DNA from: Cherax quadricarinatus
Lineage: Eukaryota > Arthropoda > Malacostraca > Decapoda > Parastacidae
DNA: 64,000 nucleotides
Reading direction: 5' to 3'
Assembly: GCF_038502225.1 (NCBI RefSeq)
Contig: NC_091374.1
Location: forward strand, 1,741,909-1,805,908
The notes below the pieces were generated by a model. The model was not told the origin of the DNA. It saw only the letters and a program-made list of their open reading frames with translations, and ran no database searches. Of the stretch, positions 1 through 64,000 are shown in pieces. Position 1 is the stretch's first letter. Each line of letters opens with the position of its first letter. The position numbers and the translations under genes are program-made.

Positions 1-88
<88 letters not shown>
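1..88. repeat. (AAT)n microsatellite
   Basis: Nearly pure AAT trinucleotide repeat that begins at or before the window edge. Confidence 0.97.
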
Positions 89-89
<1 letters not shown>

Positions 90-161
90 CAATCATCACT
101 AAATCAAATGTCGGTTTCTGATACATAATTTTATGCAAATTTTTCGATATACATAGCTTAC

Positions 162-164
<3 letters not shown>

Positions 165-241
<77 letters not shown>
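165..241. repeat. (GA)n microsatellite
   Basis: Pure GA dinucleotide run of about 77 bases. Confidence 0.97.
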
Positions 242-244
<3 letters not shown>

Positions 245-341
245 TAGGAGAGGGAATGTAGACATGTAAATTAATCTGGGTAATGAGGCAGTTCCAGGAG
301 AAATCTATACATGAACTTCAAAGCACGTACATAACCCCTTA

Positions 342-410
342 AACCTAGAACACACACATAGGGCCAGAGCTATGACTTAACCCCTGCAATCACAAATAGG
401 TGAGTACAGT
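342..410 (+). repeat. LINE 3' tail fragment with short CA run
   Basis: A CA run is followed by GGGCCAGAGCTATGAC, CCCCTGCAATCACAA and AGGTGAGTAC. The same order of blocks ends the LINE at 26137-26858 and recurs at 58949 and 61382. Confidence 0.6.
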
Positions 411-798
411 ATATTTTAAACCCTACTTTAGGTACTGGAGTATTGTTGACTGGTGGTGAACAGGTGACATACAACCTTAATGATCCCCGTGTAGTCAGTA
501 GGTTTCAAACCTCATTAACCAATTACCCAACCGGTTAGGTGATCCATTCCTAGATCTTGTGAACCCTAGTGTACGCTAGAGCATTCTTCGCCAGTGTGAA
601 CACACACGGCCTTCTGGAGCCCGAAGAGACAGTATAGCGAGAGATGATAATAACGCCCACGATACTCAGAAGACCCAGTGAAGAGTGACGACTTGAAAAC
701 ACCAGAACATAAATGGACGAAGAGGAAAAAAAACACCTCTGGAGCTCAGAGTGAAGTTAGGAGACAGTCGTTTGTGATCAGAATGGTCAGGAAGTGAA
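411..798. other. No gene or recognised repeat seen
   Basis: Low-copy-looking intron sequence with no convincing open frame and no family recognised. Confidence 0.5.
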
Positions 799-2218
799 GT
801 GAGTCTGACGAGGAGGTAGTGGAAGTCTGGCTACCTAAGATTGTGTCTGACGAGGAGGTAGTGGAAGCAAGTCTGGCTACCTAACATTGTGTCTGACGAG
901 GAGGTAGTGGAAGCAAGTCTGGCTACCTAACATTGTGTCTAACGAGGAGGTAGTGGAAGCAAGTCTGGCTACCTAACATTGTGTCTGACGAGGAGGTAGT
1001 GGAAGCAAGTCTGGCTACCTAACATTGTGTCTAACGAGGAGGTAGTGGAAGCAAGTCTGGCTACCTAACATTGTGTCTGACGAGGAGGTAGTGGAAGCAA
1101 GTCTGGCTACCTAACATTGTGTCTAACGAGGAGGTAGTGGAAGCAAGTCTGGCTACCTAACATTGTGTCTAACGAGGAGGTAGTGGAAGCAAGTCTGGCT
1201 ACCTAACATTGTGTCTGACGAGGAGGTAGTGGAAGTCTGGCTACCTAAGATTGTGTCTGACGAGGAGGTAGTGGAAGCAAGTCTGGCTACCTAACATTGT
1301 GTCTAACGAGGAGGTAGTGGAAGCAAGTCTGGCTACCTAACATTGTGTCTAACGAGGAGGTAGTGGAAGCAAGTCTGGCTACCTAACATTGTGTCTAACG
1401 AGGAGGTAGTGGAAGCAAGTCTGGCTACCTAACATTGTGTCTAACGAGGAGGTAGTGGAAGCAAGTCTGGCTACCTAACATTGTGTCTAACGAGGAGGTA
1501 GTGGAAGCAAGTCTGGCTACCTAACATTGTGTCTAACGAGGAGGTAGTGGAAGCAAGTCTGGCTACCTAACATTGTGTCTAACGAGGAGGTAGTGGAAGC
1601 AAGTCTGGCTACCTAACATTGTGTCTAACGAGGAGGTAGTGGAAGCAAGTCTGGCTACCTAACATTGTGTCTAACGAGGAGGTAGTGGAAGCAAGTCTGG
1701 CTACCTAACATTGTGTCTAACGAGGAGGTAGTGGAAGCAAGTCTGGCTACCTAACATTGTGTCTAACGAGGAGGTAGTGGAAGCAAGTCTGGCTACCTAA
1801 CATTGTGTCTAACGAGGAGGTAGTGGAAGCAAGTCTGGCTACCTAACATTGTGTCTAACGAGGAGGTAGTGGAAGCAAGTCTGGCTACCTAACATTGTGT
1901 CTAACGAGGAGGTAGTGGAAGCAAGTCTGGCTACCTAACATTGTGTCTAACGAGGAGGTAGTGGAAGCAAGTCTGGCTACCTAACATTGTGTCTAACGAG
2001 GAGGTAGTGGAAGCAAGTCTGGCTACCTAACATTGTGTCTAACGAGGAGGTACTGGAAGCAAGTCTGGCTACCTAACATTGTCTCTAACGAGGAGGTAGT
2101 GGAAGCAAGTCTGGCTACCTAACATTGTGTCTAACGAGGAGGTACTGGAAGCAAGTCTGGCTACCTAACATTGTGTCTAACGAGGAGGTAGTGGAAGCAA
2201 GTCTGGCTACCTAACATT
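799..2218. repeat. 46-bp minisatellite, about 31 copies
   Basis: The unit contains CTAACGAGGAGGTAGTGG, AAGCAAGTCTGGCTACC and TAACATTGTGT. Early copies read CTGACGAGG and a few lack AAGCA. The right two thirds is almost homogeneous, with rare changes such as GTACTGG near 2050 and 2140. Every frame has stops, so it is not coding. Confidence 0.97.
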
Positions 2219-2235
2219 CAAAACAATTGTAAATA

Positions 2236-2526
<291 letters not shown>

Positions 2527-2616
2527 ATATTTGTAAATAATTTCGCCCGTTTGCGAATTGTTAAGGTAACACGAGTTAAACAAGTGACAAGAAACTAGTC
2601 GCATCCAGTAAAGACG

Positions 2617-2668
2617 GGGGTGGGGGACCAGGAGCTGAGACTCGGCCCCCGCGAGAACAACTAGACAG
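2617..2668 (+). repeat. Degenerate LINE 3' tail
   Basis: GGGGGACCAGGAGCTGAGACT followed by CCCCGCG and AACAACTAG resembles the 3' end of the LINE at 26137-26858. It is diverged. Confidence 0.4.
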
Positions 2669-2796
2669 ACGCGCTGGAGTTTCCGGTGTGGCTGTGTAAT
2701 GGTGTGTACCACTGAGTGGTGATTCATGAAGCCAGGGAGAGATTCACTGAATCACTATCAATCTTACTCAACAATGACCAACACAGAGTCAACTCT

Positions 2797-2815
2797 AGAC
2801 ACACAAACACACACA

Positions 2816-2868
<53 letters not shown>
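2797..2868. repeat. (CA)n microsatellite
   Basis: CA repeat with a few AAC interruptions at its left end, followed by a G run. Confidence 0.96.
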
Positions 2869-2870
<2 letters not shown>

Positions 2871-2987
2871 GGGGGGAGGGGGCGGCGCCCTTCAGATCAA
2901 CCTTGCCAGCAAACATAGACCAGCTGTACCAACTTTTACTTCTCCCCACAACACTGTAATTGTCTTAACCCTGTAATTGTGTGTCCG

Positions 2988-3240
2988 AGAGGAAGGGCAG
3001 GAAGGGAGAAAGGCAGGGTGGAGAAAGGTGGCGGGGGGAAGGGGAGAGAACGGAGAAACGGAAAGAAAACAAGAATGAAAGATGAAAGAAAAAAATTGAG
3101 AGAGAGGGAGGAAGAAAGTCGGGAGGACACGAAGAGAAGGCGAGAATGTTGGGGGGAGAAAGTGAGGGGAGGACAGAGGGGCGGGGCTAAGAAGGGGTAG
3201 GAAAATTAAGAGGGAGAAAGAAGAGAGAGAGGGAGAAAGG
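2988..3240. repeat. Purine-rich tract
   Basis: About 250 bases almost entirely A and G on the plus strand (GGGAGAAAGG-like), without a fixed period. Low complexity. Confidence 0.8.
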
Positions 3241-3287
3241 GGAACGCTCAGGACTCCTGTAGGTATACACAACAATGAAGTGAAAAT

Positions 3288-3288
<1 letters not shown>

Positions 3289-3358
<70 letters not shown>
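3289..3358. repeat. (CA)n microsatellite
   Basis: Pure CA repeat of about 70 bases. Confidence 0.96.
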
Positions 3359-3359
<1 letters not shown>

Positions 3360-3569
3360 GGTGAGGTGAGCACTTTCAAAGGTTCACTGCAGTGGTTCGT
3401 GCAGCTTTGTTTAGGGGATGGAGGTGAGTGAGGCTACTTTTGGAGGGGTGGGGGATGAGGGAGAGGCAAGGAGATTGCTTTTTATGGCAAAATTGAATAT
3501 ACCAGCAACGTGCTGCTGCAATATTCTACACGAGTTACATAGTGGGACCAAAATCGATCTTAAGTCCTC

Positions 3570-4136
3570 TCATATTCCATCCCACTGGATGGTGTTTCAC
3601 TGTCACATTCCATCACACAGTATGGGTTTCCCTCTCACATTCCATCACACAGTATGGGTTCCCCCTCTCACATTCCATCACACAGTATGGGTTTCCCTCT
3701 CACATTCCATCATACAGTATGGGTTCCCCCTCTCACATTCCATCACACAGTATGGGTTCCCCCTCTCACATTCCATCACACAGGATGGGTTCCCCTCTCA
3801 CATTCCATCACACAGGATGGGTTCCCCTCTCACATTCCATCACACAGGATGGGTTCCCCCTCTCATACTCCATCACACAGGATGGGTTCCCCTCTCACAT
3901 TCCATCACACAGCATGGGTTCCCCTCTCACATTCCATCACACAGGATGGCTCCCCTCTCACATTCCATTACACAGGATGGGTTCCCCTCTCACAAACCAT
4001 CACACAGGATGGGTCCCCTCTTACATTTCATCACACAGGATGGTTCCCCTCTCACAAATCATCGCACAGGATGGTTCCCCTCTCACAAACCATCACACAG
4101 GATGGGTTCCCTCTTACATTTCATCACACAGGATGA
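3570..4136. repeat. 32-bp minisatellite, about 17 copies
   Basis: The unit contains CACATTCCATCACACAG, GATGGGTT and CCCCTCT. Spacing is 32 bases (CAGGATGG at 3781 and 3813). Left copies read CAGTATGG, right copies CAGGATGG, with CACAAACCATC variants near 4000-4090. The open frames across it are repeat artefacts. Confidence 0.95.
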
Positions 4137-4321
4137 GTCACATACCAACAACATCCAGACTCATCAGTCACACTCATCTTAATTTCAAATCAATATATCA
4201 GCATTATCTGACGTATTATTAATTACTAGGATGATTCTCGTTAACCTAAACCAGAAAGCTTGACTTAAGGGGCAAAAGGTTTAGACAACCTTACGTGTTT
4301 CTGAGTTTTAGATTCCCTTGC

Positions 4322-4400
4322 TGAGCAGGTGTAGTGAAACAAAGATGATGTAATCAGTCCCTCAACCTTAGAGAAAAAGATTCAAGGTGGTCAGTCCCTC
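4322..4400 (-). repeat. Fragment of hammerhead-bearing element beside the 52-bp array
   Basis: GTGTAGTGAAACAAAGATG, TAATCAGTCCCTCAAC and GAGAAAAAGAT follow the same order as 60349-60420 and the reverse complement of 55990-56100, inside the foldback elements. It runs directly into the 52-bp array, whose unit continues the same element. Confidence 0.7.
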
Positions 4401-6137
4401 AGCTTGGAGAAGAGTTCAACTCCATGGTCTGGAACAAGGTGGTCAGGCCCTCAGCCTGGAGAAGAGTTCAGTTCCATGGTCTGGAACAAGGTGGTCAGTC
4501 CCTCAGCTTGGAGAAGAGTTCAGCACCATGGTCTGGAACAAGGTGGTCAGTCCCTCAGCCTGGAGAAGAGTTCAGCTCCATGGTCTGGAACAAGGTGGTC
4601 AGTCCCTCAGCTTGGAGAAGAGTTCAGCACCATGGTCTGGAACAAGGTGGTCAGTCCCTCAGCTTGGAGAAGAGTTCAGCACCATGGTCTGGAACAAGGT
4701 GGTCAGTCCCTCAGCCTGGAGAAGAGTTCAGCTCCATGGTCTGGAACAAAGTGGTCAGTCCCTCAGCCTGGAGAAGAGTTCAGCACCATGGTCTGGAACA
4801 AGGTGGTCAGTCCCTCAGCCTGGAGAAGAGTTCAGCACCATGGTCTGGAACAAGGTGGTCAGTCCCTCAGCCTGGAGAAGAGTTCAGCACCATGGTCTGG
4901 AACAAGGTGGTCAGTCCCTCAGCCTGGAGAAGGGTTCAGCACCATGGTCTGGAACAAGGTGGTCAGTCCCTCAGCCTGGAAAAGAGTTCAGCACCATGGT
5001 CTGGAACAAGGTGGTCAGTCCCTCAGCCTGGAGAAGAGTTCAGCACCATGGTCTGGAACAAGGTGGTCAGTCCCTCAGCCTGGAAAAGAGTTCAGCACCA
5101 TGGTCTGGAACAAGGTGGTCAGTCCCTCAGCCTGGAGAAGAGTTCAGCACCATGGTCTGGAACAAGGTGGTCAGTCCCTCAGCCTGGAGAAGAGTTCAGC
5201 ACCATGGTCTGGAACAAGGTGGTCAGTCTCTCAGCCTGGAGAAGAGTTCAGCACCATGGTCTGGAACAAGGTGGTCAGTCTCTCAGCCTGGAGAAGAGTT
5301 CAGCTCCATGGTCTGGAACAAGGTGGTCAGTCTCTCAGCCTGGAGAAGAGTTCAGCACCATGGTCTGGAACAAGGTGGTCAGTCCCTCAGCCTGGAGAAG
5401 AGTTCAGCTCCATGGTCTGGAACAAGGTGGTCAGTCCCTCAGCCTGGAGAAGAGTTCAGCACCATGGTCTGGAACAAGTTGGTCAGTCCCTCAGCCTGGA
5501 GAAGAGTTCAGCACCATGGTCTGGAACAAGTTGGTCAGTCCCTCAGCCTGGAGAAGAGTTCAGCTCCATGGTCTGGAACAAGGTGGTCAGTCTCTCAGCC
5601 TGGAGAAGAGTTCAGCTCCATGGTCTGGAACAAGGTGGTCAGTCTCTCAGCCTGGAGAAGAGTTCAGCACCATGGTCTGGAACAAGGTGGTCAGTCCCTC
5701 AGCCTGGAGAAGAGTTCAGCACCATGGTCTGGAACAAGGTGGCCAGTCCCTCAGCCTGGAGAAGAGTTCAGCACCATGGTCTGGAACAAGGTGGCCAGTC
5801 CCTCAGCCTGGAGAAGAGTTCAGCACCATGGTCTGGAACAAGGTGGTCAGTCCCTCAGCCTGGAGAAGAGTTCAGCACCATGGTCTGGAACAAGGTGGTC
5901 AGTCCCTCAGCCTGGAGAAGAGTTCAGCACCATGGTCTGGAACAAGGTGGTCAGTCCCTCAGCCTGGAGAAGAGTTCAGCACCATGGTCTGGAACAAGGT
6001 GGTCAGTCCCTCAGCCTGGAGAAGAGTTCAGCACCATGGTCTGGAACAAGATGGTCAGTCCCTCAGCCTGGAGAAGAGTTCAGCACCATGGTCTGGAACA
6101 AGGTGGTCAGTCCCTCAGCCTGGAGAAGAGTTCAGCT
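4387..6137. repeat. 52-bp minisatellite, about 34 copies
   Basis: The unit contains GGTCAGTCCCTCAGCCTGG, AGAAGAGTTCAGCACC and ATGGTCTGGAACAAG. Because 52 is 1 modulo 3, each frame reads a 52-residue pattern across three units and all three plus frames stay open, which explains three frames of nearly 590 codons. The first half of the unit matches the interior of the foldback elements (compare 56005-56045). Confidence 0.96.
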
Positions 6138-6236
6138 GGAACACTGAAAAGTGTTCATTACACTTCAGTTGTCGACAAACTTACATAGATTAAATTACCT
6201 AGAATAGCAACAAAACAAGTCAGAATGACTTATTTC

Positions 6237-6460
6237 TACCGGGGTCCTTGACCCCCGCGTTAGGCACTGAACAGGCACCTAAAGTCAGTACCTGACCAAC
6301 CGGGCTATGGTTCGTACGTCAGTTTGCATGCTGCCGGCAGTAACAGCCTGGTTGATCAGACCCTGATCCACCATGAAACCTGGTCTCAGACCGAGCCGCG
6401 GGGGCGTTGACCCCCGAAACACTCTCCAGGCAAACTCCAGGTAAACACTACACAACAGAG
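6237..6460 (+). mobile_element. LINE family A 3' end fragment
   Basis: The blocks CAGTACCTGACCAACCGGGC, TTCGTACGT, AGTAACAGCCTGGTTGATCA, GACCCTGATCCACC and GGGGGCGTTGACCCCCGAA, ending CTCCAGGTAAAC, match the final segment of the LINE at 57085-57745. The reverse transcriptase part is missing. Confidence 0.8.
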
Positions 6461-6639
6461 AAATCACTCTATACACCCATACACACGGGACTACACGAGG
6501 GTACACGGACAAGACAAATATCAGAGGTCTTGTACGTCCACACTGAGGCTATCTGCTGATAACTATCTGCTGACAGCTATCTACTGACAGCTATCTACTT
6601 CTGTCTAGATTAAGCACTATCATATATTATCTAGGTGTG

Positions 6640-7878
6640 TGAGTCAAGGGAGGGAAAGTTATTCTTATGCAGTGCGTGAGAGGAAAGGTCAAGGGAGGGT
6701 GGAAGAGGGGAAAAGAGAGGCAACAAAAAGAGAATGAAGGAGAGGGAGGTTACAAAGAGGTGTGAAGGAGGCAAAAGAAGAGTGGGAAGAGAAGGAAGAA
6801 AGGCACTTGCTGGTAGGGAGGAAGGGAAGTAGGTAGGCAGGCAAGGAGGGGAGGTAGGTAGGTTACCTGGAGTAGGGAGGCAGGAAGGAAGGTAGGTAGG
6901 TAAGAAAGCAGGGAGGTAAGCAGGTAGGGAGGTAGGCAGGGAGGTAGGTAGGTAGGAGAGGTAGATAGGTAGGAAGGTAGGTAAGAGGGTAGATAGGAAG
7001 GTAGGAATGTAAGTAGGTAGAAAGGTAGGTAGGTAGGGAGGTAGGTAGGTAGGTAGGGAGGTAGGTAGGGAGGTAGGTAGGGAGGTAGGTAGGGAGGTAG
7101 GTACGTACGTAGGTAGGTAGGGAGGTAGGTAGGTATGTATGAAGGTTGGTAGGTAGGTAGGTAGGAAGGTAGGTAGGTAGGTAGGTAGGTAGGTAGGTAG
7201 GTAGTTAGGTAAGTAGTTAGGTAGGTAGGTAGGTAGTTAGGTATTTAGGTAGGTAGGTAGGGAGGGAGGGAGGGAGGGAAGGAGGGAGGTAGGTAGTTAG
7301 TTAGTTAGGTAGGTAGGTAGGTAGGTAGGTAGGTAGTTAGGTAGGTAGTTAGGTAGGTAGGTAGTTAGGTAGGTTGATAGAGAGGGAGGGAGGGAGGTAG
7401 GTAGGTAGGTAGGTAGGTAGGTAGGGAGGGAGGGAGGGAGGGAGGTAGGCAGGTAGGTAGGTAGGTAGGTAAGTAGGTAGGTAGGTAGGTAGGTAGGTAG
7501 GTAGGTAGGTAGGTAGTTAGGTAAGTAGGTAGGTAGGTAGGTAGGTAGGTAGGTAGGTAGTTAGGTAGGTAGGTAGGTAGGTAGGTAGGTAGGTAGGTAG
7601 GTAGTTAGTTAGTTAGGTAGGTAGGTAGGTAGGTAGGTAGGTAGGTAGGTAGGTAGGTAGTTAGGTAGTTAGTTAGGTAGGTAGGTAGGTAGGTAGGTAG
7701 TTAGGTAGGTAGGTAGGTAGGTAGGTAGGTAGTTAGGTAGGTAGGTAGGTAGTTAGTTAGGTAGTTAGTTAGGTAGGTAGGTAGGTAGGTAGGTAGTTAG
7801 TTAGGTAGTTAGGTAGGTAGGTAGTTAGGTAGGTAGGTAGTTAGGTAGGTAGTTAGGTAGTTAGGTAGGTAGGTAGGT
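6640..7878. repeat. Purine-rich leader and (GGTA)n tetranucleotide array
   Basis: From about 6838 to 7878 the plus strand is GGTA repeated, with GGGA, GTTA and GGAA variants. Bases 6640-6837 are an irregular GGAAGG-type tract that grades into it. Two-G runs every four bases make the plus strand a candidate for two-tier quadruplexes. Confidence 0.95.
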
Positions 7879-8099
7879 TCAGCAGACAAACTGGCCAGGT
7901 AAAGCGGACATACCTGACCTGTCTGTCTTCCCCCTCACCCACACCACCACCTGGGCTTCCCTCCTCTCCCCCCTCCCTCCCCCCCTCCCCGCCTGTCTAC
8001 CACAACACTGGCCAGAACAGTTTATGTACCCTGGACGCCCAGCTGACTCCCTCTCCCTCACGATGTACACACTACACAAATAACCCACACAGGAGAGAC

Positions 8100-8165
8100 A
8101 AGCCTATGACAACGTATCGGTCCGTCTTGGAGCGAAACGTTGCCATAAGCATTATGTACACAATG
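8100..8165 (-). repeat. Hammerhead-type element remnant (GGTCC stem family)
   Basis: On the minus strand, AAGACGGACCGATACGTTGT resembles stem II plus GAAACGTTG of the third hammerhead-like family (compare 33055-33090 and 58195). The plus strand also reads GAGCGAAACGTTGCC. Box 1 is absent, so this is a partial foldback remnant. Confidence 0.45.
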
Positions 8166-8174
8166 TTTTCAGGC

Positions 8175-11100
8175 AGGAGGTGGTGGTGGTGGAGTATTGT
8201 GGGCACACATATACCCAGGCAGGCAGCAGGTGGTGGTAGTGGTGGTAGAGTATTGTGGGCACACATATACCCAGGCAGGCAGCAGGTGGTGGTGGTGGTG
8301 GTAGAGTATTGTGGGCACACATATACCCAGGCAGGCAGCAGGTGGTGGTGGTGGTGGTAGAGTATTGTGGGCACACATATACCCAGGCAGGCAGCAGGTG
8401 GTGGTGGTGGTGGTAGAGTATTGTGGGCACACATATACCCAGGCAGGCAGCAGGTGGTGGTGGTGGTGGAGTATTGTGGGCACACATATACCCAGGCAGG
8501 CAGCAGGTGGTGGTGGTGGTGGAGTATTGTGGGCACACATATACCCAGGCAGGCAGCAGGTGGTGGTGGTGGTGGAGTATTGTGGGCACACACATACCCA
8601 GGCAGGCAGCAGGTGGTGGTGGTGGTAGAGTATTGTGGGCACACATATACCCAGGCAGGCAGCAGGTGGTGGTGGTGGTGGAGTATTGTGGGCACACATA
8701 TACCCAGGCAGGCAGCAGGTGGTGGTAGTGGTGGTAGAGTATTGTGGGCACACATATACCCAGGCAGGCAGCAGGTGGTGGTGGTGGTGGTGGTAGAGTA
8801 TTGTGGGCACACATATACCCAGGCAGGCAGCAGGTGGTGGTGGTGGTGGTAGAGTATTGTGGGCACACATATACCCAGGCAGGCAGCAGGTGGTGGTGGT
8901 GGTGGAGTATTGTGGGCACACATATACCCAGGCAGGCAGCAGGTGGTGGTAGTGGTGGTAGAGTATTGTGGGCACACATATACCCAGGCAGGCAGCAGGT
9001 GGTGGTGGTGGTGGTGGTGGTAGAGTATTGTGGGCACACAAATACCCAGGCAGGCAGCAGGTGGTGGTGGTGGTGGTAGAGTATTGTGGGCACACATATA
9101 CCCAGGCAGGCAGCAGGTGGTGGTGGTGGTGGTGGTAGAGTATTGTGGGCACACATATACCCAGGCAGGCAGCAGGTGGTGGTGGTGGTGGAGTATTGTG
9201 GGCACACATATACCCAGGCAGGCAGGAGGTGGTGGTGGTGGTGGAGTATTGTGGGCACACATATACCCAGGCAGGCAGCAGGTGGTGGTGGTGGTGGAGT
9301 ATTGTGGGCACACACATACCCAGGCAGGCAGCAGGTGGTGGTGGTGGTAGAGTATTGTGGGCACACATATACCCAGGCAGGCAGCAGGTGGTGGTGGTGG
9401 TGGAGTATTGTGGGCACACATATACCCAGGCAGGCAGCAGGTGGAGTATTGTGGGCACACATACCCAGGCAGGCAGCAGGTGGTGGTGGTGGAGTATTGT
9501 GGGCACACATACCCAGGCAGGCAGCAGGTGGAGTATTGTGGGCACACATATACCCAGGCAGGCAGCAGGTGGTGGTGGTGGAGTATTGTGGGCACACATA
9601 CCCAGGCAGGCAGCAGGTGGTGGTGGTGGAGTATTGTGGGCACACATACCCAGGCAGGCAGCAGGTGGTGGTGGTGGAGTATTGTGGGCACACATACCCA
9701 GGCAGGCAGCAGGTGGTGGTGGTGGAGTATTGTGGGCACACATACCCAGCCAGGCAGCAGGTGGTGGTGGAGTATTGTGGGCACACATATACCCAGGCAG
9801 GCAGCAGGTGGAGTATTGTGGGCACACATACCCAGGCAGGCAGCAGGTGGTGGTGGTGGAGTATTGTGGGCACACATACCCAGGCAGGCAGCAGGTGGTG
9901 GTGGTGGAGTATTGTGGGCACACATACCCAGCCAGGCAGCAGGTGGTGGTGGAGTATTGTGGGCACACATATACCCAGCCAGGCAGCAGGTGGAGTATTG
10001 TGGGCACACATACCCAGCCAGGCAGCAGGTGGTGGTGGAGTATTGTGGGCACACATATACCCAGCCAGGCAGCAGGTGGAGTATTGTGGGCACACATACC
10101 CAGGCAGGCAGCAGGTGGAGTATTGTGGGCACACATATACCCAGCCAGACAGCAGGTGGAGTATTGTGGGCACACATACCCAGGCAGGCAGCAGGTGGTG
10201 GTGGTGGAGTATTGTGGGCACACATATACCCAGCCAGGCAGCAGGTGGAGTATTGTGGGCACACATACCCAGGCAGGCAGCAGGTGGTGGTGGTGGTGGA
10301 GTATTGTGGGCACACATATACCCAGCCAGGCAGCAGGTGGAGTATTGTGGGCACACATACCCAGGCAGGCAGCAGGTGGTGGTGGTGGTGGAGTATTGTG
10401 GGCACACATATACCCAGCCAGGCAGCAGGTGGAGTATTGTGGGCACACATACCCAGGCAGGCAGCAGGTGGTGGTGGTGGAGTATTGTGGGCACACATAT
10501 ACCCAGCCAGGCAGCAGGTGGAGTATTGTGGGCACACATACCCAGGCAGGCAGCAGGTGGTGGTGGTGGTGGAGTATTGTGGGCACACATATACCCAGCC
10601 AGGCAGCAGGTGGAGTATTGTGGGCACACATACCCAGGCAGGCAGCAGGTGGTGGTGGTGGTGGAGTATTGTGGGCACACATACCCAGGCAGGCAGCAGG
10701 TGGTGGTGGTGGTGGTGGTGGAGTATTGTGGGCACACATACCCAGGCAGGCAGCAGGTGGTGGTGGTGGTGGAGTATTGTGGGCACACATACCCAGGCAG
10801 GCAGCAGGTGGTGGTGGTGGAGTATTGTGGGCACACATATACCCAGGCAGGCAGCAGGTGGTGGTGGTGGTGGAGTATTGTGGGCACACATATACCCAGG
10901 CAGGCAGCAGGTGGTGGTGGTGGTGGAGTATTGTGGGCACACATACCCAGGCAGGCAGCAGGTGGTGGTGGTGGTGGAGTATTGTGGGCACACATATACC
11001 CAGGCAGGCAGCAGGTGGTGGTGGTGGAGTATTGTGGGCACACATATACCCAGGCAGGCAGCAGGTGGTGGTGGTGGAGTATTGTGGGCACACACATACC

Positions 11101-14100
11101 CAGGCAGGCAGCAGGTGGTGGTGGTGGTAGAGTATTGTGGGCACACATATACCCAGGCAGGCAGCAGGTGGTGGTGGTGGTGGAGTATTGTGGGCACACA
11201 TATACCCAGGCAGGCAGCAGGTGGTGGTAGAGGTGGTAGAGTATTGTGGGCACACATATACCCAGGCAGGCAGCAGGTGGTGGTGGTGGTGGTGGTAGAG
11301 TATTGTGGGCACACATATACCCAGGCAGGCAGCAGGTGGTGGTGGTGGTGGTAGAGTATTGTGGGCACACATATACCCAGGCAGGCAGCAGGTGGTGGTG
11401 GTTGTGGAGTATTGTGGGCACACATATACCCAGGCAGGCAGCAGGTGGTGGTAGTGGTGGTAGAGTATTGTGGGCACACATATACCCAGGCAGGCAGCAG
11501 GTGGTGGTGGTGGTGGTAGAGTATTGTGGGCACACATATACCCAGGCAGGCAGCAGGTGGTGGTGGTGGTGGTAGAGTATTGTGGGCACACATATACCCA
11601 GGCAGGCAGCAGGTGGTGGTGGTGGTGGTGGTAGAGTATTGTGGGCACACATATACCCAGGCAGGCAGCAGGTGGTGGTGGTGGTGGAGTATTGTGGGCA
11701 CACATATACCCAGGCAGGCAGGAGGTGGTGGTGGTGGTGGAGTATTGTGGGCACACATATACCCAGGCAGGCAGCAGGTGGTGGTGGTGGTGGAGTATTG
11801 TGGGCACACACATACCCAGGCAGGCAGCAGGTGGTGGTGGTGGTAGAGTATTGTGGGCACACATATACCCAGGCAGGCAGCAGGTGGTGGTGGTGGTGGA
11901 GTATTGTGGGCACACATATACCCAGGCAGGCAGCAGGTGGAGTATTGTGGGCACACATACCCAGGCAGGCAGCAGGTGGAGTATTGTGGGCACACATATA
12001 CCCAGGCAGGCAGCAGGTGGTGGTGGTGGAGTATTGTGGGCACACATACCCAGGCAGGCAGCAGGTGGTGGTGGTGGAGTATTGTGGGCACACATACCCA
12101 GGCAGGCAGCAGGTGGTGGTGGTGGAGTATTGTGGGCACACATACCCAGGCAGGCAGCAGGTGGTGGTGCTGGAGTATTGTGGGCACACATACCCAGCCA
12201 GGCAGCAGGTGGTGGTGGAGTATTGTGGGCACACATATACCCAGGCAGGCAGCAGGTGGAGTATTGTGGGCACACATACCCAGGCAGGCAGCAGGTGGTG
12301 GTGGTGGAGTATTGTGGGCACACATACCCAGGCAGGCAGCAGGTGGTGGTGGTGGAGTATTGTGGGCACACATACCCAGCCAGGCAGCAGGTGGTGGTGG
12401 AGTATTGTGGGCACACATATACCCAGCCAGGCAGCAGGTGGAGTATTGTGGGCACACATACCCAGCCAGGCAGCAGGTGGTGGTGGAGTATTGTGGGCAC
12501 ACATATACCCAGCCAGGCAGCAGGTGGAGTATTGTGGGCACACATACCCAGGCAGGCAGCAGGTGGAGTATTGTGGGCACACATATACCCAGCCAGACAG
12601 CAGGTGGAGTATTGTGGGCACACATACCCAGGCAGGCAGCAGGTGGTGGTGGTGGAGTATTGTGGGCACACATATACCCAGCCAGGCAGCAGGTGGAGTA
12701 TTGTGGGCACACATACCCAGGCAGGCAGCAGGTGGTGGTGGTGGTGGAGTATTGTGGGCACACATATACCCAGCCAGGCAGCAGGTGGAGTATTGTGGGC
12801 ACACATACCCAGGCAGGCAGCAGGTGGTGGTGGTGGTGGAGTATTGTGGGCACACATATACCCAGCCAGGCAGCAGGTGGAGTATTGTGGGCACACATAC
12901 CCAGGCAGGCAGCAGGTGGTGGTGGTGGAGTATTGTGGGCACACATATACCCAGCCAGGCAGCAGGTGGAGTATTGTGGGCACACATACCCAGGCAGGCA
13001 GCAGGTGGTGGTGGTGGTGGAGTATTGTGGGCACACATATACCCAGCCAGGCAGCAGGTGGAGTATTGTGGGCACACATACCCAGGCAGGCAGCAGGTGG
13101 TGGTGGTGGTGGAGTATTGTGGGCACACATACCCAGGCAGGCAGCAGGTGGTGGTGGTGGTGGAGTATTGTGGGCACACATACCCAGGCAGGCAGCAGGT
13201 GGTGGTGGTGGTGGTGGTGGAGTATTGTGGGCACACATACCCAGGCAGGCAGCAGGTGGTGGTGGTGGTGGAGTATTGTGGGCACACATACCCAGGCAGG
13301 CAGCAGGTGGTGGTGGTGGAGTATTGTGGGCACACATATACCCAGGCAGGCAGCAGGTGGTGGTGGTGGTGGAGTATTGTGGGCACACATATACCCAGGC
13401 AGGCAGCAGGTGGTGGTGGTGGTGGAGTATTGTGGGCACACATACCCAGGCAGGCAGCAGGTGGTGGTGGTGGTGGAGTATTGTGGGCACACATATACCC
13501 AGGCAGGCAGCAGGTGGTGGTGGTGGAGTATTGTGGGCACACATATACCCAGGCAGGCAGCAGGTGGTGGTGGTGGAGTATTGTGGGCACACATATACCC
13601 AGGCAGGCAGCAGGTGGTGGTGGTGGAGTATTGTGGGCACACATATACCCAGGCAGGCAGCAGGTGGAGTATTGTGGGCACACATATACCCAGGCAGGCA
13701 GCAGGTGGAGTATTGTGGGCACACATATACCCAGGCAGGCAGCAGGTGGTGGTGGTGGAGTATTGTGGGCACACATATACCCAGGCAGGCAGCAGGTGGT
13801 GGTGGTGGAGTATTGTGGGCACACATATACCCAGGCAGGCAGCAGGTGGTGGTGGTGGTGGTGGAGTATTGTGGGCACACATATACCCAGGCAGGCAGCA
13901 GGTGGTGGTGGTGGTGGAGTATTGTGGGCACACATACCCAGGCAGGCAGCAGGTGGTGGTGGAGTATTGTGGGCACACATATACCCAGGCAGGCAGCAGG
14001 TGGTGGTGGTGGTGGAGTATTGTGGGCACACATACCCAGGCAGGCAGCAGGTGGTGGTGGTGGTGGAGTATTGTGGGCACACATACCCAGGCAGGCAGCA

Positions 14101-16002
14101 GGTGGTGGTGGTGGTGGAGTATTGTGGGCACACATATACCCAGGCAGGCAGCAGGTGGTGGTGGTGGTGGAGTATTGTGGGCACACATACCCAGGCAGGC
14201 AGCAGGTGGTGGTGGTGGTGGAGTATTGTGGGCACACATATACCCAGGCAGGCAGCAGGTGGAGTATTGTGGGCACACATACCTAGGCAGGCAGCAGGTG
14301 GTGGTGGTGGAGTATTGTGGGCACACATATACCCAGGCAGGCAGCAGGTGGAGTATTGTGGGCACACATATACCCAGGCAGGCAGCAGGTGGTGGTGGTG
14401 GAGTATTGTGGGCACACATATACCCAGGCAGGCAGCAGGTGGAGTATTGTGGGCACACATACCCAGGCAGGCAGCAGGTGGTGGTGGTGGAGTATTGTGG
14501 GCACACATATACCCAGGCAGGCAGCAGGTGGAGTATTGTGGGCACACATATACCCAGGCAGGCAGCAGGTGGAGTGTTGTGGGCACACATATACCCAGGC
14601 AGGCAGCAGGTGGAGTGTTGTGGGCACACATATACCCAGGCAGGCAGCAGGTGGAGTGTTGTGGGCACACATATACCCAGGCAGGCAGCAGGTGGAGTGT
14701 TGTGGGCACACATATACCCAGGCAGGCAGCAGGTGGAGTGTTGTGGGCACACATATACCCAGGCAGGCAGCAGGTGGAGTGTTGTGGGCACACATATACC
14801 CAGGCAGGCAGCAGGTGGAGTATTGTGGGCACACATATACCCAGGCAGGCAGCAGGTGGAGTGTTGTGGGCACACATATACCCAGGCAGGCAGCAGGTGG
14901 AGTGTTGTGGGCACACATATACCCAGGCAGGCAGCAGGTGGAGTGTTGTGGGCACACATATACCCAGGCAGGCAGCAGGTGGAGTGTTGTGGGCACACAT
15001 ATACCCAGGCAGGCAGCAGGTGGAGTGTTGTGGGCACACATATACCCAGGCAGGCAGCAGGTGGAGTGTTGTGGGCACACATATACCCAGGCAGGCAGCA
15101 GGTGGAGTGTTGTGGGCACACATATACCCAGGCAGGCAGCAGGTGGAGTGTTGTGGGCACACATATACCCAGGCAGGCAGCAGGTGGTGTTGTGGGCACA
15201 CATATACCCAGGCAGGCAGCAGGTGGAGTGTTGTGGGCACACATATACCCAGGCAGGCAGCAGGTGGAGTGTTGTGGGCACACATATACCCAGGCAGGCA
15301 GCAGGTGGAGTGTTGTGGGCACACATATACCCAGGCAGGCAGCAGGTGGAGTGTTGTGGGCACACATATACCCAGGCAGGCAGCAGGTGGAGTGTTGTGG
15401 GCACACATATACCCAGGCAGGCAGCAGGTGGAGTGTTGTGGGCACACATATACCCAGGCAGGCAGCAGGTGGAGTGTTGTGGGCACACATATACCCAGGC
15501 AGGCAGCAGGTGGAGTGTTGTGGGCACACATATACCCAGGCAGGCAGCAGGTGGAGTGTTGTGGGCACACATATACCCAGGCAGGCAGCAGGTGGAGTGT
15601 TGTGGGCACACATATACCCAGGCAGGCAGCAGGTGGAGTGTTGTGGGCACACATATACCCAGGCAGGCAGCAGGTGGAGTGTTGTGGGCACACATATACC
15701 CAGGCAGGCAGCAGGTGGAGTGTTGTGGGCACACATATACCCAGGCAGGCAGCAGGTGGAGTGTTGTGGGCACACATATACCCAGGCAGGCAGCAGGTGG
15801 AGTGTTGTGGGCACACATATACCCAGGCAGGCAGCAGGTGGAGTGTTGTGGGCACACATATACCCAGGCAGGCAGCAGGTGGAGTGTTGTGGGCACACAT
15901 ATACCCAGGCAGGCAGCAGGTGGAGTGTTGTGGGCACACATATACCCAGGCAGGCAGCAGGTGGAGTGTTGTGGGCACACATATACCCAGGCAGGCAGCA
16001 AG
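8175..16002. repeat. 7.8-kb minisatellite, 41-bp core plus variable GGT run
   Basis: The core contains GTATTGTGGGCACACATATA, CCCAGGCAGGCAGCAGG and TGGAG. Between AGCAGG and AGTATTG there are 1 to about 9 GGT triplets. Variants include loss of one TA (CACACATACCC), CCAGCCAGGCAG, GGTAGAG and, from about 14570, a homogeneous 41-bp form with AGTGTTG. Since GGT insertions keep frame and 41 is 2 modulo 3, both strands stay open for thousands of codons (up to 2636 on the minus strand). These frames are artefacts. Confidence 0.97.
8589..13560. repeat. Higher-order duplication of about 2.5 kb inside the array
   Basis: Rare variants recur in the same order at a shift of about 2.5 kb: GGCAGGAGG at 9221 and 11717 (2496), CACACATACCC at 8589 and 11091 (2502), and the CCAGCCAGACAG variant at 10141 and 12589 (2448). 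The last shift is about one unit shorter. The first copy spans about 8589-11090 and the second about 11091-13560. Confidence 0.85.
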
Positions 16003-16138
16003 GTTAACATCTCACTCTCCAATATTTTAAAGCTGAGTCACCAGTATCAGCAGTTACTTCCGGTGACGTAAGTGGCAACTTAGTGAAATAAGAAACTTTA
16101 AAGATAACTCATCTAGCTAAACTGTGATGTTTCACCAA

Positions 16139-16277
16139 CCAATCTTCTCCTATGCTCACTTCAACTCCTATGCTCACTTCAACTCCTATGCTCACTTCAA
16201 CTCCTATGCTCACTTCAACTCCTATGCTCACTTCAACTCCTATGCTCACTTCAACTCCTATGCTCACTTCAACTCCT
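16139..16277. repeat. 18-bp minisatellite, about 7-8 copies
   Basis: The unit TCCTATGCTCACTTCAAC is repeated exactly from 16147. Confidence 0.95.
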
Positions 16278-16339
16278 TCAATTTATACGTCGTCTTAGGA
16301 ACACCAAGTGCCAGATCAACCAAGCTGTGATGGATATGT

Positions 16340-16440
16340 AGGCCAGCGGGCCACTAGAAGCACCCGCCTGGTTGACCTGGCAAGCACCAGACAAGCCTGG
16401 TCTATGGCCGGGCTGCAGGAGTTGCTAAACTCCCGTGAAG
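16340..16440 (+). mobile_element. Diverged LINE 3' tail fragment
   Basis: CCGCCTGGTTGACC, AAGCCTGGTCTATGG and CCGGGCTGCAGGAGTTG resemble the tail blocks of LINE family A. Weak. Confidence 0.4.
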
Positions 16441-16579
16441 ATAGTCAATGTATATAAAGTAATGTTGGATTTATATAGCGATACAAGGCTTCCAACCTAC
16501 CTGGAGGAGTCTACCTGGAGGTTATTCCGGGGATCAACCCCGGGGATCAAGCCCTGAACAACCAGCCTGTTACTGCTGT

Positions 16580-17166
16580 GATTTCTCACATTATCAAGGC
16601 CCTTGATGATGTGAGAAATCACGAAAGTGCTTGGAGAGTATTCCGGGGATCAACGCCCCCATGGCCCGGTCCATGACCAGGCCTCCCGGTGGATCAGGGC
16701 CTAATCAACTAGGCTGTTACTGCTAGCCGCACGTAGTCCAAAGTACGAACCACAGCCCGGCTGATCCGGCACTGACTTTAGGTATCTGTGCAGCTCCCTC
16801 GTGCAGGCAGCCTGTCTCAACACAGAGTTTATTTATGTACAGGCCTGGTCACAGACCGGGCCGCGGGGGCGTTGACCCCCGGAACTTTCTCCAGGTAAAC
16901 TCCAGGTAAGGTACACATAATAACAATGATCATACACAGTAACACAGTAGACCCCTGGAACTGGATAGATATCTAAAGTCAGTGCCGGATCAGCCGGGCT
17001 GTGGCTCGTACGTTGAACTACGTGCGGCCAGCAGTAACAGCCTAGTTGATCAGGCCCTGATCCACCGGGAGGCCTGGTCATGGACCGGGCCGTTGATCCC
17101 CGGAATACTCTCCAAGCACTTTCGTGATTTCTCACATCATCAAGGGCCTTGATAATGTGAGAAATC
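16580..17166. mobile_element. Large foldback built from two inverted LINE A tails
   Basis: Left arm 16580-16797 and right arm 16957-17166 are near-perfect inverted copies; the right arm lacks about 8 bases of the GCCCCC block. Each outer end is itself a hairpin, GATTTCTCACAT to ATGTGAGAAATC, at 16580-16620 and 17126-17166. The arms hold LINE A tail blocks (GGATCAACG, GGATCAGGGCCT, GGCACTGACTTTAG). The spacer holds another tail piece in plus orientation (16838-16910). Confidence 0.85.
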
Positions 17167-17218
17167 TCAGCAGTTGTTCTGCATATTGTTATATCAATTA
17201 TTTTACAGTAACACATAT

Positions 17219-17300
17219 GACTGAGACCTGACTAGCTTGGGCCAGTAGATGACTTGGACCTGCCTCGCAGGGGCCAGCTGGCCTGCTGCAGTGCTCCCTC
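17219..17300 (+). repeat. Dispersed repeat tail, CCTGCTGCAGTGCTCC type
   Basis: ACCTGACTAGCTTGGGCCAG, GACTTGGACCTGCCTCGC and GGCCTGCTGCAGTGCTCC recur at 56755-56875 and in part at 42490-42535 and 52745-52790. Family unknown; probably the 3' end of a retroelement. Confidence 0.6.
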
Positions 17301-17508
17301 TTGATGACTGTTGTTACCAGTACCTCGTCGACTCTCACTTTCCGCACAATCTCAACTATGAACTATCCACGAGAGCGTTCCCTCTGCCCTCTCTCCTTCC
17401 TTCATCTTCCGCCCCTTTCGCCTTTCTCTATTCTATCCAGCTTCTCTTTTTACCTTTTCCATTCCCTCTTCCAATCTCTGGTACCGTTATTACAGCTAGC
17501 TTTATTAC

Positions 17509-20500
17509 GACGGCTGCTGTGGTGATGGTGGTAGTGGATACTGTGGTGATGGTGGTAGTGGTTACTGTGGTGATGGTAGTGGTTACTGTGATGATGGTGG
17601 TAGTGTATACTGTGGTGATGGTGGTAGTGGATATTGTGGTGATGGTGGTAGTGGATACTGTGGTGATGGTGGTAGTGGATACTGTGGTGATGGTGGTAGT
17701 GTATACTGTGGTGATGGTGGTAGTGGATACAGTGGTGATGGTGGTAGTGGATACAGTTATGATGGTGGTAGTGGATACTGTGGTGATGGTGGTAGTGGTT
17801 ACTGTGGTGATGGTGGTAGTGGTTACTGTGGTGATGGTGGTAGTGGTTACTGTGGTGATGGTGGTAGTGGTTACTGTGGTGATGGTGGTAGTGGTTACTG
17901 TGGTGATGGTGGTAGTGGTTACTGTGGTGATGGTGGTAGTGGTTACTGTGGTGATGGTGGTAGTGGATACTGTGGTGATGGTGGTAGTGGATACTGTGGT
18001 GATGGTGGTAGTGGATACTGTGGTGATGGTGGTAGTGTATACTGTGGTGATGGTGGTAGTGGATACAGTGGTGATGGTGGTAGTGGATACAGTTATGATG
18101 GTGGTAGTGGATACTGTGGTGATGGTGGTAGTGGTTACTGTGGTGATGGTGGTAGTGGTTACTGTGGTGATGGTGGTAGTGGTTACTGTGGTGATGGTGG
18201 TAGTGGTTACTGTGGTGATGGTGGTAGTGGTTACTGTGGTGATGGTGGTAGTGGTTACTGTGGTGATGGTGGTAGTGGTTACTGTGGTGATGGTGGTAGT
18301 GGATACTGTGGTGATGGTGGTAGTGGATACTGTGGTGATGGTGGTAGTGTATACTGTGGTGATGGTGGTAGTGGATACTGTGGTGATGGTGGTAGTGTAT
18401 ACTGTGGTGATGGTGGTAGTGGATACTGTGGTGATGGTGGTAGTGGTTACTGTGGTGATGGTGGTAGTGGATATTGTGGTGATGGTGGTAGTGGATACTG
18501 TGGTGATGGTGGTAGTGGATACTGTGGTGATGGTGGTAGTGGTTACTGTGGTGATGGTGGTAGTGGATATTGTGGTGATGGTGGTAGTGGATACTGTGGT
18601 GATGGTGGTAGTGGTTACTGTGGTGATGGTGGTAGTGGATATTGTGGTGATGGTGGTAGTGGATACTGTGGTGATGGTGGTAGTGGATACTGTGGTGATG
18701 GTGGTAGTGTATACTGTGGTGATGGTGGTAGTGGTTACTGTGGTGATGGTGGTAGTGGATACTGTGGTGATGGTGGTAGTGTATACTGTGGTGATGGTGG
18801 TAGTGGATACTGTGGTGATGGTGGTAGTGTATACTGTGGTGATGGTGGTAGTATATACTGTGGTGATGGTGGTAGTGTATACTGTGGTGATAGTGGTAGT
18901 GGATACTATGGTGATGGTGGTAGTGCATACTGTGGTGATGGTGGTAGTGTATACTGTGGTGATGGTGGTAGTGGATACTGTGGTGATAGTGGTAGTGGAT
19001 ACTATGGTGATGGTGGTAGTGTATACTGTGGTGATGGTGGTAGTGGATACTGTGATGATGGTGGTAGTGGTTACTGTGGTGATGGTGGTAGTGGATACTG
19101 TGGTGATGGTGGTAGTGGATACTGTGGTGATGGTGGTAGTGGTTACTGTGGTGATGGTGGTAGTGGATACTGTGGTGATGGTGGTAGTGTATACTGTGGT
19201 GATGGTGGTAGTGGATACTGTGGTGATGGTGGTAGTGGTTACTGTGGTGATGGTGGTAGTGGATACTGTGGTGATGGTGGTAGTGGATACTGTGGTGATG
19301 GTGGTAGTGGTTACTGTGGTGATGGTGGTAGTGTATACTGTGGTGATGGTGGTAGTGGATACTGTGGTGATGGTGGTAGTGGATACTGTGGTGATGTTGG
19401 TAGTGGATACTGTGGTGATGGTGGTAGTGGTTACTGTGGTGATGGTGGTAGTGGATACTGTGGTGATGGTGGTAGTGGATACTGTGGTGATGGTGGTAGT
19501 GGTTACTGTGGTGATGGTGGTAGTGGATACTGTGGTGATGGTGGTAGTGGATACTGTGGTGATGGTGGTAGTGGTTACTGTGGTGATGGTGGTAGTGTAT
19601 ACTGTGGTGATGGTGGTAGTGGATACTGTGGTGATGGTGGTAGTGGATACTGTGGTGATGTTGGTAGTGGATACTGTGGTGATGGTGGTAGTGGTTACTG
19701 TGGTGATGGTGGTAGTGGATACTGTGGTGATGTTGGTAGTGGATACTGTGGTGATGGTGGTAGTGGTTACTGTGGTGATGGTGGTAGTATATACTGTGGT
19801 GATGGTGGTAGTGTATACTGTGGTGATGGTGGTAGTGGATACTATGGTGATGGTGGTAGTGTATACTGTGGTGATGGTGGTAGTGTATACTGTGGTGATG
19901 GTGGTAGTGGATACTGTGGTGATGGTGGTAGTGGTTACTGTGGTGATGGTGGTAGTGTATACTGTGGTGATGGTGGTAGTGGATACTGTGGTGATGGTGG
20001 TAGTGTATACTGTGGTGATGGTGGTAGTGGATACTGTGGTGATGGTGGTAGTGGATACAGTGATGATGGTGGTAGTGGATACTGTGTTGATGGTGGTAGT
20101 GGATACAGTGGTGATGGTGGTAGTGGATACTGTGATGATGGTGGTAGTAGATACTGTGGTGATGGTGGTAGTGGATACTGTGGTGATGGTGGTAGTGGAT
20201 ACTGTGATGATGGTGGTAGTGGATACTGTGATGATGGTGGTAGTGGATACTGTGGTGATGGTGGTAGTGGATACTGTGGTGATGATGGTAGTGGATACTG
20301 TGGTGATGGTGGTAGTGGATACTGTGGTGATGGTGGTAGTGGATACAGTGGTGATGGTGGTAGTGGATACTGTGATGATGGTGGTAGTGGATACTGTTGT
20401 GATGGTGGTAGTGGATACAGTGGTGATGGTAGTAGTGGATACTGTGGTGATGGTAGTAGTGGATACTGTGGTGATGGTGGTAGTGGATATAGTGGTGATG

Positions 20501-22170
20501 GTGGTAGTGGATACTTTGGTGATGGTGGTAGTGGATACTGTGGTGATGGTGGTAGTGGATACAGTGGTGATGGTGGTAGTGGATACAGTGATGATGGTGG
20601 TAGTGGATACTGTGATGATGGTGGTAGTGGATACAGTGGTGATGGTGGTAGTGGATACTGTGGTGATGGTGGTAGTGGATACAGTGGTGATGGTGGTAGT
20701 GGATACTGTGGTGATGGTGGTAGTGGATACAGTGGTGATGGTGGTAGTGGATACAGTGATGATGGTGGTAGTGGATACAGTGGTGATGGTGGTAGTGGAT
20801 ACAGTGATGTTGGTGGTAGTGGATACTGTGGTGATGGTGGTAGTGGATACAGTGGTGATGGTGGTAGTGGATACTGTGGTGATGGTGGTAGTGGATACAG
20901 TGATGATGGTGGTAGTGGATACAGTGGTGATGGTGGTAGTGGATACAGTGATGATGGTGGTAGTGGATACTGTGGTGATGGTGGTAGTGGATACAGTGGT
21001 GATGGTGGTAGTGGATACTGTGGTGATGGTGGTAGTGGATACTGTGGTGATGGATACAGTGGTGATGGTGGTAGTGGATACTGTGGTGATGGTGGTAGTG
21101 GATACTGTGGTGATGGTGGTAGTGGATACTGTGATGATGGTGGTAGTGGATACAGTGGTGATGGTGGTAGTGGATACAGTGATGATGGTGGTAGTGGATA
21201 CAGTGGTGATGGTGGTAGTGGATACAGTTATGATGGTGGTAGTGGATACTGTGGTGATGGTGGTAGTGGATACAGTGGTGATGGTGGTAGTGGATACTGT
21301 GGTGATGGTGGTAGTGGATACTGTGGTGATGGTGGTAGTGGATACAGTGGTGATGGTGGTAGTGGATACTGTGGTGATGGTGGTAGTGGATACTGTGGTG
21401 ATGGTGGTAGTGGATACTGTGATGATGGTGGTAGTGGATACTGTGGTGATGGTGGTAGTGGATACTGTGGTGATGGTGGTAGTGGATACTGTGGTGATGG
21501 TGGTAGTGGATACTGTGGTGATGGTGGTAGTGGATACTGTGATGATGGTGGTAGTGGATACTGTGGTGATGGTGGTAGTGGATACTGTGGTGATGGTGGT
21601 AGTGGATACAGTGATGATGGTGGCAGGGGATACAGTGATGATGGTGGTAAGGGATACAGTGATGATGGTGGTAAGGGATACAGTGATGATGGTGGCAGGG
21701 GATACAGTGATGATGGTGGTAGTGGATACAGTGATGATGGTGGCAGGGGATACAGTGATGATGGTACCATGGTAAGGGATACAGTGATGATGGTGGTAAG
21801 GGATACAGTGATGATGGTGGCAGGGGATACAGTGATGATGGTGGTAAGGGATACAGTGGTGATGGTGGTAAGGGATACAGTGATGATGGTGGCAGGGGAT
21901 ACAGTGATGATGGTGGTAGTGGATACAGTGATGATGGTGGCAGGGGATACAGTGATGATGGTACCATGGTAAGGGATACAGTGATGATGGTGGTAAGGGA
22001 TACAGTGATGATGGTGGCAGGGGATACAGTGATGATGGTGGTAAGGGATACAGTGGTGATGGTGGTAGGGAATACAGCGGTGATGGTGGTAGAGAAGACA
22101 GTGTGATGGTGGTAGCGGATACAGTGGTGATGGTGGTAGAGAAGACAGTGGTGATGGTAGCCGTGGTGGT
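17509..22170. repeat. 24-bp minisatellite, 4.7 kb, about 194 copies
   Basis: The unit contains GATGGTGGTAGTGGATAC and TGTGGT. Variants include GGTTAC, GTATAC, GATACAGT and, from about 21600, GGCAGGGGATAC and GGTAAGGGATAC. As 24 is a multiple of 3, each frame repeats an 8-residue pattern, giving open frames of 1508 codons (plus) and about 1600 (minus). Stretches are duplicated at 336 bases (17701 and 18037), and a segment with ACCATGGTAAGG recurs at about 21768 and 21961. Confidence 0.97.
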
Positions 22171-22199
22171 TAATGGTAAGATCAATGGTGGTGGTTTCC

Positions 22200-22735
22200 A
22201 TGGTAAGTAAAGAGTGTTGAGTCAGGAAGGGAGGATCCCAGGCACTGCTAGGTAAACACTGACTCGCCTTTCCTTTAAACCTTATAATTGGATTTTGTAG
22301 GGGAAGCTGAGGCTTGAGAAGAAGAATGGTCTTGCCTGGACCGGTGAAGCCTGGTGGACCGTCACTGGACCGGTAAAGTCTGGTGGACCGTAACCAGTCA
22401 TTGGACCAGTGGACCATGAGCAGCCAGTAGACGGGTGAATTGCTATTAATACTGTAATATTCATGGGGTAGTGCCAGTTCCTTGGATTAAAAGCCCTTCA
22501 GTAGCATCAGCAGTTGACGCAACAAGAAAAGCGACCACTGACCAACACTCAACGGACGCCCAAGGGAAGGAACGAAGACGAACAAGGCAAATCTATGATA
22601 AATGACACTAAGAGGAGACAGGAGAATAGAACTGCAGTGCAGGAGAAATGTAAAGGTGGGTAGGGCGACAAGGGGAACACCAGGGCAACAGGAGGAGTAG
22701 CACCATCGTGGGTAGGGCAAGAGAGCGTGGAGATA
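22200..22735. other. No gene seen; short GGACCG-rich tandem at about 22335-22410
   Basis: CTGGACCGGT, AAGCCTGGTGGACCGT and similar blocks repeat two or three times. The rest shows no recognised feature. Confidence 0.5.
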
Positions 22736-24532
22736 GGCAACGCCATGATGGGCAGGGCAGCAGATCATGGGGAAGGGGCAACACCATGATGGGCAGGGCA
22801 GCAGACCATGAGGAAGGAGCAACACTATGATGGGCAGGGCAGCAGATCATGGGGAAGGGGCAACACCATGATGGGCAGGGCAACAGACCATGAGGAAGGA
22901 GCAACACTATGATGGGCAGCACCATGGGACCATGAGGAAGGAGCAACACCAAGGAGCGTGAGCAACACCAGATAGGCAACGCCATGATGGGCAGGGCAGC
23001 AGACCATGAGGAAGGGCAGCAGAACAGCAGACCATGAGGAAGGAGCAACACCATGATGGGCAGGGCAGCAGACCATGAGGAAGGAGCAACACCATGATGG
23101 GCAGGGCAGCAGACCATGAGGAAGGAGGAAGGGGCAGACCATGAGGAAGGAGCAACACCATGATGGGCAGGGCAGCAGACCATGAGGAAGGAGCAACACC
23201 ATGATGGGCAGGGCAACAGACCATGAGGAAGGAGCAACACCATGATGGGCAGGGCAGCAGACCATGAGGAAGGAGCAACACCATGATGGGCAGGGCAGCA
23301 GACCATGAGGAAGGAGCAACACCATGATGGGCAGGGCAACAGACCATGAGGAAGGAGCAACACCATGATGGGCAGGGCAGCAGACCATGAGGAAGGAGCA
23401 GCACCATGATGGGCAGGGCAACAGACCATGAGGAAGGAGCAACACCATGATGGGCAGGGCAGCAGACCATGAGGAAGGAGCAACACCATGATGGGCAGGG
23501 CAGCAGACCATGAGGAAGGAGCAACACCATGATGGGCAGGGCAGCAGACCATGAGGAAGGAGCAACACCATGATGGGCAGGGCAGCAGACCATGAGGAAG
23601 GAGCAACACTATGATGGGCAGGGCAGCAGACCATGAGGAAGGAGCAACACCATGATGGGCAGGGCAGCAGACCATGAGGAAGGAGCAACACCATGATGGG
23701 CAGGGCAGCAGACCATGAGGAAGGAGCAACACCATGATGGGCAGGGCAGCAGACCATGAGGAAGGAGCAACACCATGATGGGCAGGGCAGCAGACCATGA
23801 GGAAGGAGCAACACCATGATGGGCAGGGCAGCAGACCATGAGGAAGGAGCAACACTATGATGGGCAGGGCAGCAGACCATGAGGAAGGAGCAACACCATG
23901 ATGGGCAGGGCAGCAGACCATGAGGAAGGAGCAACACCATGATGGGCAGGGCAGCAGACCATGAGGAAGGAGCAACACCATGATGGGCAGGGCAGCAGAC
24001 CATGAGGAAGGAGCAACACTATGATGGGCAGGGCAGCAGACCATGAGGAAGGAGCAACACCATGATGGGCAGGGCAGCAGACCATGAGGAAGGAGCAACA
24101 CCATGATGGGCAGGGCAGCAGACCATGCGGAAGGAGCTACACCATGATGGGCGGGGCACCAGACCATGAGGAAGGAGCAACACCATGATGGGCAGGGCAA
24201 CAGACCATGAGGAAGGAGCAACACCATGATGGGCAGGGCAGCAGACCATGAGGAAGGAGCAACACCATGATGGGCAGGGCAGCAGACCATGAGGAAGGAG
24301 CAACACCAGGGCAACAGACCATGAGGAAGGAGCAACACCATGATGGGCAGGGCAGCAGACCATGAGGAAGGAGCAACACTATGATGGGCAGGGCAGCAGA
24401 CCATGAGGAAGGAGCAACACCATGATGGGCAGGGCAGCAGACCATGAGGAAGGAGCAACACCATGATGGGCAGGGCAGCAGACCATGAGGAAGGAGCAAC
24501 ACCATGATGGGCAGGGCAGCAGACCGTAAGGC
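22736..24532. repeat. 41-bp minisatellite, about 43 copies
   Basis: The unit contains GACCATGAGGAAGGAGCAAC, ACCATGATGGGCAGGG and CAGCA. Spacing is exactly 41 through most of 23100-24500. The left end (22736-23130) is rearranged, with shortened and GGGGAAGGGG units. Minus-strand open frames across it are artefacts. Confidence 0.96.
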
Positions 24533-24814
24533 AGGTTCAAGACCATCACTAACCTTCAGCAGGGTACAAACTTGCTTCATACGCAGGTGTTCTACCAGCA
24601 AACGTTGATAACTTCAACCCTAAACTATTGACTTCAGGTGTAAACAAGAGGAGAACCACTGGGGATTCTTGTGTCAGTAGGGAACCCTGCCTCTTCTAAG
24701 CCTAGAGGCCGAAGTTTCAGATTTCAAATTATGAATGAGGCCTCGATAAAATTTCCTTAGTTCCAATGTTACAAATACATCAACATAAATTCAGATGTAC
24801 ATGAATGATTCAGA
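24533..24814. other. No gene or recognised repeat seen
   Basis: Intron sequence without a convincing open frame or family. Confidence 0.5.
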
Positions 24815-24862
24815 GAACCGACAAGTTGATAAACTAGACACATGTGCAACACTTGGGTATCT

Positions 24863-24908
24863 TGAATGAGGAAACGTTTCGCCACACAGTGGCTTCATCA
24901 GTCCATAC
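24863..24908 (-). ncRNA. Hammerhead ribozyme core (GCCAC stem II type)
   Basis: On the minus strand: CTGATGA (24895-24901), stem II GCCAC-TGT-GTGGC, GAAA (24877-24880), then CGTT. Proximal stem I is GGA with TCC (24902-24904 and 24870-24872). The distal part of stem I is disrupted compared with 56554-56598. The core is intact. Confidence 0.7.
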
Positions 24909-24924
24909 AGATCTTTCTCAAGTC

Positions 24925-24955
24925 GTGATGAAGCTCCAAAACGAGCGAAACGTAG
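24925..24955 (+). ncRNA. Hammerhead-like core (AGCTC stem II type), decayed
   Basis: GTGATGA (24925-24931) has C3 changed to G. Stem II is GCTC-CAAAAC-GAGC, then GAAA (24947-24950) and CGTA. Confidence 0.5.
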
Positions 24956-24975
24956 CCTTGATTAAAACAATTCTC

Positions 24976-25296
24976 TCATTTTAACATCATAATGGAATAC
25001 AGAATTTGAAAAATGAATAATATTTTATATAATCTCCTGTCCAGGATATATTATAATTTTGTATTTATATGCTAATAAGATTCATCCCAGGAGAGTGAAG
25101 TGCCACATATCTGAAGATGATGCCAGGCAGCTCTGACGAGTGGTTGGCACTGAGCTTCGTCTCACAAGTAGAACCCTGGCTTGATTCCCAGACCTGTGCG
25201 GGTAAGTCTTCTACGTAACATTTGCTGCCCCTGGTTTATTCTGTGGTTGTGGCTGACACACTTAACACCAACCATCCAGGCTTGATAATCTGAAGA
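24976..25296. other. No gene or recognised repeat seen
   Basis: AT-rich intron sequence without a convincing open frame or family. Confidence 0.5.
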
Positions 25297-25505
25297 ATGT
25301 TGTTGTTGTTCTGTCTTCTCCTTATATTACTATTACTAGCACTATTACTACTACCACCACTACTACTATTACTAATACCACCACAAATATTACCACTACT
25401 ACTGCTACTACTGCTGCACTACTACTACAACCACCACAATTATTACCACTACTACTATCATTACTACTACTGCTACTACTACCACTACTACTGCTGCTAC
25501 TACTG

Positions 25506-25548
<43 letters not shown>

Positions 25549-25562
25549 TACTACTACCTCAT
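25297..25562. repeat. Imperfect (CTA/ACC)n trinucleotide tract
   Basis: TACTACTACCACC-type triplets are interrupted irregularly, and become pure TAC near 25500-25545. Confidence 0.93.
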
Positions 25563-25956
25563 CATCTATTCATACTCTTCCCATCCCCCTCATCATCTTA
25601 CTTCTCCTCGTCCTGGTGTCTTGGAAGGAGAATACTAGAGGGGCGCCACAGTCTCCTGGCTCCAGCATCTCCCACCAACACACAAAGGAGAGACGAGCAG
25701 GTGAAATCGTCATGGTAACCTAAGGCAGAGTGCAAGTGTGTGTGAGGCGAGGCTAGGGGTGCCCGGGTGAGGAAGTGCCGGCTAGGAAGTGCCGGCTAGG
25801 AAGGTGCCAGGGGCAGAGAGGTTGGGGTGTGGTGTCCGCTAGAGGTGAGGGAAGAAGGGAGGGGAAGGGAAGGGGGTAGAGGAAAACCTTGCAGGTGAGC
25901 ATACAACACCTGCATTCCATCCACCTACCTACGTGGGTCGATAGGGAAGCGATGGA

Positions 25957-25957
<1 letters not shown>
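25563..25957. other. No gene seen
   Basis: Contains a short direct repeat (AGGAAGTGCCGGCT, about 25772-25800) and a purine-rich patch at 25845-25885. Nothing else recognised. Confidence 0.5.

Positions 25958-25960
<3 letters not shown>

Positions 25961-26041
<81 letters not shown>
25961..26041. repeat. (TC)n microsatellite
   Basis: Pure TC run of about 80 bases. Confidence 0.97.
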
Positions 26042-26043
<2 letters not shown>

Positions 26044-26093
26044 TTCATCCCTCTTTATTCACTCATCAATACTGGCCATTTATCTTCTTCCAC

Positions 26094-26096
26094 ACA

Positions 26097-26136
<40 letters not shown>
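26094..26136. repeat. (CA)n microsatellite at LINE B left edge
   Basis: The CA run directly precedes CAGTCAGGGGCCAGAG, where the LINE B fragment begins. Confidence 0.95.
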
Positions 26137-26138
<2 letters not shown>

Positions 26139-26139
26139 C

Positions 26140-26769
26140 AGGGGCCAGAGACTACAAACCTCACTCAAGAAAAAAGATCTTGGGGTGAGTATAACACCAG
26201 GCACATCTCCTGAAGCGCACATCAACCAAATAACTGTTGCAGCATATGGGCGCCTGGCAAACCTCAGAACAGCATTCCGACATCTTAATAAGGAATCGTT
26301 CAGGACCCTGTACACCGTGTACGTTAGGCCCATATTGGAGTATGCGGCACCAGTTTGGAACCCACACCTAGCCAAGCACGTAAAGAAACTAGAGAAAGTG
26401 CAAAGGTTTGCAACAAGACTAGTCCCAGAGCTAAGAGGTATGTCCCACGAGGAGAGGTTAAGGGAAATCAACCTGACGACACTGGAGGACAGGAGAGATA
26501 GGGGGGACATGATAACGACATACAAAATACTGAGAGGAATTGACAAGGTGGACAAAGACAGGATGCTCCAGAGATGGGACACAGCAAAAAGGGGACACAG
26601 TTGGAAGTTGAAGACACAGATGAATCACAGGGATGTTAGGAAGTATTTCTTCAGCCACAGAGTAGTCAGTAAGTGGAATAGTTTGGGAAGCGATGTAGTG
26701 GAGGCAGGATCCATACATAGCTTTAAGCAGAGGTACAATAAAGCACACGGTTCAGGGAGAGTGACCTAG
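26140..26769 (+). pseudogene. LINE family B, C-terminal end of reverse transcriptase ORF
   Basis: This is the 3' part of a non-LTR retrotransposon ORF, 5'-truncated. The frame is open from about 26161 (LKKKDLGVS) to TAG at 26767-26769, roughly 200 codons. Blocks typical of the region after the RT palm in CR1/L2/Jockey-type LINEs are KDLGV, YVRPILEYAAPVWNP, LEKVQRFATRLVPEL, YEERLR-like HEERLREINLTTLEDRR, RGDMITTYKIL and FSHRVVSKWNSL. The catalytic YADD motif would lie upstream and is missing. The remaining frame has no stops, so insertion is probably fairly recent. Family assignment is from motif recall, not a search. Confidence 0.88.
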
Positions 26770-26858
26770 TAGCGACCAGTGAAGAGGCGGGGCCAGGAGC
26801 TTGGACTCCACCCCTGCAACCTCAACTAGGTGAGTACACACACACACACACACACACC
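26770..26858 (+). repeat. LINE B 3' UTR tail ending in GTGAGTAC(AC)n
   Basis: After the stop come GGCGGGGCCAGGAGCTTGG, CACCCCTGCAACCTCAACTA and GGTGAGTAC, then a CA run. The same tail occurs at 342, 58949 and 61382, always beside a CA or TC microsatellite. Confidence 0.8.
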
Positions 26859-27065
26859 TAGGGGTGAGCATAGTGCCAAGCATATCACCAGTACATATCA
26901 GCCGAATAACCACTATAGTGTTCGTTTAGCACATGTCAACAAGGAATCATTCCCGAGTGTTTATACACCACGCATCAACACCATCTTGGAGTAAGCAGCA
27001 CCACAATGGAACACACACTTGATAAACCACCGTTTTCAAACTGTTTAAAAAACCCAAGAAGTAAA
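26859..27065 (+). pseudogene. Second, strongly decayed LINE B copy
   Basis: GGGGTGAGCATAGTGCCAAG, ATCAGCCGAATAACCACTAT, AACAAGGAATCATTC and TTGGAGTAAGCAGCACC match, in order, the ORF start of the neighbouring copy (26182-26400), with many substitutions, an internal deletion and in-frame stops. It begins at the CA tail of the first copy, so the two are head to tail. Confidence 0.78.
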
Positions 27066-27114
27066 CTGATAGCTTTAATTACAGGTAAAATATAAATTAT
27101 ATCTTTTAGGTGTA

Positions 27115-27256
27115 TACCTGGAGATACCTAGAGAGTGTTTCGGGGGATCAACGCCCCCGCGGCCCGGTCTGTGACCAGGCCTCATGGTTACCTGGAGGTT
27201 ATTCCGGGGATCAACGCCCCCGCGGCCCGGTCTGTGACCAGGCCTCATGGTTACCT
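27115..27256. repeat. Left part of 74-bp LINE-tail array
   Basis: About two units with TTATTCCGGGGATCAACGCC, CGCGGCCCGGTCTGTGACC and AGGCCTCATGGTTACC. The array is interrupted at 27257 and resumes at 28137. Confidence 0.9.
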
Positions 27257-28136
27257 TGTCATGTAGGGGGGTAATGATTGAATAGGATATAAGGGGAATA
27301 TGGGAGTAAGCGGAGGGAGTCAGTAGGTAGGGGACAGGCGAGGTGGTAGGAGTGAGGTATGCGGAGGTAGGTAGGTAATGTGAGGTCACTGGTGACTACA
27401 ACTTCACCTCTCATTACTCTGTACTCCACTCCACACTACTCACCCTCTCACTACTTTAACTAAACATAAATAAATGGAGAAATGAGTAAATAACGGGGAC
27501 AGTGAATATTACTATTCTACTCAAACACAGTTTATTATTACGTCTTTGTACAATAATATATTTGGGAACAGAACACTATTGTGGTTTAGATAAATGGGGT
27601 GGTACACATAAGCAGTGAGACAGGGAATACAATCAACTTGACCAAAATGAATGTAACTTACAATATAGCACAGAGGATAGTTCACTACAGGAACTAAGCC
27701 ACAGGTCCCAAGACCTACACAGCACGAGTACTGCGCCAAGCCAGTACTCTGCCCAATGCCTCCAACAGTCTCCCCCAGAGACTTCAGCAGCCTTCTCCCG
27801 AGCCCTGCACCCCAGCAGCAGCTCCTCTCGAAATGTCTCTGCTCAGAGCTCTGCACCCAGGCCAGAGCTCTGCCCGAATCTTCTGCTCAGGAGCTCTGCG
27901 CCCCAGCAGCAGCTCCGCTCCAATCTCATGATCATGCTCTTCCTTGGGCTTTTATGGTGGTCCAAGCACCCTCCACAACCACGTGTACGACCTGACGCCT
28001 AGGTCTGAGGCGTCAAGAACAAAAGACCTCAGACGTGGGCGTGGCTACAGACGTTTGCCAAGGCAAGGTGTGACCATATAATTGGTTAAATTAGGTCTCC
28101 CCAGAGACCTCACAAGCCCAGCTGGACTACATCACA
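27257..28136 (-). mobile_element. Solo LTR, 880 bp, inserted in the LINE-tail array
   Basis: The ends are TGTCATGTAG (27257) and CTACATCACA (28136), short inverted repeats with TG...CA termini. They are flanked by the 4-bp target duplication ACCT (27253-27256 and 28137-28140). Removing the element and one ACCT restores the array unit TTACCTGGAGG. On the minus strand CCATAAAAGCCC (about 27947-27958) could be a TATA box and AATAAA (27531-27536) a polyadenylation signal, giving a plausible U3-R-U5 order. No retroviral-type coding sequence adjoins. A Gypsy or BEL family origin is inferred from the 4-bp duplication. Confidence 0.82.
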
Positions 28137-29280
28137 ACCTGGAGGTTACCTGGAGGTTATTCCGGGGATCAACGCCCCTGCGGCCCGGTCTGTGACCAGG
28201 CCTCATGGTTACCTGGAGGTTACCTGGAGGTTATTCCGGGGATCAACGCCCCCGCGGCCCGGTCTGTGACCAGGCCTCATGGTTACCTGGAGGTTACCTG
28301 GAGGTTATTCCGGGGATCAACGCCCCCGCGGCCCAGTCTGTGACCAGGCCTCATGGTTACCTGGAGGTTACCTGGAGGTTATTCCGGGGATCAACGCCCC
28401 CGCGGCCCGGTCTGTGACCAGGCCTCATGGTTACCTGGAGGTTACATGGAGGTTATTCCGGGGATCAACGCCACCGCGGCCCGGTCTGTGACCAGGCCTC
28501 ATGGTTACCTGGAGGTTATTCCGGGGATCAACGCCACCGCGGCCCGGTCTGTGACCAGGCCTCATGGTTACCTGGAGGTTACCTGGAGGTTATTCCGGGG
28601 ATCAACGCCACCGCGGCCCGGTCTGTGACCAGGCCTCATGGTTACCTGGAGGTTACCTGGAGGTTATTCCGGGGATCAACGCCCCCGCGGCCCGGTCTGT
28701 GACCAGGCCTCATGGTTACCTGGAGGTTACCTGGAGGTTATTCCGGGGATCAACGCCCCCGCGGCCCGGTCTGTGACCAGGCCTCATGGTTACCTGGAGG
28801 TTACCTGGAGGTTATTCCGGGGATCAACGCCACCGCGGCCCGGTCTGTGACCAGGCCTCATGGTTACCTGGAGGTTATTCCGGGGATCAACGCCCCCGCG
28901 GCCCGGTCTGTGACCAGGCCTCATGGTTACCTGGAGGTTACCTGGAGGTTATTCCGGGGATCAACGCCCCCGCGGCCCGGTCTGTGACCAGGCCTCATGG
29001 TTACCTGGAGGTTACCTGGAGGTTATTCCGGGGATCAACGCCACCGCGGCCCGGTCTGTGACCAGGCCTCATGGTTACCTGGAGGTTACCTGGAGGTTAT
29101 TCCGGGGATCAACGCCCCTGCGGCCCGGTCTGTGACCAGGCCTCATGGTTACCTGGAGGTTACCTGGAGGTTATTCCGGGGATCAACGCCCCCGCAGCCC
29201 GGTCTGTGACCAGGCCTCATGGTTACCTGGAGGTTATTCCGGGGATCAACGTCACCGCGGCCCGGTCCATGACCAGGCCT
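28137..29280. repeat. 74-bp tandem array derived from LINE A 3' tail
   Basis: The unit contains TACCTGGAGGTTACCTGG, AGGTTATTCCGGGGATCAAC and GCGGCCCGGTCTGTGACC. There are about 16 units at 74-bp spacing; a few lack one TTACCTGGAGG and are 63 bp. The last unit runs without a break into the LINE A fragment at 29240-29890, whose 3' tail has the same sequence. Confidence 0.95.
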
Positions 29281-29890
29281 CCCGATGGATCAGGGCCTGA
29301 TCAACTAGGCTGTTACTGCTGGCCGCACGCAGTCCAACGTACGAGCCACAGCCCGGCTGATCCGGCACTGACTTTAGGTATCTGTCCAGCTCTCTCTTGA
29401 AGGCAGCCAGGGGTTTATTGGCAATTCCCCTAATGCTTGATGGGAGGCTGTTGAACAGTCTTGGGCCCCGGACACTTATGGTGTTTTCCCTTAGTGTACC
29501 AATGGCGTCCCTACTTTTTATTGGGGGCATTTTGCATCGCCTGCCCAGTCTTTTACTTTCGTAGGGAGTGATTTCTGTGTGCAGATTTGGGACCATTCCT
29601 TCCAAGATTTTCCAAGTGTAGATTATGATATATCTCTCCCTCCTGCGTTCCAACGAGTACAAGTCAAGTGCTTCCAAGCGTTCCCAGTAGTTAAGGTGCT
29701 TGACAGAACTTATACGTGCAGTAAAGGATCTCTGTACACTCTCTAGATCTGCGATTTCACCTGCTTTGAATGGAGATGTTAATGTACAGCAGTATTCCAG
29801 CCTAGAGAGAACAAGTGATTTGAAAAGGATCATCATGGGCTTGGCATCTCTCGTTTTGAAAGTTCTCATTATCCATCCTATGGTGTTGTA
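29240..29890 (-). pseudogene. LINE family A, C-terminal end of RT ORF
   Basis: 5'-truncated non-LTR retrotransposon on the minus strand. The open frame is about 205 codons from 29869: MRTFKTRDAKP, LSRLEYCC, PFKAGEIADLESVQRSF, LNYWERLEALDLYSLERRR, TWKILEGMVPN and FNSLPSSIRGI. These resemble the post-palm region and C-terminus of Jockey/CR1-type reverse transcriptases. The catalytic core is absent. It continues into GCGSYVGLRA and the 3' tail blocks that are tandemly amplified at 28137-29280. The 5' break is near 29885. Confidence 0.88.
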
Positions 29891-29920
29891 ATATTTTTTG
29901 TAGTTCAGTGGTTATTGTTA

Positions 29921-30110
29921 AGTGTCCCGTAGCTCAATCGCTAGCGCACTCAGCTCACACACTGAGGTCCGTGGTTCGATACCCGGTACAGGTGGAAACA
30001 TTAGGACGCGTTAAGACACCTGCTGTCCATGTTCACCTAGCAGTAAAATAGGTACCTTAGTGTTAGTCGACACTAGGATACGTGTACCTGTACCTAAATA
30101 AACTTAATAA
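29921..30110 (+). mobile_element. tRNA-derived SINE, 3'-shortened copy
   Basis: A box-like TAGCTCAATCG (about 29930) and B box GGTTCGATACC (29973-29983) lie in a tRNA-like 70-base head, followed by GGTGGAAACATTAGG, ACACCTGCTGTCC and TTCACCTAGCAG. The same head and body occur at 63530-63828 and, inverted, at 39440-39715 and 41310-41606. The tail differs here (CCTAAATAAACTT). Confidence 0.8.
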
Positions 30111-30500
30111 TTCATTAAGAGATTCCTTATCTTATCAAGTCCCTGTAAACACGATCTCCCTCACTTGTATTCCTTGAATTAGTGTTAAATGCTCTCTGAT
30201 AATTAAAATGGAATACCACAGATATGAAGTAAATGTCTGACTTAATCTCTCGAATTCTTCTTTAATCATTCTTTTATTAATTATTAATAACCTATTACTG
30301 AGTGATTATATCCCTGATTATTGGGTGATTATATCCCCTAAGTGGTCAAGCATTTAGTAAATTGTTCAGTGGTGATGGGAGAAGCCACAGTTTCCCTTGG
30401 GTAAGACTGTGTCTAAGTGATCTAGTACTCTTAGGGTATATTCTGTTGTTGACTGAGGGTAGAAGGCCTGTTTATACCAGATACCCACAGAGTTTATCTC
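30111..30500. other. No gene or recognised repeat seen
   Basis: AT-rich intron sequence. A short TGATTATATCCC direct repeat lies near 30304-30340. Confidence 0.5.
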
Positions 30501-30508
30501 ACTCTCAC

Positions 30509-30745
30509 ACTGGTACTGCTGCTACTGCTCCTGTGGTACTGCTGCTGCTGTTCCCGTGGTACTGCTGTTTGTGTTGTATTGTTCCTGTGGTATTGCTGTT
30601 GCTGCTGTTCCTGTGGTATTGCTGTTGCTGCTGTTCCTGTGGTATTGCTGTTGCTGCTGTTCCTGTGGTATTGCTGTTGTTCCTGTTGTATCGCTGCTGT
30701 TTATATTGTATTGCTGTTGTTCCTGACGTATTGCTGTTGCTGCAC
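30509..30745. repeat. 26-bp minisatellite
   Basis: The unit contains TTCCTGTGGTATTGCTG and TTGCTGCTG (starts 30608 and 30634), imperfect on both sides. Confidence 0.88.
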
Positions 30746-30824
30746 CTAACCTCAGTCATGATGTATTTTTTTCATACATTGTATCCAAACTTGGCATTTA
30801 GAAACTGTCTGGCGCATTCTTGTG

Positions 30825-30962
30825 TCTTCCATGTTTACCATGACCTCCCTATACCTTCCCTTCCATGTTTACCATGACCTCCCTATACCTTCCCTTCCAT
30901 GTTTACCATGACCTCCCTATACCTTCCCTTCCATGTTTACCATGACCTCCCTATACCTTTCC
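30825..30962. repeat. 34-bp minisatellite, 4 copies
   Basis: The unit contains CCATGTTTACCATGACC and TCCCTATACCTT, at 34-bp spacing. Confidence 0.93.
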
Positions 30963-31629
30963 TTTACTCACGCTTTTGTGATGTTAACCACTTGTACCTA
31001 TTATTCACTTCCTCTTTCACTTCCCCCTCAATCACTCCTCTCTATTGCCTTGCCGCTGCTTCCCTCTGTCCTCCAATTCTCCCTCTGCCTCCCACTCCCA
31101 CGTACGTGTTCATTCCCGTGCTCACTACCCATCTCCGGCTATCGCCTCACCTCTTGAGTCATCTTCAATTATTGCTTCTGCCTCCCTACCGCCTTTCTCT
31201 TTTCTCCCTCCCTCTCTCTCTCTCTCTCTCTCTGTGTGTATCTCCACCCCCCTAACAGTGATCGTGACTTGTTTGATGTGCGAGGTGTAGAATCAACTAC
31301 ACATTTTCTCTCCCACACTCAATCCTTCACCCCTTCCTTCCTTCCCTCCCTCCCTCTCTCTCTACCCTCTCCATCACATCCGGGTACTGCTATCAGTCCC
31401 TCTCTCATCCTCCCGACACAACGCGGTTAAGATCAACAAGCGGGTGGCACCAGTAACAAACATCACTACCGGCTTGTTAATGTGATGATCATACCGAAAA
31501 CTGTGCACAAGTATATTTATGCACGTTCAATACGTTTGTTAACAACATGTAAAGACAGACGAACCAGGGGAGACACGATAACAGCATACAAAATACCCGG
31601 TTTAATTTGATAGGAGTGAATCTGGCAAA
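30963..31629. other. Pyrimidine-rich intron sequence, no gene seen
   Basis: CT-rich throughout, with a (TC)n run near 31211-31235 and CCTTCC/CCCTCC tracts near 31330-31375. Open frames here reflect base composition. Confidence 0.55.
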
Positions 31630-31712
31630 TGGTAAGTGTTGGTGTTGTTACCAACACTACTCCAACACTGGTGTCGTCACCAACACTACTCCAACACTGG
31701 TGTTGGTACACA
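31630..31712. repeat. 35-bp duplicated palindromic unit
   Basis: ACCAACACTACTCCAACAC and TGGTGT are repeated twice, preceded by GTGTTGGTGTTG, so the segment can fold on itself. Confidence 0.7.
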
Positions 31713-31764
31713 TCTCATGCCACCACCAGTTGCTTAAGTCTGACTTCACTTGAAGTCACAGTCT

Positions 31765-31850
31765 ACCTACCTGGAGTCCACCTGGAGGGTATTCCGGGGA
31801 TCAACACCCCCGTGCCCCGGTCCATGACCACGCCTCCTCATCGTTCTGAC
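31765..31850 (-). mobile_element. LINE A 3' tail fragment
   Basis: CTACCTGGAGTCCACCTGG, AGGGTATTCCGGGGATCAAC and GGTCCATGACC are the reverse complement of the LINE A terminus. Confidence 0.75.
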
Positions 31851-31859
31851 AGTCGAAGT

Positions 31860-31978
31860 AAACCATACCACGGGTGGGGCTAGAACCTGCGATCAGAGAG
31901 TCACAAAACTCCAGACCGACGCGTTACCCACTGGACCAGCTCTGATCGCGAGTTCAAACCCCACCCCTGGTATGGTTT
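31860..31978. repeat. Palindromic tRNA-like repeat
   Basis: Arms 31860-31898 and 31940-31978 are inverted copies with few mismatches. On the minus strand the middle plus left arm reads TGGTCCAGTGGGTAACGCG (A-box-like) and GGTTCTAGCCCC (B-box-like), spaced as in a tRNA. On the plus strand the right arm offers GAGTTCAAACCCC. A tRNA-derived SINE folded into an inverted duplicate is the best reading. Half of it recurs at 60136-60262. Confidence 0.7.
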
Positions 31979-31989
31979 GTTTGTAATCG

Positions 31990-32330
31990 TGTCCTTACGA
32001 TTTTCTGAGTCCAAGTAAAATACGCAAGTTACTAACAACAAATGACTACGTTGTTAGTACCAACGATAACTACGTTAGTAGCAGCCAATGTGTAAGTACA
32101 AGGCACAAGTCATCCCACTAAGAACTGGAATGACCAATTATAACTGCAAAAACAATATCACGTCTGTGTTGCACACGTTCTCGCAACACCAGTGATGTTC
32201 GTGTACATTTCGACGTTCCTGGTCGTACCAATCTGCTACCTTCTCACGTTTTAACCAACAGTGCTCTTCTCACCAACTCCTAGACTGAGGGACTGATTAT
32301 CCAATCTTCTGTATATAGTTCCACTGTCTT
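31990..32330. other. No gene seen; left part of a decayed foldback element
   Basis: GACTGAGGGACTGATTATCC (about 32284-32303) and CAACAGTGCTCTTCTCACC (about 32259) match the interior of the hammerhead-bearing foldback at 52965-53265. The rest is unassigned. Confidence 0.5.
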
Positions 32331-32343
32331 CCATCCATCTCCT

Positions 32344-32400
32344 TGAATTTGTAATGATGAGGCCACTGGAGGGCGAAACGTGAGTAACGTATACCATTCA
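32344..32400 (+). ncRNA. Complete type I hammerhead ribozyme fold, C3 mutated
   Basis: All three helices can be drawn in 57 bases. Stem I: TGAAT (32344-32348) with ATTCA (32396-32400), and GTA (32351-32353) with TAC (32392-32394), separated by a TT/C internal loop. Box 1 is ATGATGA (32354-32360). Stem II is GCC...GGC. GAAA is at 32375-32378. Stem III is ACGT-GAGTA-ACGT, a closed hairpin. The predicted cleavage site is after GTA at 32391. Box 1 has A where the hammerhead has C3, which should greatly reduce cleavage, so this is probably an inactive relic. It is the only copy here with a looped stem III. Confidence 0.75.
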
Positions 32401-32634
32401 CGTATAACCTGACCCCACCTAACTTAAACCAGTAGTTACAAGATTGCAGGAAACGTTGAGAATTGGACGCCGGGAACCTCGTCGGGAAATGAACGTTGTA
32501 AAGATGACGATATATTAGTGGGTTCTGTGGAATAGTAATTAATGTACTGTGGTCTAGGACCTGTCTAATACAGTAATAATAATTACAGTAGCACTAGCTA
32601 AGGTTGTATTTACTACAGACTTCCATATTTTCTG

Positions 32635-32636
<2 letters not shown>

Positions 32637-32668
<32 letters not shown>

Positions 32669-32699
32669 GTAGTAGTAGTAGTAGTAGTAATTATTACTA

Positions 32700-32737
<38 letters not shown>

Positions 32738-32738
32738 C
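32637..32738. repeat. (TTA)n and (AGT)n microsatellites
   Basis: TTA triplets at 32637-32668 and 32699-32738 flank a short AGT run. Confidence 0.95.
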
Positions 32739-32783
32739 CACATTTCCCTCCGGAACCAAAAATAGTGATGACACATTTCATAC

Positions 32784-32935
32784 ACACCCTCCCTCCTCCA
32801 TTCCCTCCCTCCTTCCCCCCACCATTCCCTCCCTCCTTCCCCCCACCATTCCCTCCCTCCTTCCCCCCACCATTCCCTCCCTCCTTCCCCCCACCATTCC
32901 CTCCCTCCTTCCCCCCACCATTCCCCCCACTCCTC
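32784..32935. repeat. 24-bp pyrimidine minisatellite, about 6 copies
   Basis: The unit contains CCATTCCCTCCCTCC and TTCCCCCCA. The plus strand is almost purely C and T. Confidence 0.95.
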
Positions 32936-33049
32936 CACAAAGACTCTCTATTTAGCTATATTCAATTTGACCACCGAAGTGGTTGATTTATGGTGCACTC
33001 CATGTGCACGCTGTGCACGGCACCGCCGCACCGTATGGACACGCAACCC

Positions 33050-33090
33050 GGGGTCTGATAATGATCCAGGAACGACCGAAACGTTGCAAT
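33050..33090 (+). ncRNA. Hammerhead-like core (GGTC/GACC stem II type), decayed
   Basis: CTGATAA (33055-33061), TGATCCAGGAACGACC as stem II with one mismatch, GAAA (33078-33081) and CGTTG. Box 1 differs from CTGATGA at one position. Related 3' halves lie at 58195 and 8100. Confidence 0.5.
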
Positions 33091-33175
33091 TCTCTCTCTT
33101 AAGAGCGAGTTGTCTGTGAGCTGTGAGTCCAAGAAGATCTATCAGTGATGACACTTGTTCAGGTTACAGTAACTG

Positions 33176-34080
33176 TGCTAGGTAGCACCTACCTTGTGGC
33201 AGGTAGCACCTACCTTGTGGCAGGTAGCACCAACCTTGAGGCAGGTAGCACCTACCTTGAGGCAGGTAGCGCCTACCTTGAGGCAGGTAGCGCTACCTTG
33301 TGGCAGGTAGCACCTACCTTGTGGCAGGTAGCACCTACCTTGAGGCAGGTAGCGCCTACCTTGAGGCAGGTAGCACCTACCTTGAGGCAGGTAGCACTTA
33401 CCTTGAGGCAGGTAGCACCTACCTTGAGGCAGGTAACACTACCTTGAGCAGGTAGCACCTACCTTGTGGCAGGTAGCGCTACCTTGAGGGAGGTAGCACC
33501 TACCTTGAGGCAGGTGGCACCTACCTTGAGGCAGGTAACACTACCTTGAGCAGGTAGCACCTACCTTGAGGCAGGTAGCACCTACCTTGAGGCAGGTAGC
33601 ACTTACCTTGCGGCAGGTAGCACCTACCTTGAGCAGGTAGCACCTACCTTGAGCAGGTAGCACCTACCTTGAGGCAGGTAGCGCTACCTTGAGCAGGTAG
33701 CACCTACCTTGAGGCAGGTAGCACTTACCTTGAGGCAGGTAGTACCTACCTTGAGGCAGGTAGTACCTACCTTGAGGCAGGTAGCACCTACCTTGAGCAG
33801 GTAGCACCTACCTTGAGGCAGGTAGCACCTACCTTGAGGCAGGTAGCACTTACCTTGAGGCAGGTAGCACCTACCTTGAGGCAGGTAGCACTTACCTTGA
33901 GGCAGGTAGTACCTACCTTGAGGCAGGTAGCACCTACCTTGAGCAGGTAGCACCTACCTTGAGGCAGGTAGCACCTACTTTGAGGCAGGTAGCACCTACC
34001 TTGAGGCAGGTAGCACCTACCTTGAGGCAGGTAGCACCTACCTTGAGCAGGTAGCACCTACCTTGAGCAGGTAGCATTTG
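33176..34080. repeat. 21-bp minisatellite with internal palindrome, about 43 copies
   Basis: The unit contains GCAGGTAGCACCTACC and TTGAG. AGGTAG-CAC-CTACCT forms an inverted repeat in every unit. Shorter units with TTGAGCAGG and GCGCTACC variants are interspersed. Confidence 0.96.
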
Positions 34081-34185
34081 TTTTGAGGTAAGTAGCACTT
34101 ACCTTGAGCCGGGTAACACTTAACTCATCCACGTAGCGATCATCCACGACAACACATATCGAAAGGTGTTACATTAGATAACTGG

Positions 34186-34830
34186 AACACACAGGGTGTC
34201 AACAAACACACCAGGTGTCCAGAAGCACAGGGTGTCCACAAACACACAGGGTGTCCACAAACACACAGGGTGTCCACAAACACACAGGGTGTTCACAAAC
34301 ACACAGGGTGTCCACAAACACACAGGGTGTTCACAAACACACAGGGTGTCCACAAACACACAGGGTGTCCACAAACACATAGGGTGTCCACAAACACACA
34401 AGGTGTAAACAAACACACAGGGTGTCCACACACACAAGGTGTCCATAAACACACAGGGTGTTCACAAACACACAGGGTGTTCACAAACACACAGGGTGTT
34501 CACAAACACACAGGGTGTTCACAAACACACAGGGTGTCCACAAACACACAGGGTGTCCACAAACACACAGGGTGTTCACAAACACACAGGGTGTCCACAA
34601 ACACACAGGGTGTCCACAAACACACAGGGTGTCCACAAACACACAGGGTGTCCATAAACACACAGGGTGTCCAGAAGCACAGGGTGTCCACAAACACACA
34701 AGGTGTCCACAAACACACAGGGTGTCCACAAACACACAGGGTGTCCACAAACACACAGGGTGCCCACAAACACAGGGTGTCCACAAACACACAGGGTGTC
34801 TACAAACACACAGGGTGTCCACAAAGTAGG
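34186..34830. repeat. 19-bp minisatellite beside the PEPD donor
   Basis: The unit GTGTCCACAAACACACAGG has GTGTTCAC, GTCCATAAAC and AGAAGCACAGG variants. The array ends about 40 bases beyond the exon donor at 34866. Confidence 0.96.
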
Positions 34831-34866
34831 GCACCACACAGTGTATTAACACGGTATAGAACTTAC

Positions 34867-35058
34867 CTCATCGACGTAGCGGACCTCGTCGACCTGGTAG
34901 CGCTGACGGAACTCTTCAGGCGGGATGATGCATCCCATCCAGGTAGCGTACTCAGCAGGGAGGCGGGGACAAAAGAGAACCGTGCGGCCGCTATCAACGT
35001 CCACAGCACCGAACCAGCCAGGGTCCAGCACTCCGAAGGTCCAGTGGAAGAATGTTTC
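34867..35058 (-). CDS. PEPD: Xaa-Pro dipeptidase (prolidase), internal coding exon
   Basis: This is the second prolidase exon in the window. It is 192 bases, exactly 64 codons, phase 0 at both ends. It starts ETFFHW directly after an acceptor reading TTGTTGCAG-like sequence (AG at 35059-35060), and ends YVDE before the donor GTAAGT (34866 downward). Conserved family blocks are ETFFHW, FGV, DPGWFGAVDVDSGRT, FCPRLP, YATWMG and YQVDEVRYVDE. These align without gaps to human PEPD residues about 68-131 and continue exactly where the exon at 63843 stops (FRQ then ETFFHW). The exon belongs to the N-terminal domain and carries no metal ligand. It has no stops or frameshifts. Tandem repeats flank it closely on both sides: a 19-bp array ends about 40 bases beyond the donor and a 29-bp array starts about 15 bases before the acceptor. 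Confidence 0.95.
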
Positions 35059-35072
35059 CTGCAACACAATAG

Positions 35073-37845
35073 CAACACCAGTGTCATCACTCAGTACGAC
35101 ACAACAACACCAGTGTCATCTCTCAGTACGACACAACACCAGTGTCATCTCTCAGTACAACACAACAATATCAGTGTCATCTCTCAGTACGAAACAACAA
35201 CACCAGTGTCATCTCTCAGTACGACACAACAACACCAGTGTCATCTCTCAGTACGACACAACAACACCAGTGTCATCTCTCAGTACGACACAACAACACC
35301 AGTGTCATCACTCAGTACGACACAACAACACCAGTGTCATCACTCAGTACGACACAACAACACCAGTGTCATCTCTCAGTACGAAACAACAACACCAGTG
35401 TCATCTCTCAGTACGAAACAACAACACCAGTGTCATCTCTCAGTACAACACAACAATATCAGTGTCATCCCTCAGTACGACACAACACCAGTGTCATCTC
35501 TCAGTACAACACAACAATATCAGTGTCATCTCTCAGTATGATATCACAACACAAGTGTCATCTCTCAGTATAACACAACAATATCAGTGTCATCTCTCAG
35601 TACAACACAACAATATCAGTGTCATCCCTCAGTACGACACAACACCAGTGTCATCTCTCAGTATATCACAACACCAGTGTCATCTCTCAGTACGACACAA
35701 CACCAGTGTCATCTCTCAGTACGACACAACACCAGTGTCATCTCTCAGTACAACACAACACCAGTGTCATCTCTCAGTATATCACAACACCAGTGTCATC
35801 TCTCAGTACAACACAACACCAGTGTCATCTCTCAATACGACACAACACCAGTGTCATCTCTCAGTACGACACAACACCAGTGTCATCTCTCAGTACAACA
35901 CAACATCAGTGTCATCTCTCAGTACAACACAACATCAGTATCATCTCTCAGTACAACACAACATCAGTGCCATCTCTCAGTACAACACAACATCAGTGTC
36001 ATCTCTCAGTACAACACAACATCAGTATCATCTCTCAGTACGACACAACATCAGTGTCATCTCTCAGTACAACACAACATCAGTATCATCTCTCAGTACA
36101 ACACAACATCAGTATCATCTCTCAGTACAACACAACATCAGTGTCATCTCTCAGTACAACACAACATCAGTATCATCTCTCAGTACAACACAACATCAGT
36201 GCCATCTCTCAGTACAACACAACATCAGTGTCATCTCTCAATACGACACAACATCAGTATCATCTCTCAGTACAACACAACATCAGTATCATCTCTCAGT
36301 ACAACACAACACCAGTGTCATCTCTCAATACGACACAACATCAGTATCATCTCTCAGTACAACACAACATCAGTATCATCTCTCAGTACAACACAACATC
36401 AGTGTCATCTCTCAGTACAACACAACATCAGTGCCATCTCTCAGTACGACACAACATCAGTGTCATCTCTCAGTACAACACATCAGTGTCATCTCTCAGT
36501 ACGACACAACATCAGTGTCATCTCTCAGTACGACACAACATCAGTGTCATCTCTCAGTACGACACAACATCAGTGTCATCTCTCAGTACAACACAACATC
36601 AGTGTCATCTCTCAGTACGACACAACATCAGTGTCATCTCTCAGTACGACACAACATCAGTGTCATCTCTCAGTACGACACAACATCAGTGTCATCTCTC
36701 AGTACGACACAACATCAGTGTCATCTCTCAGTACAACACAACAACATCAGTGTCATCTCTCAGTACGACACAACATCAGTGTCATCTCTCAGTACAACAC
36801 AACATCAGTGTCATCTCTCAGTACGACACAACATCAGTGTCATCTCTCAGTACAACACATCAGTGTCATCTCTCAGTACGACACAACATCAGTGTCATCT
36901 CTCAGTACAACACAACATCAGTGTCATCTCTCAGTACAACACACATCAGTGTCATCTCTCAGTACAACACATCAGTGTCATCTCTCAGTACGACACAACA
37001 TCAGTGTCATCTCTCAGTACAACACAACATCAGTGTCATCTCTCAGTACAACACACATCAGTGTCATCTCTCAGTACAACACATCAGTGTCATCTCTCAG
37101 TACGACACAACATCAGTGTCATCTCTCAGTACAACACAACATCAGTGTCATCTCTCAGTACAACACACATCAGTGTCATCTCTCAGTACAACACATCAGT
37201 GTCATCTCTCAGTACGACACAACATCAGTGTCATCTCTCAGTACAACACAACATCAGTGTCATCTCTCAGTACAACACACATCAGTGTCATCTCTCAGTA
37301 CAACACAACATCAGTGTCATCTCTCAGTACAACACAACATCAGTGTCATCTCTCAGTACAACACAACATCAGTGTCATCTCTCAGTACAACACACATCAG
37401 TGTCATCTCTCAGTACAACACATCAGTGTCATCTCTCAGTACAACACAACATCAGTGTCATCTCTCAGTACGACACAACATCAGTGTCATCTCTCAGTAC
37501 GACACAACATCAGTGTCATCTCTCAGTACAACACAACATCAGTATCATCTCTCAGTACAACACAACATCAGTGTCATCTCTCAGTACGACACAACATCAG
37601 TGTCATCTCTCAGTACGACACAACATCAGTGTCATCTCTCAGTACGACACAACATCAGTGTCATCTCTCAGTACGACACAACATCAGTGTCATCTCTCAG
37701 TACGACACAACATCAGTGTCATCTCTCAGTACAACACAACATCAGTGTCATCTCTCAGTACAACACAACAACAGTGTCATCTCTCAGTACAACACAACAT
37801 CAGTGTCATCTCTCAGTACGACACAACATCAGTGTCATCTCTTAC
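35073..37845. repeat. 29-bp minisatellite beside the PEPD acceptor, about 95 copies
   Basis: The unit contains CAGTGTCATCTCTCAGTAC and AACACAACAT. Copies nearest the exon have ACAACACC in place of ACAACAT, and unit length varies from 26 to 32. The first copy begins about 15 bases from the acceptor AG. On the sense (minus) strand each unit reads TACTGAGAGATGAC then a GTTGTGTTGT-type stretch. Plus-strand open frames are artefacts. Confidence 0.96.
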
Positions 37846-37916
37846 AAACATGTAGTACTACCAGCACATTAATAATAAGTGTATCAGTAAGACACATGCT
37901 AAACACTCGGGTATCT

Positions 37917-37951
<35 letters not shown>

Positions 37952-37962
37952 AATACTAATAC

Positions 37963-38033
<71 letters not shown>

Positions 38034-38045
38034 GTAATAATAATA
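37917..38045. repeat. (AAT)n microsatellite
   Basis: AAT triplets with three ACTAAT interruptions near 37950-37966. Confidence 0.96.
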
Positions 38046-38640
38046 CTGTATATTAAAATTTCTCACAATGTTTTAGCGCACAGCAATGTACGAAGGACAA
38101 TTCGTCAAATAACGCACGTTCGTACCGGATGACAGGCTGCCTGAAGACAGTTACGGACAGGCAAGAATTGCAATTGTCAAGTTTGGCAGTACAATGAAAG
38201 AGTGATGGTGTTGCCACGGGCATTTACCAAGTAACTGCTATCCTCCAGACGTTGCTAGGCTGCAACACTATCAAATAACTGCATCTATTATCAAATGTTA
38301 CTTGGTTCCAACACTATCAAGTAACTGCAACATTAAGTTCCCGCAATACTCTCAAATGTTGCTAGGTTGAAATACCTGCAATCCTCCCGATGGCTGAAGA
38401 AGTCTCTCGTGTAGGCGGAACGTACCAACAACATAGCTACCTAACTGCTGTACATGTCTTACTTATCACTGGCTATATATCTCAGTGCTTCCACATATAA
38501 AGTTTACTTTAATCCCTATTTTAGGGATTAAAGTGTTCTCTAATACTAACTAATAACCCACATGGAAACAGAAACTCAGAAGACTAATAGATCTGTGTAT
38601 TTCGATCCCCTTCTGGGGGATCGAAATATCGCGGTGTTCT
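38046..38640. other. No gene seen; short palindromes and a decayed hammerhead core
   Basis: TTAATCCCTATTTTAGGG (about 38510) and TTTCGATCCCCTTCTGGGGG (about 38598) each fold back on the following bases. GGCTGAAGAAGTCTC with GTAGGCGGAACG (about 38391-38422) looks like a decayed hammerhead core. Confidence 0.45.
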
Positions 38641-38646
38641 TGAACG

Positions 38647-38830
38647 ATGTACATCCAATGTACATCCCACAGGGTAACCGGTACCGACAAATGCATGGTT
38701 ACAATGTACATCCCACAGGGTAACCGGTACCGACAAATGCATGGTTACAATGTACATCCCACAGGGTAACCGGTACCGACAAATGCATGGTTACAATGTA
38801 CATCCCACAATGTAACCGGTACCGACAAAT
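38647..38830. repeat. 46-bp minisatellite, 4 copies
   Basis: The unit contains AATGTACATCCCACAGGG, TAACCGGTACCGAC and AAATGCATGGTTAC, starting at 38657, 38703, 38749 and 38795. Confidence 0.95.
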
Positions 38831-38883
38831 GTACAGAGAAGAATCCTGTGCAACACAGGGGCAACCTGAGCAAGTCTCCTCAC

Positions 38884-39010
38884 ACCTGCTGCCCGTGTTC
38901 ACCTAGCAGCAGATATGTACGTAGGTGTTGGTCAAATGTTGATAGTCGCATCCTGGGGAGGAAGACTCGACAACCCCAGGGGCAATAAGCCACACTGCCT
39001 GGTTCTCTCG
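38884..39010 (+). mobile_element. SINE body fragment
   Basis: CACCTGCTGCCCGTGTTCAC, CTAGCAGCAG and GTCGCATCCTGGGGAGG follow the body of the SINE at 63530-63828. The tRNA-like head is missing. Confidence 0.65.
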
Positions 39011-39439
39011 GACTACTAGCAGTTATTAAGTCTCCTAAAAGGGTTAATAACTTAAAGAAAGTCGTCTTCTCTGAATCATCTGTAACAAACAAGAACACAA
39101 TCTTGACGGAACAAGGACAAAGAATCAATTGTGGTAGACAAGGACAGAGTCCTGATGGAACAAGCTTGGCCAGACCACTTCTAAGAAGGTGTCAAGTGGC
39201 CAGACAGCGTGGCGGCCAAACATGTGATTACGTATACTGCCAGCTGGTACCACTTCTACCCTCCCTCCCTCTCTCTCTCTCTTTCGCTCCCTCCCTACCT
39301 CTGCCACGTTTTCCCTCCTCCAAATTTTCTTCATCTATTCCTTGCCTCCTTCCTTCATTCTCTTCGGAGGTGAAGAAATTATAGAAATATGATAAACAAT
39401 ACCTGAAGTGTATTTAGAGAGGGTTCCGGGAGTTAACGC

Positions 39440-39715
39440 TATATATGATATAACTTATAAAGACCATAGCTGACAACAATGACATACTACTATATAGAAA
39501 GCCGCTTGTTATGCTGAGCATTTCCCGCAGATTAGGTCATTTTGTCCCAGGGTGCGACCCCCGCCAGTCCACTAACACCCAGGTACTTATTTCACTGCTA
39601 GGTGAAGAGGAGCAGTATCTTAAGGAAACACGTCCTAATGTTTCCACCCGCACCGGGGATCGAACTACGAACCTCAGTGTGTAAGGTGAGTGTGCTACCA
39701 ACCCAGCTACGGGAT
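39440..39715 (-). mobile_element. tRNA-derived SINE, near full length
   Basis: On the minus strand: a tRNA-like head with CGTAGCTGGGTTGG and GGTTCGTAGTTCGATCCCC-like B box, then GGTGGAAACATTAGG, TTCACCTAGCAG, GTACCTGGGTGTTAG, CGCACCCTGGGACAAAATG and CAGCTATGGTC. Ends near 39440. Confidence 0.75.
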
Positions 39716-39839
39716 GGAAGAACAGCGAACAAGTAAATAAAGAGAAAGCATAAAAGGAAGACAAAGTAAGCACAAGAAAATCTTACTAAGACATAAGAAC
39801 TTAGCAAGAAATCTTACACCAAAAAATTAACAGCTTACA

Positions 39840-40404
39840 TTATTATTATTATTATTATTATTATATCTTTGTTATTATAAAGATGGCATGTAGCCCTCGT
39901 GTAGTAGATAGACTTCAAACCTAATAAACTAATAACAGCAAACAACCTATATCTAATTGACCTTCAAAAATACATTGTCTTTAAATGAATGAACGATTGT
40001 TATTATTGGGTTTCAGTAGCAGACAATAGACGTACAATGGTGCGCAATAGATGTACAACGGATACACAATAGATAAACAATAGGTGTAAATTATCTTAAA
40101 GGTAGATGTACCGCGTCGACTCAACACTTGCATCTTTTGGACGCAGGTGTCCTACTGACGATATACCTTTGATGGCGTTATACCTTTGATGAGCTCCGAA
40201 AGCTTTTCTACGCCCAGAAACCGTCTGGTGATTGCCTGGTCAACCAGGTTCTCGATTCAAGGAACTGGAGGCACCCTTCCTCCATCAGGTGAAGACCGGA
40301 TGACCTCTTATAATCCAGTCACTGTACGACCCTGGCGAGTTAGTACTTACGAGTGATAGCTGTCCTGACCTGCTAGCAGGACGGAGGCTGACTTTAGTGC
40401 CTCA
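39840..40404. other. (TTA)n microsatellite, then sequence with no gene seen
   Basis: TTA run at 39840-39865. GACATACAATGG-like direct repeats (ACAATAGA, GTACAAC) lie near 40015-40090. No convincing open frame. Confidence 0.5.
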
Positions 40405-40565
40405 AGTTGAGTCCATTTGGTACTAGCTGAGTCCACTTGGTACTAGCTGGGTCCAGTTGGTACTAGCTAGGTCCAGCTGGTACTTGCTGGGTCCAGTTGG
40501 CACTAGCTGGGTCCAGCTGGTACTTGTTGGGTCCAGCTGGTACTTGTTGGGTCCAGCTGGTACTA
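40405..40565. repeat. 20-bp minisatellite, about 8 copies
   Basis: The unit is GGTCCAGCTGGTACTTGTTG, with TTGGTACTAGCT variants on the left. Confidence 0.92.
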
Positions 40566-40629
40566 ACATTATGTCGGTAATTCCACCATTATTATTCACA
40601 CAGCCTCCCACCAGGCATAAAGGTAATTA

Positions 40630-40890
40630 CCAATAGACCCCTGGCTGCCTTCAAGACCCCTGGCTGCTTTTAAGACCCCTGGGTGCCTTCAAGACCCCTG
40701 GGTGCCTTCAAGAGGGAGCTGGACAGATATTGAAAGTCAGTGCCGATTCATCCGGGCTGTGGTTCGTATGTTGGACTACGTGCGGCCAGCAGTAACAGCC
40801 TGGTTGATCAGACCCTGACCCACCGTAAGGCCTGGTCGTGGACCGGGCCGTGGGGGCGTTGACCCCCGGAATACCCTCCAGGTAGGTATG
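40630..40890 (+). mobile_element. LINE A 3' end fragment with local 20-bp tandem
   Basis: The C-terminal codons AGACCCCTGGCTGCCTTCA are repeated about four times (40635-40712). The fragment then continues through GAGCTGGACAGATA, GGCTGTGGTTCGTATG, AACAGCCTGGTTGATCAG and GGGGGCGTTGACCCCCGG to CCTCCAGGTAGG. Confidence 0.85.
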
Positions 40891-41309
40891 TAAACTGCTT
40901 GTCTCTCAGAACAATACAAGTGTCCCTCACTTGTCCGGTTGTCAACACTCCCGCTACATGCACTGGAGGCAAAAAAAAAAAAATCACGTTCATGGCGAAG
41001 AACACAGCACAAATGTAAATGTTTCCCGGGAAAAATGAAACTGCTGCCTTCAAGAGAAATGAGACAAGTTGTACTAATGATTCGTCTTAAAAATGCGGCT
41101 CAATCAACAAAACGTATGATGCAATTTCAGGATGGCAGCCAAGAATAATGAAAGTGGTAGCAGGGGGCCAGGGTTGCATCTCTGGCTCTTCCCTACCTAC
41201 CTAACTCTCTACCTATCTTCCCCACATCTCTCTGTCTCACCCGGTCTCCATTTGTTCCTACCCCGCTTCTTCACTCCCACCCCTAATATATCCAGCCCTC
41301 TCTTAAAAA

Positions 41310-41606
41310 TAATATCTTTATTTCTACATGTACACGGTATACAGACCATAGCTGACATCAATGACATACTACTATATAGAAAGCCCCTTGTTATGCAGAA
41401 TATTTCGGGTAAATTGGGTCAATTTTTTCCCCAGGATGCGACCCACACCGGTCCACTAACACCCAGGTACCTATTTTACTGCTAGGTGAACATGGACAGC
41501 AGGTGTCTTAAGGAAACACGTCCTAATGTTTCGAGCCATACCGGGGATCGAACCCCGGACCTCAATATGTGAAGTGAGTGCGCTAGCAATCGAGCTACGG
41601 GCCAGC
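41310..41606 (-). mobile_element. tRNA-derived SINE, near full length
   Basis: On the minus strand: head CCCGTAGCTCGATTGCTAGC (A box), GGTTCGATCCCCGG (B box), then the body blocks GAAACATTAGGACG, TGCTGTCCATGTTCACC, TAGCAGTAAAATAGG and GGTGTTAGTGGACC, ending in GTAGAAATAAAGATATT. Confidence 0.85.
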
Positions 41607-41904
41607 TTCTCATATCCCTGTCCCACAGGCCCCCGCCCTCTGTCATCAAATACAAACAGAAATAATCTTTTTTCTGCAGTATACAGGTAATGCCGTTGAT
41701 ATATAAAATACTGTTAGGCACAAAAGAGAGCCACCAGCATGAGGTGTATTTCTGGCAGATGACCTCCCTTCCCAACTATGTAACTACCAGACACAATATT
41801 ACCGTCAGAGCTCTGCTCACACCTCTACAACACAATCGTCCTCGAAGATTTAAGTTATACCATGAAATAAGGAAAGATCCTGGACTTCACCTTACGAAAC
41901 ATTT

Positions 41905-42062
41905 ATTATTATAATCAAGGGGGAAGCACTAAACCCGTAGGATTATACAGCGCCTATGGGGGGATGGAAGGCATTCAGGCTTAATTCAGGGAACTGGAGC
42001 ACAGATCCAATTCCCTAGATCAAGAGCCCCTCACCAGCGTCAAGGAGCTTTCCTTGAGGGGA
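41905..42062. repeat. Dispersed TTATTATAATCAAGGGGG repeat
   Basis: ATCAAGGGGGAAGC, CTAAACCCGTAGGATTATAC, AGCGCC and GAGCCCCTCACCAGCG recur at 58505-58690, with fragments at 55174-55230 and (inverted) 63345-63380. It starts at a TTA run. Class unknown. Confidence 0.75.
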
Positions 42063-42299
42063 CCTTACGAAACAGACAAAACAAATGCGATAGTAATTAT
42101 GGTCAAGGTAGATTACAGTGGGAAATAAACATAATATTAAGAAACAGGGAAACTCACGCGCCTCTTAAATCATGTACCAAAATAACAATCTGCACTCGAG
42201 GTGGACCCCATCTATCTTAACATAACAAATAATATGCATGTATATTTGTGTGTTTTAATAAACTGTTTACCACGTTAATAACACCCTCTGCTGAGTTTA

Positions 42300-42412
42300 C
42301 CTTCACAGTACCAGGCAGCTAAAACAAGTCTCTCCCGGTGGTAACCATGTACCGACCTGGTCAAGGGGGCGTTGACCCCTGCAACACCCTCCAGGCAGAC
42401 ACACAGTGCACC
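42300..42412 (+). mobile_element. LINE A 3' tail fragment, diverged
   Basis: ACCGACCTGGTCAAGG, GGGCGTTGACCCCTGCAAC and ACCCTCCAGGCAGAC match the end of LINE A. Confidence 0.65.
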
Positions 42413-42539
42413 ATACTGGTGAACATTGTGCAGCCATTGTACTGAGGTCACCACACATGCGCAAGATCACTGAAAGTTGATCTAGAAGAGTTGCCAGGTA
42501 TGGACCAGTAGGCCTGTTGCAGTGTTCCGTCATTCCTCC

Positions 42540-45500
42540 GTCACAGTTCTTTCATCTCCCACCACTAGTTCCTCCTTCACTTCTTTCATCTCCCACCACT
42601 AGTTCCTCCTTCACTTCTTTCATCTCCCACCACTAGTTCCTCCTTCACTTCTTTCATCTCCCACCACTAGTTCCTCCTTCACTTCTTTCATCTCCCACCA
42701 CTAGTTCCTCCTTCACTTCTTTCATCTCCCACCACTAGTTCCTCCTTCACTTCTTTCATCTCCCACCACTAGTTCCTCCTTCACTTCTTTCATCTCCCAC
42801 CACTAGTTCCTCCTTCTTTCATCTCCCAGTACTAGTTCCTCGTTCACTTCTTTCATTTCCCAGTACTAGTTCCTCCTTCACTTCTTTCATCTCCCAGCAC
42901 TAGTTCCTCCTTCAATTCTTTCATTTCCCAGTACTAGTTCCTCCTTCACTTCTTTCATCTCCCAGCACTAGTTCCTCCTTCAATTCTTTCATTTCCCAGT
43001 ACTAGTTCCTCCTTCACTTCTTTCATCTCCCAGCACTAGTTCCTCCTTCACTTCTTTCATCTCCCAGCACTAGTTCCTCCTCCACTTCTTTCATCTCCCA
43101 GCACTAGTTCCTCCTTCACTTCTTTCATCTCCCAGCGCTAGTTCCTCCTTCACTTCTTTCATCTCCCAGCACTAGTTCCTCCTTCACTTCTTTCATCTCC
43201 CAGCACTAGTTCCTCCTTCACTTCTTTCATCTCCCAGCACTAGTTCCTCCTTCACTTCTTTCATCTCCCAGCACTAGTTCCTCCTTCACTTCTTTCATCT
43301 CCCAGCACTAGTTCTTCCTTCACCTCCCAGCACTAGTTCTTCCTTCACCTCCCAGCACTAGTTCTTCCTTCACCTCCCAGCACTAATTCTTCCTTCACTT
43401 CCTTCACCTCCCAGCACTAGTTCTTCCTTCACCTCCCAGCACTAGTTCTTCCTTCACCTCCCAGCACTAGTTCTTCCTTCACCTCCCAGCACTAGTTCTT
43501 CCTTCACCTCCCAGCACTAGTTCTTCCTTCACCTCCTAGCACTAGTTCTTCACCTCCCAGCACTGGTTCTTCCTTCACCTCCTAGCACTAGTTCTTCCTT
43601 CACCTCCCAGCACTGGTTCTTCCTTCATTTCCTTCACCTCCCAGCACTAGTTCTTCCTTCACCTCCCAGCACTAGTTCTTCCTTCACTTCCTTCACCTCC
43701 CAGCACTAGTTCTTCCTTCACCTCCCAGCACTAGTTCTTCCTTCACCTCCCAGCACTAGTTCTTCCTTCACCTCCCAGCACTGGTTCTTCCTTCATTTCC
43801 TTCACCTCCCAGCACTAGTTCTTCCTTCACCTCCCAGCACTAGTTCTTCCTTCACTTCCTTCACCTCCCAGCACTAGTTCTTCCTTCACCTCCCAGCACT
43901 AGTTCTTCCTTCACCTCCCAGCACTGGTTCTTCCTTCATTTCCTTCACCTCCCAGCACTAGTTCTTCCTTCACCTCCCAGCACTAGTTCTTCCTTCACTT
44001 CCTTCACCTCCCAGCACTAGTTCTTCCTTCACCTCCCAGCACTAATTCTTCCTTCACTTCCTTCACCTCCCAGCACTAGTTCTTCCTTCACCTCCCAGCA
44101 CTAGTTCTTCCTTCACCTCCCAGCACTAGTTCTTAATTCACCTCCCAGCACTAGTTCTTCCTTCACCTCCCAGCACTAGTTCTTCCTTCACCTCCCAGCA
44201 CTAGTTCTTCCTTCACCTCCCAGCACTAGTTCTTCCTTCACCTCCTAGCACTAGTTCTTCCTTCACCTCCCAGCACTAGTTCTTCCTTCACCTCCCAGCA
44301 CTGGTTCTTCCTTCATTTCCTTCACCTCCCAGCACTAGTTCTTCCTTCACTTCCTTCATCTCCCAGCACTAGTTCTTCCTTCACTTCCTTCACCTCCCAG
44401 CACTAGTTCTTCCTTCACTTCCTTCACCTCCCAGCACTAGTTCTTCCTTCACTTCCTTCACCTCCCAGCACTAGTTCTTCCTTCACTTCCTTCATCTCCC
44501 AGCACTAGTTCTTCCTTCACCTCCCAGCACTAGTTCTTCCTTCACCTCCCAGCACTAGTTCTTCCTTCACTTCCTTCATCTCCCAGCACTAGTTCTTCCT
44601 TCACCTCCCAGCACTAGTTCTTCCTTCACTTCCTTCACCTCCCAGCACTAGTTCTTCCTTCACCTCCCAGCACTAGTTCTTCCTTCACTTCCTTCATCTC
44701 CCAGCACTAGTTCTTCCTTCACCTCCCAGCACTAGTTCTTCCTTCACTTCCTTCACCTCCCAGCACTAGTTCTTCCTTCACCTCCCAGCACTAGTTCTTC
44801 CTTCACTTCCTTCACCTCCCAGCACTAGTTCTTCCTTCACTTCCTTCACCTCCCAGCACTAGTTCTTCCTTCACTTCCTTCATCTCCCAGCACTAGTTCT
44901 TCCTTCACTTCCTTCATCTCCCAGCACTAGTTCTTCCTTCACTTCCTTCACCTCCCAGCACTAGTTCTTCCTTCACTTCCTTCATCTCCCAGCACTAGTT
45001 CTTCCTTCACCTCCCAGCACTAGTTCTTCCTTCACTTCCTTCATCTCCCAGCACTAGTTCTTCCTTCACCTCCCAGCACTAGTTCTTCCTTCACTTCCTT
45101 CATCTCCCAGCACTAGTTCTTCCTTCACCTCCCAGCACTAGTTCTTCCTTCACTTCCTGCATCTCCCAGCACTAGTTCTTCCTTCACTTCCTTCATCTCC
45201 CAGCACTAGTTCTTCCTTCACTTCCTTCACCTCCCAGCACTAGTTCTTCCTTCACTTCCTTCACCTCCCAGCACTAGTTCTTCCTTCACTTCCTTCATCT
45301 CCCAGCACTAGTTCTTCCTTCACTTCCTTCATCTCCCAGCACTAGTTCTTCCTTCACTTCCTTCACCTCCCAGCACTAGTTCTTCCTTCACTTCCTTCAT
45401 CTCCCAGCACTAGTTCTTCCTTCACCTCCCAGCACTAGTTCTTCCTTCACTTCCTTCATCTCCCAGCACTAGTTCTTCCTTCACTTCCTTCATCTCCCAG

Positions 45501-48500
45501 CACTAGTTCTTCCTTCACTTCCTTCATCTCCCAGCACTAGTTCTTCCTTCACTTCCTTCATCTCCCAGCACTAGTTCTTCCTTCACCTCCCAGCACTAGT
45601 TCTTCCTTCACTTCCTTCATCTCCCAGCACTAGTTCTTCCTTCACCTCCCAGCACTAGTTCTTCCTTCACTTCCTTCACCTCCCAGCACTAGTTCTTCCT
45701 TCACTTCCTTCACCTCCCAGCACTAGTTCTTCCTTCACTTCCTTCTAGTTCTTCCTTCTCCCAGCACTAGTTCTTCCTTCACTTCCTTCATCTCCCAGCA
45801 CTAGTTCTTCCTTCACCTCCCAGCACTAGTTCTTCCTTCACTTCCTTCATCTCCCAGCACTAGTTCTTCCTTCACTTCCTTCATCTCCCAGCACTAGTTC
45901 TTCCTTCACTTCCTTCCTCCCAGCACTAGTTCTTCCTTCACTTCCTTCATCTCCCAGCACTAGTTCTTCCTTCACCTCCCAGCACTAGTTCTTCCTTCAC
46001 TTCCTTCATCTCCCAGCACTAGTTCTTCCTTCACCTCCCAGCACTAGTTCTTCCTTCACTTCCTTCACCTCCCAGCACTAGTTCTTCCTTCACTTCCTTC
46101 ATCTCCCAGCACTAGTTCTTCCTTCATCTCCCAGCACTAGTTCTTCCTTCACTTCCTTCACCTCCCAGCACTAGTTCTTCCTTCACTTCCTTCATCTCCC
46201 AGCACTAGTTCTTCCTTCACTTCCTTCATCTCCCAGCACTAGTTCTTCCTTCACTTCCTTCACCTCCCAGCACTAGTTCTTCCTTCATCTCCCAGCACTA
46301 GTTCTTCCTTCACTTCCTTCATCTCCCAGCACTAGTTCTTCCTTCACCTCCAAGCACTAGTTCTTCCTTCACTTCCTTCATCTCCCAGCACTAGTTCTTC
46401 CTTCACCTCCCAGCACTAGTTCTTCCTCCCAGCACTAGTTCTTCCTTCACTTCCCTCTACTTCCTTCACCTCCCAGCACTAGTTCTTCCTTCACTTCCTT
46501 CACCTCCCAGCACTAGTTCTTCCTTCACTTCCTTCATCTCCCAGCACTAGTTCTTCCTTCACTTCCTTCATCTCCCAGCACTAGTTCTTCCTTCACTTCC
46601 TTCACCTCCCAGCACTAGTTCTTCCTTCACTTCCTTCATCTCCCAGCACTAGTTCTTCCTTCACTTCCTTCATCTCCCAGCACTAGTTCTTCCTTCACTT
46701 CCTTCATCTCCCAGCACTAGTTCTTCCTTCACCTCCCAGCACTTCACTTCCTTCACCTCCCAGCACTAGTTCTTCCTTCACTTCCTTCATCTCCCAGCAC
46801 TAGTTCTTCCTTCACTTCCTTCACCTCCCAGCACTAGTTCTTCCTTCACTTCCTTCATCTCCCAGCACTAGTTCTTCCTTCACTTCCTTCATCTCCCAGC
46901 ACTAGTTCTTCCTTCACTTCCTTCATCTCCCAGCACTAGTTCTTCCTTCACTTCCTTCATCTCCCAGCACTAGTTCTTCCTTCACTTCCTTCATCTCCCA
47001 GCACTAGTTCTTCCTTCACTTCCTTCATCTCCCAGCACTAGTTCTTCCTTCACTTCCTTCATCTCCCAGCACTAGTTCCCAGCACTAGTTCTTCCTTCAC
47101 TTCCTTCCTCCCAGCACTAGTTCTTCCTTCACTTCCTTCACCTCCCAGCACTAGTTCTTCCTTCACTTCCTTCATCTCCCAGCACTAGTTCTTCCTTCAC
47201 TTCCTTCACCTCCCAGCACTAGTTCTTCCTTCACTTCCTTCATCTCCCAGCACTAGTTCTTCCTTCTCCCAGCACTAGTTCTTCCTTCACTTCCTTCACC
47301 TCCCAGCACTAGTTCTTCCTTCCCAGCACTACTTCCTTCACCTCCCAGCACTAGTTCTTCCTTCACCTCCCAGCACTAGTTCTTCCTTCACCTCCCAGCA
47401 CTAGTTCTTCCTTCACCTCCCAGCACTAGTTCTTCCTTCACCTCCCAGCACTAGTTCTTCCTTCACCTCCCAGCACTAGTTCTTCCTTCATCTCCCAGCA
47501 CTAGTTCTTCCTTCACTTCCTTCATCTCCCAGCACTAGTTCTTCCTTCACTTCCTTCATCTCCCAGCACTAGTTCTTCCTTCACTTCCTTCATCTCCCAG
47601 CACTAGTTCTTCCTTCACTTCCTTCATCTCCCAGCACTAGTTCTTCCTTCACTTCCTTCATCTCCCAGCACTAGTTCTTCCTTCACTTCCTTCATCTCCC
47701 AGCACTAGTTCTTCCTTCACTTCCTTCATCTCCCAGCACTAGTTCTTCCTTCACTTCCTTCACCTCCCAGCACTAGTTCTTCCTTCACTTCCTTCATCTC
47801 CCAGCACTAGTTCTTCCTTCACATCCGTCATCTACCAGCACTAGTTCTTCCTTCTTCCTTCACCTCCCAGCACTAGTTCTTCCTTCACCTCCCAGCACTA
47901 GTTCTTCCTTCACCTCCCAGCACTAGTTCTTCCTTCACTTCCTTCACCTCCCAGCACTAGTTCTTCCTTCACTTCCTTCACCTCCCAGCACTAGTTCTTC
48001 CTTCACCTCCCAGCACTAGTTCTTCCTTCACCTCCCAGCACTAGTTCTTCCTTCACCTCCCAGCACTAGTTCTTCCTTCACCTCCCAGCACTAGTTCTTC
48101 CTTCACTTCCTTCATCTCCCAGCACTAGTTCTTCCTTCACTTCCTTCACCTCCCAGCACTAGTTCTTCCTTCACTTCCTTCATCTCCCAGCACTAGTTCT
48201 TCCTTCACTTCCTTCATCTCCCAGCACTAGTTCTTCCTTCACTTCCTTCATCTCCCAGCACTAGTTCTTCCTTCACTTCCTTCATCTCCCAGCACTAGTT
48301 CTTCCTTCACTTCCTTCATCTCCCAGCACTAGTTCTTCCTTCACTTCCTTCATCTCCCAGCACTAGTTCTTCCTTCACTTCCTTCATCTCCCAGCACTAG
48401 TTCTTCCTTCACTTCCTTCATCTCCCAGCACTAGTTCTTCCTTCACTTCCTTCATCTCCCAGCACTAGTTCTTCCTTCACTTCCTTCATCTCCCAGCACT

Positions 48501-49720
48501 AGTTCTTCCTTCACTTCCTTCACCTCCCAGCACTAGTTCTTCCTTCACTTCCTTCACCTCCCAGCACTAGTTCTTCCTTCACCTCCCAGCACTAGTTCTT
48601 CCTTCACCTCCCAGCACTAGTTCTTCCTTCACTTCCTTCACCTCCCAGCACTAGTTCTTCCTTCACCTCCCAGCACTAGTTCTTCCTTCATCTCCCAGCA
48701 CTAGTTCTTCCTTCACTTCCTTCATCTCCCAGCACTAGTTCTTCCTTCACTTCCTTCATCTCCCAGCACTAGTTCTTCCTTCACTTCCTTCACCTCCCAG
48801 CACTAGTTCTTCCTTCATCTCCCAGCACTAGTTCTTCCTTCACTTCCTTCATCTCCCAGCACTAGTTCTTCCTTCACTTCCCAGCACTAGTTCTTCCTTC
48901 ACCTCCCAGCACTACTTCCTTCACCTCCCAGCACTAGTTCTTCCTTCATCTCCCAGCACTAGTTCTTCCTTCACTTCCTTCATCTCCCAGCACTAGTTCT
49001 TCCTTCACTTCCTTCACCTCCCAGCACTAGTTCTTCCTTCATCTCCCAGCACTAGTTCTTCCTTCACTTCCTTCACCTCCCAGCACTAGTTCTTCCTTCA
49101 TCTCCCAGCACTAGTTCTTCCTTCACTTCCTTCATCTCCCAGCACTAGTTCTTCCTTCACTTCCTTCATCTCCCAGCACTAGTTCTTCCTTCACTTCCTT
49201 CATCTCCCAGCACTAGTTCTTCCTTCACTTCCTTCATCTCCCAGCACTAGTTCTTCCTTCTTCCTTCACCTCCCAGCACTAGTTCTTCCTTCACCTCCCA
49301 GCACTAGTTCTTCCTTCACCTCCCAGCACTCTTCCTTCATCTCCCAGCACTAGTTCTTCCTTCTACTTCCTTCATCTCCCAGCACTAGTTCTTCCTTTCC
49401 CAGCACTAGTTCTTCCTTCACCTCCCAGCACTAGTTCTTCCTTCATCTCCCAGCACTAGTTCTTCCTTCACTTCCTTCATCTCCCAGCACTAGTTCTTCC
49501 TTCACTTCCTTCTAGTTCCTCCTTCATCTCCCAGCACTAGTTCTTCCTTCACTTCCTTCATCTCCCAGCACTAGTTCTTCCTTCACTTCCTTCATCTCCC
49601 AGCACTAGTTCTTCCCAGCACCTTCCTTCACTTCCTTCATCTCCCAGCACTAGTTCTTCCTTCACTTCCTTCATCTCCCAGCACTAGTTCTTCCTTCACT
49701 TCCTTCATCTCCCAGCACTT
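42540..49720. repeat. 7.2-kb pyrimidine-rich minisatellite, 34/25-bp units
   Basis: The 34-bp unit contains TTCCTTCACTTCCTTCATC and TCCCAGCACTAGTTC. A 25-bp form lacks one CTTCCTTCA. The left 0.8 kb uses TTCCTCCTTCACTTCTTTC and CCCACCACTAG. From about 43310 the TTCTTCC form takes over, alternating 34 and 25. Several truncated units (about 46430, 47265, 49330, 49600) mark rearrangements. It has no open frame because TAG cycles through the frames. On the PEPD sense strand it reads GAAGGAAGTGAAGGAAGAA. Confidence 0.97.
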
Positions 49721-49791
49721 GCTCTTCACTCCGTATTGATCAGTCATTCTGCTTTGCGTATTATTCTGAGGACGGCCATCTAAAGCGTCGC

Positions 49792-50535
49792 TACACTCCC
49801 TACTCCCCCGTCTACACTCCCTACTCCCCCGTCTACACTCCCTACTCCCCCGTCTACACTCCCTACTCCCCCGTCTACACTCCCTACTCCCCCGTCTACA
49901 CTCACTACTCCCCCGTCTACACTCCCTACTCCCCCGTCTACACTCCCTACTCCCCCGTCTACACTCCCTACTCCCCCGTCTACACTCTCTACTCCCCCGT
50001 CTACACTCCCTATTCGCCCGTCTACACTCCCTACTCCCCCGTCTACACTCCCTACTCCCCCGTCTACACTCCCTACTCCCCCGTCTACACTCCCTACTCC
50101 CCGTCTACACTCCCTATTTGTCCGTCTACACTCCCTACTCCCCGTCTACACTCCCTACTCCCCCGTCTACACTCCCTACTCCCCCGTTTACACTCCCTAC
50201 TTCCCGTCTACACTCTCTACTCCCCGTCTACACTCCCTACTTCCCGTCTACACTCCCTACTCCCCCGTCTACACTCCCTACTCCCCGTCTGCACTCCCTA
50301 TTCCCTCGTCTACACTCCTTACTCCCCGTCTACACTCCCTACTCCCCAGTCTACATTCCCTACTCGCCGTCTACACTCCTTACTCCCCCGTCTACATTCC
50401 CTACTCCCCGTCTGCACTCCCTACTCCCCCGTCTACACTCCCTACTCGCCGTCTACACTCCCTACTCCCCGTCTACACTCCCTACTCCCCGTCTACACTC
50501 CCTACTCCACCGTCTACACTCCCTACTCTCCCCAG
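49792..50535. repeat. 21-bp C-rich minisatellite, about 36 copies
   Basis: The unit contains TACACTCCCTACTCCCCC and GTC. Left copies are homogeneous; the right half mixes CCCCGTC, TTCCCGTC and TCGCCGTC variants. Confidence 0.96.
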
Positions 50536-50714
50536 CTCTCTTAAACATCCTTCACATCTGTGTTTCAACAGCACTTTTCTCTCTCCTCTATCTCTAAAAC
50601 AGCCAGGAGACCTATCTTTCTCAAACTCCTTTCTCAAGTGATCTCTCTCATCCCTACTATCTTTCTCTGACTCTTACTCCTTCCTCACATAGTCATGGAG
50701 AGAATATCTGGAGG

Positions 50715-50905
50715 ATGGTGGAAGCTGGGTAGATACCTTAAGTTAGTACCCGATCATCCGGGCTGTGGTTCGTACGTTGCACTACAGTAACAGCACACCA
50801 GTAACAGCCTTGTTGATCAGGGCCCTGATGCACCTGAAGGCTTGGTCATGGACTGGGCCGAGAGGGTGTTGACTCCCGGAATACTCTCCAGGTAGACTCC
50901 ACGTA
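50715..50905 (+). mobile_element. LINE A 3' end fragment
   Basis: AGTACCCGATCATCCGGGC, TGTGGTTCGTACGTTG, AACAGCCTTGTTGATCAGGG, GGCTTGGTCATGG and ACTCTCCAGGTAGACTCC follow the LINE A terminus. Confidence 0.78.
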
Positions 50906-50925
50906 GGTAGATAGTGGAGACAAGA

Positions 50926-51502
50926 TCCCTCACAGTGGAGACAAGATCCCTCACAGTGGAGACAAGATCCCTCACAGTGGAGACAAGATCCCTCACAGTG
51001 GAGACAAGACCCTCACAGTGGAGACAAGACCACCACTGTGGAGACAAGACCCCCACAGTGGAGACAAGACCCCACCGTGGAGACAAGACCACCACTGTGG
51101 AGACAAGACCACCACTGTGGAGACAAGACCCCACTGTGGAGACAAGACCACCACTGTGGAGACAAGACCACCACTGTGGAGACAAGACCACCACTGTGGA
51201 GACAAGACCACCACTGTGGAGCCAAGACCCCACAGTGGAAACAAAACCCCCACAGTGGAGACAAGACCCCACAGTGGAGACAAGACCCCCACATTGGAGC
51301 CAAGACCCCACAGTAAAAACAAGACCCCCACATTGGAGCCAAGACCCCACAGTGGAGACAAGACCCCACAGTGGAGCCAAGATTCCCACAGTGGAGACAA
51401 GACCTCCACAGTGGAGACAAGACTCCCCCAGTGGGAGACAAGACCCCCACAGTGGAGACAAGACCTCAACCGTGGAGACAAGACTCCCACAGTGGTGACA
51501 AA
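50926..51502. repeat. 20/21-bp minisatellite, about 28 copies
   Basis: Units read GTGGAGACAAGATCCCTCACA (21, first copies), then GTGGAGACAAGACCACCACT or GTGGAGACAAGACCCCACA types. Confidence 0.95.
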
Positions 51503-51781
51503 GTTATGAGTGTTGGTGAAAGCACGCAAGAGGCCCAGCAGATCAATGTTGGAGAGGGAGCAGTGGTATGGGGGGGGGGAGTTGAGGGAGAGGGGACTAA
51601 GAAGGGGTGGAAGGGGCAATATGAGAGGAAGGGGATTATGATAGGGCGGCCATAACAAGGGAGGAGCGCCCCTCATCACTCACCGGCTTACATTAATCTC
51701 CCTTTCTCCCTCTTGTATCTCCCTCTCTCCCTATTTTATCTCCCTCTCTCTCCCTCTTGTTATATCTCCCTCTTCCTCTTG

Positions 51782-51783
<2 letters not shown>

Positions 51784-51870
<87 letters not shown>
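51784..51870. repeat. (TA)n microsatellite
   Basis: Pure TA run of about 87 bases. Confidence 0.97.
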
Positions 51871-51871
<1 letters not shown>

Positions 51872-51957
51872 GTACCAGCCGTATCCCACCGAGGCGTGGT
51901 GACCCAAAAGAAAAAACGAAAGTTTCTCCTTTTAAATTTAGTAATATATACAGAAGG

Positions 51958-52760
51958 GGTTACCTGGAGGTTATTCCGGGGATCAACGCCCCCGCGGCCC
52001 GGTCTATGACTAGGCCTCTCGATGGATCAGGGCCTGATCAACTAGGCTGTTACTGCTGGCCGCACGCAGTGTCCGACGTACGAGCCACAGCCCGGCTGAT
52101 CCGGCACTGACTTTAGGTATCTGTCCAGCTCTCTCTTGAAGGCAGCCAGGGGTTTATTGGCAATTCCCCTAATGCTTGATGGGAGGCTGTTGAACAGTTT
52201 TGGGCCCCGAACACTTATGGTGTTTTCCCTTAGTGTACCAATGGCGCCCCTATTTTTTATTGGCGGCATTTTGCATCGCCTGCCCAGTCTTTTACTTTCG
52301 TAGGGAGTGATTTCTGTGTGCAGATTTGGGACCATTCCTTCCAAGATTTTCCAAGTGTAGATTATGATATATCTCTCCCTCCTGCGTTCCAACGAGTACA
52401 AGTCAAGTGCTTCCAAGCGTTCCCAGTAGTTAAGGTGCTTGACAGAACTTATACGTGCAGTAAAGGATCTCTGTACACTCTCTAGATCTGCGATTTCACC
52501 TGCTTTGAATGGAGATGTTAATGTACAGCAGTATTCCAGCCTAGAGAGAACAAGTGATTTGAAAAGGATCATCATTGGCTTGGCATCTCTCGTTTTGAAA
52601 GTTCTCATTATCCATCCTATCATTTTCTTTGCACGTGCGATCGTGGCACTGTTACTAGCCCCTTGTTCCCGGCATATTAGTCGCCTCTTACAACACGCAT
52701 GGCTTACGGAGGAAGAATTCTGTTCCACTTCCCCAAGAATGAACATTGCATGCAGTAGGC
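51958..52760 (-). pseudogene. LINE family A, longest copy of RT C-terminus plus tail
   Basis: On the minus strand, open from about 52746 to 52042. It has an upstream extension (ASNSATIARAKKMIGWIM) before MRTFKTRDAKP. Then follow LSRLEYCC, PFKAGEIADLESVQRSF, YWERLEALDLYSLERRR, YIIIYTWKILEGMVPN, GRRCKMPPIK and FNSLPSSIRGI, ending in the 3' tail at about 51958. It is nearly identical to the copy at 29240-29890, so both are young. It is 5'-truncated before the catalytic motif. Confidence 0.88.
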
Positions 52761-53002
52761 CTACTGGCCCATGCTAGGTAGGCCTAACACTCACTCATAT
52801 ACCCAGTATGATATACCGATTCCCGAACTTATATAAAGACTAAGGCAGACTTTGGAAGGAAGCTGTTCAAGGTTAGAGACATTTAAACGTGGTAATTACA
52901 GTACCTTTTAACTTTAGTCAAACTGACTAATTCTTTAACTGGTAAGTCAACGACTTCCTAGAAGAAGAATCAGACACATGTGTAACATCTGGGTATCTTT
53001 AT

Positions 53003-53041
53003 TTGTAGACGTTTCGCCCTCCAGTGGCTTTATCAAAACAA
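53003..53041 (-). ncRNA. Hammerhead core, U3/A8 subfamily, cleavage triplet GTC
   Basis: On the minus strand: TTGATAA (53030-53036), AGCC...GGGC stem II, GAAA (53012-53015), then CGTC with cleavage predicted at 53008, followed by TACAAATAAAG. Stem I has one mismatch compared with the right arm. Confidence 0.55.
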
Positions 53042-53187
53042 TGACATAATGTGAAGAATTATGTACAGAAGATGAGGTAATCAATCCCTCAACCTTGAAG
53101 CTGGTAAACCGACGGTGCTCTTCACCAACTTCAAGGTTGAGGGACTGATTACCTCAGCTTTTGTATATAATTCTTCACGTTATATCC

Positions 53188-53226
53188 TTGTATTGATAAA
53201 GCCACTGGATGGCGAAACGTTTACAA
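53188..53226 (+). ncRNA. Hammerhead core, U3/A8 subfamily
   Basis: Stem I is TTGTA (53188-53192) with TACAA (53222-53226), 5 perfect pairs. Box 1 is TTGATAA (53193-53199). Stem II is GCCA-CTGGA-TGGC. GAAA is at 53214-53217, then CGTT with cleavage predicted after 53221. Compared with CTGATGA, both C3 and G8 are replaced, by U and A, which could keep the tertiary base pair. Confidence 0.62.
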
Positions 53227-53272
53227 ATAAAGACACCCAGATGTTACACATGTGTCTAAATTAACTTACAAA

Positions 53273-53470
53273 TTAGAAATAATCCATGAACCTCGTCTCC
53301 AGAGGTTTACCAGTTTGTCCAGTGTATGAAAGAGTGCAGAGAGCGCATGGGACCTTGTAAACACCAACACTAACAAACGGTGTGTTCTTAATTAACCTGT
53401 ATTTCATGTGGCAGAACAAACCAGGGGAAATAACCTGCGTGATTTGATTCTGGAGCACAAGGAAACTCTA
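53273..53470 (-). pseudogene. Penelope-like retroelement remnant, GIY-YIG endonuclease start
   Basis: The minus-strand frame of 61 codons contains CHMKYRLIKNTPFVSVGVYKV-type sequence in which GVYKVPC, CTLSYTGQTGK and LETRF match the N-terminal half of a GIY-YIG nuclease domain: GVY for GIY, YTG for YIG, then the helix with the conserved Arg. Cysteine pairs around PCALC are usual in Penelope-like elements, where this domain follows the reverse transcriptase. The frame stops soon after LETRF, where the hammerhead-bearing repeat begins (about 53265), so the domain is truncated. No reverse transcriptase is seen upstream. Confidence 0.7.
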
Positions 53471-53679
53471 GTTAATAATCTGGAGATTACGTAACAACCA
53501 TTCACATCAACAACTGGTTATTTTTCATGACGAGGCGTTTCGCCAACCATCGATTTGCTTTTCTTATTTAAAAAGGGAGAATATATACTAGAGACAATGG
53601 AAGTAGAGAAGTAATTTTGAGGTGCTCAGCCTTGATAGGTGTTCAGTTCCTCTGTCCTGAAAGCAGGTGCACAACAAGC

Positions 53680-53735
53680 TTTTATTGTGACAACGTTTCG
53701 CTCCACTTATGCAGTGAAACGTCATCACAACAAAT
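53680..53735 (-). repeat. Hammerhead-like terminal repeat fragment (GCTCC type)
   Basis: On the minus strand: CACTGCATAAGTGGAGC, GAAACGTTGTCACAATAAAAG. The GAAACGTTG and AATAAA blocks are kept and box 1 is lost. A second GTTTCACTGC half faces it. Confidence 0.45.
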
Positions 53736-53801
53736 GCTTGTTCTGCCCTACAACTGTCCATTTTTTTCATTATTGTCGACACTATCTCTCAGTATGCAAC
53801 T

Positions 53802-54048
53802 AAATCCCTGCCAACACAACACTGAGTACACACAACTTACTCGACTTCCAGCATCCACTACACACCCAGTCAAGTAAATCCCTGCCAACACAACACTGAG
53901 TACACACAACTTACTCGACTTCCAGCATCCACTACACACCCAGTCAAGTAAATCCCTGCCAACACAACACTGAGTACACACAACTTACTCGACTTCCAGC
54001 ATCCACTACACACCCAGTCAAGTAAATCCCTGCCAACACAACACTAAG
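53802..54048. repeat. 74-bp minisatellite, about 3.3 copies
   Basis: The unit contains AAATCCCTGCCAACACAACA, CTGAGTACACACAACTTAC and CGACTTCCAGCATCCACTAC, starting at 53802, 53876 and 53950. A diverged further copy lies at 54253-54350, beyond the inserted hammerhead element. Confidence 0.93.
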
Positions 54049-54252
54049 TGATAAATGGTTTAAAACCGACAAATTGAAGATTGAGACACTTATGCAACAT
54101 ATGGGAATCTTTATTGAAGAAACGTTTCGCCACACAGTGGCTTCATCAGTCCAATACAGATCAGAAGGGTGTAAGAACAGGAGGAGTTTGTGGTAATCAG
54201 TCCCTCAGCCTGGAGTCGATGTGTTCAGTCCATCAATCTTCTAGAGAGTACT
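54049..54252 (-). mobile_element. Half of a hammerhead-bearing element, inside the 74-bp array
   Basis: The edge reads AAAACCGACAAATTGAAGAT and TGAGACACTTATGCAAC, then the minus-strand hammerhead, GGTAATCAGTCCCTCAGCC and CAGTCCATCAATCTTCTAG. It lies between units of the 74-bp repeat, as if inserted there. Confidence 0.75.
54112..54156 (-). ncRNA. Hammerhead ribozyme, complete stems I and II
   Basis: On the minus strand: stem I TATT-GGA (54150-54156) with TCT-TC-AATA (54112-54120), one G-U pair. Box 1 CTGATGA (54143-54149), stem II GCCAC-TGT-GTGGC, GAAA (54125-54128), CGTT, cleavage predicted between 54121 and 54120. Confidence 0.75.
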
Positions 54253-54359
54253 TTCGACTTCCAGCATCCACTACACAACCTGTTCAGTAAATCCCTGCCA
54301 ACACAACCCTGAGTACACAACTCACTTGAGCTCTAACATCCACTACACACAACCTGTCC

Positions 54360-55170
54360 TTCCACTTCTAAAATCGATAGTGACAAACTGTCTCCTTGAT
54401 GTAGGGAGAGCAGTCCCCTCCCTGCCTGACTTTCACTCAGACAAGCTCGTATGCACTGGAGGCAGGACCTGACTAACTTTTTAATGACATCAGCGCCCTC
54501 ACAACCTCTTCCTGTCCTCTCTCCGCCTCCGCCAAACTTCTAACACCAATCAATTTCTGGCAGCGTCATCCCACTTCGACAACAATAGATTATTGAGAGA
54601 TCTAAACACAACAGCGTATGAGAATAGAGTCAGGGACTTTTTTTTCTGTTAATTTAGTTAAAATTAGTATATTTTTCAATGAACAAAGTTTTCTTACCTG
54701 GAGGTTACCTTTCTTGGGTGTTAGTATTGTTCTTATACAAAGACAGAAATTGTAGCAATGAACAGAGTTCTACAGCGAGCCTACACTGAACAACTAATTT
54801 CTGCAAGTGCATGATGAGTCAGGCTGTGACGCCTATATTGGCCTGTGGGCTGTTAGAACTAATAGCGTAGTTGACTAAGCGGTCAACAGGGGAAGCCTGA
54901 CTTTATGGTGGGCTGCTAGGGAAGAAACATTGAAACGGGTCACAGGTACACGTACGTCGTGGAAACACTGACACAACACTAGCTACATTAACCTTAGCAC
55001 CATCAAAAGTGCTTGAGAAACTACACTCAGAGGGCAGCTGGCTGGTTGATAAACTGGATACTAAGCCACACTGGCGTCATACAACAAGTATACACCGGTG
55101 ATCTGTATCTCCTAAGAATAAGTTAATCCCAATTTTAGGGATTAACGTATTCTTGACTGGTAGTTTACAT
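54360..55170. other. No gene or recognised repeat seen
   Basis: Intron sequence. A short LINE-tail-like CTTACCTGGAGGTTACC lies at about 54695, and GTTAATCCCAATTTTAGGG at about 55121 folds on the next bases. Confidence 0.5.
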
Positions 55171-55230
55171 TTCATTATTATTATTATAATCAAAAAGAAG
55201 CGCTAAGCCACAAGGACTATACAGCACAGT

Positions 55231-55985
55231 TTACATTTGAAATGCGCCCTTAATCATCCTCGTGCAATCGATGATGTTTACAATAATCTACACTTAAACC
55301 AAGGCAACGATGGAGCCATTAAGGTGCCAAGATAGCCATCTAACAAAGCCAAACAGTCACGGTGCCATCAAGTCTAGAGGAAGTGAAGACTCACACCAGA
55401 AATATGACTACACAAGTGTCGTGACGCCAACACCTCTAGCCCTAAATGTAATCAGATCCCCCCACGTGGTATCAAACACCAGCCAAATACGTAAGCCTGA
55501 TCTTGCCGAAGGTATCAGGAGACTCGAGAGAGCATAAACAGCACGAAGCTGGTGCAGCTGCTGATAGAAAATGTGACTGAACAAAAGAAATTAGTCAGCA
55601 GATTAGATGAGCGAGTGTTCTATGGAGCCTTATCTACTGATTTATCAGCCAAAGGAACGATTACACCACGGCGATACATCTAACACAGCCCAGGTAGTTG
55701 TAGCCTCTACATGCTGTATAACTGCTTAAGATAAACTCCCGGAGATAAAGACATACCCACCTCTTATAAATCACCCTAAAAGACATCCCTCACACACCGA
55801 CCCCAACACCAGTAAACCGTTGCTGCTGCCATAGCCCACCATAGGCCATCATCTACCCCATTTTAATGTCTTTAGCTACACTGTCTTGCCGCACCAGCGC
55901 CATGGGGTCAACACCACTACGAGGTCATCTCATGACAAAGACCTTGACGAATAAACTAACATCTCTCACAACATAGGCTCCATAT
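55231..55985. other. No gene assigned; one short open frame
   Basis: A 75-codon frame at 55310-55537 (plus) has no recognisable motif and may be a transposon relic. Nothing else recognised. Confidence 0.4.
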
Positions 55986-55989
55986 TTTG

Positions 55990-56200
55990 ATATGGCTGTC
56001 TCCAAGGAACTCGACTCTTCTCCAGGCTGAGGGACTGACTACCTCAAATACTTTTTCTCCAAGGCTGATGGACTGATTACATAATCTTTATCTCATTTCT
56101 ACTGTTTCTTTTGTATATGACTGAAGAAGCCTACTGTGTAGGCGAAACGTTTTCATTAATAAAGATACCCAACTGTTGCACATGTAATGATTTCGGTGAT
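55990..56200 (+). mobile_element. Hammerhead-bearing element, right half
   Basis: CTCCAGGCTGAGGGACTGAC, TTTTTCTCCAAGGCTGATG and TTTGTATATGA lead to the hammerhead, then TAATAAAGATACCC and ACTGTTGCACATG. The first block matches half of the 52-bp minisatellite unit. Confidence 0.8.
56114..56162 (+). ncRNA. Hammerhead ribozyme with 6-bp stem II
   Basis: Box 1 CTGAAGA (56121-56127), stem II GCCTAC-TGT-GTAGGC (56129-56143), GAAA (56144-56147), CGTT. Stem I uses ATGA before box 1 with TCAT after the site, with one extra U. Confidence 0.7.
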
Positions 56201-56240
56201 GAATGGTTTGAAAAACCGACAAGTTGAAGATTGAGACACT

Positions 56241-56440
56241 GGCTTATATACTGTAGTGAGGTGACGTGAAGCAGGCGGAGGCGGGGTCATAGTGGTACCA
56301 TCCACTAGTCGAAGTAGGTCTTCGTTCAAAGGTTGAACAAGTGTTCAACCTTTGGACGAAGACCTACTTCGACTAGTGGATGGTACCACTATGACCCCGC
56401 CTCCGCCTGCTTCACGTCACCTCACTACAGTATATAAGCC
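56241..56440. repeat. Near-perfect 200-bp palindrome
   Basis: Arms 56241-56338 and 56343-56440 (98 bases each) are inverted copies with one mismatch (TTCGTTC against GGACGAA) around AAGT. Each outer end is GGCTTATATACTGTAG, so a TATATAA motif points outward at both ends. Confidence 0.95.
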
Positions 56441-56553
56441 ACGTCTACGGCCCTATGCCGTACATTCTACAAGATTGATGGACTGAACACATCGACTCCA
56501 GGCTGAGGGACTGATTACCTCATACTTCTCCTCTCCTTACGCCTTCCTCTTTG

Positions 56554-56598
56554 TATTGGACTGATGAAGCCACTGTGTGGCGAAACGTTTCCTGAATA
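56554..56598 (+). ncRNA. Hammerhead ribozyme, best-preserved copy
   Basis: Stem I: TATT (56554-56557) with AATA (56595-56598) and GGA (56558-56560) with TCC (56590-56592), with bulge TG. Box 1 CTGATGA (56561-56567). Stem II GCCAC-TGT-GTGGC (56569-56581). GAAA (56582-56585), then ACGT and U, with cleavage predicted after 56589. Stem III would be ACGT pairing with ACGT of a second molecule. AATA of stem I overlaps the AATAAA signal. Confidence 0.8.
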
Positions 56599-56640
56599 AA
56601 GATTCCTATATGCTGCATAAGTGTCTCAATCTTCAATGAT

Positions 56641-56880
56641 TTCGGTGTGCAGGTTTGGCACCGATTCTGTCGGTATCATTCAGGTGTAGTTTATGATGTA
56701 TCTTTCTTACCCATGTTCTAACGGACTTTAGGGTATTCCCATAATTTAGGATGTGGATGTGACCTGGACCTGACTAGGTTGGGTCAGTGGCTTGAGCCAG
56801 TAGGTGGCTCGGACCTGCCTCACATGGGCGAGTAGGCCTCCTGCAGTGTTCCTTCTTTCTTATGTTCTTATGTTTTTATG
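56641..56880 (+). repeat. Dispersed repeat tail, CTTATGTTCTTATG type
   Basis: GATTTCGGTGTGCAGGTTTG, CTGACTAGGTTGGGTCAG, GCTCGGACCTGCCTCAC, CTCCTGCAGTGTTCC and CTTATGTTCTTATG, related to 17219-17300. It also includes LINE A-like pieces (GTTTATGATGTATCTTTCTT). Confidence 0.6.
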
Positions 56881-56884
56881 ATTG

Positions 56885-57045
56885 AACACATCGATTCCAT
56901 GCTGAGGGACTGATTACTTACAACTCCTCTTCTTCCGCCGTCCTCTGTACTGGACTGAAGAATCCACTGGCTGGCGAAACGTTTCCTCAGTAAAGGTTTC
57001 AAAATGTTGCCCAAGTGTCTAATTCTTCAAGATTGACCGAGTGTA
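56885..57045 (+). mobile_element. Hammerhead-bearing element, right half
   Basis: GAACACATCGATTCCATGC and GAGGGACTGATTAC precede the hammerhead, then AAATGTTGCCCAAGTGTC and TAATTCTTCAAG as edge. Confidence 0.78.
56948..56992 (+). ncRNA. Hammerhead ribozyme with compensated stem I
   Basis: Stem I: TACT (56948-56951) with AGTA (56989-56992) and GGA with TCC, bulge TC. Box 1 CTGAAGA (56955-56961), stem II CCA-CTGGC-TGG with the outermost pair lost, GAAA (56976-56979), CGTT. Compared with 56554-56598, one U-A pair of stem I has become C-G. Confidence 0.75.
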
Positions 57046-57084
57046 TACAAATTAATGAAGATTCTTTCTATGTTTTCCAGTTCT

Positions 57085-57745
57085 GTAACCTCAGGATGGA
57101 TAATGAGAACCTTCAAAACTAGGGATGCCAAGCCCATGATGACACTCTTCAGGTCACTTGTTCTATCTAGGCTGGAATATTGCTGCACACTAACAGCACC
57201 TTTCAAGGCAGGTGAAATTGCTGACCTAGAAAATGTACAGAGAACCTTCACGGCGCGCATAACGGAGATAAAACACCTCAATTACTGGGAGCGCTTGAGG
57301 TTCCTGAACCTGTATTCCCTGGAACGCAGGCGGGAGAGATACATGATTATATACACCTGGAAAATCCTAGAGGGACTAGTACCGAACTTGCACACGAAAA
57401 TCACTCACTACGAAAGCAAAAGACTTGGCAGACGATGCAACATCCCCCCCAATGAAAAGCAGGGGTGTCACTAGCACGTTAAGAGACCATACAATAAGTG
57501 TCAGGGGCCCGAGACTGTTCAACTGCCTCCCAGCATACATAAGGGGGATTACCAACAGACCCCTGGCTGTCTTCAAGCTGGCACTGGACAAGCACCTAAA
57601 GTCGGTTCCTGACCAGCCGGGCTGTGGCTCGTACGTTGGTTTGCGTGCAGCCAGCAGTAACAGCCTGGTTGATCAGGCTCTGATTCACCAGGAGGCCTGG
57701 TCACAGACCGGGCCGCGGGGGCGTTGACCCCCGGAACTCTCTCCA
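57085..57745 (+). pseudogene. LINE family A, RT C-terminus, frameshifted
   Basis: From about 57091: MRTFKTRDAKP, LSRLEYCC, PFKAGEIADLENVQRTF, YWERLRFLNLYSLERRR and TWKILEGLVPN in one frame, which closes at 57474. The C-terminus (DHTISVRGPRLFN, RGITNRPLAVFK) continues in another frame to 57727. The shift lies at or just after the C run 57444-57450 and is a one-base change in a homopolymer, or a sequencing error. The tail GGGGGCGTTGACCCCCGG and CTCTCCAGGTAAACTC follows. It is more diverged than the copies at 29240 and 51958. Confidence 0.87.
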
Positions 57746-57864
57746 GGTAAACTCACCTGCCTTAAAGGAGGCCATTAGTATACAGAAATATTCCAGCCTA
57801 GAGAGAACGAGCGACCTGAAGACCCATCATCATTAGATCAATGGCTACCACATTCCCGTCTATC

Positions 57865-58000
57865 TGGACACTATCTGGAGGATATTCTGGGGATCAACGC
57901 CCCCGCGGCCCGCTCCACGACCAGGCCTCCCGGTGGATCAGGGGCTGATCAACGAGGCTGTTTCTGCTGGCCGCATGTAGTCCAACGTACGTATGTCTGT
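57865..58000 (-). mobile_element. LINE A 3' tail fragment
   Basis: CTATCTGGAGGATATTCTGG, GGATCAACGCCCCCGCGG, CCACGACCAGGCCTCCCGG and CTGCTGGCCGCATGTAG are the inverted LINE A terminus. Confidence 0.78.
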
Positions 58001-58111
58001 ATTAGTAGACACACCGTCCACAGCACAGCTAGCCAGTGGTCAGTTCTTACAGCTCTCCAGTCACAGAACCAACCTTACCACTGGCAAAAACCCGAGTTAG
58101 GTGATATTTTT

Positions 58112-58146
58112 CTTGTACTACTACTACTACTACCACCACCACCACC
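58112..58146. repeat. (CTA)n/(CCA)n trinucleotide run
   Basis: CTACTACTAC passes into CCACCACCACC. Confidence 0.9.
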
Positions 58147-58194
58147 TCTTCCTGCCTATATATAGCCGTCCTGCTCCACTTCTGGTTAGTGTGA

Positions 58195-58445
58195 CTTTGT
58201 AAATGGTCCAAGTCGGAACGTCGTCGTAAGCTTCTCTCTCTTATGTGCGGGTTATTTGTGTATATTTTCTCGCCTTAACGAATGAAATAACAAAAGTCTC
58301 ATGGCTCAGGCTGACAGATTTCATCGGGTTTCTGAAAGCCCATCCTGTGTGAAGGAATATAAGAGGAAAACTATACTGCGTTTCTTAAATTGATAAAACC
58401 ACTGGTTAGTGGAACGTCTTCGTAACAAAAACATCTAAGTGTTGT
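58195..58445 (+). repeat. Two decayed hammerhead-type fragments
   Basis: TCCAAGTCGGAACGTCGTCG (58200) is the 3' half of the GGTC-stem family. At 58390-58430 TTGATAAAACCACTGG, TTAGTGG and AACGTC keep a U3/A8-type box 1 and stem II but lose a base of GAAA. Confidence 0.5.
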
Positions 58446-58504
58446 ATGCCTCTTTTGCTGATCTAATTTGTCAGTCTTCTGTACCGATGATATATCATAA
58501 CTAA

Positions 58505-58690
58505 CCTTATTATTATTATTATAATAATCAAGGGGGAAGCGCTAAACCCGGAGGATTATACAGCGCCTGGGGGGGGGGATGTGGAAGGCATTCAGGCTTA
58601 ATTCGGGGAACTAGAGCACAGATCCAATTCCCTAAATCAAGAGCCCCTCACCAACATCAAGGAACCTTCCTTGAGGGGTACTAACCTTAT
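58505..58690. repeat. Dispersed TTATTATAATCAAGGGGG repeat
   Basis: Second copy of the repeat at 41905-42062, with the same order of blocks from ATCAAGGGGGAAGCGC to CAAGGAACCTTCCTTGAG. Confidence 0.8.
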
Positions 58691-58948
58691 AAAATGTCAT
58701 ATAAATCACGTTTTCCACACAATAGATGGGGGAGAAGGAAGGGAGAGAAAAGGAGGGGAGTTATGGAGTGAGATTTTAAAAGGGTGGGGAGGATATAGGA
58801 GGAGAAAGGGGTAGACAGTAATCCCTAACAATAAAAGTCTCCCAGACCCTCACAGAGGCGACCTCCACATATCACTGTTTAATCAATGGCCTCAAATACG
58901 AACTCAAGACTCAAGATTCGGAAACACACACGCACTCACACCGTCAGA

Positions 58949-59025
58949 CCAGGAGCTATGAATCGACCCCTGCAACCACAATTAGGTGAGTACTCTCTCT
59001 CTCTCCCTCACACACACACACACAG
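58949..59025 (+). repeat. LINE B 3' tail with TC and CA runs
   Basis: GACCAGGAGCTATGAATCG, ACCCCTGCAACCACAATTAG and GTGAGTAC, then TC and CA dinucleotides. Confidence 0.75.
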
Positions 59026-59289
59026 CCTGACCCAGGGCCAGGATGTGGGAGTAAAAAATTTGGAAAAAAAATCAAAGATCCGAGAAAGAATGAGGTAGCG
59101 CCAATTCCTAGGAATGAAGGGACCCTCACTCACACCTTCCGGCTAAGTCCATCCATCATCTGGTGCGTTGTCTTGTCTCCACAATACACAAATTCAACAA
59201 ACACGGCAGCATATTGTAAATGTTATCAATACCAACAAGCTGATGAGTAAGACACACTGTCTTACTCGTCCACTAACATGGTGGTGGCA

Positions 59290-59385
59290 GCAAGTAACCA
59301 GGTCACCCCTGATCCACCGGGAGGCCTGATCAAGGACTGGGCCTCGGGGGCGTTGACCCCCCTAATACCCTCCAGGTAGACGTTG
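59290..59385 (+). mobile_element. LINE A 3' tail fragment
   Basis: CCTGATCCACCGGGAGGCC, GGGCCTCGGGGGCGTTGACC and CCTCCAGGTAGACG. Confidence 0.75.
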
Positions 59386-59990
59386 ATGGCGAGAGGATAT
59401 ATTTCTCCACTTCAATATTCTATGTTACTGTAATGCACTCAGAATAAACTCTCACCCTCCTCAGTCTCTCTTCGTAAACCCAGTCTTTTGATTTCCTGCA
59501 CATCCTTTCTTCTCTAGAATTCCACTTATGCCAGATACTTGAAACTCAACACTTGGTGCTGGCTGGTTCCAAGTGGCACTCCATTCCTGCTCCAAGTGGC
59601 ACTCCATATTATCTTTCTTTTGTGTCTGACTCATTTAAGGTGAAGAGCAAGAGCAGTGTTCTCATGAAGACGGAACTAAATGCTGACGGTACAGGCAGTA
59701 AACAAAACAGACATGAGAATAAGAGAAAGACAGGTGGAAGTGAGAGACAAGAGGGCGGAGAGGATGTGGGAGAGACGGAGAAGAAAGCGTGGAGAGGGTG
59801 TGGGAGGAATGGAGGAGAATAAAGAAGGTAGACAAGAGGGTGTGGGAGAGATAAAGAATAAAGACAATAGACAAGAAGATGGACAGGGTGTTGAAGAAAT
59901 ATCTAACAATGTAGTTGGCCAACTGGCCTATGCTAGACAGCTGCTTCTCACACCCAAACCATAACAAGAGTAATTTGCAACATGTTACTG
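59386..59990. other. No gene seen; purine-rich stretch
   Basis: AG-rich at about 59700-59890 with imperfect GAGAAGA and GTGGGAG repeats. The open frames there reflect composition. Confidence 0.5.
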
Positions 59991-59994
59991 GCCC

Positions 59995-60125
59995 ATGCTA
60001 GTCGTCGTAGCTCAGTAACAGTATGGTGGGCACCAACAGCTTTGTTAATCAGGCCAGCAATTAGGAAGCCTAATCTGGGACCGGGTAGTGGGGGGCGTTG
60101 ACCCCCATCTACAGGTAGATGATTA
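59995..60125 (+). mobile_element. LINE A 3' tail fragment, diverged
   Basis: GTCGTCGTAGCTCAGTAACA, TTTGTTAATCAGGCC, CTAATCTGGGACCGGG and GGGCGTTGACCCCCATC. Confidence 0.6.
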
Positions 60126-60135
60126 AGACATACCA

Positions 60136-60262
60136 AATCATACTACGGGCGGGGTTAGAACTCGCAATCAGAGTCTCAAAACTCCAGACCGACGTGTTAG
60201 CCACTGGGCCAGCTAGTGGTATGGTTTGTTTGCAATCGTGTCATTACGATTTCGTGCGTCAT
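60136..60262 (-). repeat. tRNA-like repeat, second copy
   Basis: CGGGCGGGGTTAGAACTCGC, AAACTCCAGACCGACGTG and TTAGCCACTGGGCCAGCTAG match the left arm and centre of 31860-31978. GTGGTATGGTTTGTTTGC and CGTGTCATTACGATTT match what follows it. The right arm is largely deleted, so the palindrome is lost. Confidence 0.75.
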
Positions 60263-60266
60263 GATT

Positions 60267-60735
60267 AAGATAAATGTGTAATAGCTAGGCATGTTTATTG
60301 TTGAAACGTTTCGCCCACACAGTAGGCTTCTTCAGTCAAATACAAAGGCAGCAGGTGTAGTAGTGAAATGAAGATGCTGTAATCAGTCCACCAGCCTCGG
60401 AGAAAAAGTATTTGAGGTAGTCAGTCCCTCAGTCTGATTTTGCTCTTCTTCCATTGCTTTCAAAATCACGTCGTGAGAGGCACGAGCGCTCTTCTAAACC
60501 CATCCTCCTTAACTTACGTAAATCTGATTCTCAACACGAGGCTGGAAGCCTTGTTCAAGATTCTTACACATCAGTGCTCTTTCAGCTGTATGGAGTTGAG
60601 CTCCATGGAGCTCAACTCATTTCACTATTACACCTACTGCCTCTGTATCTAACTGAAGCCTACTGAGTAGGCGAAACGTTTCAACAATAAGAATACCTAA
60701 CTGTTGTACATTTGCTTTAATCAACTTGTCGGCAT
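60267..60735. mobile_element. Foldback element with hammerhead cores in both arms
   Basis: About 90-base terminal arms are inverted copies: ATGTTTATTGTTGAAACG, GTAGGCTTCTTCAGTC and AGCAGGTGTAGTAGTGAAAT against their complements at 60620-60700. The middle includes AATCAGTCCACCAGCC and a perfect 26-bp palindrome at 60593-60618. The right core has lost bases from box 1 (ACTGAAGCCTAC). Confidence 0.82.
60296..60342 (-). ncRNA. Hammerhead ribozyme with second compensated stem I
   Basis: On the minus strand: stem I TATT-TGA (60336-60342) with TCA-AC-AATA (60296-60304). Box 1 CTGAAGA (60329-60335), stem II GCCTAC-TGT-GTGGGC with one G-U pair, GAAA (60309-60312), CGTT, cleavage predicted between 60305 and 60304. 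The G-C pair of GGA/TCC copies is U-A here. Confidence 0.76.
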
Positions 60736-60739
60736 TTCA

Positions 60740-61224
60740 TACCATTATCAACATCTCTCTTCTCGATATGTCTCCTGATCTCTTTTTCTCACTCAGTTGT
60801 GACTTGATAATGATTTAGAATGGACTGAAACGCCCTCTAAGACTTCTTAAGTGGGTTACTTGTCAATTATGACTTGTATTTATATTCTTCCTGCCACTTA
60901 CTCCAGGAGGACAACAACAGGAGGTGAACACCAAGAGTCACTTAGAGCTTTGGTTGTCCCCCAGACACTGACAAACATAAACGAGGTCACCTAACACCAC
61001 CTCACATACGAAACATCCAGGACCAAGACCTTGCGACACTGCCTGAAACACAAGGACCAAAACATTTCAACACTGCCTAAAACAAGGACCAAGGACCACT
61101 ACTACTGCCTGTAACAAGGACCAGGACATTCCAGAACTTATGCCAACCTCTCCACTCGACCTTGGCAATGTCCTTTAAATATAACTTTGGAAGCAGACCA
61201 AGAAAGTAACAGCCGCGACCAAAA
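60740..61224. other. No gene seen; short AAGGACCA repeats
   Basis: AACAAGGACCA and CACTGCCT blocks recur loosely at 61020-61130. Nothing else recognised. Confidence 0.5.
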
Positions 61225-61287
61225 CACACACACACACGCACACACGCACACACATACACACACACACACATACACACACACACACAC

Positions 61288-61385
<98 letters not shown>

Positions 61386-61438
61386 GGCCAGGGGCTGTGA
61401 ATCGACCCCTGAAACCACAACTGGGTGAGTACACACAC
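61225..61438 (+). repeat. (CA)n microsatellite with LINE B tail
   Basis: A CA run of about 157 bases is followed by GGGCCAGGGGCTGTGAATCG, ACCCCTGAAACCACAACTG and GGTGAGTACACAC. Confidence 0.88.
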
Positions 61439-61570
61439 ATCACCACTACCACCACTCATATAACAGCACCATCACCACCCACTCATTTAAGAGCACCACC
61501 ACCACAACCACCACCACCACCACCCACTCATTTAACAGCAGCACCAACACCACCACAACTACCACCCAGT
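61439..61570. repeat. (CAC)n-rich tract
   Basis: CAC triplets with CACTCATTTAACAGCA interruptions recurring two to three times. Confidence 0.85.
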
Positions 61571-61679
61571 GAATTGGAGTATCACTAGTTAACCAAACAC
61601 ATCTTATCAACTTACACAACCTACCTTCCACTTGCCAGTGGCTGGAGGATGAACCTTAGTTCACTCTTTGCGTTAAATA

Positions 61680-62962
61680 ACTCACACAGTATCAGCGTTG
61701 ATATCAATCTTCCAGTTAACTCACACAGTATCAGCGCCGATACCAATCTTCCAATTAATTCACACAGTATCAGCGCCGATACCAATCTTCCAGTTAGTTC
61801 ACACAGTACCAGCGTTGATACCAATCTTCCAGTTAACTCACACAGTATCAGCATTGATACCAATCTTCTTGTTAACTCACACAGTATCAATGCTGATACC
61901 AATCTTCTTGTTAACTCACACAGTATCAACGCTGATAACAATCTTCTTGTTAACTCACACAGTATCAACGCTGATATCAATCTTCTTAACTCACACAGTA
62001 TCAACGCTGATACCAATCTTCTTAACTCACACAGTATCAACGCTGATACCAATCTTCCTGTTAACTCACACAGTATCAGCATTGATGCCAATCTTCTTAA
62101 CTCACACAGTATCAACGCTGATACCAATCTTCCTGTTAACTCACACAGTATCAGCGCCGATACCAATCTTCCAGTTAATTCACACAGTACCAGCGTTGAT
62201 ACCAATCTTCCAGTTAACTCACACAGTATCAGCGTTGATACCAATCTTCTTAACTCACAGTATCAACGCTGATACCAATCTTCCTGTTAACTCACACAGT
62301 ATCAGCGTTGATACCAATCTTCTTAACTCACAGTATCAACGCTGATACCAATCTTCCTGTTAACTCACACAGTATCAGCGCCGATACCAATCTTCCAGTT
62401 AATTCACACAGTACCAGCGTTGATACCAATCTTCCAGTTAACTCACACAGTATCAGCGTTGATACCAATCTTCTTGTTAACTCACAGTATCAACGCTGAT
62501 ACCAATCTTCTTGTTAACTCACACAGTATCAACGCTCATACCAATCTCCTTGTTAACTCACACAGTATCAACGCTGATATCAATCTTCTTAACTCACACA
62601 GTATCAGCGTTGATACCAGTCTTCTTAACTCACACAGTATCAACGCTGATACCAATCTTCCTGTTAACTCACCCAGTATCAGCGTTGATACCAATCTTAA
62701 CTCACACAGTATCAACGCTGATACCAATCTTCCTGTTAACTCACAGTATCAGCATTGATACCAATCTTAACTCACACAGTATCAACGCTGATACCAATCT
62801 TCCTGTTAACTCACACAGTATCAGCGTTGATACCAATCTTCTTCTTAACTCACACAGTATCAACGCTGATACCAATCTTCCTGTTAACTCACACAGTATC
62901 AGCATTGATACCAATCTTCCTGTTAACTCACACAGTATCAGCGTTGATACCAATCTTCCAGT
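61680..62962. repeat. 39-bp minisatellite with a two-faced hairpin, about 33 copies
   Basis: The unit contains TTAACTCACACA, a hairpin GTATCA-NNNN-TGATAC, and CAATCTTCC. The loop is either GCGT or ACGC, which are reverse complements, and both forms alternate through the array. Units lacking CTGTTA (33 bp) are common. Open frames on both strands are artefacts. Confidence 0.95.
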
Positions 62963-63424
62963 TCAGACACAGTCCATCTCACTCAACCTTGGTCTTTCAA
63001 ACGCCTGGGGTTACAACCCATGGCAAGGGAGTCCTAAAATTCCATGGGTTCTAACTACACCCGTACCGTGCGTTGTTTGTTCGCATTCGTGTCGGTAAGA
63101 CTGCGTGAGTTTGTCTTTCATCTTGCCACGATGCCAATGGTTTTTTAGGACACAGTTCCAATCAAGCTTAAAACTTTGCAACCTTTCATAAAGCTTTGGT
63201 TTCTTGCCTAACCCAAATTTATTTAAGCTTTTGGTTAAACTGTTGCAGTTATTGCATGCTCCTGCTATTCTGCAATTCTCAGATATGTATTAATCTCCCC
63301 TCAGTGATGACCTTGCAACAATGAATCTGTATGATGACTAATAAGGGTTTAGCGCTTCCTCAAGACTATGACAGCACAACACTGAATGTATTAAACAGTT
63401 TTTAAGTAATTCAGCCTCATACTA
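62963..63424. other. No gene seen; repeat fragments
   Basis: CGTACCGTGCGTTGTTTGTTC and ATTCGTGTCGGTAAGAC (63063-63100) match the right flank of the tRNA-like repeat at 60230. GGGTTTAGCGCTTCC (about 63345) is an inverted piece of the 41905 repeat. The rest is unassigned. Confidence 0.5.
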
Positions 63425-63440
63425 GGCAACCCATCCCCAT

Positions 63441-63534
63441 CGTGATGAATTACACACATGTGCAACATCTGGGTGATGAATTAGACACGTTTACACCATC
63501 TGTGTGATGAATTAGACACGTGCAATATCTGGGT
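63441..63534. repeat. Three tandem copies of a hammerhead-element edge
   Basis: GATGAATTACACACATG, TGCAACATCTGGGT repeats about three times at roughly 30-base spacing, with decay. The same edge occurs at 24832 and 52965. Confidence 0.65.
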
Positions 63535-63828
63535 CTCTGGGTTGGTAGCGCACTTAGATCACACATTGAGGTCCATGGTTCGATCCCCGGTACGGGTGGA
63601 AACATTGGCCATGTTTCCTTAAGACACCTGATGTCATTGTTCACCTAGCAGCAAGTAGGTACTTGGGTGTTAGCCGACTGGTGTGGGTCGCATCCTGGGA
63701 ACAAAATTAACCTAAGTTGCCCGAAATGCTGTGCATAACCAGGGGCTATCTATACAGCATGCCACTGATGTCAGCTATGGTCTGTATAAGTTGTATCATG
63801 TACTTGCAGAAATAAAAGATTATTACTA
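63530..63828 (+). mobile_element. tRNA-derived SINE ending next to the PEPD exon
   Basis: A box-like GGTTGGTAGCGCA, B box GGTTCGATCCCC (63577-63588), then GGTGGAAACATTGG, TTCACCTAGCAGCAAG, GTGTTAGCCGACTGG, GTCGCATCCTGGGA and GTCTGTATAAG, ending GCAGAAATAAAAG. The 3' end lies about 15 bases from the donor at 63842. Confidence 0.85.
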
Positions 63829-63842
63829 GTCCAGATACTTAC

Positions 63843-64000
63843 CTGACGGAAGACGTTGTCAGCATCTGCAGAGTATCTGGTAGTGTCCTCACCGCCCTGG
63901 AAGAGCACCACACTCCTGTCGGGAAGGTTACGCTTGGCCAGACGCTGAAGGAGACGCTGACGGTTCTCAGCGTGGAGGGTCATGGGCACTCTTAGCGTGT
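63843..64000 (-). CDS. PEPD: Xaa-Pro dipeptidase (prolidase), upstream coding exon, partial
   Basis: This is part of the N-terminal domain of prolidase, the cytosolic manganese metallopeptidase that cleaves dipeptides with C-terminal proline or hydroxyproline. Seen: 158 coding bases on the minus strand, running off the right edge, giving 52 full codons after two bases of a split codon. Recognisable stretches are TLRVPM, ENRQRL, VVLFQGGEDTTRY and DNVFRQ. They line up with human PEPD residues about 16-67 (LKVP, LNRQRL, VVLQGGEETQRY, FRQ). The exon ends CAG followed by the donor GTAAGT (63842 downward), in phase 0. The Met at 63987-63989 is internal by alignment, so the true start lies beyond the window. 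The metal-binding residues belong to the C-terminal half and are not here. The next exon in the window continues the alignment directly, which makes a processed copy unlikely. Confidence 0.92.

Follow-up and report, generated by a model that had tools for sequence, protein, structure and literature searches.

We consider it about 80% probable that the repeat at positions 56554 to 56598 of the window (the whole stretch of 64,000 nucleotides analysed here) is the right half of a non-coding Penelope-type mini-element, which contains a predicted RNA-cutting, likely dimeric hammerhead-type motif and was probably inserted by the protein of full-length elements. The family is best read as a set of non-autonomous Penelope mini-elements with a stem-III-less variant of the hammerhead, for which cleavage, dimer action and mobilisation in trans are predicted.

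Members of the Repeat Family in the Window

A preliminary description of the window had listed eleven loci as members of a single dispersed family with the order CTGANGA, short stem, GAAA, CGTT and AATAAAG. Nine of them (24863, 32344, 53003, 53188, 54112, 56114, 56554, 56948, and 60296) were recovered as one dispersed repeat family by sequence, by BLAST, and by a covariance model built from six window copies, the flagged copy included (hereafter R1). The other two loci lack the AATAAA context and were rejected: 24925 scored 14.1 bits (E = 0.95) with R1, and 33050 was unlisted at E ≤ 1. One further member, at 60640–60695 (+), had been overlooked. The family copies in the window are as follows.

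56548–56604, plus strand: flagged hammerhead-type motif with extended stem I (R1 85.3 bits; minimum free energy −16.1 kcal/mol, z −3.78)
56942–56998, plus strand: family copy (R1 72.4 bits)
56108–56167, plus strand: family copy in which stem II has 6 bp (R1 74.0 bits; sequence)
54106–54162, minus strand: family copy (R1 82.3 bits)
60290–60348, minus strand: family copy with stem I UUGA/UCAA (R1 77.6 bits)
60640–60695, plus strand: core-deleted copy, head-to-head with 60290–60348 (R1 46.6 bits; inverted arms 60262–60330 and 60655–60723)
24858–24913, minus strand: family copy (R1 73.2 bits)
53185–53235, plus strand: E-type copy with a U3-A8 core and stem I UUGUA/UACAA (R1 35.1 bits; hand register)
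52994–53050, minus strand: E-type copy, head-to-head with 53185–53235 (R1 23.8 bits; inverted arms 52972–53108 and 53121–53257, 91%)
32253–32393, plus strand: decayed E-type relative, truncated before AATAAA (BLAST at 32253–32381; R1 15.7 bits at 32346–32393)

The box 1 sequence CTGANGA, which had been ascribed to all the loci, is exact in six of the nine members (24901−, 54149−, 56121+, 56561+, 56955+, and 60335−), and both 53003 and 53188 have TTGATAA at this position. AATAAA is likewise missing from some members: 24863 has ATTCAAG and 56948 AGTAAAG at this place, and the decayed copy at 32344 stops short of any AATAAA. The decayed copy has an R1 E value of 0.36, and it matched the unit at 53213 with 71% identity over 129 nt (BLAST, E = 6e-15). 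A 74-bp tandem repeat lies on both sides (53797–54049 and 54254–54350) of the copy at 54065–54251, so this copy seems to have landed in a satellite.

The Head-to-Head Insertion Around the Flagged Motif

The surroundings of the flagged motif were resolved into the following features.

56199–56634, both strands: B-type mini-element, a head-to-head insertion with the minus half on the left and the plus half on the right, containing the flagged motif at 56554–56598
56186–56198, unstranded: left target-site duplication AATGATTTCGGTG, identical to 56635–56647 (compared by script)
56635–56647, unstranded: right target-site duplication AATGATTTCGGTG, the same 13 bp as 56186–56198
56431–56438, plus strand: TATA-box-like TATATAAG in the 5' part of the unit (sequence)
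56568, plus strand: inserted A (A10 position) that separates core A9 from stem II (sequence; 15 of 15 aligned copies)
56589/56590, plus strand: predicted cleavage site GUU/U, with the cut between these two bases (hammerhead numbering)
56595–56600, plus strand: AATAAA overlapping the 3' strand of the extended stem I (sequence)

The region 56342–56636 (+) is 97.6% identical to the B-type unit uB, and 56343–56240 (−) is 97.1% identical to it; the 100-nt arms of the insertion are 99% complementary. The left half is on the strand opposite to that of the right half, which brings the two 5' ends together at the centre of the insertion. The palindrome at 56240–56441 was considered as a separate element and rejected, as it is this head-to-head junction. 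The left half has lost its ribozyme part. By sequence, the insertion has a long end on the left and a short one on the right, the latter also according to the analysis of tail positions. The insertion appears to lie in, or to adjoin, the tail of the copy at 56108–56167. In the predicted fold of the flagged copy, AUAAAGA pairs with UCUUUGU.

A Hammerhead-Type Core With One Inserted A

We compared 15 hand-picked copies from the window and from fetched loci in an alignment made by hand; the counts were taken from this register because MAFFT misplaced a gap in A5. Nine of the rows represent six types (A to F) of non-coding unit; the other six belong to elements with a GIY-YIG domain, of which one was covered whole and five as 401-nt stretches. 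Among the copies omitted were 56121 (an extra T before stem I), 60640 (a core deletion), 32344 (decayed), more copies of the same types, and weaker R1 matches.

The motif reads CTGANGA-A-GCC..GGC-GAAACGTT, in which one A separates core A9 from stem II. The earlier statement that box 1, stem II and GAAA are exactly the hammerhead core is therefore off by one inserted A, which is present in all 15 aligned copies. A descriptor of the strictly canonical core found 0 sites in the window (0.02 per shuffled window), and a descriptor allowing one extra nucleotide after A9 found 5 sites, compared with 0.00 per shuffled window (100 dinucleotide shuffles). No Rfam hammerhead matched the whole window at the gathering score, or positions 52000–62000 and the 101 bases around the motif at E ≤ 10; the preliminary description had named such an outcome of an Infernal search as formally refuting its proposal. 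An Rfam family search of the genome also gave no match, but it gave none in 14 control genomes either. The extra A after A9, together with U3-A8 in some subfamilies, is the likely reason why the Rfam models miss the motif. A pattern scan of viral contigs gave 0 matches.

In all 15 copies, positions 4, 5, 6, 9, the extra A, 12, 13, 14, 15.1, 15.2, 16.2, and 16.1 are invariant, and core letters 4–6, 9, and 12–14 occur together with a Watson–Crick 3-8 pair. This pair is C-G in seven copies and U-A in eight, with no mixed case, and box 1 is correspondingly strict CUGANGA in 7/15 and UUGANAA in 8/15. Position N7 is U in six copies, A in eight, and G in one. Position 17 is U in 13, A in one, and C in one (a decayed copy), and is never G. 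A GUH site is present in this register, and self-cleavage is predicted after it. In a wider local count, 77 matches comprised 61 C-G (not individually inspected), 14 U-A, no C-A, no U-G, and two others, namely one decayed copy and one chance match within the full-length element described below. The 75 paired observations are not independent, because many copies were fetched via the exact C3-G8 core and the copies are related, and the 3-8 swap may represent only one or two events.

The proposal that the flanks pair as stem I is supported: pairing is kept by different letters across the 15 copies. Pair 2.1-1.1 is A-U in eight, C-G in six, and mismatched in one; pair 2.2-1.2 is G-C in seven, A-U in five, U-A in two, and mismatched in one; and pair 2.3-1.3 is G-C in 12 and G-U, U-A, and C-G in one each. 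Not every pair is kept, however: 2.4-1.4 is formed in 10/15, and the last pair of stem II in 12/15. Stem II has five pairs and an optional sixth (C-G in six, U-A in one, U-G in one). The double use of AATA, in stem I and in the polyadenylation signal, was likewise borne out, as AATAAA overlaps the 3' strand of stem I. Covariation was seen between subfamilies in this local 15-copy sample, and it was suggestive only on the six window copies, in which the covariation score of 0.117 was equalled in 21 of 500 shuffles and the number of pairs changed on both sides in 239 of 500. The folding z-scores of single copies were mixed (−3.78, +0.90, −3.81, −0.63, −2.14, and −1.23). Judged from the aligned copies, the subfamilies differ in the ways that a hammerhead allows, with covarying stems, a free N7, a position 17 that is never G, and a 3-8 pair that is either C-G or U-A.

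With an extra A and without stem III, the motif is expected to be less active, and it might be a dead or never-catalytic hairpin that is kept for binding of the Penelope protein beside the start sites of reverse transcription. We regard this as unlikely. It would account for the extra A, the lack of stem III and of an Rfam match, and the near-fixed distance from the motif to the 3' end, and ribozyme mutants of the green anole Penelope element still insert in vitro (PMC11167929). However, the pattern between subfamilies obeys catalytic rather than hairpin rules: the unpaired core letters do not vary, N7 varies freely, G never occupies position 17, and 3-8 is swapped as a pair. Moreover, the available part of one report describes U3-A8 hammerheads in nature and an active swap in vitro (PMC3088659), and that of another describes an active viroid hammerhead in which A9 is followed by one additional A (PMC3705267).

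Stem III and the Dimer Question

As had been proposed, stem III consists only of the self-complementary ACGT, and a type I fold with a minimal stem III is supported. Of the three stems around the core, I and II covary and III is a loopless ACGU. Having no loop, this stem cannot close inside one motif, and since it is no more than this self-complementary sequence, cleavage would likely take place as a dimer. Folding gave a less clear picture. For types A and B, the monomer of lowest energy has ACGUU paired with part of the core, at an advantage of 0.8 kcal/mol over the open core; across seven folded copies, the open-core monomer was either itself the most stable fold or no more than 0.8 kcal/mol above it. 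A forced double hammerhead showed no advantage over two monomers, but that output did not retain the ACGU stem, so the comparison weighs neither for nor against a dimer. According to the accessible text of a review, Penelope elements have hammerheads that lack stem III and may work as dimers (PMC7761336).

Genome-Wide Abundance, Arrangement, and Insertion Ends

In the 3.95-Gb genome, the exact 31-nt core of one subfamily, with three letters left free, occurred 50,617 times (25,447 + 25,170), and the reversed control 0 + 0 times. Among the first 100 places listed, neighbours within 1 kb were head-to-head in 27 cases, tail-to-tail in none, and in the same direction in 11, so that all 27 opposite-strand neighbours were head-to-head. 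This is the inverted 5' repeat expected of Penelope insertions, and it was also seen at 1–326 of the full-length element described below. The units are ~380–435 bp long and contain a TATA-like box, the ribozyme motif, and AATAAA; the tandem periods are mostly 378 and ~433 bp.

Copies of types A and B end mainly at tail positions ~44–49 and 73–79, giving two preferred 3' ends ~30 nt apart; the outlying ends belong to copies that run into the next unit or are mosaic or decayed. Of 15 head-to-head insertions examined, eight have a duplication of 9–14 bp no more than 4 nt from both ends, and all eight have one short and one long end. The remaining seven have no clean duplication, and two of them are within satellite DNA; a short and a long end were clear in two of the seven, doubtful in one, and not seen in four. 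Overall, one short and one long end were found in 10/15 insertions, plus one doubtful case. Target-site duplications in the range of ~8–15 bp expected for Penelope elements were thus found in 8/15 insertions and in the flagged one (13 bp), and a tail of ~30 nt on one end, comparable to the optional ~31-bp tail of Penelope elements, was also found.

The L005 mini-units contain no long ORF, and a Pfam search of ten ORFs of the window found neither a reverse transcriptase (RT) nor a GIY-YIG domain; the mini-units therefore count as non-autonomous. In one head-to-head array (L028; C1 583045–587396), A- and B-type units are mixed and joined near the tail, which suggests template jumping. At L049 750–1486, two adjoining C-type units are identical over 287 nt. 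These differ from the array units of L005 by 3–7%, and the L005 units differ from one another by 2–5%, with an 11-nt gap included. The identity at L049 fits copying from one circular or tandem RNA, two sources that it does not separate. At L005 1383–5041, an LTR-type insertion with near-identical ~285-nt repeats splits the array of C-type units, and its open frame is integrase-like by eye.

A Full-Length Penelope-Like Element With the Motif in Both Terminal Repeats

A full-length partner (L051) has terminal repeats at 321–655 and 2910–3244 that are 98.8% identical over 335 nt, preceded by an inverted 5' piece (1–326). Its ORF has 793 codons from stop to stop (758 from the first Met) and holds both an RT domain (RVT_1, 2e-10, 41 bits) and a GIY-YIG domain (6e-8, 33.2 bits). 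Both terminal repeats carry the motif (24.5 and 31.1 bits); its core is of the U3-A8 kind and its stem I is UGAC/GUCA, and it is accompanied by AATAAA and a tail hairpin. These repeats and the unit arrays correspond to the tandem or partial tandem pseudo-LTRs of Penelope elements. The 5' repeat contains the last 45 nt of the ORF; the template therefore held more than one unit, as a tandem transcript or a circle. Among the best 120 of 702 matches to its protein, the named relatives include three decapods and a mantis shrimp, which points to a malacostracan crustacean as the likely host.

Mini-unit C is ~70% identical to this element across the motif, the tail, and the start of the ORF, which is what derivation from a related element by internal deletion would produce. 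The full-length element is not necessarily the direct driver of the mini-elements, since it has U3-A8 and C3-G8 prevails among the mini-elements seen. A GIY-YIG search, in which 150 of 14,992 candidates were scored, found many of these 150 matches in head-to-head pairs. In 401-nt stretches 3' of other GIY-YIG matches, the motif was present in the sense direction in 8/10 (10 chosen of the 150 listed). Of the other two stretches, one has an oppositely oriented B-type unit and the other (L055) begins at the Penelope tail, just past the expected motif, and counts neither way. One GIY-YIG match (G000, C11:40506706–40506963) lies in an open frame that, at 1945 codons, greatly exceeds the other frames listed.

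The preliminary description had tentatively assigned the family to Penelope-like elements and retrozymes. The first assignment is supported by the motif in both terminal repeats of the full-length element; the retrozyme link is weaker. That the family is an animal non-LTR retrozyme, or a SINE copied by a LINE, rather than a Penelope mini-element seems improbable to us. Short non-coding tandem units with a type I hammerhead do resemble animal retrozymes as the accessible part of their description presents them (PMC7229834), but the head-to-head order, the two preferred ends ~30 nt apart, the 9–14-bp duplications, and the ~70% identity to Penelope terminal repeats, which extends over the motif, the tail, and the start of the ORF, all argue against such an origin. 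Retrozymes also have classical hammerheads, and stem-III-less ones are reported for Penelope elements in the available text of the review (PMC7761336). The motif is not the classical type I hammerhead of a retrozyme, as its core has one A too many and its stem III is reduced to ACGU.

It is very improbable that the hairpin and AATAAA form a host signal for 3'-end processing that resembles a hammerhead by accident: AATAAA is fixed in position in most copies seen and a GT-rich stretch lies downstream, but the sequence is dispersed as a transposed unit with target duplications, the motif also occurs in the 5' terminal repeat of the full-length element, and its core is invariant. Chance resemblance, which is how we read the noise-level scores at 24925 and 33050, is hardly credible for a motif with 50,617 exact cores against 0 reversed ones and 0.00 descriptor matches per shuffled window.

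Proposed Mechanism

Under the preferred reading, in which the repeats are Penelope mini-elements, transcription would start at the TATA-like box, and read-through beyond AATAAA into further units would yield an RNA holding more than one unit. This transcript would be cut at each motif, at GUU/U, leaving a 5'-hydroxyl and a 2',3'-cyclic phosphate, the ends produced by hammerhead cleavage. The Penelope protein would then bind near the tail hairpin and cut both strands of the target DNA; reverse transcription would begin at two sites, ~45–50 and 75–80 nt past the cut, one per DNA strand, and the two cDNAs would join head-to-head in the middle of the insertion. That this protein mobilises the mini-elements is suggested by the type of their ends and the homology to terminal repeats. 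Cutting of both strands and priming at two internal sites have been observed in vitro for the anole element, whose ribozyme was dispensable for insertion and cut only when protein was added (PMC11167929).

A more tentative extension, which we consider possible but doubtful when all its parts are taken jointly, is that the ribozyme and the poly(A) signal act together as a switch. In the compared subfamilies, the 3' strand of stem I and AAUAAA overlap; the folded ribozyme might thus hide or cut off the signal and force read-through into the next unit. Both start sites are located past the expected poly(A) site, so that only read-through RNA might have them, and a protein dimer might use the two sites of a single RNA, each for a different DNA strand. 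This would give insertions with one short and one long end. The extra A and U3-A8 might keep the ribozyme slow until the protein binds.

Relation to Known Systems

Minimal stem-III-less hammerheads of Penelope-like elements were reportedly described by Cervera and De la Pena in 2014 and by Lunse, Weinberg and Breaker in 2017. Apparent differences in the present motif are an extra A after A9 (15/15), U3-A8 subfamilies, and AATAAA over stem I. The type I topology with a reduced stem III, the location in terminal repeats, the dispersed non-coding copies, and the proposed dimer action are all shared, as far as the available text of the review goes, and that text calls the role of the Penelope ribozyme unknown (PMC7761336).

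The PAc Penelope element of the green anole is alike in its RT and GIY-YIG protein, its hammerhead of stems I and II, and two adjacent RT start sites with an optional tail between them; its RNA is cut at +26 and reverse transcription starts at 111–118, i.e., ~85–92 nt past the cut (PMC11167929). In contrast, most units seen here are non-coding and the ends lie ~45–50 and 75–80 nt past the predicted cut. For the Penelope families of Adineta vaga, the accessible part of the report describes a head-to-head inverted terminal repeat, an optional 31-bp tail on one end, 8–10-bp duplications, a TATA box in the repeat, and repeats that move cargo in trans, all of which we count as likenesses; copy number is low there, whereas tens of thousands of exact cores occur here (PMC3846280). 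The plus-strand hammerhead of chrysanthemum chlorotic mottle viroid shares the extra A between A9 and stem II and, according to the available text, is active with a moderate loss of rate in trans, although it belongs to a viroid and is not linked to Penelope elements (PMC3705267). Animal non-LTR retrozymes share short tandem non-coding units, type I hammerheads and, in some, dimer action, but their hammerheads are classical, and Penelope-type ends are not described in the accessible portion of that source (PMC7229834).

Penelope-linked minimal hammerheads, tails, and head-to-head insertions are thus already known; the hammerhead variant and the scale are new here. A limited search of open-licence literature (titles and the starts of abstracts) did not find this crustacean family, an extra core A in Penelope hammerheads, or an overlap with a poly(A) signal among the matches listed. 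A survey of decapod repeats reports Penelope elements, with no mention of ribozymes in the part available (PMC10454600). The genome offers a natural experiment: exact cores number in the tens of thousands, stems and cores show compensatory changes across several subfamilies, and there are clean insertion ends. If the core is active, the natural set of hammerheads would gain a lineage whose core has an inserted A and a swapped 3-8 pair, and which the Rfam models missed here. The rule of one short and one long end makes the two-strand priming model directly testable.

Other Repeats in the Window

At 53677–53736 (−) in the window, and near 8396 (−) of L002, there is another hairpin that ends in GCGAAACGTTGTCACAATAAA (or TGCGAAACGTTGCCACAATAAA) and lacks a hammerhead box 1; this is a different repeat with a similar 3' end. 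A tandem array of 52-bp units occupies 4331–6135, and its unit is mostly 82–86% identical to positions 80–128 of mini-unit C, so the 5' part of the element seems to have given rise to this satellite. At 8072–16037 and 17249–22486, several frames are open simultaneously across thousands of bases, up to 2643 codons, and these are probably tandem repeats rather than genes.
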